Below are positions 1 to 64,000 of a DNA stretch of 64,000 nucleotides, piece after piece; positions within the stretch are counted from its first letter, which is position 1; each line of letters starts with the position of its first letter. The stretch is taken from contig WFMF01000441.1 of the NCBI GenBank assembly GCA_011033025.1, positions 87,433-151,432 on the forward strand, written 5' to 3'. The notes below the pieces were generated by a model that ran no database searches, had not been told where the DNA came from, and saw nothing but the letters and a program-made list of their open reading frames with translations. The translations under genes were made by a program, and so were the position numbers. The DNA is from Beroe forskalii. Taxonomy: Eukaryota; Ctenophora; Nuda; Beroida; Beroidae.

Positions 1-400
1 CATTCTCCTCCTGATCAAAGCAAAGAAAGCCAAGGGGAGGATAAAGTTACAGGGCCTTTCCATGGTGCTGGCTACTGTAGCTATCCACATCCTGTTTTCC
101 GCTCCCATAGGGCTTGCCTTCGTTGTGACCCTCTTTGCTGACAAGGAAGACAAGGATTTCTCAACGACCCACTTCAGCTATCTCTATAAAATGTACCGAT
201 GTGGCGTGTTCATCGCAGCCATTTCAGGAATGGCTAATTTCTTCATATACACCCTGACTCTCTCCAGCTTCAGAGAGTTCCTTAAAGCAACTGGCAGAAG
301 GATGATAGCAGCAGTGAAGAAAAAGGAAGAAGATGGAGCGAGGTCTGGTGCCAGGATGGTAAGGACAAGGAAACAGCTTCAAACCACCAAGATGACTTGA
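1..400 (+). CDS. 7TM receptor, C-terminal fragment (cut by window edge)
   Basis: The frame is open from base 1 to the stop at 398-400. It encodes the end of TM5, a short third intracellular loop, TM6, TM7 and a basic C-tail rich in Lys/Arg. It is nearly identical to the C-terminal third of the intact receptor at 36512-37576, including the TM7 stretch NFFIYTLTLSSFREFL, which stands where class A receptors have NPxxY. The third loop lacks about 16 residues present in the other copy. The 5' part lies outside the window, so whether the gene is intact cannot be judged. It is antisense to, and possibly nested in an intron of, the CMTR1 gene. An AATAAA at 1062-1067 could be its poly(A) signal. The ligand is unknown. 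Confidence 0.8.
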   Translation, partial: ILLLIKAKKAKGRIKLQGLSMVLATVAIHILFSAPIGLAFVVTLFADKEDKDFSTTHFSYLYKMYRCGVFIAAISGMANFFIYTLTLSSFREFLKATGRRMIAAVKKKEEDGARSGARMVRTRKQLQTTKMT

Positions 401-1142
401 ATTGAATAGCGGAAACTTCTTCTGCTATTGAGGATGATGCCACATGATTCCTCAAAATTTTTGCGTTAAATTTAAGGACTGAAGACTGATTTATGAATTA
501 ATTTAATCCAAACCATTGGTGTAACGACCCGCCGACGAAGGAAAACTGCAGGTGTCCAAAATGCTCGAGGGACGGCAAAATCTCGCAAAATTCTAAATCT
601 GAAAGGGTCTTACAAAATGGTGCTGAATTCGAAGGGGGGGGGGGAGTTTTGTGTTTGGGGTTGTTGAGGGGGGGTGCATACTTAGAAGGATTTAACCGTA
701 CCCTCCGTCGCGCACACTTTTGTTCCTGCAACACGACCCTCCAAATTTCTAAATGTCCCGCGCTAGGGATGGGTGGAATCCATCTAGGGTCGCACTTGCA
801 CATCTTAACCCCCTTAACGTATCTCCCCCTTCCCAGACATGAGACATTGGAAATTTATTTTCTTAACAGACAGAGTTTTTTGCTGTTCTGTACCCATAAT
901 GATTACGCTTATAATGATTTAATCTTTAAATGAGTGTTGAGTGAAATAATTGTATGTTATTTGAAGTTAGTAAAACTTTCATCTTTCTCAACTTTTCTTT
1001 TTATTAAGTTATTAGTTTTACAGTGTAAAATGAATCAAAATTCCGTGAAAAATTTGTTAAAAATAAATAGAAAAAAGAAAAATGGCTGGAGAATGCCAAA
1101 AATAAAGCTTAAATTAGCAAAATTCATTTTTTGCCACTTAAA
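1..1142 (+). repeat. Segmental duplication, copy 1 (receptor 3' end plus 3' flank)
   Basis: Bases 1 to about 1142 align in the same orientation with about 37135-38313. Similarity covers the receptor C-terminal coding part, the 3'UTR and about 700 bases of flank. Differences are scattered substitutions, small indels in homopolymers, and a 40-50-base insertion in the coding part of copy 2. Similarity stops abruptly after the shared string gccacttaa. The left limit lies outside the window. Confidence 0.9.
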
Positions 1143-1749
1143 TTAGTCGTTTCGAGTTATCTATGTAATAGTGAAGACTTTGATAAGTCGAGTTAAATGT
1201 TCCAAGTGAGAAACCGTAACTGTAAGTAAAATTCTCCATTTTTTCGCTGTTTTGAGGTGCATACTGCATTGAATGTATATGGTTGTCAGCCAATGATCAT
1301 CACAAACACAATACTACACACGCACGATTTAACGCAGTAATTATACTACACATCCACGACTAATTATCACAGATCATTATCAATGCTTTAATGATTATTA
1401 TTAAAACAGTCAATATACTCCAATAGTTGACACCTAACTCTGATAATTTGTGAAATATTGTCCTATAAATTTCACTAAGTATTTCACAGTTACAATACAA
1501 ATCACGGTTTAAAGGACCGTATCGGAGAATCGACATCTCCAAAGGGCAACACATTACAGAGCTAATCAAAATGATAAATCCAAATTCCAATATTGGAATA
1601 CATAATTTTGACACTCGATATTTGAATATCGAATAATGCTCGGTTCGGTGACACTTATTAACATGACGTGTGAGTCTACAAATTGACAGATCTGAGTGAA
1701 ACAGCACCAATTAATTGACATAATATGCTGATAACCGGTACATGCCCAC
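1143..1749. other. Gene-less AT-rich stretch
   Basis: Between the end of the receptor duplication and the last visible CMTR1 exon. Open frames here have no recognisable domain and AT-rich composition. It is probably CMTR1 intron. Nothing else is seen. Confidence 0.6.
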
Positions 1750-4700
1750 CTGTTCTGAAATATAACCATAGCGATGCTCTCGAAAGGGTTGGAGCGCGTC
1801 CTTGCTTCCCTCAAGTCACCGTCAGGCAAATTATCAAATATCGTTTTAGCTTCAATAATGTCCTCCAGGATCTCAGATGAGACGAATCTAGGAGCAGTAG
1901 GATTTTAGATAGTTACTACTTTAAAATTATCATATAAATTACTGTCAGTATGGTGACTGATCGTGGTTACAACTTGAATTTTCTTAGAATTACAGATCGT
2001 GTAGCTGAATTGCCAAGTAATTTGCTATATTGTGATGATAACGGTTTGAAATGTAAGGAATTCAGTCAAACAATGGCTTGGATAATGATCACTGCTATTA
2101 GAGATCCGGAAGGACTGTGTATTTCCGTACACTACACAGATGAAACCACCATGTAGGGTAGACGTATGTCGTGTATATACCTACACTCGAGCTGGTTAGG
2201 TATACCCTAATTAGGCCGGTATACCCTATCATCCAGCAATTAGCTAGTAACTATAGTTCGAGCTTTGTACCTGGTTTCATCCTCCACCGTGTCCTTCCTA
2301 GGTCCTGTGAGCTGCTGAATGGAGGGGGACTTGAAGTAGCTCTCATCGAGTGGGTGAGTGGGTTTCGACATCCACTCGACCTGTACGTGAGTGGAAATGG
2401 GTCGCTCCTTCCACTCCTCTGACGTGCTCTGGAAACCTGCCACACAGACGATAGGACATAGGACCAAGTAATTACTTCATGTAAACTTCATAATATATCT
2501 ACATGTAGTAATGAACCTTGGGCAGTGGCCTTGAGAAGCTTAGGTACACCCGAAGTTAGCAACGGTCATTTGTCAATGCTGATCGCTGAAGAATACTGTC
2601 TACTACTTAAAAAATCCATTCCAGAATGCCATGAATCACCTGAGTTTCTCAACATGATAATTGTGCCAAATGACGTCATTCTGTTCAAATCGTTACATCA
2701 ACAGCGTCACATACCCTCGATGTAATGTCCGAGGCCCCTCTGTCCCTTCTGTCTGCTGGCTTGCACTGGTTCTGTGATTCCTTGACTCTCCTTCCCCAAC
2801 CCGGCACCAGACTCGTATCCCATGCCTTTCTGGTGAAAAAGAGCGCTTCGTTAGTTCGTCCAAAAAGGTGTGGGAGAGACAGGTTATTATTTATTTCCTG
2901 TCCTTATAATCTCAGCAATCAAATTGGAGCGGAACTTCTCCCATTTGTCAGTTGCCAGCTCAGACCTCGCAGCATTAACAGTTTAATGAAAAAAACATAT
3001 CAGTTCGGGACCATTTTGAGATATACTATATTCCGAGGGACACTGATGAAAACACCGGAATAAGAACTCAACTCACCATCATTTTGAGGGCTGCATCACT
3101 GTAGTCGGAGCCCCCCAACCCACCAGACTGCTCTACTTTCATTATACTTTCCTGAAACACGTACATTATAGCATTAATTCATGTCACTGAACTGTAACTC
3201 AGATAATTGGCATTCATAACCCATTCAAGTAGTAGATGGATGGCATTATGAATTTAATAAAAACAAAAAGTAAAGTTCTATAAACTTTCCAAGATTTCCT
3301 AACTATTCTCAGCGAAAACAGCAAAGAGAAGAGAGACTCACTCTCTTTGTCATTGGGATCGTCTTTTCCGTGGGCGTTCACCCAGTCAGGGTCCGCTTTG
3401 ATGCCCAGTATGCTGTTACCCATGTTATCTGAGATAGAAGTTCATATTATATTCTTATCTACAAACTACTGTACAGAAGTAATCTGATCAACCATGTCTC
3501 TATAGTTAATAAGCAGTAAATAAAAGGAGCAACATGAAGAGTCTATGATATAGTGTAAATTGTATAATATCTGATAGTATAAACCGAGTGTACCAGGCAA
3601 AGATTACAGAGTACTCAGTACACTGATACTGTACTCAGTACATTGATACATGTTTACATGTGACGAAATGTGTCAGTTAATCGAGAGTAAATCGCCAACT
3701 TTAGAGCGATTAGGGATCATTCACATATTACGTAATCAATTTTTGGCCGATTTCAACCCCCTCCCCCTCGTAATTAACTTTACATTAGTTGTATTTGTTA
3801 CAATAACCTGTAACGTAATCATTTGTAAACCCCCTCCCCCCTCTAGGTGATTACGTAATATGTGAACGATACTGGCGTGCTTTTAATTATATCAAGATAG
3901 GCTCCAGTCTAACATATCTAGGTCCTTATTCATCTAAGATCTCCTTGTCTAGAAAACTGCCAGTAAACATGCAAAGATACAAATAGATCCCTGGACTCGG
4001 TGACGATACTCAAAAAGGCATTCGAAAGCGGGAAAGCTCCCGCTCTTTGATCTATTGTACTCTCGTACATCAGATAACACAATATATCTACCCAATCCAG
4101 ATAATACTATGCTAATTGTAATATGGGCGGTGATTAAGCGAACCTCTAGGATCCCGAAATCGCCATGGCAAAGACTGACCAGCGTGCGAGATAATGATAA
4201 AGCCGTGCGCCGATTTGTCAATGTCGAATGGACTGGTGGGTAAAATGCTCCATGATGATGATATTTACCTGTTGAGGTGGGAGAGAGGAGGCCTTGGAGG
4301 GGTGAGGAAGGCTCCTGGTTGTACCTAGGACTCAGGATATCCGCCGAATCTCCTCCCCCATTGATCACTACAGGGTATTCTGTGTTGATGTGCTGGAGCA
4401 GTCTCCTCTTCTTAGGCGAGTACGAGGGCACTGCCTCGCTGTCTCGTCTCACTGTCTCGCTGTCTCGTCTCACTGCCTCGCTGTCTCGTCTCACTGTCTC
4501 TGAGTCTCGTCTCAATGTCTCTGAGTCTCGTCTCACTGTCTCTGAGTCTCGTCTCACTGCCTCTGAGTCTCGTCTCACTGCCGCATGTTCGGACACTGCA
4601 TCTCGTCTCACTGCCACATGCTCGGGCATGCTCCTCTTCCTCGACACAGATCTCTCAGAGAGCAGAGCTTCCGTAGAGAAGTCGGAGATGGTGTCCGAGG

Positions 4701-4767
4701 GGATCTCGCATCGTCTGATGGTCGGGAGCTTGGTGTCGATGTTGATGATATCGTCATCATCAGACAT
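1750..4767 (-). CDS. CMTR1: Cap-specific mRNA 2'-O-methyltransferase 1, N-terminal exons
   Basis: CMTR1 is the nuclear enzyme that 2'-O-methylates the first transcribed nucleotide of capped mRNA. Exons seen: 4269-4767 (start MSDDDD, acidic/Ser-rich, heptad repeats, basic KKRR), 3342-3428, about 3077-3135 or 3151, 2715-2829 (G-patch with GMGYESGAGLGKESQG and QKGQRGLGHYIEG), 2271-2436 (ends RKDTVEDET) and 1750-1887 (ARTRSNPFESI, matching the ARTRANPYE region just before the methyltransferase domain). The last four junctions keep phase with consensus GT-AG. The exon 2 to exon 3 join stays in frame only with a weak acceptor at 3135; the better-looking acceptor at 3151 shifts frame. The catalytic Rossmann domain is not in the window. 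It should lie to the left, unless the receptor duplication at 1-1142 truncated the gene. Family assignment is firm; the assignment of exons 1-2 rests on phase and position. Confidence 0.85.
3713..3869. mobile_element. Short foldback (MITE-like) element, about 157 bp
   Basis: Terminal inverted repeats of about 22 bases, left atcattcacatattacgtaa and its near reverse complement at the right end, surround a core with two C-rich tracts (ccccctcccc). It sits inside a CMTR1 intron. Size and structure fit a non-autonomous DNA transposon; the family is not identifiable. Confidence 0.7.
4429..4615 (-). repeat. 21-bp coding tandem repeat (RRDSEAV/RRDSETV heptads)
   Basis: About nine imperfect 21-base units lie inside the first CMTR1 exon and encode a heptapeptide of the form RRDSE(A/T)V, with a diverged unit toward the N-terminus. 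The units alternate paired arginines with Asp-Ser-Glu, which resembles a basophilic or acidophilic kinase site. This is seen directly; a function is not implied. Confidence 0.85.
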
Positions 4768-5376
4768 CGCTAGTAGAGATTAAATCGTGTGTCAGGTAAA
4801 TATTCAGAAATAGGCAAACAATTTACAAACATCATCAAAGATAAGAATGAAAATGATCAGGAATTAAACTCAAAGACCTCGTGACAGTCTCACACTATTA
4901 CAGTATTCACTATACAGACATCCATTTGAAACCTATGTAATTGATGGATGAAAGGTGCTTATCAATGAGCAATGATCATCTAAATAACGGAAAGAAAAAT
5001 ATTATTTCAATTTTCTAACGTGACAAGACACAGTTGCCCAATAATAAGTTAGAATATATTAAGATGATGGAACAATCTGAAAATCCGGTCTTTATAAACA
5101 CGTAAGCAATTGGACTAGATTCAAAACAATAAATATAACTAATTGATGCAAAAGATTCTATTTCCCCTGACTGATTCCTCAAAAGGGAACAAAATCGAAA
5201 AGGTGAAAGTTATTAACCGTACCCGCAAATAATCAATATCTACTTCAAATTTCAATCATCGACCAGGTAAAACTTCAAGGATTTCATGAACCCAAAACGC
5301 AGTACTAACGCCAACCGGGAATATTTATCACCTATTATTATTTTACACCTATTTAGAAACTTCGAATAACTAAGTT
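4768..5376. other. Intergenic region between CMTR1 start and TrpRS stop
   Basis: AT-rich sequence between two genes on the same strand. It must hold the CMTR1 promoter/5'UTR and the TrpRS 3'UTR, but I see no convincing TATA box, CpG cluster or repeat. Confidence 0.5.
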
Positions 5377-8553
<3,177 letters not shown>

Positions 8554-8876
8554 TGGTGGAGCGCTATGAGACGACCTGGGACTAGAAGACACGTGACCCT
8601 TTAGGGAACCAGTGACAGGAGGGCGTGTCAGAGAGGAGATGGGTCTGAGAGAAGGAGGGAAACTGCTGGTAGACGAGCAGTGTCTGAGAGAAGGAGGGAA
8701 GGTGTTGTTACAGGGAAAGGAGGAAGAGGAGGAGGAGGAGGAGTGTCTACTGAGTGGCTGTCTGCCTGCAGACAGCAAGGAGCCAAGCAGGTATCTGCAG
8801 GAACTGATAACGGGACTTCTGCTATGAAAAGGTGAGTTTGGTTAAATGTTTAGATAAGAAATTAAGATATTAGTCA

Positions 8877-9164
8877 TTTTTTTCCCAAAACCAAAAAGGA
8901 TTTGGTTGTGATGGTCCGCGGCGGTTTTAAGGCGTTCTTTACTGTAAAACCCATGATATGAGAAAGAACGCGACGGTTAAAACTGCTGCAACGTCACTTA
9001 TAAAATATACAGCATTCACGTAACTTTAATGCATCAAAAAAGTGCCGTTGCGGCAGTTTTAACCGTCGCGTTCTTTCTCATATCATGGGTTTTACAGTAA
9101 AGAACGCCTTAAAACCGCCGCGGACCATCACAACCAAATCCTTTTTGGTTTTGGGAAAAAAATA
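8877..9164. mobile_element. Perfect long-arm foldback element (MITE-like), about 290 bp
   Basis: Arms of about 115 bases are essentially perfect inverted repeats: left starts tcccaaaaccaaaaaggat, right ends with its reverse complement. The loop is about 60 bases. RNA from this locus would form a long perfect hairpin. There is no ORF. The near-identity of the arms suggests recent origin or arm-to-arm conversion. Confidence 0.9.
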
Positions 9165-9817
9165 TCACCCTTTTTCTGTGCCCAGATATTGAAATTTGGC
9201 GTCAAATCGCGCGTAAAAATTCGCGTTACCTAGCATTACTGATGACGTCACAATTACGTCATAAAATTAGATGAACTATCTGAGACCCATTCATTAACAC
9301 AATTGGGACTATGACCGACAACATATCCAAAGATGAAGTTCTGGGGTGGTCCCGTTCTCTCTCCACTAGCTTCACAAGTTTTGCAATTTTTTGGTATTTT
9401 TTTCGTGTCAAAGTGTTTTAAACAATCGCATATATCTCAATGATGCCGGGGAGTCCAGAACTTTTCGACCACATTTTTGAAAAGTACATTAAATTTCCTT
9501 TCTACGCTAGGAGGAGCATTTTTTCCTATCTCGAAAGCTTCATACCGAAAAATTGCGTTAAAAAACGCCTATTTTTGGGAAAATCGACATTTGAAATTCT
9601 TAGTTTTGTGACGTCATTATGACGTCATTAACATGACGTAAAATAGTTTTTAAGGTCACTAACTGCAAGTTCTATCTTTCTACTTTCCAACGCTGGGTCG
9701 ATGATCTCTGTATCTTTTATGGTTCCCGAGATATCGCCGTTTAAATAGGGTACACTTCTTGCACTAAAGCGTCATCTCTCTATATGTATATATATACCTC
9801 TATATATCTGTATATAC

Positions 9818-10430
9818 ATATGGATAGCCAAAAACAATTGAAAATTGTTTGGGTTTCGCAGCCACTCCAGTACCTAAAATTGTACGATTAAAAATATTGA
9901 TATGAGTTTTAATCGCAGCCTGTCCGTGGCGGTGTGCTTTGGTTACTAAGAAATGAGCAGAATATAACATTCATCATCTCACTGCGGTTTAAGTCTCCTT
10001 CAATTAACTAATTGAGCGTGAATTGACGTGATTAAGACAGTACCTAAAATTTTTAGCATTCTTTTGGACTGTTTTCAATTGAAAAAGGCTTGAACGCATT
10101 CTTAAATTAATCGTACGTTTATCTTATAACTAGCGACTTTTCACGGGAAAACACAATTTAAAACGTGAGTCCACTAGACTGTAATAATGCATGATTTTAT
10201 GTCGTTAGGAATCAACGAAGTCAATTATTGATTGCTGGAGACTGAATATCGCGATTGTGAAGATGTCCAAAGATCATATTCTGCTCAAGATAATTCTTTC
10301 TAACCAAAGCACACCGCCACGGACAGGCTGCGATTAAAACTCATATCAATATTTTTAATCGTACAATTTTAGGTACTGGAGTGGCTGCGAAACCCAAACA
10401 ATTTTCAATTGTTTTTGGCTATCCATATCA
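9818..10430. mobile_element. Foldback element with about 130-bp terminal inverted repeats
   Basis: The left end ggatagccaaaaacaattga and its reverse complement at about 10430 bound arms of about 130 bases, including gcacaccgccacggacaggc and its complement. Flanks read atat on both sides, a possible 4-bp target-site duplication (or TA plus extension). The centre (about 345 bases) has no coding frame. Confidence 0.85.
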
Positions 10431-10439
10431 CTCTTTTTT

Positions 10440-11525
10440 GGCATAAAACTTACGGCAGTCAGTCCAAGTTGTGATAATTGATTTAATTGGTCAATAATCT
10501 CATTAAGCATTTGACCACCGGTATTCAGATTAAATATCCAAAAGTACAAAACGTAATTTTGGCTCTAGTAAATAATACCGTTAGTTGGAATAAAGTCACT
10601 AACATTTTTACTCTTTGAGTTATACGAGATAATAGCTTTAATTGGTCAATTATCTAATTAAGCAGTTGACAACCGGTACTCAAATTGAATGTATAAAACG
10701 TAATTTTGGCCTTAGTTAATGATGCCGTTAGAATTAAGTCGCTATCTTTGTTACTTCTTGAGTTATACGCGATAATTACTTTAATTGGCCAATTATCTAA
10801 TTAAGCGGTTGGCAACCGGTACTTAATTCAAACGCACAAATCTTAATTTTGGCTTTAGTTAATGATGCCGTTAAAATTAAGTCGCTATCTTTGTTACTTC
10901 TTGAGTTATAAGCGATAATTACTTTAATTGGTCAATTAACTAATTAAGCGGTTGGCAACCGGTACTTAAATTCAAACGTACAAATCGTAATTTTGGCTTT
11001 AGTTAATGATGCCGTTAGAATTAAGTCGCTATCTTTGTTACTTCTTGAGTTATAAGCGATAATTACTTTAATTGGTCAATTAACTAATTAAGCGGTTGGC
11101 AACCGGTACTTAAATTAAACGTACAAATCGTAATTTTGGCTTTAGTTAATGATGCCGTTAAAATTAAGTCGCTATCTTTGTTACTTCTTGAGTTATAAGC
11201 GATAATTACTTTAATTGGTCAATTAACTAATTAAGCGGTTGGCAACCGGTACTTAATTCAACCGCACAAATCTTAATTTTGACTTTAATTAATGATGCCG
11301 TTAGAATTAAGTCGTTATCTTTGTTACTTCTTGTGTTATAAGCGATAATTACTTTAATTGGTCAATTAACTAATTAAGCGGCTGGCAACCGGAATTTAAA
11401 TCAAACGAATAAATCGTAGTTCTGGCTTAAGTTAATGATGCCGTTGGAATTGAGACGCTAACATGTTTACTTTTGGAGTTATACGCGATAATTAGTTTAA
11501 TTGGCCAATTAACCAATTAAGGAAT
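10440..11525. repeat. About 143-bp tandem satellite, about 7 copies
   Basis: Units recur every 143-144 bases; the landmark accggt is seen near 10672, 10815, 10958, 11102 and 11245, with diverged units before and after. Each unit carries gatgccgtta, agtcgctatctttgttactt and ttaattggtcaatta. The outer copies are most diverged and the central ones nearly identical. It abuts the foldback element ending at 10430. Confidence 0.9.
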
Positions 11526-11879
11526 TGTCATTTTAAAATTTTATATGGCCTAATGCACGCACACCATTCTGAAGTTTCATATGCCGTTTAGATTATGAGT
11601 CTATCTTTTATGGTTCTCGAGAACACTCAAACATAGTTTTTATCATCGAGTCGGGTCGGGTCGGGTCGTCGTAGTCCATGTTCTAATTTTCGATAAAATA
11701 GCGTTTTTTTGGTAATTTATTGTGAGAAAACGACGCGGTCGATTTTCATGAAATTTTCAGGGTTTGTTATTTATGTTATGGACTACGCCTGTACAAATTT
11801 TCATGACCAACAGATTAAATTAACATGTTAAAAACGCGACTCGAAAATCGCGATTTTCGCGATTTACTGTATTTTTATA

Positions 11880-12200
11880 TAATAGGCGCTGGCAAACGTA
11901 TTTTTCAATACTTGAAAAACGGTTTCGCTACCACTTTTAGCACTTCATGCTGGTACTACTGGCTTGTTTGGAGTGTCTGGCCAGCAGTCCCGGCCCTTCG
12001 GGCCGGGACTGCTGGCCTGTTCGGCTGCCCTCGGCCCTTCGGGCCGAGAGCATCTGCCCTTCGGGCAGATGCTCTCGGTTAGCATCCCCGGCCCTTCGGG
12101 CCGGGGCTGCAGACTCTCGGATGCCCTCGGCCCTTCGGGCAGATGCCCTCGGAGGGAGGGACTTTTCCGTGGCTGCGGGCGCTTGCCAGCGCCACCCTCG
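11880..12200. mobile_element. GC-rich foldback with UUCG-type hairpin array 1
   Basis: Bounded by ggcgctggcaaacg on the left and gcgcttgccagcgcc on the right. Between 11985 and 12150 are at least four consecutive short palindromes with a ccTTCGgg centre, such as cccggcccttcgggccggg and catctgcccttcgggcagat. In RNA each would be a GC stem capped by the stable c(UUCG)g tetraloop. No credible protein frame. Confidence 0.75.
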
Positions 12201-12369
12201 ATTTTGGCTATATTCAAGTTGTAATAACTCGGCCATTTTTAATCCAATCGATCTGACAGTTGCACCTTTGACCTCTAAACATGCGATGTTCAAATTTTGG
12301 TGCAATTTCGGCAACGGGAACTTACTCAAATTTTAACGTGAAATATGGCCAATCCATGAAAACATATAG

Positions 12370-12675
12370 TTGGGGGCTGGCAAGCAAAGTTAACAAAACT
12401 CACTTCCGATGTCCGGAAGCTCGTTTACTGTAAGGATTGCCGTTCAATGCTCGCCCTCGGACCCTTCGGGTCCTCGGGCTCGCGCTCGGGCCTTCGGCCC
12501 TCGCACTGTTAGGTCCGCCGTCCAATGCTCGCCCTCGGACCCTTCGGGTCCTCGGGCTCGCGGCTCGGGCCTTCGGCCCTGGCACTGTTACGACCGCCGT
12601 CCAATGCTCGCCCTCGGGCCCTTCGGGCCCTCGGGCTCGCAAACCGCCGCGGGGGGCTTGCCAGCCCCCTGATAC
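12370..12675. mobile_element. GC-rich foldback with UUCG-type hairpin array 2
   Basis: Bounded by gggggctggcaagc and gcttgccagccccc. Between 12455 and 12635 an approximately 90-base unit containing ggacccttcgggtcc and gggccttcggccc repeats about two and a half times. It is related in architecture to the array at 11880-12200. Several overlapping frames stay open only because the repeat lacks stops. Confidence 0.75.
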
Positions 12676-12807
12676 AACTGTATCGATTCACATTTATACC
12701 TACACGAAATCATAGCTCATTGGAATATGGCTACTAAGAAATGTTTTTTCGAAATTTGGATATTAATCAGTAGAAATTTATTTTGAAACCGTTGTGATAC
12801 AGAAAAT

Positions 12808-13325
12808 TGGGTAAATTGAGGGATCCGTCGAGGCCAGTATCACGACAGTATCGCGCCAGTATCAGGCTTACCTCACGCCGTTATCGCGCCAGTATCACGC
12901 CAGTATCGCGCCAGTATCGCGCCAGTATCACGCCAGTATCACGCCAGTATCGCGCCAGCCGACACTTACTTTAAAAGCCAGGACGCCAGTAGCACGCCAA
13001 TATCAGATCATATACTGGCGTGTTACTGGCGTCCTGGCTTAAAGTTAGGTTAGACTGGCGCGATACTGGCGTGATAATGGCGTACTACTGGCGCGCTACT
13101 GGCGTGATACTGGCGCGATACTGGCGTGCTACTAGCGTGCTACTGGCGTGCTACTGGCACGCTACTGGCGTGATACTGGCGCGATACTGGCGTGATACCG
13201 GCGCGATAACGACGTGAGGTAGGCCTCATACTGGCGCGATACTGGCGCGATACTGGCGTGGTACTGGCCTGTTACTGGCGCGATACTGGCGTGATACTGG
13301 ACTCGACGCATCGCTCAATTTACCG
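12808..13325. mobile_element. Foldback whose arms are 11-bp tandem repeats
   Basis: The outer ends taaattgag...gtcgag and ctcgac...ctcaattta are inverted. The left arm is a tandem run of cgccagtatca-type 11-mers, the right arm is the complementary run tactggcgtga/tactggcgcga, and the turn is near 13005-13020. It combines a minisatellite with a palindrome of about 515 bases. Confidence 0.9.
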
Positions 13326-14221
13326 AAAATGATGGGGAAATCAGAATCAAAAAATGGTACTACCGTTAATGGGCGAAAAATCAAGAACAAAATTGGTACC
13401 ATACACTATACAGTGCCTCTTTATTTACAGTTAAGGTATTTAGTACAGTACATTACTCAGTAGGTCCATAAAATCTGAATGAATAAAACACTTTCAGAAA
13501 CTTTGAACTTTCTTTTGACAGAATGTAATACTGACAGAATGCAGTACTGACAACAGATATTGTTCTCAACTTCTCATCCTTATATCAGATTAAGAGGCTA
13601 CTAATAAAGATTTGAATTTAAAAAGCAATGGTCTTCTAATCATGTGAAAGACCTCTGCAAAGTGAATCAAAGGGAAGCAATAAGTTAAGACAAACTAATT
13701 TGATAACAGACCCAGATACTTATCTATATAACTTTATTCGAATAAACGTACTTAATAAGTTCTTGCACTTACCTTTCAGTAAATTTCTACCGTGAATCAT
13801 TCTTTTCTATCTAAGCCATCATTAATAGATAGACCATCGTAATTGGTAATTATTTGATTACCCAACACTCAACTTAAATGAGTAACAAATTCAACTAAAT
13901 ACCTATAACCAAAAACAAAATTTCCTTTCTTTGTCATAATTATAAACACATGGGAACCTTCTTCACACATTAAATATTTCTATGTTACTTCAACATGTTA
14001 ATAATAGGGACTGTTTGCATTCATATCCCTTGCCCAGCAAGGGGGTAATGACATCGTGAAGTGGATTCATCACATCAGATTAAAACCTATATTTTACAAT
14101 TTAATAACGCAGGCGTATAAATACACACCATCTGCATCTGGGCAGCTACCGAGGTCCGTGACATACCGATTAGTTATACCATGGCATACCTACGGTATAC
14201 GTTCCACACACGAGGTATTCC
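13326..14221. other. AT-rich gene-less stretch
   Basis: No repeat, RNA gene or coding frame that I can support. It may contain the 3'UTR of the minus-strand gene ending at 14222. Confidence 0.5.
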
Positions 14222-14945
14222 CTAAGGTGTCCACCTTCCCTTCTCTGAGTTCCCGTGCTCGGGAGAGTCCCAGGCGCCGCCCTTGCTGAAGGAAGAAGAA
14301 TTCCGGGACTTGTAGTAATCTGGTTTCCTGGGTGGCGCAAGGACCTCCTCTCGACTGAGGTTCCTGATCCGGCGCTGCATCTGATCCAGAGTTTTGCTTG
14401 CCGCAGCAGCAGCGTTCGGAGAGATGGCATCTCGGGACCCCTTCTTGTGCTTCTTATCTGAAGTGAGAGCTGGTCACATCTCATAAGTTTTACAATAGTG
14501 TGGATACCTATTAGCAACAAGCGTCCAGCACATTAGCACACTGCATCAGTGCATCAGCCAAGTTATGAAAGTTTTTTTCGATCCACATTAACTGGCCTCT
14601 AATTTGATCGAGCCCACTTTAACGGAACCGTTTTAAGCGGCCCTTTGGACAAAAATCTCAAAGTCGTTTTTGCCTTAAAGTAAAAGGCCGGTCAAATAAA
14701 ATTAATAAAGGCCGCCAGGCGCCAATAAGGCATGAATTGATCTGGGTAAGTACAATAAACTAGGCAGAAGTTTCTTAAAATCAAACTCGAATCGGCAGTT
14801 AGGAGGAACAGCGACTTTCATTCGGCGGACGCCGGGCCTTAGACGCACTTGCTAATCGTTAGGAGACTCACCTTCACCCTCACAATAAAGCGAGTCCGGC
14901 TTATATCCGCCAAAGGAAAGTCGGCATTCCTCCAGGCATATCGTT
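14222..14945 (-). CDS. 3' exons of an unidentified gene
   Basis: The terminal exon 14222-14457 follows a consensus acceptor (cacttcag) and reads a Lys/Ser-rich tail with KKHKKGSRDAISPN, a short helix KTLDQMQRRIRNLSREEV and EVLAPPRKPDYYKS, then the stop. The preceding exon ends at 14872 with a good donor (gtgagt) and keeps phase 1 into it; its 5' limit, about 14945, is uncertain. The composition suggests a soluble nuclear or cytoplasmic protein with a small basic coiled segment. I do not recognise the family. Upstream exons are not visible and would have to lie to the right, past the receptor gene, or be very short. Confidence 0.5.
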
Positions 14946-15503
14946 CTATCGTAGTGCAGTAGTGATAATAACAATAATAATAATAGTTCAATATCAATAG
15001 TTGAACTTTATGGAACACTAATTTTAAGCTAAAAGTTAGAAATAATAATTGCGATTTTTTTATCGAGGGTTGGTTACAACTTACAAGTCCATTCAGATTT
15101 TGCAATTATTCAAATTTTAATCATAAGTAAGGACAGAGACAAGTATCCAGAGACAAACGCTTAAAAAAGAAAAAACCACCAATTCCAAGAAGTCGCCAAA
15201 TTCAGAGAACGGCAAAAAGTTTTCAATAACGGCAAAAAGTCGCCATAGAACAGCAAAAAAAATCTTCAAAAACCGGCAAAAAGTCGCCAAATTGAAAGAT
15301 AATTATGTTTGTTGAATAAAATGCAGTAATTAATGAGAATGACTATTCAGAGTTGAGTGTTTTTAGGAAAAATTATCAGTGATCAATCTGATTACATAGT
15401 TCTGATTGATAGTTCTTAAGTTGGTATCAAGATGTATCGATGGATTGATTTACAGGACAAACTACAAAGATATCTTCAAATTCTTTTAAACGTATGTATC
15501 TTT

Positions 15504-18500
15504 TCATTTTTGACCACTAGGATCTAAGTGCGTGTCCTGCATCTCAACCTCATTCACAACACCACGGTTCATTTGATGTGGAACTCCAAGTAGATTCCTG
15601 GTAAACGTTACCAGACAGAGATTGAAACCTCTGAGAGCTCTCAGAATGTCTTCTTCAAGTATTAGCAGCGGATTGATGATAGAGTTTGCTGGCAGAATGA
15701 TGACGCTAAAGAGAGAATACCAACCAGAAGTGCTTGACAGATCCAGAATATGAACGAGCCAAACAACGAAGAACGAAACCCAAGAAATTACATCTGTTAT
15801 GATCAAGGTTGATAACTTTCGTTGAATTTTCTTATTCCTTGCCACCAAAACTTTGTTGTTCTGCCCAGCTACATTTGAACTGTTGACCGTTATCATGGTA
15901 AGGAAAGCAGAACTGATTGTTATGATGACCACACAAACTACGTTACTAGTCAGAATAGTACCTGAAAACCAAATTTGAGGATTTCCAGATTCTATGAAGT
16001 AATTGAACAAACAAAAACCATTACTCCCATAGAAGCCAATCTTTTTCCCGTGAACTTTTACATTGATGAACATATCATTAACTAAGTTGTCAATGGAATT
16101 CCACGAAAATCCATGCTCAGACATTCTCCCATAGTAAGCTTCAATCACCAGAGTAAGGTGCTCTTTATCCAGAATTCCAACTAATAAAGGGTTATTGTCG
16201 TATTTTATGGAGTGGACAAAATATGATTCAAAGTAAGGAGCGAGCGGAATGAAAGATATCACAGCTGCAACAAAGTATATTGTACCAATACCAACTACAA
16301 CGGCAATCTTGTTTCTATTCGTTAGTTTATCCCGTGAAATGTTCATTGATTTAGCACCATGTGCCCGGTATGTGCTCAGGATAGTCATGGAGTAAAGAGA
16401 AACAAGAGACCCCAGAGTTGAAATTACTCCCAACCCTGTACAAAGGTAACTAGTTACCCACTCAAACTGAGTTTTACAGGTGCTCTTGTTGAGATATTTG
16501 TCTGAGAACGCAACTAACAGGATGAAAACACCTTGCAATAGGTCTCCAGATGACACCACAAGTACAAACAATTCATTTATCATCGCTGTGGCCGTTTTCA
16601 GGGAGGAATACCTGTTCATGCCCCTGCATATGACGCCTAAATTGAAAAGTGTCGAGATAATGCCAAATACACAGGCCAGATTGAACATAGCCGTATTTGA
16701 AAATATTTTGACTTGGTTGTCACAGTCAGTATTGCACTCGTCGCTGTAGTCCAAACAGTCGAATACCCCGTCACACTTTTTACCCTTAGCTATAAACTCA
16801 CCGGAATCTAGACACTTGAAGTTATTGAAGCAGTTATCTTCATCAGAAGAATCCCCACAGTCATCATTTAAATCACACACTTCCTCATATGCTATGCACC
16901 AACCATTATCACATTCAAAGACACTTTGTCCAAAAGATCTGTCACGGTTCTTGAAGGCCACAGACAACTCCTTGTTTCCCGTTATAGTTAGGATCCGAAA
17001 CTCGTTCAAATTACAAGAACTTTGATTCAAGGGCTTCAAATCAATTGGGCACTCAATATATTGGCTGCAAAGCTTTCCACATGCAAGATGCAAATATAGC
17101 TCCCCATAAATACTATAGCAATTGATTTGACCGGCATATTCAGGACTGAGAATGATGGAAGAATCTGTTACGCCATAAATTGTGGGTTCCTTCATCAGAA
17201 CACTCTTAACACATCTTCCAATGAAGCGCTCTAGACTTCCGAGTCCAGGGTGGCAAAAGAATACCCGCCGGGAAAATGTTGATACGCCAATTTTGCCGGA
17301 AATTTTATATTGCCATCTTGACCTCTTACATAAAACCCGATCACAATTTGAAAAATCTGCACACAAATTGTCTACGAAGAGATAGTTATCAGAATGTGGA
17401 CATCTCAAGGAGGGTAATTCACTGCAGGATTCTTGTTTCTTGTAGGAATAAATAGCTTTATCACCAGTACCACATATTTTCTATACCAGATATTTGCGTC
17501 TTCATCAAACCCATCCATGCAGTCCCATATCCCATCCATCACCCAAGACGAAGGGAGAGGCATATCATCCTTGGAGTACGAGAATCTCCGGACACAAAAT
17601 CTAAACGGTACCGTACTATTGCATATTGGTGCTGTTTCGTCGGCACTGTCAGCACAGTTGCTTATTTCATCACACAGCTGATGCTTGTGTACTTCACAGA
17701 TATTGCTGAAGGACACACATTTGCTGTCAATTTTGTCATCACATACGTTTTTATCCTCACATATTGCGTACTCAGAAATGGTGGTTGGGTATCCTTTTAC
17801 ATTGCAAATGAGAGGACTTATCGGAGAATTTGTGCAGTTCATTTGATCTCGATTATCAGAACAAACCTGAAACGCCACATGTCTCTTTAATATATTAGGA
17901 GGGGAGCACTTACTTCGAGGATGTAAAAACCGAGTAAAAAAATACATATTAAAACTTCCACAGGTATCGTTAGGATCGCATCCCAGTTCGTCTCGTCTGT
18001 TAGCGCATTCATCGACTCCATCACAGATACGGATAGGTGGAATGAACTCATATGGACCAAGACAATTCCTTCGGTATTGTTCCCAATAGGGCCTAATCCG
18101 GCAAATAATTCCGAAACTAGTGTGATTGCCGTCGCTGCATCTTGCCTCATCATAGCAATCGTCACAATCACAAATCTTGTCACAGAATGACGATCTGGGA
18201 ACCCTCTGACCGTCTTCCAATCCAGGACATGGTCCACAATGAACCGTACTTTCTACTTCAATACGATGAGTGCACAGTCTTTCATCCACTGCAATACCAT
18301 CCAAGGTGTTCAGACAGTCAACTATACCATCACATATCCTGAATAGAGTTTCACCTTTGTCTAGAGTAATGTTCAAACCATCACGAAAGTTCCATACCCC
18401 TTCTCGTGATCTTGGTAGCATGTGACACAGTATGTCCCCACAAACCCCCTCTCCTGAGTCAATGACAATGTTACTGGATGCCCACTCGTCGTGTCCACAT

Positions 18501-18796
18501 GATTGGTAGAAGGACGGGTCTCCTGGGCAGGTGTAGGAGTAGGCTATGTCCCTCCAATCAATTTGAGTCACTCCGTAGAAGTGGTCAGAGAAAGGACACT
18601 TGAAGTACCAGTTACCATTCTCGAGTAAACACCGCTCTTTGATGTAGCCCCGTACCACCATAGTTGTACACTTCACCACTTCAAGGGAGTCTGAATACTC
18701 TACATCAATTTCGACGCTATTCTCCGTCCTAAAGCTATCGGTGTGGTAGGTTGCACGGACGATGGTTATTTGCAACCATAGTAAAACGATTTTCAT
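15504..18796 (-). CDS. LDLa-repeat G protein-coupled receptor
   Basis: Two coding parts, 17487-18796 and 15504-17421, join through a 65-base GT-AG intron into a 1075-residue protein. A signal peptide (MKIVLLWLQITIVRA) is followed by a long Cys-rich ectodomain with about seven LDL-receptor class A-like modules, for example WCIAYEEVCDLNDDCGDSSD (joined across the intron for one of them: DGFDEDANIC), then seven membrane segments and a short C-tail. TM7 has ANSIINPLLILEED (NPxxL rather than NPxxY). The DRY position reads STYRAHG. Architecture resembles invertebrate GRL101/relaxin-receptor-like GPCRs, but I see no leucine-rich repeats. It should act at the plasma membrane; the ligand is unknown. 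The almost intronless structure contrasts with STAT. Confidence 0.85.
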
Positions 18797-20496
18797 AGTT
18801 CCTGGTTCTTAATGCAGAAACCGTCAAACAACAAACAAGAAAGCCGTCTCTCTCACTTGCTACCAAACACACGTCAACGATTAGGCAATATTCAGCAATC
18901 AGAATCTCTATTTGACTTGTTCAACTTCTCATGGGTCACAAACAAAGGATAACTGTGTCAATTTTCATGCATAATATGAGTGAAAAGTGAGTCTTTGAAT
19001 GATTTTGTTTCAACAGGAAGCTAACAAAGTAAACCATTGAAAGTTTTTTTACAACAGAAAGCTATAATACTGCGAACCACGTCATGCAGTTATTAAATAA
19101 CACGTGACCAGCCCTACGGGCCAACCACGTGGCCTGGTCACGTGGTATTTGCAAACAATGTACTGGGGTTTGCAATAATTATAATATTTTATAAATTTAT
19201 AAGCTTTATGTCGTAAAAGAATCTTTCAACGATTTACTTTATTAGCTTTCTGTTGTAAAAATCATTCAACGATTTATGTGTTAATAGCAGAAACCATGTC
19301 TGCACTTGGTCCAAACGCTGTTTGGCCCAACTAAGTCGAAATCGGACTCCCAAATAAGAAAGCATTAAGCGTACAGCGGGCAGCTCTAAAGTCTATAGTG
19401 GCGAACGAATTACGAAAGTCCATATGGAGGCGACCACATTGGTGGCAATAAGTCAGGATTTCTTAATGCTAAGGCTTTCTATTACTTAGTAAAGTTGTAA
19501 AAAAAACCTGAAAGTTCCAGTATTCATGAAATCAATATTCAATGCAGGTAGGCACTGCATATCAAGCTAATTTCGTTACAATTTTCGTTGCCATATAAAA
19601 ATATAGCTCGGGACAAACGTGTTCGCAGGTTTCATGAATTGAACCCCCCTCTCCCTCAGCCAAACGAACGAAGATGGTACTTCGACATCTAATTGTAACT
19701 TGGTTTGACAAATATTCCTTCCATGTTTCATTCGGTTTAGGTTTAAATGAGCTGCCACTGTTACTATTACGTAAGAGTAGCAACCTAAAGATTAGCAAAG
19801 TTACCACCCGGTAAGGTGAGGTAACGCTGCATGCTAGTACAACCCCGTCCTAATCCTGTACATTCATAAACGCGGAAATAAAGTTTATCCTTGTGTTTAG
19901 ATATCGACAATAATACAAGATCGTTATATCATTCATGAACGTGGAAACGAAAGATATCCTTGTTTTTTATGAATTGAAAATAATTTCAAGATAGTTATCC
20001 CAATGTTCATAACTTATAATCATTTTATTTGGCATTTTATTTGGCATTTGTTTGCCAAATCCACCCGTATTAGCGTATAGAATAAAGCTACAGAAACAAA
20101 TTGTTAAAGATCACATCTTCATCAATGAGCTGCTGCCGTTGTTACATAAGGGTAGCAACCTAAATATTAGCGTATAAACCCGTACGCGGGGTAGACACGC
20201 ATGCTAGTACTTATCCTCATCTCAACCCTATGCATTCATAACCGTGGAAATGAGGTATATACTTGTGTTTAGAAATTGACAATAATTAAAAGATATTTAT
20301 CCCAGTGCACACAAAGAATATTCAGCATTCGTTTGCAAGACAATACTTCAAATTGAAATTCAACCAAAACGATTTGCAGTAAAATTTAATTCCTGTGAAA
20401 AGCGTATTTTGTATGTTTTTCCTTGATTACATATTATGTAATCAAGGAAAAATATACAAAATTTTCGATTTTGTGATTTCAGTAATGGTGCAATTT
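18797..20496. other. Gene-less interval with repeats
   Basis: Holds the presumed promoter side of the LDLa receptor, a foldback at about 19005-19265 centred on acgtgaccagccctacgggc, a diverged direct duplication (about 19750-19950 and 20130-20310, both with gtagcaacctaaa and catgctagta), and a perfect 38-base palindrome at 20419-20456 (ttccttgattacata / tatgtaatcaaggaa). No coding frame is supported. Confidence 0.7.
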
Positions 20497-21354
20497 CAGT
20501 TTATTGACTTACGTTTCCCTTTTTTAGACTTCTTTTTCTTGAGGGTGGCTGGCTTGATTTCCCCCACCCAGTGGAGAAAGGGGCAGGAATCCATAATCTG
20601 ACACTGCTTGCCGTAGTAACACGGGATCGTCATCTGTGTGCGGGGGTACGTCGTCATCAGTCAGGGGGGGGGGTGTCAAGGGGGGGGGGAGGGTGTCAGT
20701 GTCCCTTTCGTTCGTGTCCGTTTTTACTTGTTTCGATTTCCAGACATAACGGACAGTGAATAGTGATACCCCCCATTGCATTATGGAGATAACTTAAAGA
20801 TAATTCAAAGGGGTCATCGTCAGGTGTTCTACGAGGGAGAACGCCCAATGAAATAGACGAAATAACCGGATTTGAGGATTTGAATGGCCAATGGCCATGC
20901 TCCCAGGTTATCGCCAAGACACACTCACAGTTCAATATAACTAAACTCTAAGAACTTGCATAATCACAAGATAATTTTCGAAAGCTTTTGAGATTAAACT
21001 TCATCGTATATCATTCAACGTTTTCAACTTTCCTAAATTCCTACTAGGAGGATAGGTGAATTAAGGTTTTTCTTTTAAAGATGGTGCAGACCCAACCTAA
21101 GATGCTGGATTTTCTTACTCCATCAAAAATTGAAAAAAGTTTCCAGTTTTTGTCCTTTCTGACAAAACTGGGAATCATGAAAAAAATACAAAATTCCAGG
21201 GAAGGATGACAGCATATGCAGCGCCCCCGAAAGAAAAACCATAAGAAGGATAGGTACCTGAATGTGCTTGTTTTCTGTGTCTGTGTGGGTGTACTTGCAC
21301 TGTCCGACTCTGCAGGCTGTGTTGTACTTACACAGTGGGTGGATCTTGTAACAG
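20497..21354 (-). CDS. Tandem CCCH zinc-finger protein, C-terminal exons
   Basis: Exon 21259-21354 encodes SCYKIHPLCKYNTACRVGQC followed by KYTH, a C-x5-C-x4-C-x3-H finger, and ends with a donor (gtacct) in phase 0. The last exon, 20497-20633, starts in the same phase and encodes IPCYYGKQCQIMDSCPFLHW, a C-x5-C-x5-C-x3-H finger, then a Lys-rich tail KKKKSKKGKRKSIN that may be a nuclear localisation signal. Finger spacing fits RNA-binding CCCH proteins such as the ZC3H14/Nab2 type; orthology is not established. Upstream exons were not found and may be interrupted by the repeats at 21.4-22.7 kb. Confidence 0.65.
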
Positions 21355-21426
21355 CTGATGGGGAAAAATCTCAAACTCAGTGACACACCACAGATTTTAA
21401 ATCAGAGCTACGAACAAATATAGGGT

Positions 21427-22340
21427 AGAGCGGGGTAACTTTGAACACGGGGTAACTTTGAACAGCTTGGGGTAACTTTGAATTTTCCTGGGGTAACTTT
21501 GAACAGCAAATAAATCAATTCGATTTGCTTCCATATCACTTCCCTTATTTCATACATTCAACAATTAATGGGATTTCAGAACAATTCTGCCACCCATAGA
21601 AGTCATTTGGTTTCATTATTGCTTGTTCTGAGCAATTTCATGGAAAAGTCCTTCAAATCAATTTTTTCGGCTATAAGTTCAGATTTGGTAATATTAAGCC
21701 TACTTTCATAATCAATTGTACGTACACTTTTTGTCAGATTATATCTTGCATCAGTAATGTGTTTTTGTTTAAATTTAAGACTTTGTTTGATTTTTATTTT
21801 AGATATTTTCATGCAGGCAATTTCCTACTTATGCTTTTATGGATTTGATTTTAAAAGGCCTTGATCCACCTCAAATTTGTCCGGCATCAATGATGGGGCT
21901 TTATTTTTGTAATAATTCAGTAGATACATGTTGAAAGTTGGCCTTGGCTAGCCAAATCATAATCTAGAGGACCTCATGCAAAATTGTATCTGGAAAAAAA
22001 TATTAGCTAATTGGGGTAACTTTGAACACTTTCAAAAGTGGTCAAATCTCATTGCCAAAGGAAGTTTTTGTAAGAATGGCATATAAGAAGCATCATTAGC
22101 ATGTTTTAAATCCAATTTAGCATAATTCAAGCAAAGTGCACAAAATTTTTGGGGTAACTTTGAACAACACCTTTGAATGGGCGTGGCCATGGTTTCACCA
22201 TCTGAATTGATGAAATGAATTATGTGGTAAAATTTTCATTGACCCAGAATTTGTCCAAAACATAAAAAATCTATATCCAGGAGGCTTCTAATTGGTTTAA
22301 TTAAGATTGTTCAAAAGTTACCCCAGGACCAGGCAACTTT
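21427..22340. mobile_element. Interspersed repeat with ggggtaactttgaaca motif
   Basis: The 16-17-base motif ggggtaactttgaacag occurs four times at 21437-21505, again near 22014 and 22150, and in inverted orientation at the right end (aaaagttacccc, about 22313), where a caactttgaac copy also lies. Motifs clustered at one end and inverted at the other suggest an AT-rich non-autonomous element of about 0.9 kb. Confidence 0.6.
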
Positions 22341-22384
22341 GAACAACTATGTTACATTTGATCACGTGATCACGGCCCCAGTGA

Positions 22385-22740
22385 GTCAATCTGCTGGTGG
22401 AGTCCACCAGTGGAGTCCGCCAGTGGACTCCAAGTGGTGGACTCAACTCCGCCAGTGGACTCCGCCAGTGGAGTCCACTGACTCCCGGCGGACTAACCTC
22501 CACATTATTTTACTCCACGGTGGACTTTTTTGGTGGACTTTTTCGGTGGACTGTCCACCAGTGGCGCGAGCCCGAGCGGACCTGCAGATCCACTACTCCC
22601 TGGCGGAGTTTCGAAAGTCCGTTGGGTCCACTAAAGTCCACCAAAAAATTTATGGTGGACTTTAGTGGAGTCCGTGGCGGACCCGCTGCGGGGTCCACAG
22701 GTCCCCAGCGGTCCGCCAGAGTTGAGTCCACCATTTTTAG
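22385..22740. repeat. Low-complexity GTGGACTCC/GGAGTCCAC foldback repeat
   Basis: About 350 bases built from gtggagtccacc and ggactcc words in both orientations, giving many possible hairpins. It abuts the broken 3' end of the EDEM1-like gene at about 22741, so its insertion may have truncated that gene. Confidence 0.75.
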
Positions 22741-24010
22741 CCAGTGTTCATATTGACATTGGCAAAATAAAATGGATTATCAACATCTAAATTAGTATCA
22801 GTATCAAAATAACGCTTGTTGTATTTACTAATACTTCTGTAAAAGCTATCAAATCTAGACAGATCTTGTTCATTTCCAAATAAAATATACGACTTAAGAA
22901 GGTATTCATAATATGAATCAATCCCAGCACCAATGCCACTCATTGGATCATCCCAGGCATTAATTTTTGTATTATACACATTCCTATCAAACCAGTGTTT
23001 TTATCTCTAAGTTCCCAGAGTTTATCCATGGCACGTTCAGCAACAATTTCAAATGTTGGATCACCTATAAGCCTACCAAGCATTTTGAATTCCAAAATTA
23101 ATGTTCCTATTCCTGCAGTACAGGTGGATTCACTGAAAAGCTCTGATTTCCCATTACGAAGATGGACCCTTGGTGAAGGAATTCCTAATGCTGTATCAAA
23201 AGCTGGGAGCAATCTTACACCCAAATCATGGGCCAAAGATAGTAGCTCATTGTCATAATTTTCGATTGTTGTATTAAAAATTTCACTCCATTCAGAGATT
23301 AACAAATGGCTACTTAATAATGAACCAAGCATACGTATAGTACTTTCAAAAACCTGGACAGTACTTTCTTGATCAAATGAAACAGCATTTATGACATGAT
23401 CAACTGATTTCCTGAAATACTCTATGTCTCCCATAATAGCTAGTGTGTCTAGTGAATCCACTAGTCCCAGGGAAAAATTTCCCAGAACATCATTGATGTT
23501 TATATTATCTGGATTATTGTAGTCAGGACCCCTACCATTACAATCATGAGGATTGAGTTCATCAAGTGGGAATGCATGTTTCATATAGTTATCAAACCCA
23601 AAATAGAACATTTCTTTCACCTGAAAATGATCAATTGTAGCATGTGCAGTTATGGATATTGCCAGAAATAAAACCTTTGGTCAAATTCACATTGAGATGC
23701 TTAAACTTATAGTCAAGATCACTGTACTTCCAGCCAAGTGGCAGGATTAAGTAATGGCATAAAATGAAAAGGGATGCCTGCATTAAAATCTAAATGTAGG
23801 AAAACTGTTGCATTTTAATTTCCTTAAACACCAAAAGATAATTACCACATCAAATATGACCAAAGTACAGAATGAAACGATAATAATGGCAGATTATATG
23901 CTTGAAATTAAATGAAACCCTACCTTCATCATCAGGTTTTGGCTTCTGTCATTAGGGAACTGCAGAGTAAAACACATCAGCAGAAGGTGGAGAAAGACCC
24001 AGTAATACAT
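22741..24010 (-). pseudogene. EDEM1-like GH47 mannosidase, truncated and frameshifted
   Basis: EDEM proteins trim mannose from misfolded glycoproteins in the ER. Exon 1 (23924-24010) gives a hydrophobic signal (MYYWVFLHLLLMCFTLQFPN) and a donor in phase 0. Exon 2 (from 23620) gives [80 protein letters not shown] and GIGAGIDSYYEYLLKSYILF. These match EDEM1 in order. One base is missing near 22970-22985: upstream the frame ends a few codons later, while homology resumes one frame over. Homology then stops at FANVNMNTG, where a repeat begins, so roughly the C-terminal part of the catalytic domain is absent. It is a decayed or partial copy; an assembly error could explain the frameshift but not the truncation. 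Confidence 0.8.
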
Positions 24011-24753
24011 AAGAATAGTGACAGAACCTGAAGAAATTGCTGATATTTGAATCTTATTATTAAAACAATAAATTTTTAATGAAATCAAAAAGAAAACTTT
24101 CTTCAAGACATCGATCTGCAAAACAAACTTATAATTACAATTTTCTGAACAAAATGCACAATGGACCAGTAGTGATGAACACTACTGACTGTTGCTGTCA
24201 ACAGTACCAGAATATGAACCAGTATACATAATGTCGTCATGAGGGATTCAATTAGAGCATGACTAAGAGCAGAGTTTAAGGCACACATGGCTCTCTTTAC
24301 CAAGCCCTTTCATCAGCCTTTTAATGCATTATTTTGTCATTTGACCAATTTGACACCATGGCATGGAACGAGTCTTTAAAAGATCCAACAACCGTGTAAT
24401 AAAACACATACACAGTCATGAAGTAAATAGATGCATTGAATCAACATTTATACTTTATGCAGAATGCTATTTGTTCTAACTTTTGTGAGCATTTTTACAC
24501 ACATTTTTACATACAATAAATAATTGAGGTTTTGCCACCTCTGCAATCGGCTTTATTAGTCTTCTTTGTAAAACAAATACAGTCATCTGAGAAATACATC
24601 GTAATATCGACTATTGTAGAAATGTTGATTTTTCCCATTCCAAGTCCGCAACACCCGGAAATTTAAATTTAAAGGGCCGTGTTTTTTTATACCTAAGCCC
24701 GCATAGGTGTGTGTACGCCAACCTTCCCTGGGAAGCGCGCGGCGCAACGTTGG

Positions 24754-25200
24754 CCCAACAGGCTCACTTTTTTCACATGTGTTTTTTAGGCGAAAAAACA
24801 TCGTGTTTTAGACACAAAAATCATATAATTTTTACAGTAAGTTTTTCATGAAATTTGTGTTTTAGACGCATTTTACTGTTTTTGTGTTTTAGACGCGTTT
24901 TAGTGTTTTTTTGTGTTTTAGACACATTTTAGTGTTTTTTGTGTTTTAGACGCGTTTTTAGTGTTTTTTGTGTTTTTAGACACGTTTTCATGTTTTTCTG
25001 TTTAAGACACATTTTCAAAATTTGTGTTTTTTAGACGCAAAACACTGTTTTTGTGTTTTAGACACGTTTTTCATGAAAATTTTTGTGTTTTAGACTAAAA
25101 ACACATTTTAGTGTTTTTGGCCTAATACAAAACATAAAATTCATGAAAAACGCGTCAAGCCTGCAAAAACACACATAGAAAGGGTGAGCCTGTTGGGCCA
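24754..25200. mobile_element. Foldback element A with GGCCCAACAGGCTCAC ends
   Basis: Left end ggcccaacaggctcactttt, right end its inverted copy gtgagcctgttgggcc. The interior is a run of gtgttttagacgc-type units (ttttgtgttttagacac). No coding frame. Confidence 0.85.
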
Positions 25201-25662
25201 TGAGTGTAACAGAGAGGTGTCGCCAGTCGCGCTTAACGCGCCAAGCACTCTCCGTTCGTAACCAAGGTGAACCGTGAAAACTTCACCCCACCAGATAGAT
25301 GCCCCTAACCAGGTATGGTTTCGCGCGTGCACAATGTCTGAGGCGCGTTAAACGTCGCGCGACGCCCTTGGTTATAAATTAGGCTTCCGTCGAAACTCGA
25401 AGGATAAATTGCCTTCCTCTAACAGCTGGGGTACCGGTAGCGCTTGCTGCAACGTGCGCACCTGTAGGCGTAAGCAGGGTCTTGGTTTGCTAAACACGTA
25501 TACCCCTGTTATCGTCGCGCGGCGCGCCTTCTCCGTAGGGAAGTGCGCGGCGCGTACACACACCTATGTGGGCTTAGGAAGGTCATGGTTAGGGCTTGCC
25601 AGACGTTGTCTGCGCGGGACGCGCGCGAGGGGGCCAGGCAACGCCTGGCAACTCTGTAACAC

Positions 25663-25937
25663 TCATGGCCCAACAGGCTCACTTTTTTTTATGCGTGTTT
25701 CCGCGTTTTTCATGAATTTTATGTTTTAGACACAAAAACACTAAAAACGCGTCTACAAAAAACACTAAAAATGTTTCTAAAACACGTTGTCTAAAAACAA
25801 AAACGCGTCTAAAACACAAATTTCATGAAAAAAACTTACGTGTAAAAAATTATATGATTTTTTGTCGTCATTTTTTAGTGTTTTTCGCCTAAAACACAAA
25901 AAACACATGTGAAAAAAAGTGAGCCTGCTGGGCCACC
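25663..25937. mobile_element. Foldback element B, same family as A
   Basis: The same ggcccaacaggctcac ends as at 24754-25200, with the interior units now mostly in the opposite orientation (gtctaaaacacaaa). The two elements are 460 bases apart, separated by a GC-rich stretch with ggcaacgcctggcaa. Confidence 0.85.
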
Positions 25938-27020
25938 ATAGACAGGGATATACGTGTTTAGCAAACCCGCATCGTAGTATGTTACCCAACCCTCCCGCGC
26001 GCGGCGCAACGTTCCACATTTTCACGTCATCTTTGCACCTTCGGCAATTGGCAAGTCAGAAAGTGACGGACATCGGCCGTCAAAAGCCCACAAAGGTGTG
26101 CATACGCGCGCAAGGTTCATAAACATTTAACTTGATGCTAACGTCGAGGAGTGAAACGACGGCGCGCGCAAAAGGGTATGTATCATTGTATCCCATACCC
26201 TTTTAGGAAAGGTTTCATAGATGGACGTTGCTTGCCAGACGTTGCCTGGCCCCCTGCGCGCGCCCCGACTCGCAGGCAACGTCTGGCAAGACGTTGCCTA
26301 GTAGGATGTCACCCTATCCCGCGCGCAACTTTCCACGTTGCTAAACACGCGACGTATGCCCCTATTTTCGTCCCGTAGGGCAGCTGCACGCGGCGCATAC
26401 ACAAAACACTTTCCCTAACCAGTGCGAATAACCAGGGCAAGGTGGCCTGGTTATGGCAAACAATACACCCACCTATGCGGGCTTAGGATCGTTTCATCGT
26501 TCCATGGCCGCATTCGCCCGGCCATCCTGATCCTTTGTCCTTGCATGGCCCCCTGCACGCGCGCCCCGACTCGCAGATTTTTTTCAAAAAATTACGTCAT
26601 CACTCGACGGGGGGAGGGGTTTTCAAATGCTGACAGGTGATGACAGGGAGGAGGGCGGGGGTTTGAGGTTCGTTTGCTGACGTCAGCAAAAATTTTGAAT
26701 TTTTCGAATCATTGGATACGATTTCCAAACTTTTTCGTTCACAATATTTTGTTTTGGAGTACCCTAACCCATTTCATTTCTGCAATATGATATCTATATT
26801 TCCAAACTAACTGGGCACGTTACAGGCTATTTTATGATAAAATGATGTCCGCCTAAAACAATAAGAATCAAATTTTGTTGATATTTCATGTCTGTTTTTC
26901 GATCAGAAAAAGTCAAAATTTGTTTTGAAAAAGGAGGGGGTTTTGTTCAATGCTGACGTCAGCATGGGGGAGGGGGTCAGCCAATGATGACAGACGGGGG
27001 GGGGGGGTTTGAAAATGGGC
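25938..27020. repeat. GC-rich and G-tract repeats
   Basis: 26220-26300 carries short inverted words around gccagacgttgcctgg. 26600-27020 has two related blocks, each with tgctgacgtcagca and long G runs (up to 13 G near 26998). No coding frame is supported. Confidence 0.6.
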
Positions 27021-28142
27021 GAAAAAGTGATAACGTTAAATATTTGACGGCTCCCTTATGACTATGTGACCGAGGGTCCTTTTTTAATAATCATAATGAG
27101 GAACGTTGCGAGCGGGGTAACATCCTAATCCTATTACACAACGCATGAATAACTTAGAGCCGCTACTGATAGGCAAACATTGAAACAGACATTTTCGAAA
27201 AGGTTACATATGAATATGATAATCCTCGGTAACAGTAACAGATTAATTCAGATCAATTCATCATGCCGCGAATCCTTCTTAACAATATTTTAATAACATT
27301 TAAAAAGAACTAAACATTTGAGTAAAGTGATTCAGAAGCTGAATAACCAACACAACTACTGATTTAAGAGGAAACCGGCAAGCGTTCAATGCCAGCAATA
27401 TGCAAATAGTTGATAATCTTGGAACGAAGCAATTAACATATTAGTATATTATGATAAATAGATATTCCTATAAGCAGCGCCAGTGCTGGTTATTCAAGCT
27501 TCAATTGACTTCAAAAAAATAAAATGACCACCGTATTATACCTTCTATCCACGTCTTTACACTTCAAAAGTCAACAGTCCTGTCTATATATAATTTTATT
27601 TGTAGTTCTGGGACAAAATACGACCTCGGCAAGACGACGAAACACAGGAATAAGACGTATGATCCGCACGAGCGTTCCCATCGTGTAATTTCTGCTCAAA
27701 GGTCGTGCCATGTCCGAGTGGTGTTTTACCCGGGTGGTGCTTCCTACCATCATAATCATATTTGTAATTCGGTAACACTATTCATAAGTGACCTTTTCGT
27801 TCATACTAATACTATCTCACTATACATATGAACTATTCATAATTGACCTTTTCGTTTTCATAATTTCATATAAACCATATTTATATTGGATATCATTTTA
27901 GACATGATAATATCTCCTCAGAGTCAGTCTACGCCCTATGAGAGTGCGCTGAAACAGCAATAAAAGGCCAACTTGAGAATAACAGAACTAGAAATACTAA
28001 TGATCTGCTCGAAGTTTTAATTTTTATAAAATAATTCCAGTTTTCCTAGTACTACTACTAGTACTATTAGAGTAGAAATGTTTTAATCTGAATTCACTTA
28101 TCTATATGGGTATTCGGGCATGGTATTACTATTCGGTCATTA

Positions 28143-28276
28143 CCCATATGTGTGCAGACCGCTCGATTGAAAAAGGCCTCGATAAAGACGCGCGAAAATG
28201 TGTGCTTTTGACGGAAGCGCGCAGAGGAAATCCGCGCGTCTTTATCGAGGCCTCTGTCAATCGAGCGGTCTGCAGA
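28143..28276. repeat. Long hairpin palindrome
   Basis: Arms of about 45 bases: gcagaccgctcgattgaaaa... and the inverted gtcaatcgagcggtctgc, with cctcgataaagacgcgcg also inverted. The loop is about 35 bases. Confidence 0.85.
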
Positions 28277-28439
28277 CACATGCGTTTGGCCTAACACTTG
28301 TTAGGCTCAGGGGTTAGAGATATGATTCAAAATTGTGAGTTTTAGGCGTTAGGCCAAATGACCTTCACCTAGAAGAACCATCTATACGAATTTTAAAATT
28401 CGACACAAAATCCTTCAGTATTAATGCTTATACTGACCA

Positions 28440-28808
28440 TGGTGTCTCGACCTTTCAAAGCATGGCGTCTTACGATTACGAAACACCCGCGTTCTTTCGG
28501 TATGTGCGTTCCATATAACAGATAACTCACAGACCAAAAACTCAATTTTTTCGTATCCTAACCCTAACCTTAGACCGCTAGATAAGTAGATATAAATATT
28601 TTTCCAAGTGACGTTGTTCACAAAGATAATGGGGTCTCTTTAATTATATGGGACACTGGCCTTACTTTTTGTGGCGCGTGATACAGATAACGCATAATTT
28701 TCTTTAAAACTTTTTGCAAGAAAGCACATATGCGCGCTGTCAGTGTCAATGTCATGCGTGATGAAGCTCAAAGAACCAAGGCGCGGCATAAAAAGGTCGA
28801 GACACCAC
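28440..28808. mobile_element. MITE-like element with ggtgtctcgacctt ends
   Basis: Left tggtgtctcgaccttt and right aaaggtcgagacacca form terminal inverted repeats about 365 bases apart. No coding frame inside. Confidence 0.6.
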
Positions 28809-29917
28809 CAATAATAATATGTGAAAAACCAGCTATTGGCAATATATTATGGAATTAATCTATAGTAAATCTAATCCATAAATACTATTCAATTAAAATC
28901 ATTTACTTATAAAGCTCATTATATAGATCTCTTTCTAAGACTGAATAAAATTCGTACCTTCAAAGATTAAAAGAATTGTAAATGCATAATTATAATATGA
29001 TTAACATAAATCATTTCAGTAACTTCAACATAAACAACTTAACTGCTTCTAATAACAAGTTTGATAAATTTCATTCACATACATTTCAGCTTCATCAATT
29101 TGTTTCGGACAGTAAAATATTCTCTATGAATTTATTTATGAGAAGAGAAACTCAAACATAAATAATCACCTACATTTAAACTTGTTAAAGCTTTTTAAGG
29201 TTTTACGGAAATCCGTAGAATGTAATTGTTTTCAAGGCTAGGGTTCGATGAACGAAGAGTGCATAGGGAGGGAATGAACAAATACGTAATCAATTTATCT
29301 TCCTTCATGAAAAACAGGGAGAAAAATCAAAAGGTAGTTAGAAAGAATGAAAAACTGATTTCGAAAATCTGAAGTACCTTCAGGAAAAAGAACATAGTTC
29401 AACACTTCTTATCTTCAACAAAGATTGAAATCTAACCTACAGCTGAGGACCCACCAAATACTTATATAGACCTCAAATTAAAATGGCGGTATATGGTCTC
29501 AATAACTCAATCAAAGATTGAGATTGAGTTTTTAATTTGATTGGCACTGCAGTGAGCATAGTTAAAGATTAAAGAACTAGAAAGCAGAAAAATCTGTTAT
29601 CTGTGCATCCAAAAAAGAATGACAATCGTCTACCACAGAGCCTGAGAGCCAATCATCTTCTTTTATTTGTCGAATGTCATTCCTTTTCTGATACTCTAAT
29701 TATATCAAGTCCGTCAAAAGCAGTTACAAACTTTAGAGTCTGCCTTTCCAATGTCAAAAGTATAATATTGACAACATTCTCAATGTAGCAAGATTATTTC
29801 GACTTCGAGTTTTTATCTCAAAATCTAAAGCACATAATCTACTATAGTACGGTATTGTAAGCTGAAAACCATTAATCAACCTTGAGTTTAATACCAAGAA
29901 TCAGTATCGTGTCCTCG

Positions 29918-30176
29918 TCGATACTACAAGCCGAATCAAGCCGAAACAAGTTGAAACAACCCGAAACCAACCCAAAAACCTCCCCGAAACAAGCGAAACA
30001 ATCCGAAACGAGCAAATCAACCCGGGTTATGGCTAGAGCTGGTGTTGATTCGCTTCCTTGCTTTGGATCGTTTCGGCTTGATTCAGGGAGATTTTTGGGT
30101 TGGTTCGGGGAGGTTTCGGTTCGTTCCGCTTGCTTCGGCTCGTTTTGACCAGTTCTTGCTTGTAGTTGTAGTATCA
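29918..30176. mobile_element. Foldback with gccgaaac/gtttcggc tandem words
   Basis: Ends gatactacaagc and gcttgtagttgtagtatc are inverted. The arms are imperfect runs of caaccgaaac-like and gtttcggttc-like words around a turn near 30035-30045 (ctagagct). Confidence 0.75.
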
Positions 30177-30307
30177 ACAATCATGTCTTGCTCATCATGT
30201 CAGATTAATAATCATTGTTAAGTTTAGAGGACGAATATTTGTTACAACAAGAGGCGTATACATCGCAACATTATTACCAGAAGGTGTATTTCATGATATG
30301 TACCGGT

Positions 30308-30402
30308 AGCCGTAAATCAGAGTGCAAAGAGAAGGATGTAGCCGTAAATCAGAGTGCAAAGAGAAGGATGTAGCCGTAAATCAGAGTGCAAAGAGAAGGA
30401 TG
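30308..30402. repeat. 32-bp tandem repeat, 3 copies
   Basis: Three nearly identical consecutive units of gccgtaaatcagagtgcaaa plus gagaaggatgta. Non-coding as far as I can see. Confidence 0.95.
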
Positions 30403-31590
30403 GCAGCAAGATGTCAGCATGTGTTACTGAAAGTAAATCTGTGAAGCGTCCTTAGAATTCACATCAAGTATTCCTCGCAACATTAGATCGGACGGCAAGA
30501 ATCAAGTGCTTTTCATGAGGTAAAATCGATAAATACGAGATACCATGCTAGGAAAACACTAAGACAAACATGTAGGCCAATATAAGTCTCGAATACATGA
30601 TCAACTCCAAGTCAAATCGGGTCAGTAAATGGTTGGGTCAATCCTAGCAATGGATAAGCTGCATCAATCTGTGTGCGCTGGACAGCCTATTAGTAACCAC
30701 ACCGCCATAGATCTACATCCAACTTTGGCTTGACACTGGTCATTTGCCAGTCTATTACTAACGTTTCAGGAAGTTAGTTGAACACAGCTCTAGGTGACCA
30801 AAGGCACGTGACAGGCCATATTTTGACAATTAAATGTGCTAAATCTGGATTTCCTAACAATCAAATTAGTGCTACAGATTTTAGAATCTGAGAAGAAGCA
30901 AGGAGTAATTAGAAACCAGAAGGTGACCTTGCTCAAAGAGATCTACGTGAGAGCCCAGATATTCCTATTTGAAGGAATTAGCACTACCTATCCCTGATAA
31001 AAGACACTAAAGTGCGACAAGGAGCAGAATAAATCATGGAATCAGTGATCAAGAGGAAGATGCTTTTAATCTCGTTACACATAGAGACAGCTTACAAGTA
31101 GGAGATGAAATCCATGAGACCCGTATCGCTATCATGAGGGTCAGTTCCACTATCGCTTATCAAATGCTCGAGGTCAATAGCACCCATTCTGAAAGTTCAG
31201 TGAATATAGTGTTTCACTTAGCTGGTATATACACACATAACGACGGGTCATTTTGTGCTCATATTGTCCTCATTCGAGTGTTCACTTTTCACACGCTTTC
31301 GAATGGTGCTGCACATACATTTCATAACTCTGAGAATCGTTCACGGACCCATAGCCTCAAATATATCATCATATTAGCACCATAACAAGGTCTCACTTCA
31401 CCTCACGCACACACTCTTGCCTTCTCTCTTTCTCACGGATTTGATTATATTTAATTTCGGAGAATTATGTGTTATTTCGTCATATTGTCAACAGTACATA
31501 TTGCCACCACATTGAACCGTCAAACCAAAGTACTGAAAGTGCATGTGTCAGAGAATCAAGATAGCGATATCTTAGAATCACACATCTCCC

Positions 31591-34500
31591 CTAGAATTGG
31601 TTGGGGTTGGGGTAGGGGTTCATGTTGTGCATGTTGTAATCGATGGACTCCATGAGGAAGTCATCAGTGAAGTCGGCAGGTTGGTGTTGGAGGGGCGTGC
31701 AGGGGTTGGAATGTGAATCGTACTGCTCGAGTGGGTTGGGAACGTGGGCCTTGATCAGGTCCTTCTCGTAGCCGGGCACCTCCTCCTTGGACGCTTTGTA
31801 GTACTTCTGGAACTTGATCTGAGGGGGTGGTGTGAGGAGCGATACAGGGGGAAGGGACTATAGGTGGTGGGATATTGGAGAGAAAGCTTCTTAGAGACTG
31901 GGGAAGGTATGATATTATTGCAGCAAGGGCATTCCTCCGAATGAAGCGACAATTAAGTTGAAAGACTGTTACAAACTTGAAGGAAGTACCCTACTTGCCG
32001 TGGACGGGATTCTTTTGAATCCCGATCCACAATCTCAATATCTGAGTTACAACACTAATTTAGGAGACATTTGCTTGTGTTTGACTTACCTCTTTTGGAT
32101 GGTGAGGGTACAGGAACTTGAACACTGTCGGATCTAATATCCTCTCTGGGTTTGAATGGATTGTCAAGTTTAGAGAAAATAATGACAAGTAAATTTGAGA
32201 GGTTTGCGTTGTTTCATTGATCGAAAACTCGGACTGTGCTAAGCGGCTGAAAGGCCCATTTTATCGATGCTTATCATAATGCGAAGATGAGTGAAATAAG
32301 AGTGCAGGAACGTAGAACTTACGGGCCAGATCACACTTGTTGAGGTCTTTGGCACTGTAGATGAAGTGCTTCACTGTATCATCAGGCTGCTTGTACGATA
32401 TGGATATCATTCCTGAGGGGAGGGAGGGAGTCAGTTTCAAGGTTTACTGGAGAGGTTGCCAACTCAAAAACACGATTTGGAGAAGGAAACAAAAACTCGA
32501 TTGGGGGAGGAAATCAGGCCCGTAGTCAGGGGAGGCCGTGGGGGCTGCGGTCCCCCTCGGAAAAACAGGGATCTCCCAAAATTTTGCTCTAATTTTAAAG
32601 AATATCGTAATATCCGTGTTAGGATGATATTTTTCCCCTCCCTAACGCCTTTTGGTTTTACAAAAGGCATTGAGAAGGGTTGGCAGAGATCCTGATGTTG
32701 GATAGGTGAGAATTTGAGAAAAGGATATGTGTATAGTCACAATACAACGACTGTAATTTCTGGAAAGTGCCCGGAAAGTTGCGGGGCAGAAACCTTAAAA
32801 TTGTGAAATGTCTATCGGTTATTATTGCTTTGCATTTTGGAAAGGCCAATTTTGAAAATTGTCCCATGAAAAAAACATGAAATGATAGTTATTTTCAAAT
32901 ACCATCCCTCCCTTTGCGTGTTGAACTCTCCATTTATAGGATTGTGACTTTGTGATTCGACCTTTTATTTACAAATTACAGGGAATTAATAGAACTATAG
33001 AAGGGAAAGGTTCCTTGTTTTACATGACTCGTGACTTCTATCGGTAATAGAGGTTGTGAAAGAGATGTGACATTAAACACAAAGACTTCACACAATGGAA
33101 CCATTCACCATTCCCCTCAGAGCAGAGCGAGAGAATTAACAGCTAAAACATTGAGCTTACCATTGTGAATAGTAAGTTACCCTCGTACGCAACAGCTGCT
33201 GCAAACCTACCAACTCCGGCCAACTCAGCTGCTGCAACCCTCCTCAACAAAGCAGCAAGAATCACAATGGACCTGTCAATGCTACGAATCAGTGCGTAAA
33301 ACTCTGTATAATAGTTCGGTACTCATTTCTCAGTAATATTTTCAAGTATTGGTCGCCATGTTTCAGCTTAGGCTCGTGTTTGTGGGACTATTAGCGGCAG
33401 TAAGCAGTGGTGAAGTGCACGAAATCGACAGCGAGAGCTGGGACTATGAGGATTACCAGATTATCCGTGTTGCAAACACCAATGTCAATATCGAGGAGTT
33501 GATTGCAACAGACGACGTTGAAGTCATCGGACGAGGCCTGGAAGGGTCGTGGGACCTGATGGTACCACCAGAGTCGGATGCTGTCAACAAGATCAGACGA
33601 GCAGGCGCCAGAGTGGAACTCCTCCGAGGGGATATGGAGAGCCTTATGGACCAAGTGGACGCGCTCATGACGTGTGATAGGAGGGTTGAGAAACGAGGGG
33701 GCAGTTACACGATAGGCTTCGACTTTAGACGGTTCTTCAAGTGCTATCACACTGTAGAGGATCAGCACAAGTTCCTGAACGAATTGGTCAAAGCACACCC
33801 TGACCAAGCTGAAACATTCAGCATCGGAACCTCCTACCAGGGCCGAGACCTTCTGGCGATCAGGATAAGTGAGAACGTGGGCAGCTCGCACAATAAACCC
33901 ATGATCTGGCTTGATGCCAATATCCACGGGAGGGAGTGGATCTCCTCCACCACAGCCCTGTGGATTGCTGGAGCTCTGTTGGGGGAAGTGGACAACATCC
34001 AGAACAAAGCCACGCAGCTGCTGGAGCACTACCAGTTCGTGATCCTGCCCATGGCTAACCCAGACGGCTACACCTACTCCAGAGTCTCCCGTTTCACTCG
34101 CTTTTGGAGGAAGACCCGGAGTCACACCACCTGTAAGCTTCCTCCTTTCGGAGGCCTTTGTGAAATATTCAAGAACCAAAAGGGGTTCTGGTGCAGAGGA
34201 GTGGACCCCAACAGGAACTTCGATGCAGCGTGGGGGAAGGCCGGTACAAGCCATGACCCGTGTGCTGAGACCTACCCTGGGGATCACGCTTTCAGTGAGA
34301 AGAACACCGCAGCCATGCGTGCCTTCCTCCTGCAGAACAAGGAGAGAGTGAAGCTGTATCTCAGCTACCACTCCTACTCCCAACTCTTCCTCAAGCCCTT
34401 GGGATGGAGGTACACCACCCACCCTGACGCCTTCTACCACGACGAGGCTGGCAAGGAATACGTAGCAGCAGTGAAGGCTACCCATGGCTACGAGTATAAG

Positions 34501-37500
34501 AGTATCTCCAGCATCGAGCTGTACCCGAACAGTGGCGGGTCAGCTGATTGGGCTTATCTGCAGGGGATAAAGAACTCCTACACAGTAGAGCTGAGGGACA
34601 AGGGCAAGCACATGTTCTTCCTGCCAAAGAACCAGATCCAGCCGTGTGGAGAGGAGAACTTGAGGGGGTTGTTGGCAGTTCTTGATTCTTGCAATAGATT
34701 AGGGTGTTCTTAAGAGTAAACTTATTACGAAGTGAAACGCTGGTTGTGGACATCTAAAGGGTTTGTCACCCTCTACATTAACATATAGATGTACTCTGTC
34801 ACATGTCTTCTCAATAGAAGCAGGATATTACAAGCTGCCAAAATCAAGATTTAAATAAACTCTTATAACGGTATAAAAGCCATAATAAAAATTGTATCAT
34901 AAAACAAATTGTATCATTGTGTATAGAAAAACTATTGTGTATAGATAAACTATTAAATGTAAAACTACTTAAATTAACAAGTGAATCTATTAAATGTGGG
35001 AAGGTTATAATGAGAAAAAGTGATAAAGTGAAATTAGGGTAAATTAAAACTACATTAAATTCTGTACCTATCCAATTGAAGACATGGCAAGACAGAGGAG
35101 ATATTATCAAACACACAATCACTGAACAAACAAACAAAGTTTAGTAGTTTACTACCTACCGTCAATACAGCAGACAAATTGCCTGATTTTTGACTCGAAC
35201 TTTGATTTTTCGTCATTTCATTCGAAACTAAAAGCTCAACTTGCCATGATTCTGAACCATTGCAGCACATTTCTTAACTCCAGGCGATTGATACTTTGGA
35301 AATATAATATCCCGAATTTTCAGCTCCCGAAAGCAAGCTACCTAACTAATACCTTTTAACGTCTATTATGAAGAAATGAACACATCTTTTTATAATTATT
35401 TGCACTAAACTGTAAAGTTCATTCATCTTAAAGCACGAGTACCTTATTTATATCATAAACTTCCGTATTCCTTGGGAATACAACGAATCACCGTGAGGTG
35501 ACTAGTAAGAAAACATACTGTATTACTGTTGAAAAATAACTTGATTTTCGGAAGCTTCTGTTGAAATTACTCAATGAAAGGTTTGAACTTCTATCCCCTT
35601 ATAAATATTGTAAAATTCTCTTCTGTAAAATTTAAAAAATCAGCACACGTACAATTTTTCGTGATGCAAGAAGTATACTCTGACCCATACTCTCTTTCAC
35701 TGATCTGCCTTTTTTACAACTGTAACATGAACACGTGAGCGGAGTTAAGGGTAAGATAGGGTTTGCTGAGATTATCCCAGGGATGCATGTGCGTAGAACG
35801 GACAAAGGTTACACCGTACCCTTTGGAGCTACAGACCAAATACTCGACTACACCTTCCTCAGTGAGAGCACGGCAGCAACTGCCGCAAGCAAACAGGTTC
35901 TCATCCGAAGTGGGAATAATATCCGACATTCAGTTGCTGTTGAGATGTGAGTTTTTGGTGTGCACTCCGCGACCTCTAGCATTTGCAGAATAATCTATGA
36001 GGTGCATAGCGCAAGGTGATTGTGGGATGTCAGAGACTCTTTCTTCTCTGTGGAAAAGACGATTAAATACAACTGACTCCGCAGAAAATGCGTATAAATA
36101 CAGCCGACTTCCGACTCTTTCCTAACTATTTCGTTTACTTTAGAATAATGCCAGCCCTAAAGAAAAAAATTCCGGCATTTTTGAACCACATTATAAGCTC
36201 TCTCAAGATTTGTTAGTTAGAAGTAAATTCTCAGCTATTTTAAGAATGCTCTCGGCTGACGCTTTGAGAAATATTTTTGGTTCCTAAATTTTCAATAAAA
36301 AATAAGTTAACGAAAGTATAAGGCTATAAGAACAAATTATACCTGCGGTCTTGTTCATCCCAAGAATAATTGTTACAATAATTTAAGTCAATCTTTCTAC
36401 TCAAGTCAAATATTTCCCATATCGTTTTTATATAAATTTCTATCATTTTGCCACTTTTGGCAGTAGAAGAGCTAGAATTTGTTGCATATTCTTGCTTCCC
36501 ATGGCAACACGATGTGGAGTGATAACTACACTATCTACGGGATCCATGAAGCCTCGGACAGGTATCTTCTCATGGGCTACTTCTCCCTGATATCCCTCTC
36601 CTCCCTGATCGAAGACTCCCTCATCTTGGTGGGCTCCCTGCACTACAACGCCATAAAGCAAAACAAGGTCCTGGTGGTCTTCATCCAGTACCTGGCTGTG
36701 GCTAACTTCGTGATGAACTTCTCCAGCGTCATGCCCGGACTTGCTTCTTTGGCAGCTGATGGGTGGATCTTCGGGGACATCTTCTGCTACTTCAACTACA
36801 TCGCATACACCACGGGGTCTCAAGCCATAAACATCCTGACCGCCTCCCTGGCCCTCACGAAGTTGCTCATTGTCCAGTATCCGTTGAGAGCACCGAGCTT
36901 CACGAAAAGGTCTGCTCACTGGGCCACATTGGGCATTTGGCTGTACAGCTCCATCTTCCCACTGGCAGCAGTCCTCAAGGATAAACACGGCGTCTACTTC
37001 AGCTACCTGTACTACATCTGCAGCTACTCCTGCACCTTAGGCGAAGTCTGGACTCCACTCGGCAACGCCATCTACAGCATTACCGTAGGAGTGTCCATTT
37101 TCATCGGCACCTCAGTTACCATTGTCAGTAGCATTCTCCTCCTGATCATAGTAAAGAAACAGCGCACTGCTACTACAGCGCACTGCTACTACAACGAAGC
37201 AAAGAAAGCCAAGGGGAGGATAAAGTTAGAGGGGCTTTCCATGGTGCTGGCTACAGTAGCTATCCACATTCTGTTTTCCGCTCCCATAGGGCTTGCCTTC
37301 GTTGTGAACCTCTTTGCTGACAAGGAAGACAAGGAATTCTCAACGACCCACTTCAGCTATCTCTATAAAATGTACCGATGTGGAGTGTTCATTGCAGGCA
37401 TTGGAGGAATGGCTAATTTCTTCATCTACACCCTGACTCTCTCCAGCTTCAGAGAGTTCCTTAGAGCAACTGGCAGAAGGATGATAGCAGCAGTGAAGAA

Positions 37501-40500
37501 AAAGGAAGATGGAGCGAGGTCTGGTGCCAGGATGGTAAGGACAAGGAAACAGCTTCAAACCACCAAGATGACTTGAATTGAATAGCGGAAACTTCTTCTG
37601 CTATTGAGGATGATGCCACATGACTCCTCAAAATTTTTACGTTAAATTTAAGGACTGAAGACTGATTTATGAATTAATGTAATCCAAACCATTGGTGTAA
37701 CGACCCGCCGACGAAGGAGAACTGCAGGTGTCCAAAATGCTCGAGGGACAGCAAAATCTCGCAAAATTCTAAATCTGAAAGGGTCCTACAAAATGGTGCT
37801 GAATTCGAAGGGGGGGGGGTCGTTTTGTGTTTGGGGTTGTTGATGGGGGGTTGCATACTTAGAAGGATTTTACCCTACCCTCCGTCGCGCACACTTTTGT
37901 TCCTGCAACACGACCCTCCAAATTTCTGAATGTTCCGCGCTAGGGATGGGTGGAATCCATCTAGGGTCGCACTTGCACATCATAACGCATCTCCCCCTTC
38001 CCAGACATGAGACATTGGAAATTTATTTTCTTAACAGACAGAGTTTTTTTTTGCTGTTCTGTACCCATAATGATTACGCTTATAATGATCTAATCTTTAA
38101 ATGAGTGTTGAGTGAAATAATTGTATGTTATTTGAAGTTAGTAAAACTTTCATCTTTGTCAACTTTTTTTTATTAGTTTTACAGTGTAAAATGAATACAT
38201 GAATCAAAATTCCGTGAAAAATTTGTTAAAAAATTAATAGAAAAAAGAAAAATGGCTGGAGAATGCCAAAAATGAAGCTTAAATTAGCAAAATTCATTTT
38301 GTGCCACTTAATCCTTAATAAATCATATTTCACGCTCAAATCCACTGGCATTTGATCGAAGTAAAACTGAACCGAAGGAATTGACACCTATATCCTGGTT
38401 TTGGCTGGAGACGGGGGTTTCCGACTTATCACCGGACCATGTACCGAAGCTATTCAGCTAAACAAAAGTGTTGAAAGCTAGGGCGGGAATGAACTGGATT
38501 CTATGACAGTCCCAGTCCCCACCCAAATATTTCTTAACCCAGTAACCCACCTTGGGTGGAGTCTGGGAAGCGCAACCATTAATAACCCACCTTGGGTGGA
38601 GTCTGGGAAGCGCAACCATTAATAACCCACCTTGGGTGGAGTCTGGGAAGCGCAACCATTAATAACCCACCTTGGGTGGAGTCTGGGAAGCGCAACCATT
38701 AGTAACCCACCTTGGGTGGAGTCTGGGAAGCGCAACCATTAGTAACCACCTTGGGTGGAGTCTGGGAAGCGCAACCATTAGTAACCCACCTTGGGTGGAG
38801 TCTGGGAAGCGCAACCATTAATAACCCACCTTGGGTGGAGTCTGGGAAGCGCAACCATTAGTAACCCACCTTGGGTGGAGTCTGGGAAGCGCAACCATTA
38901 ATAACCCACCTTGGGTGGAGTCTGGGAAGCGCAACCATTAATAACCCACCTTGGGTGGAGTCTGGGAAGCGCAACCATTAATAACCCACCTTGGGTGGAG
39001 TCTGGGAAGCGCAACCATTAGTAACCCACCTTGGGTGGAGTCTGGGAAGCGCAACCATTAATAACCCACCTTGGGTGGAGTCTGGGAAGCGCAACCATTA
39101 ATAACCCACCTTGGGTGGAGTCTGGGAAGCGCAACAGGAAGGTGTGAGGTTCTGTGGTGGGGGCTCGGAGGAGCGCCTCTGTACGAGCTTTGGAGATGAA
39201 TCCCTGAAAATACCATCAGTTAACACGGGGTTTATTACAGCTCAATTTGTAATAGCATGACGCGGAGTCTAATGTATGTGTTAGTGCCCAGTAACCCTAA
39301 GACAAGTTGCCGCAACGGGGAGGGATATTGTCTGCATTGACCACATGGGAATACATGCCCCACCCCTAGGGAGGGGGCAGGCCCACCTAGTTTTCGGAAG
39401 GCCCCCTCGGGAAAAATCGTAGGGGGCTGCCAAGAGTTTTCTCAAAAATTTGAGCGTCAAATGTAAGTTAAAATTGACTTCAGTTAGACAGGTTTTCTTT
39501 GAAAATCAATGAAACATGATTTCATTTGTAGTTGTTTTGCAAGAACCCCACATTCCAACCTATGTTTTGCAAGAACCCCACATTCCAACCTATGTTTTAC
39601 AAATACTCCACATTCCAACCTCTATCAGGTTGTCCTTCCACATGGGTAAGAAGTGCTTCTTGATGAGGTCGATAGCACTGTACAACCACTCCCAAAACGT
39701 GAAGTTCCTGTCAGGTTTCTTCAGCGTGTCCTTAGCGAAGGCTTGCCACGATACTGCAATTAACTGGTGTTCAAATGAGAGGGAAATAATCGTTAGGAAT
39801 CAGATCATGGCTTCATTACATAAGACACATCAAATTTTCGCCCGCATTGAATATAGTCATTATCTCAAAAACCCGCTAATATCAGAAATTATCTACAAAA
39901 AACCCTTTGGTCCGTGTTTAGTGTTTACTCTACGAACAAAACCTGGCGAGCTGCCAATTTCTTTTTATACGTTAGTAATAGTATATGATTTATCGTACCG
40001 AGTTTCTTGTCAAGGTCCTCCGTGGTTTCTGTGTTGAGGACCTTCATGCCGAGGTAGGTGAGCGCTTCGTCGTTCAGCCATCTGTTGGTGTTCTTCATGA
40101 AGCAGTCGCTGATTCGCGTCTAGGAGCGAAGTGATTAGTTAAATGCCTAATTATAGAATCACTATTCAGAAAATCATCAGTAGTTCCATGATGAAAGTTT
40201 GAAAATCAACCAAATTTCATCAGAAGAATTGAGCCTTATTGCAGTAGGATAATGTGATAACTATCAATGTGTCAATTGTATGAGTGAACCCTGCATGTAT
40301 TGCAACTATTGTAGTTGCAGTTAACTTGACTCAGTTACCTTGAGTTCTCCCCAGGAGTGGGCCCCCGGGTGCGCGAAGGATTCTCTGTTCCGGGGAGCGA
40401 AGCTGTTGTCCCAGAAGATGGTAGCCTCGGCCGCGGGGGACTGACTGCCGTGCACGGTCACGGTCACGGGGAGGGAACACGCGTGAAGGGTCACGTGACT

Positions 40501-43500
40501 ATCGCTAAACGCGTGGGGCGGGTAGCTGCTCTTGTAGGGAAGGTTCACCTGGAGGAGAACACGTTATACTATCAGGGTAAAATGGGGTTTCCAAAATATC
40601 ACCCCTTGAAAGGGTTATATATCACTCATCAACCTTCCGTACCTTGGATTGTGAAGATTATAGATATCTGGAATACCCTTTAAAGCTTCTGTTAAGTGGC
40701 GCGCGCAATAACTTTGCGAAGGAGCAACCTCTCATTCACTCACATAACGCCGGCGACCTACCATGCACTGGAAGTAGACCCCGAACTTCTCCTCTGTAAC
40801 CAGCTCAGCAGCTCTCCTGTCTGATGCCCTGTGCAGCTTCCTACCATGTTGTCACTTACCATGTTGTCACCTACCATGTTGTCACCTACCATGTTGTCAC
40901 CTACCATGTTGTCACCTAGTACCTACCATGTTGTCACCTGCCATGTTGTCACCTGCCATGTTGTCACCTGCCATGTTGTCACCTGCCATGTTGTCACCTA
41001 CCATGCACTGGAAGTAGACCCCGAACTTCTCCTCTGTAACCAGCTCAGCAGCTCTCCTGTCTGCTGCCCGGTGCAGCTTCCTACCATGTTGTCACCTAGT
41101 ACCTACCATGTTGTCACTTACCATGTTGTCACCTACCATGTTGTCACCTACCATGATGTCACTTACCATGTTGTCACCTAGTACCTACCATGTTGTCACC
41201 TAGTACCTACCATGTTGTCACTTACCATGTTGTCACCTACCATGTTGTCACCTGCCATGTTGTCACCTACCATGTTGTCACTTACCATGTTGTCACCTAG
41301 TACCTACCATGTTGTCACCTAGTACCTACCATGTTGTCACTTACCATGTTGTCACCTACCATGTTGTCACCTACCATGCACTGGAAGTAGACCCCGAACT
41401 TCTCCTCTGTAACCAGCTCAGCAGCCCTCCTGTCTGCTGCCCGGTGCAGCTTCCTACCATGTTGTCACCTAGTACCTACCATGTTGTCACTTACCATGTT
41501 GTCACCTGCCATGTTGTCACTTACCATGTTGTCACCTACCATGTTGTCACCTGCCATGTTGTCACCTGCCATGTTGTCACCTGCCATGTTGTCACCTACC
41601 ATGTTGCCACCTAGTATCTACCATGTTGTCACCTACCATGTTGTCACTTACCATGTTGTCACCTACCATGTTGTCACTTACCATGTTGTCACCTAGTACC
41701 TACCATGTTGTCACCTATCATGTTGTCACTTACCATGTTGTCACCTACCATGTTGTCACTTACCATGTTGTCACCTAGTACCTACCATGTTGTCACCTAC
41801 CATGTTGTCACCTACCATGTTGTCACCTACCATGTTGTCACCTACCATGCACTGGAAGTAGACCCCGAACTTCTCCTCTGTAACCAGCTCAGCAGCTCTC
41901 CTATCTGCTGCCCGGTGCAGCTTCTTACCATGTTGTCACTTACCATGTTGTCACTTACCATGTTGTCACCTACCATGTTGTCACTTACCATGTTGTCACT
42001 TACCATGTTGTCACCTACCATGTTGTCACCTGCCATGTTGTCACCTACCATGTTGTCACCTGCCATGTTGTCACTTACCATGTTGTCACCTACCATGTTG
42101 TCACCTACCATGCACTGGAAGTAGACCCCGAACTTCTCCTCTGTAACCAGCTCAGCAGCTCTCCTATCTGCTGCCCGGTGCAGCTTCTTACCATGTTGTC
42201 ACCTGGTACCTTCCATGTTGTCACCTGCCATGTTGTCACATGCCATGTTGTCACTTACCATGTTGTCACTTACCATGTTGTCACTTACCATGTTGTCACC
42301 TACCATGTTGTCACCTGCCATGTTGTCACCTACCATGTTGTCACTTACCATGTTGTCACTTACCATGTTGTCACCTACCATGTTGTCACCTACCATGCAC
42401 TGGAAGTAGACCCCGAACTTCTCCTCTGTAACCAGCTCAGCAGCTCTCCTGTCTGCTGCCCGGTGCAGCTTCTTGAGGACCAGACCCTTGAACTGGAAGT
42501 GAACTGTCTTCGTCTGCGACGAGTACTCCATCACCTGAGATATAAGTGATATGTGAGGTTGGGTAATGACGTCATTATCATAGCTCAATGTGTTAAATTG
42601 ATGATGCCACACCATGAGATGAGAACTCCAAATATTCCTGTTGAAAAGGAGCATAGTGTGTGACTCCATTCAATTTCAATAAAAAAAATCTGTTTTTGAG
42701 GATGTGTTTTTGAGATTATTTTGACACTGACCTTGTCTCCGTTAAGGACCTCTCCGCAAGGCTGTATCTTGGGATCTTCCAAGATGCTGTGGTTAAGGAC
42801 TCTGAGCACTGACTGAGCCTGTTCGGCGTTTATCAGCACAACTTTTATCTGGGAAATGGGTATGTTTTAAGAGGATTCATACATCATGTCTGTGATAAAT
42901 TGGATCTCACCAGAAAAACAGAATTAATTTCACTATGATAGTGCGATGACCCAGACAGGACTTTTCAGGGCATTGTCATTATCACCGGCAGGCACGGTTG
43001 GGGGGTTCTCACAGTGATGGCATTTGCCCGGAGGTATCCAAGAATCAGTTATAAGCGATTTAAAGAATTCCAGAATTATACCCGACAATAGTAAACTCGG
43101 TGTACTTACGACTGGTTGCTTGATAGCGAAGCCCCACCTCTCCCCAGCAATGATCCTCACTGCAGCTGAGAAGCGTGTGTCTCTCTTCATCACCTGGTCA
43201 TAGAGTGTTAAAAACAAATCACAACAACGTGAAAAACAGTGCTAAACCATTAACGTTAAAACAACGTTATTAAAACAACATAATATTAGTAAGGGAATTA
43301 TTTGGATATGGACAAGGTTTCTGGGAAAAATTATTTTCAAAGGTTTGAGTGGATCTATCGACTCTGATAGGTGTCTAGAGCCAAAATAATGTCTTGTTGG
43401 AGAGGGCTTCAGGTAAATACCTGAGGTGGTTGCTTCTCGATGATGAAGCACTTGAGCATCATGGCTCGGATGATGCTGATGACCTCAGTGTGGAACTCCA

Positions 43501-46500
43501 GTACATGGGCACGTTGTTCTGCCATCTCGTCCAGGTGGTTCCGCCTGCAAGGGGGGAAGAATATCATGCATTTCTTATGTCATGCATTTGTGAGTTTATA
43601 TCATGCATTTGATGATATCATGCATTTGATAATATCTTGCATTTGATAACATGAAATGCCATCTCGTCCAGGGTGACGTCAGTTGAGAATACGCATTTAA
43701 TATTATGGATGTTTGATGTTATGCGTTTGACATTATTATTATAACATGGTATACATTTTTCTCACAGTCAAAGCCAACAAAATGTCAAACTCCTTCCAAC
43801 ATAAGTGAAAAACACGGACAAGATATTGGGGGTCTGACAACCTGACATTAACAATGACCCTCTGTAACTAAGGAAAATTCATAACATTCAGAACCCCTAA
43901 GATTGCTCATTTAGGGTGGGGGGAGGGGGCTAACTTACAATCTGGTGTAGTAGCCGGCACAATAAGGTCGCTAACTTAGGGGGGGGGGGGCTAACTTACA
44001 ATCTGGTGTAGTAGCCGGCACAATAAGATCGCTAACTTGGGGGGCTAACTTACAATCTGGTGTAGTAGCCGGCACAATAAGGTGGCTAACTTTGGGTGGG
44101 GGACTAACTTACAATCTGGTGTAGTAGCCGGCACAATAAGGTCGCTAACTGGGGGGGCTAACTTACAATCTGGTGTGGTAGCCGGCACAATAAGGTCGCT
44201 AACTTGGGGGGTACTTACAATCTGATGTAGTAGCCGGCACAATAAGGTCGCTAACTTGGGGGGGCTAACACAATCTGGTGTAGTAGCCAGCACAATAAGG
44301 TCGCTAACTTTGGGTGGGGGGGGGGGCTAACTCACAATCTGGTGTAGTAGCCAGCACAATAAGGTCCTTAACTTGGGGGGGCTAACTTACAATCTGGTGT
44401 AGTAGCCAGCACAATAAGGTCGCTAACTTGGGGGGCTAACACAATCTGGTGTAGTAGCCGGCACAATAAGGTCGCTAATTACTTGGGGGGCTAACTTACA
44501 ATCTAGTAGTAGCCGGCACAACAAGGTCGCTAACTTGGGGGGGCTAACTTACAATCTGGTGTAGTAGCCGGCACAATAAGGTCGCTAACTTGGGGGGGGG
44601 GGGCTAACTTACAATCTGGTGAAGTAGCCGGCGAAATAAGGTCGCTAACTTGGGGGGCTAACTTACAATCTGGTGTAGTAGCCGGCACAATAAGGTCACT
44701 AACTTGGGGGGGCTAACTTACAATCTGGTGTAGTAGCCGGCGCAGGACGTGAGAGCGTCCGCCAGATAACAAGCGTCCCTCTCTATAGAATCCAGGGGTT
44801 TCTGTCGCTTCCCACTAATCATGAACTTCCGCTGATCCTCCTTCCAATCGTCAATTTCCTGCGGAGTAGAACAGTAATTGATTAGACAAGGCAACTATAC
44901 GCCACGCGCGAGGAAAAGGCGGTTCAACGTCATCAATTCACTACATCATGATATGATAATGACGTCATCCTACCCGAATATTTCTTGTGCGCGGGGTTTA
45001 AATGTAGTCCGAGACGAAATGTCCATCCGTTAGCAACCCGTGTTAAAAGCGATTTCTCGACGGTTATTAGACCTTTAAACCATGCAGAATCGAACTAGCT
45101 CGGTCACGATATCTCATCTCGATGGCGACAAGTCGATATTGGCCACGCCCTTTTTGCGGTTATGCGCAGGCTTGATTTTTCATAACTTGGCTCAGGAAGG
45201 TCGTAGAGACTTCGTTTTGGGCGCAAACGAAGCGCAATGGCCATGTTTATATACGACTTGTTAATAAACATATGCCCTAAAATGATCAGAGAAAAAGTTA
45301 TGACCGAAAAACAGTTTTTAAGCCATACGCGAAGCAAATTTTCGGTAATTTTCGAAAAACCGTTAGTAACCTGTGTTTGAAGCGATCTATCGACGGTTGC
45401 TAGGCCTTTAGACCATGTAGAATCGAATTAGCTCGGTCACGACATCTGATCTAGATGGCGACAAGTCGATATTGACCACGCTTTTTTTCTTAAGGTTATG
45501 CGCAGGCTTGATATTTCATAACTTGGCTCGGGAAGGTCGTAGAGACCTCGTTTTGGGCGCAAACGAAGCGCAATGGCCATGTTTATATACGACTTGTTAA
45601 TAAACATATGCCCTAAAATGATCAGAGAAAAAGTTATGACCGAAAAACAGTTTTTAAGCCATACATGAAGCAAATTTTCGGCGATTTTCGAAAATCCGTT
45701 AGCAACCTGTGTTTTAAACGATTTATCGACGGTTGCTTTAGACAAGTGTTGATAAAGATATGCCCTAAAATGCTCAGGAAGAGAGACGTGGGCGAAAAAA
45801 TTATTTTTGGGCGCCCGTTGGACATATACTCTAGTAGCCAGCTGCATATGTGTATGCATTTCATTGCCCAGAATTTTTGACCATTCCAGGTTGTTCTTCA
45901 GGCAATTCTGGACCAGAATCATCTAGGTACATAAAATGTATCGCTATTCACATGCCTGTGGGGCCACGCCCATGCCATGCCCTTATGCGCGTATGAGTAA
46001 AATTCATATCTCGTTATCTCGGTCCAGGAAGGTCGTAGAGACTTCGTTTTTAGCTGAAACGAACCGCAATGGCCATGTTTATATTCGACTTGTTAATAAA
46101 CATATGCCCTAAAATGCTCAGAAAAAAAGTTATGGATGAAAAACTGATTTTTGGACCATACGCGAGCCATGTTTTTGATGATTTTTGTATCTCGGCTCAA
46201 GATGGTCGTACAGACTTTGTTTTTAGCTCAATAGAACCACAATGGCCTCGTTTATATTCAACAAAGTGAAACGTGGTTGACACCCACTAAAAACTCAGAT
46301 TAACATCAATGGTCTCTCTGTTCATGGGCTGATAAAATTAAGTTAGTAGAATAATCCATAACAAATATCACTAAATAATCAAAATAACAATAAATCAGCA
46401 ATTCACAAATTCAGAAAATAATAATAATATACAATTTGTCAATCGAAATATGCTCAAAAGTTCCCAGAAGTACAGTAATGGGCCAAAAACTGGTATTTCA

Positions 46501-49500
46501 ACCATGTGTGGGACATGTATCAAAGGATTTTTGTATGGATGTACCTGCTCAAAATTAGCTAAAGAGTATATGCGAAGACTTTGAATCATGTTTTTGTGCA
46601 TGCAATCAAAGCCCATTCTGCTCACGCTCCACAGTGTAACAATGTAAATTGCACAATCTTCCTTATTGACTTGTATATTTTTATCTATATACTACAGTAT
46701 GGAAGTGCTGAAATATGATTAGCAATCAACCGTGACCCAAAAGTTGGTAGGAAAACAGTAAAATGCAAAAAATAGAATAAACTAAAAGACATAAATATTA
46801 CCACGCCCCCAAGTAAGCCTATCACACTCCTAAGTAAGCCTATCACACCCCTAAGTTAGCCTATCACACTCCTAAGTTAGCCTATCACACTCCTAAGTTA
46901 GCCTATCAGACTCCTAAGTTAGGCTATGACACCCCTAAGTAAGCCTATCACAACCCTAAGTAAGCCTGTCACACCCCTTACTAAGCCTATCACTCTCCTA
47001 AGTAAGTCTATCACACTCCTAAGTTAGCATATCACACCCTAAGTAAGCCTATCACACCCCTAAGTAAGCCTATCACACCCCTCAGTAAGCCCATCACACC
47101 CCAAAGTAAGCCTATCACAACCCCTATTAATTGATTAAGTAAGTCTATCACACTTCTAACTAAGTCTATCACACCCCTAAGTTAGCCTATCACACCCATA
47201 AGTAAGCTCTCACACCCCTAAGTAAGCCTATCACACACCTAAATAAGCCTATCATACCCTTACGGAAGCTTATAACACTCCTCAGTTACCCTCTTAACCC
47301 GAAATGTATGGTCAATCCTAAGGGAAAGCATGGGGAATCCCTTAAATATAAGTGGTTTTGCTGAGGGATTCCTGGCTCTATTTTTAAGGGTAACCTTTTC
47401 TATTATAAAAGATTCCCTCATTTTTATTTTAGCAATTCCCAAAAAACACACTACGCTTTACTACACGTCTTCTTGACGCTCTACTTCGGTACTGCAAGCA
47501 TATTTACGATCTCGAGATGGCTTGTTCACACAAGCATTGGGGCCTTGGTGCCAAGAAACCATAATTTTGAGTTCAAACACCCTAAATTCTCCAGGAGTTG
47601 CCACCAGTTTCAAAGGAAAAGGTCATTTTTCAAGGGAAATCATTAACTTCTGCATATGGGCCATTAACTTTTAACTGCCCAGATATTCTCGATTTTGTTC
47701 CTAGAAGCTTTTAATCTCATCTCATGTAAGACCAAACTTTGACCATCATTCTGACCAGAGTCACCAAATTTGAAAGTGGAATATATGACTATTCTGTCCT
47801 GACCCTTGTCACTTGATTGACGTTTGGTCAGTCTATGGTAGTTTTGCAACCTTTGTGAGTCAAGAACAACCATTAATAAAACTGATTATGTATCAAAATG
47901 TGTAACTGAAATTTGTCACTGAGTGTACTGACGAATTGCTGATTATGGAAGCCATGTAGAAATTTATTTCTTTTGAACTATTAAAATAAGTAGTAACAAA
48001 GTTGAATTATGTCAATATTATTAGTTCTACAATACAGATTGCAGCTGAAAAATCTATTGAAGTCCCCAACTAATTCTAGCATCAAAACAGGTCAGTTTTA
48101 AAATTTTTGAATCTGTCAGGAATACTAACCTAAAAACGTATCCTTGTGGTGATTCAAATTAGATATATCCTTTGATACATGTCCCACGCATGGTTAAAAA
48201 ACCAGTTTTTGGCCCATTACTCTACTTCTGGGTATTTTTGAGCATATTTCGATTGACAAATTGTATATAAACGTGGCCATTGTGGTTCTATCGAGCTAAA
48301 ACAAAGTCTGTACGACCATCTTGGGCTGAGAAACAAAAAATCATCAAATACATGCTCGCATGTGGCCCAAAAATCAGTTTTTCGTCCATAACTTTTTTCT
48401 GAGCATTTTAGGGCATATGTTTATTGACAAGTCGAATATAAACATGGCCATTGCGGTTCGTTTGAGCTAAAAACGAAGTCTCTACGACCTTCCTGGACCG
48501 AGATATGAATTTCACTCATATGCGCATAAGGGCGTGGCATGGGCGAGCCAAGTTATGAAATATCAAGCCTGCGCATAACCTTAAGAAAAAGGGCGTGGTC
48601 AATATCGACTTGTCGCCATCTAGATCAGATGTCGTGACCGAGCTAATTCGATTCTACATGGTCTAAAGGCCTAGCAACCGTCGATAAATCGCTTCAAACA
48701 CAGGTTACTAACGGATTTTCGAAAATCACCGAAAATTTGCTTTGCGTATGGCTTAAAACTGTTTTTCGGTCATAACTTTTTCTCTGATCATTTTAGGGCA
48801 TATGTTTATTAACAAGTCGTATATAAACACGGTCATTGTGCTTCGTTTGCGCCCAAAACGATGTCTCTACGACCTTCCTGAGCCAAGTTATGAAAAATCA
48901 AGCCTGCGCATAACCTTAAGAAAAAGGGCGTGGTCAATATTGACTTGTCGCCATCTAGATCAGATGTCGTGACCGAGCTAATTCGATTCTACATGGTCTA
49001 AAGGCCTAGCAACCGTCGATAAATCGCTTCAAACACAGGTTACTAAAGGATTTTCGAAAATCACCGAAAATTTGCTTTGCGTATGGCTTAAAAAACTGTT
49101 TTCGGTCATAACTTTTCTCTGATCATTTTAGGGCATATGTTTATTAACAAGTCGTATATAAACACGGCCATTGCGCTTCGTTTGCGCCCAAAACGAAGTC
49201 TCTACGACCTTCCTGAGCCAAGTTATGAAAAAATCAAGCCTGCGTAACCTCAAAAAAAGGGCGTGGTCAATATCGACTTGTCGCCATCGAGATCAGATGT
49301 CGTGACCGAGCTAATTCGATTCTACATGGTCTAAAGGCCTAATAACCGTCGAGAAATCGCTTTTAACACGGGTTGCTAACGGATGGCATTTTTTGGACAT
49401 TTCGTCTTGGACTAATGGTCCGATGTCGCTGCATAGTTGGAACAGAGTTCCTAATCTAAATCTTGGCTATATAGTCACATTCGTCGTTATAACGATTGCA

Positions 49501-52141
49501 AAGCAGAAATCATGAAATTAGACAATACTCGAACAGTGAATTATTAGAAAGCCTTTCAATCTATTAACTAGGCATCTGTATCGTATAGAGGTCCATTAGA
49601 AAGTATCGAAAGGTTATTACTAACGGTTGATATTGACTGGTGGGATGTTTTAAGCTGGGTCAGTGTCTGTTCCAGGAGGGTAAGAAGGTGGACCATAATG
49701 TCGTTTATTTGCTGGTGTATCGTGTGTAACGTCCTCATACACCGGTCTCTCATGTGGTTCATCTGAGAGGGGGGGGGGAGGTTATTAGGGGTTATTAGGG
49801 GTTATTACTTAATAAAGGGTTATGAGCGGTTATTACTGATTAGGGGTTATAAGGGCTGTGAGCAGGAGGCAAGTGAGCGGTTACATGTCGAAGTGGTGAC
49901 CGTATACCGCAACATGGTCGAGGCGAAGCTGAGACTGTGTAATTTGGACAATGGACAAGGTGTGCCGAATTAATTATATCGAAGTTTACATAGTACATTC
50001 AGTTGCAAATCTTAGGGGTATATGCGCGCAGCATATACTCTATTGATACAGTCTCAATGATCTTAGCTTTTCTTTTCACTCACATTGTTCTGATCGACTT
50101 CGGAGAGTTGGTTCATCCGCTGTTGGTAATGTGCCGTTTTCCTCTGCAACTCTTCCTGAGTTACTCGCTTCATGTCACTCTTCTCATCCAGGGAGTCTAT
50201 GCTCTCGTCAATCCTGAGCACAGAGGTCAATATTAAACGCCGCGCACAAGAAATAGGCGGTTCAACGTCATCAACACACTACATTGAGCTATGATAATGA
50301 CGTCATCCTGCCCGCCTATTTCTCGTGCGCGGCGCATAAAAGCAAAAAACCATTAAATAATTAATTTAGTTAAAATCATGATAGTGTAAGGAAAGTTTCA
50401 ACTTTCAAGCCAAGGCCGCGGGAGGTGTAAAGGTTAAATAAAGAAGGACGAACTCTTCGGAAACTCAATTATCGATAATCATTAATCAAATCGCAGATTT
50501 TGATAGTTAAAGGGTGTTTATTTACAATTATTGATTATTGAACTAATAACCGACCCCCCAAGTACCCATACCTGGCGTTGAGATCCTTGACCTTCCTGAA
50601 GCTGAGTGAGAAGAGAGAGCTCTGCAGGTCAGCCATCATGGAGGCGTCGCCCCCATTATCCAAACCATCCACAATCGGTTTCATATCCGCCGTTTCTGTA
50701 GCCATCAGGATCTTGTTTTCCTGGGAATCAGAGAAAGAGATTATGCAGGGAAGAAAAGGTAAAACTGCTGCTAAGTGAGCCAACCAAAAGCAATCAAATT
50801 TTAGCGCGCAGATGATCAGCGAAATAAGCTGATCTCGGGATTCTATAGTTTTATTTGCTATAAAAACCTCACTGAGCCAAGAGAGAATGAGATAGGAGAG
50901 AAGGACTCAGTGGGAAGTAACTATATACTCACTTCTTGAAGAATGTGCTGCATGTTCGCGACGAAGTCGTGGGGTTTGTTGGTGAAGTTCTTGAAGAGGT
51001 TATTGTACTGCTCTTCCAGCCGTTTGGAGGTGTCCATGATCTTCTCCATGTCGCCGCTGTTACGGAAGTCCTCTATCTTCCACTTTAGCGTCATCATGAA
51101 GTTCTGCGGGAGGGAAGTATATATTTATACGCCGCACTTGAGAAATAGGCGGTTAGGATGACGTCATTATCATATCATGATGTAGTGAATTGATGACGTT
51201 GAACCGCCTTTTTTCTCGTACGGAGCTTTCAAAGCCATGATCGTTCTGAAGTGAAAAAGCAAGATAAAACTGTGAGACGAAAATAAGCTCAAACTTCAAT
51301 ATAGCGACAATCAATCTCCATTCTCCAGCATTAAATCACAGGTGTCGCGAGATCACCCGGAAATTTTTAAGTCGCGCGGTGCCCTGTACGTACGTGATAC
51401 ACTGCCACATCAATATCATGTACGTAGAAATGGCAGTCGTGTGGAAATTCCAGAAAGCGTATCGGTACTCAGAACCCTTATGGTAATCTAAGACATCAAC
51501 GTGACAATTTTCCTGGAATCCACTACAAGTAACTCACGTTGAACTCCTGGCGTATCTCGTGCTCGTGTGCCGGGTCCTCCACGTTGTAGCGCGTCCATGG
51601 CCGGGACTCTATGTACTCCGAGAGGTTGTGACGTACCTTAAAGGGAGGGGTTGGTTTAGTGGAGGGGGGGGGAGAATTGGGAGGGGGAGAAAGAGGGGGC
51701 CTAAGTTGGGGGTATTTGGGGGAGGGACTCTATGTACTCCGAGAGGTTGTGACGTACCTACAGGGGAGGGAGGTGGTTAAGTGGGGGAATGTGGGGGAAG
51801 GGGGCCTGAGTTGGGGGGGGGGTAGTGGGGGGAGGGACTTCATGTACTCAGAGAGGTTGTGGAAAAATTGAGGAATGGATTTAAAGTGGGCATTTTAGGC
51901 AGGGAAGCTAAAGGAGAGGGCTTTAGTTGGGGGAACGGGGAGGGGGGATTGTAAACGAATTTGTTTAAATTTTGCTTGTCTTTGCCAAGATTCAGAATTC
52001 CTACAAAATCCCACAGAATAATTGTCCTGCAAGGTAGTTATAGTATTCACTCACCAGGCCGGATATTCCCACAGTATTCCTACTGTAAAGCTCCTGCACT
52101 AAGCTAACATTACACGATGACAAGCGTTGCCATAGTGCCAT
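31591..52141 (-). CDS. STAT: STAT transcription factor, complete (18 exons, 769 aa)
   Basis: Exons (-): 52055-52141, 51538-51636, 50933-51103, 50572-50720, 50084-50213, 49625-49762, 44722-44858, 43421-43544, 43110-43193, 42732-42848, 42394-42534, 40339-40548, 39999-40119, 39620-39753, 39110-39203, 32323-32412, 32090-32145, 31591-31818. All 17 introns are GT-AG and phases agree. The N-terminal domain (RHNLSEYIESRPW), coiled coil and DNA-binding region (FIIEKQPPQVMKRDTRFSAA, ELVTEEKFGVYFQ, VTVTVHGSQ, IFWDNSFAPRN) precede the linker (NFTFWEWLYSAIDLIKKHF). In the SH2 domain (GFISKARTEALL, TFLLRFPDST), Arg639 should bind phosphotyrosine; Tyr711 (VPGYEKDLIK) is the likely activating tyrosine. Closest in style to STAT5/6-type proteins. 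JAK-activated STATs dimerise and enter the nucleus to regulate transcription. Intron 15 splits SH2 and hosts two antisense genes; several donors lie in tandem arrays. Confidence 0.93.
33358..34713 (+). CDS. Secreted M14 metallocarboxypeptidase, A-like
   Basis: Single-exon gene of 451 residues. ATG 33358 is chosen because it precedes a signal peptide (MFQLRLVFVGLLAAVSSG). Next come a propeptide (YEDYQIIRVANTN to about residue 100) and the catalytic domain. Zinc ligands are His190 and Glu193 (NIHGREW) and His338 (SYHSYSQ). The substrate-binding region DPNRNFDAAWG and catalytic Glu411 (YTVELRDKG) are present, as is the down-Tyr (ELYPNSGG). The position equivalent to CPA residue 255 is Ala (GGSADW), unlike the Asp of B-type enzymes, which suggests cleavage of hydrophobic C-terminal residues. 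It is probably a digestive or extracellular zymogen. It lies antisense inside STAT intron 15. The intronless structure may reflect a retrocopy or lineage-wide intron loss in this family. A poly(A) signal follows at 34854. Confidence 0.95.
   Translation: MFQLRLVFVGLLAAVSSGEVHEIDSESWDYEDYQIIRVANTNVNIEELIATDDVEVIGRGLEGSWDLMVPPESDAVNKIRRAGARVELLRGDMESLMDQVDALMTCDRRVEKRGGSYTIGFDFRRFFKCYHTVEDQHKFLNELVKAHPDQAETFSIGTSYQGRDLLAIRISENVGSSHNKPMIWLDANIHGREWISSTTALWIAGALLGEVDNIQNKATQLLEHYQFVILPMANPDGYTYSRVSRFTRFWRKTRSHTTCKLPPFGGLCEIFKNQKGFWCRGVDPNRNFDAAWGKAGTSHDPCAETYPGDHAFSEKNTAAMRAFLLQNKERVKLYLSYHSYSQLFLKPLGWRYTTHPDAFYHDEAGKEYVAAVKATHGYEYKSISSIELYPNSGGSADWAYLQGIKNSYTVELRDKGKHMFFLPKNQIQPCGEENLRGLLAVLDSCNRLGCS
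34854..34859 (+). promoter_or_regulatory. Poly(A) signal AATAAA of the carboxypeptidase gene
   Basis: A consensus hexamer about 140 bases after the stop codon, on the gene's strand. Confidence 0.6.
34860..36511. other. AT-rich spacer inside STAT intron 15
   Basis: Between the two nested genes. A 71-codon open frame at 35735-35950 (+) (including GFAEIIPGMHVRRTDKGYTV) has no recognised domain and no ATG start. Nothing else is seen. Confidence 0.5.
36512..37576 (+). CDS. Class A-like 7TM receptor, intact, single exon
   Basis: 354 residues from ATG 36512; upstream in-frame codons lack ATG. Seven hydrophobic segments. TM2-TM3 read LAVANFVMNF and GWIFGDIFCYFNYI, giving the Trp-x-Phe-Gly of extracellular loop 1 and the TM3 Cys of class A receptors. 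The DRY position is replaced (SLALTKLLIVQYPL keeps only the trailing YPL), and NPxxY is replaced by NFFIY. The third intracellular loop carries a near-perfect repeat ATTAHCYY from a 16-base DNA duplication. The C-tail is basic (MIAAVKKKEDGARSGARMVR). The gene is antisense inside STAT intron 15 and is the full-length relative of the fragment at 1-400. The ligand is unknown; loss of DRY may mean altered G-protein coupling. Confidence 0.85.
   Translation: MWSDNYTIYGIHEASDRYLLMGYFSLISLSSLIEDSLILVGSLHYNAIKQNKVLVVFIQYLAVANFVMNFSSVMPGLASLAADGWIFGDIFCYFNYIAYTTGSQAINILTASLALTKLLIVQYPLRAPSFTKRSAHWATLGIWLYSSIFPLAAVLKDKHGVYFSYLYYICSYSCTLGEVWTPLGNAIYSITVGVSIFIGTSVTIVSSILLLIIVKKQRTATTAHCYYNEAKKAKGRIKLEGLSMVLATVAIHILFSAPIGLAFVVNLFADKEDKEFSTTHFSYLYKMYRCGVFIAGIGGMANFFIYTLTLSSFREFLRATGRRMIAAVKKKEDGARSGARMVRTRKQLQTTKMT
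37135..38313 (+). repeat. Segmental duplication, copy 2
   Basis: Same-orientation partner of bases 1-1142. The duplicated unit extends past the receptor stop through the 3'UTR and about 730 bases of flank, so it arose as a DNA-level duplication and not by retroposition of mRNA. The AATAAA seen in copy 1 is altered here (aaattaat). Confidence 0.9.
38540..39134 (-). repeat. 40-bp minisatellite carrying the exon 15 donor, about 15 copies
   Basis: Each unit, read on the gene strand, is ttgcgcttcccagactccac then ccaag|gtgggttattaatgg: 25 bases of the exon 15 end (coding LRFPDSTQ) plus the 5' splice site and 15 intron bases. About 15 head-to-tail copies with only a few t/c variants and one 1-base deletion run from the true exon end into intron 15. 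Confidence 0.95.
39526..39622 (-). repeat. 28-bp tandem repeat at the exon 14 donor, about 3 copies
   Basis: On the gene strand, the donor gttggaatgtgg and the following bases recur as cataggttggaatgtggggt units (about 28 bases) immediately inside intron 14; the first copy is the functional donor after ATAGAG. Confidence 0.8.
40763..42475 (-). repeat. Higher-order array: exon 11 3' half plus 15-16-bp donor repeats
   Basis: On the gene strand, the simple unit gtaggtgacaacatg (variants gtaag, gcagg, and gtaggtacta inserts) repeats dozens of times. It begins exactly at the exon 11 donor TGCATG|GTAGGT, so each unit recreates ATG|GTAGGT. Embedded are six copies of an 80-base segment of exon 11 (LHRAADRRAAELVTEEKFGV through QCM) with its donor, at about 42394, 42106, 41848, 41376, 41003 and 40763. 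Only the first has the complete upstream exon. Confidence 0.95.
43930..44740 (-). repeat. About 53-bp minisatellite carrying the exon 7 donor, about 15 copies
   Basis: On the gene strand each unit carries tgccggctactacaccagatt, the end of exon 7 (AGYYTRL), then gtaagttagcc, a C-tract of variable length, and aagttagcgaccttattg. About 15 units lie between exon 7 and exon 8. The inverted STAT copy has a single unit at this place. Confidence 0.95.
44903..44994. mobile_element. CRE-bearing MITE family, copy 1
   Basis: An approximately 90-105-base palindromic element with ends cgcc(g/a)cgcgc(a/g)(c/a)gagaaa and a core containing tgacgtca and atcatatcatgat. It lies just beside the insertion site of the 4.4-kb element. 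Confidence 0.8.
45005..49414. mobile_element. 4.4-kb palindromic transposable element in STAT intron 6
   Basis: Ends are inverted: tagtccgagacgaaatgtcc at the left and ggacatttcgtcttggacta at the right, flanked on both sides by ATG (45002-45004, 49415-49417) as a 3-bp target-site duplication. Arms of about 1.2-1.5 kb (45005-46540, 48165-49414) are inverted copies, and each arm has internal tandem units with acttgttaataaacatatgc and gtcgtagagacttcgtttt. The core (46800-47270) is a tandem array of cctatcacacccctaagtaa-type 23-mers. No transposase motif is recognised, so it is non-autonomous. The inverted STAT copy shows the empty site at 55049-55051. Confidence 0.85.
46796..47275. repeat. About 23-bp tandem array inside the palindromic element
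   Basis: About 20 imperfect units of cctaagtaagcctatcacac, with gttagcc and actcct variants. Non-coding. Confidence 0.9.
50236..50340. mobile_element. CRE-bearing MITE family, copy 2
   Basis: Nearly complete copy with both ends (cgccgcgcacaagaaatagg; cctatttctcgtgcgcggcg) and the core tgacgtcat, in STAT intron 4. Confidence 0.85.
51130..51229. mobile_element. CRE-bearing MITE family, copy 3
   Basis: In STAT intron 2. It has the core gatgacgtcattatcatatc and a degraded right end (ttctcgtacggagc). Confidence 0.8.
51600..51870 (-). repeat. G-rich tandem repeat with partial copies of STAT exon 2
   Basis: Beyond the true exon 2 start (51636) lie two further copies of its first about 30 bases (gtacgtcacaacctctcgga and a diverged one), near 51727-51760 and 51840-51870, separated by purine-rich ggggga tracts on the + strand. 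The units therefore span the acceptor side of exon 2. Confidence 0.8.
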
Positions 52142-52264
52142 GAGTCATCAGAAGTTGGGGTTACTCCTTCCTTGGCTACGGGGAAGGAAACGCGTTAGGG
52201 GGAATACAAAACACATTGGAGTTTCAAATACCAATATTAAAGTGAATTAGCAGTCAAATTATAT

Positions 52265-52433
52265 ACGGTAAATACACACTTGGGTGTGTAATTACCACAT
52301 TAATTCCACGAGCTTGCGAGTGGAATTCATGCAATAAATGCACGAGCTTGCGAGTGCATTTATTGGAGTAATTGCACGAGCTTGCGAGTGCAATTACGAT
52401 GGTAATTTACACACCCAAGTGTGTATTTACTGT
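52265..52433. repeat. Cloverleaf-like nested palindrome upstream of STAT
   Basis: An outer stem, ggtaaatacacacttgggtg (52267) with its inverted partner ending at 52431, encloses three successive hairpins at 52302-52327, 52336-52361 and 52370-52395. All three share the centre cacgagcttgcgagtg but have different outer stem bases. It lies about 130-290 bases upstream of the STAT start codon. MITE-like or a regulatory structure. Confidence 0.9.
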
Positions 52434-53380
52434 ATTATTACCCTGCCATATACGCATCAATCAAAGTAGACGGTTTGAAACTTAAGTATTCGAACCTAAT
52501 TTTTTATGAATAATGGGTACACTATTTCATAATTGAAACAGGCGAGAATTTTGAACAAATTTGCCAGTGATTTGTAAAAGTCAGAATCACATCATCATCG
52601 TATCGGGGTCAATTCAGCGAATAAGTTCAAAAGTCCAAATGATACAACCAGCGCCCAGCATTGATACATACTGTTAGTGTATGCCGTAGTGTATGTTTAT
52701 GTACTTTACAAAAATTTTGTTTTGATCCTTCATTGCCATAAAAAAATGAACCATGAAAGTTTAGTACTTAATCGAAAACAAAACAATTCACACCACAAAC
52801 ATTAATAACAACTGACTCGAGAGCTACAATCTTATGCGGATCTCGTATAGAATCTGCCCTTAAAGAAAAACACGATCACATGTGAATGTAGTCAGCTAAA
52901 TCTTTAGAGTGCATCAAAATGTATGTACTCCTTAGTTGAACAATAAGTTTTGCGCCATAATCATTATCTTCATCCCGATCTAAAATAAGTAACGAACACT
53001 GACAGATAGAAATGACGGTGCACAGAAATAATGTAATTGAATTTGATAAAATGGAGCAACACACCCTATATATGGCGCCACAAGTCTTCGTTATATCTCT
53101 AAGACTAGATAAATAAACATTGAAGCACGGATGGAGTTATCAAGGGTGGAGCCATTTAGGTGTATACGATAGTGTTCCTTCTATCTATTTTATCTTTATC
53201 TTGTGTTGCCCTATAATATCGTTTAGATATATCGTATTTTATACATTGTGCTCGTATTTACTTTATCTTGTGCTACCAGATGTGCCATATTCAAGAATAT
53301 AACATATATCGTACCGAACATTATGTGCTCCTTATCGCTATTTTATCTTGTTTTACAGTATATATACGGTTAGGATTTGC
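52434..53380. other. Spacer between STAT and its inverted copy
   Basis: Presumed STAT promoter side. AT-rich, no coding frame supported, no clear TATA box. The spacer is not repeated elsewhere in the window. Confidence 0.5.
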
Positions 53381-54060
53381 AACAGCGGCGACATGGAGAA
53401 GATCATGGACACCTCCAACGGTTGGAAGAGCAGTACAATAACTCTTCAAGAACTTCACCACCAACACGACTTCGTCGCGAACATGCAGCACATTCTTCAA
53501 GAAGTGAGTATAGTTACCTCACTGAGTCCTCCTATCTATCTCATTCTCTCTTGGCTCAGTGAGGTTTTTATAGCAAATAAAACTATAGAACCCGAGATCA
53601 GCTTATTTCGCTGATCATCTGCGCGCTAAATTTGATTGCTTTTTGGGTGGCTCACTTAGCAGCAGTTTTACCTTTTCTTCCTGCATAATCTCTTCTCTGA
53701 TTGCCAGGAAAACAAGATCCTGATGGCTACAGAGAAACGGCGGATGAAACCGATTGTGGATGGTTTGATAACGGCGACGCCATGATGGCTGACCTGCAGA
53801 GCTCTTCTTCACTCAGCTTCAGGAAGGTCAAGGACCTCAACGCCAGGTATGGGGACTTGGGGGTCATTAGTCAATAATCAATAATTGTAAATAAACACCC
53901 TTTAACTATCAAAATCTGCGAGTTGATTATCGATAATTGAGTTTCCGAAGAGTCCGTCCTTCTTTATTTAACCTTTACACTTCCTGCGGCCTTGGCTTGA
54001 AACTTTCCTTACACTATCATGATTTTAACTAAATTAATTATTTAATGGTTTTTTGCTTTT

Positions 54061-54153
54061 ATGCGCCGCGCACGAGAAATAGGCGGGCAGGATGACGTCA
54101 TTATCATAACTCAATGTAGTGTGTTGATGACGTTGAACCGCCTATTTCTCTTT
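54061..54153. mobile_element. CRE-bearing MITE family, copy 4
   Basis: The counterpart of copy 2 in the inverted STAT copy, between exons 4 and 5. The right end has lost the cgcgg part. Confidence 0.8.
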
Positions 54154-54762
54154 TTTTTATAATATTGACCTCTGTGCTCAGGATTGACGAGAGCATAGAC
54201 TCCCTGGATGAGAAGAGTGACATGAAGCGAGTAACTCAGGAAGAGTTGCAGAGGAAAACTGCACATTACCAACAGAGGATGAACCAACTCTCCGAAGTCG
54301 ATCAGAACAATGTGAGTGAAAACAAAGCTAAGATCATTGACACTGTATATGCTGCGCACAGGGACTCACAGGGACCCCTAAGATTTGCAACTGAATGTAC
54401 TATGTAAACTTCGATATAATGAACTCGGCACGCCTTGTCCATTGTCCAAATTACACAGTCTCAGCTTCGCTTCGACCATGTAAGTTGCGGTATACGGTCA
54501 CCACTTCGACATGTAACCGCTCACTTGCCTCCTGTTCACAGCCCTTATAACCCCTAATCAGTAATAACCGCTCATAACCCCTTATTAAGTAATAACCCCT
54601 AATAACCTCTAATAACCCCTAATAACCCCTCCCCTCTCCCTCTCAGATGAACCACATGAGAGACCGGTGTATGAGGACGTTACACACGATACACCAGCAA
54701 ATAAACGACATTATGGTCCACCTTCTTACTCTCCTGGAACAGACACTGACCCAGCTTAAAAC

Positions 54763-54866
54763 ATCCCACCAGTCAATATCAACCGTTAGTAATAACCCTC
54801 CACCAGTCAATATCAACCGTTAGTAATAACCCTCCACCAGTCAATATCAACCGTTAGTAATAACCT
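54763..54866 (+). repeat. 36-bp tandem repeat at the exon 6 donor of the STAT copy, 3 copies
   Basis: Unit ccaccagtcaatatcaacc|gttagtaataaccct: 19 bases of exon 6 end plus donor and intron start, three times. The intact STAT gene has one unit here (about 49611-49643). Confidence 0.92.
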
Positions 54867-55055
54867 TTCGATACTTTCTAATGGACCTCTATACGATACA
54901 GATGCCTCGTTAATAGTTTGAAAGGCTTTCTAATAATTCACTGTTCGAGTATTGTCTAATTTCATGATTTCTGCTTTGCAATTGTTGTGACTATATAGCC
55001 AAGATTTAGATTTAGCAACTCTATTCCAACTATGCAGCGACATCGGACCATCTAA

Positions 55056-55158
55056 AACCCGCGCACAAGAAATAGGTGGGTAGGATGACGTCATTATCAT
55101 ATCATGATGTAGTAAATTGATGACGTTGAACCGCCTTTTTCTCGCGCGCGGCGTATAG
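55056..55158. mobile_element. CRE-bearing MITE family, copy 5
   Basis: The counterpart of copy 1 in the inverted STAT copy, beside the empty site of the 4.4-kb element. Related core fragments lie at 42557-42600 and 56685-56735. Confidence 0.8.
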
Positions 55159-56893
55159 TTACCTTGTCTAATCAAATGTTCTACTCCGCAGGAAATTGAC
55201 GATTGGAAGGAGGATCAGCGGAAGTTCATGATTAGTGGGAAGCGACAGAAACCCCTGGATTCTATAGAGAGGGACGCCTGTTATCTGGCGGACGCTCTCA
55301 CGTCCTGCGCCGGCTACTACACCAGATTGTAAGTTAGCCCACCCCCCACCCTAAATGAGCAATCTTAGGGGTTCTGAATGTTATGAATTTTCTTTAATTA
55401 CAGAGGGTCATTGTTAATGTCAGGTTGTCAGACCCCCGATATCTTGTTCGTGTTTTTCACTTATATTTGACATTTTGTTGGCTTTGACTGTGAGAAAAAT
55501 GTATACCATGTTATGGGATAATGTCAAACGCATAATATCAAACATCCACGATATTAAATGCGTATTCTCAACTGACGTCACCCTGCTGACCCACCTGGAC
55601 GAGATGGCGTTTCATGTTATCAAATGCAAGACATTATCAAATGCATGATATAAACTCACAGATGCATGATATAAACTCACAAATGCATGATATAAACTCA
55701 CAGATGCATGATATACTCTCACCCCCCTTGCAGGCGGAACCACCTGGACGAGATGGCAGAACAACGTGCCCATGTACTGGAGTTCCACACTGAGGTCATC
55801 AGCATCATCCGCGCCATGATGCTCAAGTGCTTCATCATCGAGAAGCAACCACCTCAGGTATTTACCTGAAGCCCTCCCAAACACGACATTATTTTGACTC
55901 TAGACACCTATCAGAGTCGATTGATCCACTCAAACCTTTGAAAATAATTTTTCCCAGAAACCTTGTCCATATCCAAATAATTCCCTTACTAATATTATAT
56001 TGTTTTGATAACGTTGTTTTAACGTTAATGGTTTAGCACTGTTTTTCACGTTGTTGTGTTATGTTTTAACACTCTATGACCAGGTGATGAAGAGAGACAC
56101 CCGCTTCTCAGCTGCAGTGAGGATCATTGCTGGGGAGAGGTGGGGCTTCGCTATCAAGCAACCAGTCGTAAGTACACCGAGTTTACTATTACCTCGGGTA
56201 TAATTCTGGAATTCTTTAAATCGATTATAACTGATTCTTGGATACCTCCGGGCAAATGCCATCACTGTGAGAACCCCCCAACCGTGCCTGCCGGTGATGA
56301 TGACAATGCCCTGAAAAGTCCTGTCTGGGTCATCGCACTATCATAGTGAAATTAATTCTGTTTTTCTGGTGAGATCCAATTTATCACAGACATGATATAT
56401 GAATCTTCTTAAAAAGTTAAAACCTACCCATTTCCCAGATAAAAGTTGTGCTGATAAACGCCGAACAGGCTCAGTCAGTGCTCAGAGTCCTTAACCACAG
56501 TATCTTGGAGGATCCCAAGATACAGCCTTGCGGAGAAGTCCTTAACGGAGACAAGGTCAACATATAATCCTCAAGAGATAATATCAAAAACAGAAATCCT
56601 CAAAAACAGATTCTCTTGATTGAAATTGAATGGAGTCACACACTATGCTCCTTGTCAACAGGAATTTTAAGTTCTCGTCTTATGGCGTGACGTTGTCAAT
56701 TTGACGCATTGAGCTATGACAATGACGTCATAATCTTCACATATCACTTATATCTCAGGTGATGGAGTACTCGTCGCAGACGAAGACAGTTCACTTCCAG
56801 TTCAAGGGTCTGGTCCTCAAGAAGCTGCACCGGGCAGCAGACAGGAGGGCTGCTGAGCTGGTTACAGAGGAGAAGTTCGGGGTCTACTTCCAG

Positions 56894-58576
56894 TGCATGG
56901 TAGGTGACAACATGGTAGGTGACAACATGGTAGGTGACAACATGGTAGGTGACAACATGGCAGGTGACAACATGGTAGGTACTAGGTGACAACATGGTAA
57001 GTGACAACATGGTAGGTGACAACATGGTAAGTGACAACATGGTAGGTGACAACATGGTAGGTACTAGGTGGCAACATGGTAGGTGACAACATGGCAGGTG
57101 ACAACGTGGTAGGTGACAACATGGCAAGTGAAAACATGGCAGGTGACAACATGGTAAGTGACAACATGGTAGGTGACAACATGGCAGGTGACAACATGGT
57201 AAGTGACAACATGGTAAGTGACAACATGGTAGGTGACAACATGGCAGGTGACAACATGGTAAGTGACAACATGGTAAGAAGCTGCACCGGGCAGCAGACA
57301 GGAGAGCTGCTGAGCTGGTTACAGAGGAGAAGTTCGGGGTCTACTTCCAGTGCATGGTAGGTGACAACATGGTAGGTGACAACATGGTAGGTGACAACAT
57401 GGTAGGTGACATCATGGTAGGTACTAGGTGGCAACATGGTAGGTGACAACATGGCAGGTGACAACATGGCAGGTGACAACATGGTAGGTGACAACATGGC
57501 AGGTGACAAAATGGCAGGTGACAACATGGTAGGTACTAGGTGACAACATGGCAGGTGACAACATGGTAGGTACTAGGTGACAACATGGCAGGTGACAACA
57601 TGGCAGGTGACAACATGGTAGGTACTAGGTGACAACATGGTAGGTACTAGGTGGCAACATGGTAAGTGACAACATGGTAGGTGACAACATGGCAGGTGAC
57701 AACATGGCAGGTGACAACATGGTAGGTGACAACATGGTAGGTGACAACATGGTAGGTGACAACATGGTAGGTGACAACATGGTAGGTGACAACATGGTAG
57801 GTGACAACATGGTAAGTGACAACATGGTAGGTGACAACATGGCAGGTGACAACATGGTAGGTACTAGGTGACAACATGGTAAGTGACAACATGGTAGGTG
57901 ACAACATGGTAAGTGACAACATGGTAGGTGACAACATGGTAGGTACTAGGTGACAACATGGTAGGTGACAACATGGTAGGTGACAACATGGCAGGTGACA
58001 ACATGGTAGGTACTAGGTGACAACATGGTAGGTACTAGGTGACAACATGGTAAGTGACAACATGGTAGGTGACAACATGGTAGGTACTAGGTGACAACAT
58101 GGCAGGTGACAACATGGTAGGTGACAACATGGCACTATGGCAGGTGACAACATGGTAAGTGACAACATGGCAGGTGACAACATGGTAGGTGACAACATGG
58201 AAGGTACTAGGTGACAACATGGTAAGTGACAACATGGTAAGTGACAACATGGTAGGTTACAACATGGTAGGTGACAACATGGAAGGTACTAGGTGACAAC
58301 ATGGTAAGTGACAACATGGTAAGTGACAACATGGTAAGTGACAACATGGTAGGTGACAACATGGTAGGTACTAGGTGACAACATGGTAGGTGACAACATG
58401 GTAGGTGACAACATGGTAGGTGACAACATGGTAAGTGACAACATGGTAGGTGACAACATGGCAGGTGACAACATGGTAGGTACTAGGTGACAACATGGTA
58501 GGTACTAGGTGACAACATGGTAAGTGACAACATGGTAAGTGACAACATGGTAGGTACTAGGTGACAACATGGCAGG
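56894..58576 (+). repeat. Donor-repeat array of the inverted copy
   Basis: From the exon 11 donor onward, gtaggtgacaacatg-type units repeat for about 1.7 kb, with one extra copy of the exon 11 3' part at 57277-57357. The order of variants differs from the array at 40763-42475, so the arrays changed independently. Homology to STAT ends in this array; exon 12 is not found beyond it. Confidence 0.95.
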
Positions 58577-58769
58577 TGGGGGCGGTGGCAATGGGGAAAA
58601 ATGGGGAAATGGGGAATTTTTCAGTTGGAAAAAGCTAAATTCCCCATGAAAAAGTCCCATTTTTCCCATTTACCCCATTTTCCCCATTTAGTGTTATCAA
58701 ATTTACTGATGATTCTGTCGCATCAAAACGTTTCAGATTATTGTTATGATGTGAAGCAAATTATGTGTA

Positions 58770-59200
58770 ACTGTGCACAACATGAATCAGTTTCGGACCG
58801 GGGGTGCTGCGCGCGGATTTTGGCCATTTCACTCATAAAACCATTTGTGAATGCCCAATTGATACCAAAATTTGCAGGAATCTAGTTTGTGGCATAAGAC
58901 AGCGTCTGTGAAAATTTGAAGCATTTTCATCAACAAATGACGAAGATATTGCAAAATGAAGTCAGTTTCGGACCGAAAGTGGCAGTTTCGGTCCGAAACT
59001 GACTAAATTTCGCTATATCTTCGTCATTTTTCGATGAAAATGCTTCAAATTTTCACAGACGCTGTCTTATGCCACAGACTATATCTATGCAAATTTTGGT
59101 ATAGATTGGACAGTCAGAAATGAGTCAGGTTTTATGAGTGAAATGGTCAGGATTTGCGCGCAGCACTTTCGGTCCGGGACTGATTCATGTTGTGCACAGT
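58770..59200. mobile_element. Long foldback with ggtccgaaactg centre
   Basis: Two arms of about 215 bases meet at cagtttcggaccgaaagtgg / cagtttcggtccgaaactga. The outer ends are ctgtgcacaacatgaatcag and ctgattcatgttgtgcacag. The arms are about 80-90% matched by eye. Confidence 0.88.
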
Positions 59201-59954
59201 AACATTATCACTCCACTAATTGCTTCTCCATCTGTACCTAATTTGATGAGATACGCCTATTTGTGCTCTGACAGATTACTGAAACATGGTTTGTTTATTT
59301 AATGAGATTTCACTTACCATGTTTCAATCACGAAATTGCATCAATTGTACAATGTACTTGTATAAACACTACCCTTTTCCCTTATACACTAGATCTAGCG
59401 TCACCATTCCTTTCTTATTTTGCATGTCTGGTTGGCGCCTGGCGGTTATTCTCAATTCGCTTTCCAAGTTTTCAATTTCTAAGAAAAACATACCGTGTTT
59501 TGTTATTCCTAATTTTAATTTGTCCTGAACTCCTGAAGTTACTTCTTACTCGGTCTTCGATGCACAACAGAACTATTTCCTCCTGTTTACCTGCCTAGTG
59601 CTTGATACCAATCATATTCTGAAACCACTCTCTTTTCCCCATTTTGAATATCAATGATAATAACTGAGATTCACAAAAGGATCACATACTTAAAAAGTGA
59701 TCCCAAATGGTAAATCAGATGGCTAGGTTACTCTAAGAACTTATTGTGGATTGTTGATTTGACAGTTCCTGTCTTCTTTTCTTCCCTAGCCCATAAAGCC
59801 ATAACTTACGTAAACGTTCACATTGTCTCTAAATAATTGAGTTCACGCAATGTGCTGCGCGCACATAGCGCGTTTCGGTTTAATTTGAATCTTTTCAGCA
59901 TTGAATTTGAAAATTTTGATAATTGCAATTCGAGCCCCGAGGTAAACTTATGTC

Positions 59955-60250
59955 CGTATTACCCAACATTCAAGGTCGTCTTTAACAAAATTTAAAGCTG
60001 AGGTGGGCTTTAAATGAATTTAAAGACGAGTTCGTATTCCTCAACAACAACATAAAGGTGACCTTTAAATTTAAAGGTGACCTTTAAAGGTGACCTTTAA
60101 ACGGTATTAGCCAACAAATTTAAAGACGAGGTCAGCTTTAAATTCGGTAAAGGTCACCTTTAAATCGTAAAAATTTAAAGCTGACCTCGGAGCTACTTTA
60201 AATTTAAAGGTCACCTTTAAATCCTCTTTACGTTGTAATTTGCCTTATGT
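59955..60250. repeat. AAAGGTGACCTTT repeat block 1
   Basis: Repeats of tttaaaggtgacctttaaa and agctgaccttt-like words in both orientations, starting near acccaacattcaagg. Confidence 0.75.
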
Positions 60251-60559
60251 TTGCAGAATACCTATTGATAGATCCCTGCAGTTTGAACTGGTGCTTACCC
60301 ATTGAAGAACAATGCACATGAATTAGGGGAAATTATTTTGAATTCTCGAATGAATTGGCGGCTGCTGGTGTGCCGACTTCCCTCAGAAGAAAACCTCCAG
60401 TATTCCGAGAGTCCGAGTAATTTGGCTTGACTGTAGACATATCGGCATAAACTATGTCTAGTAACACTAACAAATGAAATGGTATATCGGAATTCTGATA
60501 TCAACTAATATTCGATAGCTAGATTTTACAGCTTCGCCAAGAGCTTGATTCGTTTGATG

Positions 60560-63130
60560 CTTTCAGACTTGCCTCGTATCGTATTTAAGTATTCGGGGGA
60601 TATCAGTGAGTAAGTGCACAGACATATATGGTGAGAAAGTGCATTTAGCCAAATTTCAGAGATACCACCCACCCCATATTGCAGTTACTCACAATAATCC
60701 AATTAATACTAAGTGATTTTTGAAAAATTTTTCAGGCACCACCCCAAAATATCGGCTAATTTGACTATTTAGACAGTTATGACAGAATTTTATTTCAACA
60801 AAATGCAACATTCTGATGAATGGTAGATTTTACACGCTAGATCAGATCACTAAATACAAATTACTGCCTTGATATAATAATAAAAGTATAACTTTCTATT
60901 GGTTCACTAATACACCCGCTTAAACTATAAAATAGTGATAGGATAGGGATACTTAATATATATTAGTAGGTTCGCTAACTTTTCCCATGCATATTATGCA
61001 TGCTTATGCACTACTATCTTTCTGCTCACCTACTAATATTAGTATTGGCCATCATTTCAATGCATATTGTGCATATGAAACTCGGCTTCGCCTCGTCTAA
61101 TATGCATCAATATGCATCTCAATGCTGTCGAATACTAATATATTATATGGCTCCCAAGCCCTTATTTGCTATCATGTACATGGTAGTATTGAAGGGTTAC
61201 TAACCTGAACCAGGTTAATAACCCTTTATATTGAGTCCCTGAGACGGGTTATTAGTCCAGATCGACCGAATAACCCCAACGACATTAAGAGTAAATTTTA
61301 TCAATTGAACAATCTTAATCTTGGCTGCATAATCACATTCGTCGCAACAGCAATTAGAGCTTCTCAAAATCAGAGGAGTCAAAAATTAGGTGCTCTAAAT
61401 CAGTCTTAACGAAATCCATGATAGCAAACGGCGATTGAAACACATACTGTTCATCCGGGCTTACAATTTATTTCCGGTATCACGGTTTGACATGACTCTG
61501 TACTCGAGAATCGAGATTCGAGATGAATCATGAACCACAATTAGAATGTTAAAACTTTCTGCCAAACAAATTAGCGGTAGACTCTTATAGCGTCATTATC
61601 ATGCGTATAAACGTATAAGTAGAGAATTCAAAGTACCGACCAAGCTCCCTTATAATTATGTGATAGCCCAGGCTAATTCTGATGGAATTTTAAGAATTAC
61701 CATGATGTTCAGGTGAAGAGGAAAAGGGTATCGCTTCATTGAGTTATCGATTCAACACATGAAGATGAACGAATTATCTAAACATCTAACTATAATCCGG
61801 TGTAATTCATTTTCATTCGGCCTGTAAATTCTGTACTGCATATTTGAGTATTCGATACTTTAAAAACTAAATGTAATCAGCCCTGTGAATAAGATTACCA
61901 ATGGCTCTTGCTTCCGGGAGTCTGCAGCTCTATCGAAAGACCATTATTTTCCATGTTTTAACTACGTTTTTAATGAGTGGTTTCGCCATATAATATCACT
62001 ATTAACCTCAGTAGAGATAAGTAACATCTAGTTTTGAACTCGGCTTCGCCTCGTACAAAACACATCATTATTGAACTCGGCTTCGCCTCTCGTACAATAA
62101 TGCATATATATGTCGCTCGCTACCGCAACATATATCATGTTACTTACCTCTACTTCGGTTAATAGTTCTATATTACATGTATTGATAGCAATATGATCCC
62201 TACCATGTTAGGAATGTTTAATTTATTTTCTAATTTCTATAGTTCATAGAAGAAATTATGAAAAAAATTATTATTCACGAGTGTCGACAAGCTTTTATCA
62301 TAAACTAGAGCGTATTACATACGTTGAATCTCAACCATAACAATGATTGTATGGATCTGCAAACAAGAAGACAATAATAATTGCAAATTATGAATATTTA
62401 ATAACCTAACCGTTTGATTTTATTATGGGAAAAACTTTTGATTGTTGAACATTCAACGAAAAGTACACGCACAACTTCGCACGGTGACGAATAGAAAGTC
62501 AGACTCAGTAGGTATGGACGTGTAGACGACAGAAAGCCGTATCAAAGTATCAATTCTGGGATTGGCTGGGATTAGAAAAACATTCTAATATCATTAAAGT
62601 TACTGTTACCGTTCAGTATTTTGTCTCCAGACCGGCTCAGTAGGTACACGATCATTATCCGCGCCAAGTAGACTGTATAAGTGTATAGAGAGTATAGAGA
62701 TAGTAATGCTGGTAATGTAGGTAATATTATGTATGATATGGTGTAATCGTGTAATCAATATCTAAATGAACTGGCTAGATTACTAGATATAGTTCTAGAT
62801 ATAGTTCTATAATTAGTTGTGACTTCAATTTTGAGATACAATCATATACCACATCGAAATGCTTTTGAAATACCTATATTTACATCCGAAACAAAGCTAC
62901 ATATATTGCGGTTTTTGCTGCGCCTCATAAATGAGTAAGTGATATTTAGCATGACCTTGGGACACCACCCTTTTCAAAGAATTCCCTATAATTAACTGCA
63001 ATGTGGTAACTGCATTTCTGAATTTTGGAGCACGACCACCACGTGAGTAAGTGGGCATAAGGTCTGTGCACTTACTCACTGATATCCCCCGAAGTATTTA
63101 CAATACTGTGGCATGCGAGGCTGAAGTCTG
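60560..63130. mobile_element. Possible 2.6-kb element with about 65-bp inverted ends
   Basis: 60570-60633 (cgggggatatcagtgagtaa, gtgcacagac) recurs inverted at 63062-63121. The interior is AT-rich with no coding frame and includes hairpin words actcggcttcgcctcgt at 61080, 62040 and 62073. Confidence 0.55.
61000..62160. repeat. ctcggcttcgcctcgt hairpin words
   Basis: Short palindromic-centre words (ctcggcttcgcctcgt) occur at about 61081, 62039 and 62074 beside atgcat-rich AT sequence. A diverged relative is at about 6015 (ctcggcttctcctcgt). They may mark tips of decayed foldback elements. Confidence 0.5.
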
Positions 63131-63269
63131 GATGATTTCATTATTTATCACCATGATTTCAGTCGCCTATCCGATACTCCGTAAACTGATACTCATGCAG
63201 GAAGTAAATTTCCCATGAACTCAGAAGTGTGGGTGAAGAGGGGTCATAAAAACCGGTCAAACCGGTTTT

Positions 63270-63475
63270 GATCATTAAAGACGACCTTCGTTGGGGAATA
63301 CCAAATAAGAGTCGATTTAAAGGTGACCTTTACGTAAAATTTTGGTGGACTTTAAATTTAAAGTCGACCTTAAATTTGTTAGGTAATACCTCAAATTTTT
63401 AAATTCCCAATTTTTAAAGGTCGCCTTTAGATTTAAAGACGAGCTCGTCTTTAAAAGATCATGTTGGGTCATAGT
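63270..63475. repeat. AAAGGTGACCTTT repeat block 2
   Basis: Related to block 1 (aaaggtgacctttacg, aaagacgagctcgtctttaa), ending catgttgggtcatag, which is inverted relative to the start of block 1. Confidence 0.75.
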
Positions 63476-64000
63476 GCGTATACACTATACAGTATACAGT
63501 ACCTATTCATTATTGGTTGATGAATTGATTTTGATATGGTCTCGATAGTTGACACTCAATGCATTGTACACATGATACAAATGATAGATGGAACCAATTT
63601 TCGATCTGTTACATATAAGTATTTGCCTAATCTAATCTTCTAATTTAAATTATACTGATGATTCCGATTTTATACTTAGTCTAGCTTCATCCTCCTCATA
63701 TAATGTCAAATGGCTGCGAATCAAACTGTCACTCAAGTATTTCCCTCGTCTTTGAAAATGAAACCAGTCGGATACAACAGACAGTTGTCTGATTCCATTG
63801 CCTCTATATTCCGATCACGTCTGATTCAGTCACCTCTTATCTAGAGGTGAGAACTTTCAAATAATTGACCAGTGACATTATATTAACCTCCTATTGTGAC
63901 TACAGCCATCTCTGAAAATTGCAAAATCTAGTAACTGTTGAGTCAATCTCCTTTGACTCCTGTCACCAGTGACTCGTGTGACTTCTGGGTCACGAAACCT
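63476..64000. other. Gene-less window end
   Basis: No coding frame, repeat or RNA gene that I can support. Confidence 0.5.

What the first reader, a model, noticed from the sequence alone, without database searches (positions are those of the whole stretch)
38540..44740. Tandem arrays repeatedly amplify 5' splice sites within one gene
Seen directly: in STAT the donors of exons 7, 11, 14 and 15 each lie in a tandem array whose unit contains the exon's last bases plus its own GT donor (about 15, dozens, about 3 and about 15 units). The inverted copy adds exon 6 (3 units), and exon 2 has acceptor-side partial copies. Minisatellites at four of 17 donors, each in register with the junction, are unlikely by chance. 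Possible explanations are replication slippage or break repair seeded at exon-intron junctions, R-loop-linked instability, or an active process that copies splice junctions. Inference: such arrays would offer many competing donors and could tune STAT splicing.
Basis: partly seen in the sequence, partly recalled or inferred. Interest (0 to 1): 0.92.

Follow-up and report, generated by a model that had tools for sequence, protein, structure and literature searches.

The report
Minisatellites spanning STAT splice sites
In a comb jelly's STAT gene, four exon ends with their splice signals are really repeated many times in a row, but checks in other genes of the same animal suggest this is what a genome full of short tandem repeats does by chance at either end of an intron, not a process that targets splice sites.

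Summary
A complete 18-exon STAT gene of a ctenophore lies on the minus strand. The donors of exons 7, 11, 14 and 15 sit in tandem arrays of 55-, 15-, 30- and 40-bp units that carry the exon's last bases and the GT. An inverted partial copy (exons 3-11) has about 3 units at donor 6, a single copy at donor 7 where the gene has about 15, and its own array at donor 11. The 55-bp unit was found only at this locus.

A donor-directed process is not supported. In sampled myosin and kinase genes, arrays span 1 of 101 donors and 3 of 89 acceptors, no more than intronic control windows (2.3% and 5.4%) or neutral expectation (1.2-1.9%). Acceptors elsewhere are hit too: STAT exon 2, a WARS-like gene in this window, a transporter-like gene. 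STAT is an outlier (4 of 17 against 1 of 101, p = 0.0014), but it was picked after the fact.

Best reading: ordinary minisatellite birth in a repeat-rich genome. A duplication spanning a junction leaves the exon-proximal site intact and is tolerated. Use of the extra donors is untested. The human IFI6 minisatellite is the closest known case.

The parts
31591..52141 (-). complete STAT gene, 18 exons (exon 1 from 52141, exon 18 ends about 31591)
   Evidence: tblastn of P0001 and splice model (ends of exons 16-18 corrected and not re-translated)
43925..44741 (-). array at exon 7 donor: 55-bp unit, about 15 copies, exon end ..CCAGATT|GTAAGT
   Evidence: found only at this locus
40756..42397 (-). 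array at exon 11 donor: 15-bp unit (ATG|GTAGGTGACAAC) mixed with 22-bp and 83-bp units; contains partial exon 11 copies
39533..39621 (-). array at exon 14 donor: 30-bp unit, 3 copies
38543..39135 (-). array at exon 15 donor: 40-bp unit, 15 copies, ..CCACCCAAG|GTGGGT
51604..51757 (-). two-copy acceptor-side duplication at exon 2, copies 121 bp apart
53381..58578 (+). inverted partial copy of STAT exons 3-11, with frame breaks in exons 3 and 4
54766..54865 (+). array at exon 6 donor in the inverted copy: 34-bp unit, 2.9 copies, 100% matches; single copy in the gene
55322..55345 (+). exon 7 donor in the inverted copy: single copy
56896..58555 (+). array at exon 11 donor in the inverted copy
6675..6758 (-). 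acceptor-spanning array in a WARS-like gene: 41-bp unit, 2 identical copies with CAG|GACCCCTATTTCCGGATG

Best explanation
These are minisatellites born in place in a ctenophore genome that is rich in short tandem repeats. Now and then a duplication of about 15-55 bp spans an exon-intron junction and later expands. Such an array is tolerated because the site next to the exon stays intact: the first donor on the 5' side, the last acceptor on the 3' side; the further copies behave as intron. Shown here: the arrays at four STAT donors; origin in place of the 55-bp unit; copy numbers that differ between the gene and its inverted copy at exons 6 and 7; other genes with arrays across acceptors as well as donors, at background rate. 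Inferred: selection removes arrays that reach further into exons; the birth step is slippage or end joining with short filler (2-20 bases not in the single-copy sequence are seen by eye at the unit joins of exons 6, 7, 11 and 15); the first donor is the one mostly used.
For: Other genes: 1 of 101 donors and 3 of 89 acceptors spanned; with junction score of 1 or more, 1 of 71 and 3 of 68. Intronic control windows: 34 of 1458 and 68 of 1261. Neutral expectation from array density times unit length: 1.2-1.9%. Array density in the window equals that of 13 spaced 10-kb stretches (0.62 per kb at TRF score 50). 55-bp unit only at this locus. Acceptor arrays noticed outside the sample: WARS-like gene, L008, STAT exon 2. 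In P0001 no unit is inserted at the matching joins. Another ctenophore, Hormiphora, has 13% of its genome called as repeats by TRF (PMC8527503, passages).
Against: STAT departs from the sample: 4 of 17 donors against 1 of 101, p = 0.0014; strict copy test 3 of 17, p = 0.009. Within STAT, donors reach 3 of 17 against 4.3% of intronic windows once the four arrays are left out, p = 0.03. STAT hits are 4 donors to 1 acceptor. Arrays within 30 bp of a junction were 12 of 190, about three times what density gives. The GTAAGT pattern count exceeds its backward control.
Confidence: 0.76

Rival explanations
1. A process specific to 5' splice sites (slippage, break repair or R-loops seeded at exon-intron junctions) amplifies donors across the genome.
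For: Five different STAT donors (6, 7, 11, 14, 15) carry arrays in the gene or its copy; GTAAGT triples 1.38 times the backward control.
Against: 1 of 101 donors and 3 of 89 acceptors in myosin and kinase genes; intronic controls as high or higher; acceptor arrays elsewhere.
Confidence: 0.05
2. STAT lies in a locally unstable stretch or is a hypermutable gene, so arrays are born there more often, at junctions among other places.
For: 4 of 17 donors, excess over other genes; inverted duplication beside the gene and independent changes in it; 16.9% of STAT intronic windows have a near copy.
Against: Number of arrays per kb in the window is that of the other sampled stretches; the gene was chosen because it looked striking.
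Confidence: 0.15
3. The donor arrays are kept because competing donors tune STAT splicing.
For: Most units keep a donor hexamer: exon 15 14 of 15 GTGGGT; exon 7 11 GTAAGT and 1 GTGAGT of 14 counted; exon 11 37 GTAGGT and 22 GTAAGT of 80. The exon 11 units can be read in frame for about 12 steps before a stop.
Against: Distal use would shift the frame at exons 7 and 15 and meet a stop at exon 14; the single-copy donor persists in the inverted copy; the relative P0001 shows no inserted units; units also stay alike simply by being young.
Confidence: 0.06
4. Assembly artefact: arrays or the inverted copy were made or inflated in assembly.
For: No raw reads could be examined; copy numbers of long arrays may be inexact.
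Against: Units differ from one another, flanks are clean, and two- to three-unit junction arrays occur at unrelated loci.
Confidence: 0.03

Closest known systems
Human IFI6 (6-16, G1P3) minisatellite with multiple splice donors, Turri, Cuin and Porter 1995 (not held; seen as a citing passage in PMC4526556, and in reference lists)
   Same: A short-unit array at an exon-intron junction whose units carry donor sites; the citing passage says two downstream repeat units are used as donors.
   Different: One exon there, with transcript evidence; here four donors of one gene and no transcript evidence of distal use.
Rainbow trout irak3, exon-start repeats upstream of exon 5 (PMC6763605, passages)
   Same: The first 15-17 nt of an exon repeated four times directly upstream of it, as in L008, L039 and L020 here.
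   Different: Acceptor side only in that passage.
Intron gain by tandem genomic duplication, potato RdRp gene (PMC4974935, search listing and start of abstract)
   Same: A tandem duplication that involves splice-site sequence.
   Different: There a new intron is gained; in STAT the introns are old and only their ends are amplified.
Tandem-repeat-rich ctenophore genome of Hormiphora californensis (PMC8527503, passages)
   Same: 13% of the genome called by TRF; many nested intronic genes, as with the GPCR-like ORF in STAT intron 15.
   Different: The passages seen do not speak of arrays at splice sites.
C. elegans intronic minisatellite CeRep25B near alternative splicing (PMC4039745, passages)
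   Same: Minisatellites in introns linked to splicing.
   Different: The passages do not describe units that contain the splice site.

Membership tests
Splice-donor minisatellite (IFI6 type) | Array spans the exon-intron junction | tested here: met
   Exons 7, 11, 14, 15 of STAT
Splice-donor minisatellite (IFI6 type) | Units carry a donor sequence | tested here: met
   Hexamer counts
Splice-donor minisatellite (IFI6 type) | Downstream units are used as donors in mRNA | not testable with these tools
   No RNA of this species; P0001 comes from a relative and shows no inserted units
Intron gain by tandem duplication | A new intron is spliced out of the duplicated stretch | tested here: not met
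   P0001 aligns across the joins of exons 6-16 with no extra or missing coding units; each array lies at an existing intron end
Introner or other dispersed element | Near-identical copies at many places in the genome | tested here: not met
   55-bp unit found only at this locus; the 15-, 30-, 34- and 40-bp units were not searched

The most novel reading that the evidence does not exclude
STAT in this ctenophore is under a gene-specific process or selection that keeps gaining donor arrays, so that ladders of competing 5' splice sites, with in-frame VGDNM extensions at exon 11, set the output of STAT isoforms.
Probability: 0.07. Interest if true: 0.75.

Novelty: new member of a known kind. Interest (0 to 1): 0.36.

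Why it matters
It offers natural arrays of 3 to about 60 competing donors beside coding exons, with close single-copy controls (exon 7: about 15 in the gene, 1 in its inverted copy; exon 6: 1 and about 3). That makes a ready test of how splicing chooses among identical donors. It also gives a first measure of how often tandem duplication in a repeat-rich genome reaches splice junctions, on both sides of introns.

Tried and rejected
Donor-specific seeding: rejected as the main reading on the myosin and kinase sample. Dispersed element as source: rejected for the 55-bp unit. Source of the exon 7 filler GACCTTATTGT: no other place in the window at 0-1 mismatch but one single-mismatch site at 59737. 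Enlarging the sample with the kinesin family (PF00225) and a stricter AGGTRAGT count: asked several times, never answered; PF12774 asked once and PF00118 asked twice, not answered. Some of the 101 donor calls are false because the domain simply runs on in one frame; one search printed the 30 donor calls scoring under 1, hence the stricter counts. No RNA, no second genome and no raw reads were available. Of 8 papers cited or looked into, none was read whole: passages or listings only.

Full report
What it is. The window is 64 kb of a 216-Mb assembly in 1134 contigs. The closest STAT proteins are an unnamed transcript product (P0001, 90% identity) and proteins of the ctenophores Mnemiopsis (67%) and Bolinopsis (64% over 61% of the query), so the animal is a ctenophore; the species is not settled. 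tblastn of P0001 lays out one complete STAT gene on the minus strand from 52141 to about 31591, and an inverted partial copy of exons 3-11 on the plus strand at 53381-58578. The splice model has 18 exons; exons 1-15 translate without a stop, and the joins of exons 6/7, 7/8, 11/12, 14/15 and 15/16 match P0001. The ends of exons 16-18 were one to three bases off and were corrected without a new translation. The STAT-binding family was found at two places in the genome, both in this window. An ORF on the plus strand at 36476-37573, GPCR-like by eye, sits inside intron 15.

The arrays. Donor 7: about 15 copies of a 55-bp unit. Donor 11: 80 steps, mostly 15 and 22 bp, with partial exon 11 copies inside. 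Donor 14: 3 copies of 30 bp. Donor 15: 15 copies of 40 bp. The inverted copy has 2.9 identical 34-bp units at donor 6, where the gene has one, and one copy at donor 7, where the gene has about 15. A DNA search of the genome found the 55-bp unit only at this locus; the other units were not searched. Outside the exon 11 array, three blastn blocks between gene and copy are 91-94% identical, and the block that includes the array 85%. So the exon 6 and exon 7 arrays changed in one copy only. By eye, the unit joins hold bases absent from the single-copy sequence: 20 at exon 7, about 6 at exon 11, about 4 at exon 15, 2 at exon 6. That fits slippage or end joining with filler, but the step is inferred.

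Is it more than chance? Any array that spans a junction must hold the exon end plus GT, so register is no evidence; frequency is the question. As an outside sample I took exon hits of the myosin head and interrupted protein-kinase hits, fetched in 66 stretches and chosen by hit position, not by arrays. Of 78 myosin hits 63 went into the junction call and of 135 kinase hits 44. Of the 15 myosin hits left out, 7 lay outside the fetched stretches or held stops there as well, and the rest held one or more stops; some hits with one stop were kept. Kinase hits left out were whole-domain hits, hits with stops, or partial hits that I did not fetch. Junctions were called by reading frame and splice score: 107 exons, 101 donors, 89 acceptors. 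TRF flagged one donor (L019) and two acceptors (L018, L020) as spanned; reading L039 showed a third acceptor; a 22-nt copy test found the same four. With a junction score of 1 or more the counts are 1 of 71 and 3 of 68. The same copy test on intronic windows, low-complexity windows not counted as hits, gives 34 of 1458 in the donor direction and 68 of 1261 in the acceptor direction. Array density times unit length gives 1.2-1.9% per junction (TRF score 40). There is thus no sign of attraction to donors; the 95% upper limit for the sampled donors is 5.4%. Against this stands that arrays within 30 bp of a junction, not spanning it, were 12 of 190 as flagged (11 once L039 is moved), where density alone would give about 2%; I have no firm reason for that.

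A whole-genome pattern count of three GTAAGT with gaps of 6-36 bp gave 6662 matches against 4836 for the pattern read backwards. Matches overlap, and in the 100 or so places listed a few large arrays dominate. GTAAGT was rarer than its reverse in 130 kb of sample (51 to 88), so the relative excess could be about 2.4-fold.

Acceptors. In this window a WARS-like gene has TTAACAATCCCTCCCCTTCCAG|GACCCCTATTTCCGGATGA twice in tandem, identical. L008, one of 13 stretches taken at fixed offsets, has a 46-bp unit with AG and first exon bases, about 8.5 copies. STAT exon 2 has a two-copy acceptor-side duplication. These three were seen by eye and are not in the sample counts.

STAT as outlier. 4 of 17 donors against 1 of 101 gives p = 0.0014, or 0.0045 with the stricter junctions; the strict copy test, 3 of 17, gives p = 0.009. 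At a 2% rate, 4 of 17 has p = 3e-4. With all STAT introns counted, 16.9% of intronic windows have a near copy and 3 of 17 donors do not exceed that (p = 0.57); with the four arrays left out the background is 4.3% and p = 0.03. The gene was picked because it looked striking, so these values cannot be taken at face value. Array number per kb in the window equals that of the 13 stretches (0.62 at score 50). Regional instability remains possible.

Effect on splicing. Not shown. Use of a distal copy would shift the frame at exons 7 and 15, meet a stop at exon 14, and at exon 11 add VGDNM-like repeats in frame for about 12 steps before a stop. P0001, from another species, has no added units.

Known relatives. 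Human IFI6 has a minisatellite that gives several donors (citing passage; reference lists; the paper itself is not held). Trout irak3 has exon-start copies upstream of an acceptor (passages). Hormiphora has 13% repeats by TRF (passages). In six full-text searches no listed title or abstract start described splice-site arrays in a ctenophore; that is all I can say on priority.

Noticed in passing
window 5697-8302, minus strand (WARS-like gene): Three introns look non-canonical or recently formed: GATCAG|GACCCC..CCTTCCAG|GACCCC has the same 14 nt at both ends and no GT; the first intron ACTAA|ATGAGTG..TTGCAG|ATGG lacks GT; the last long one fits the frame only as GT..AA and repeats the exon end. 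A DNA search of one part found a single copy in the genome.
   Followed up: partly
L008 2996-3541: Acceptor-side array, 46-bp unit, about 8.5 copies, plus a partial exon copy before the real exon of a transporter-like gene.
   Followed up: partly
window 2-397 and 36476-37573: Two GPCR-like ORFs that look nearly identical by eye, one of them inside STAT intron 15.
   Followed up: no
window 45027-45737 and 48545-49384: Two inverted blocks of 335-336-bp tandem units, 95-97% complementary, inside STAT intron 6.
   Followed up: no
G000:C1:1948049-1949194: Array of units AAGGTAAGTACAGTCAGCACTTACATGATC, carrying GTAAGT on both strands.
   Followed up: no
myosin and kinase loci L016-L081: Arrays lying within 30 bp of a junction without spanning it are about three times as common as density predicts, 12 of 190 as flagged.
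   Followed up: no
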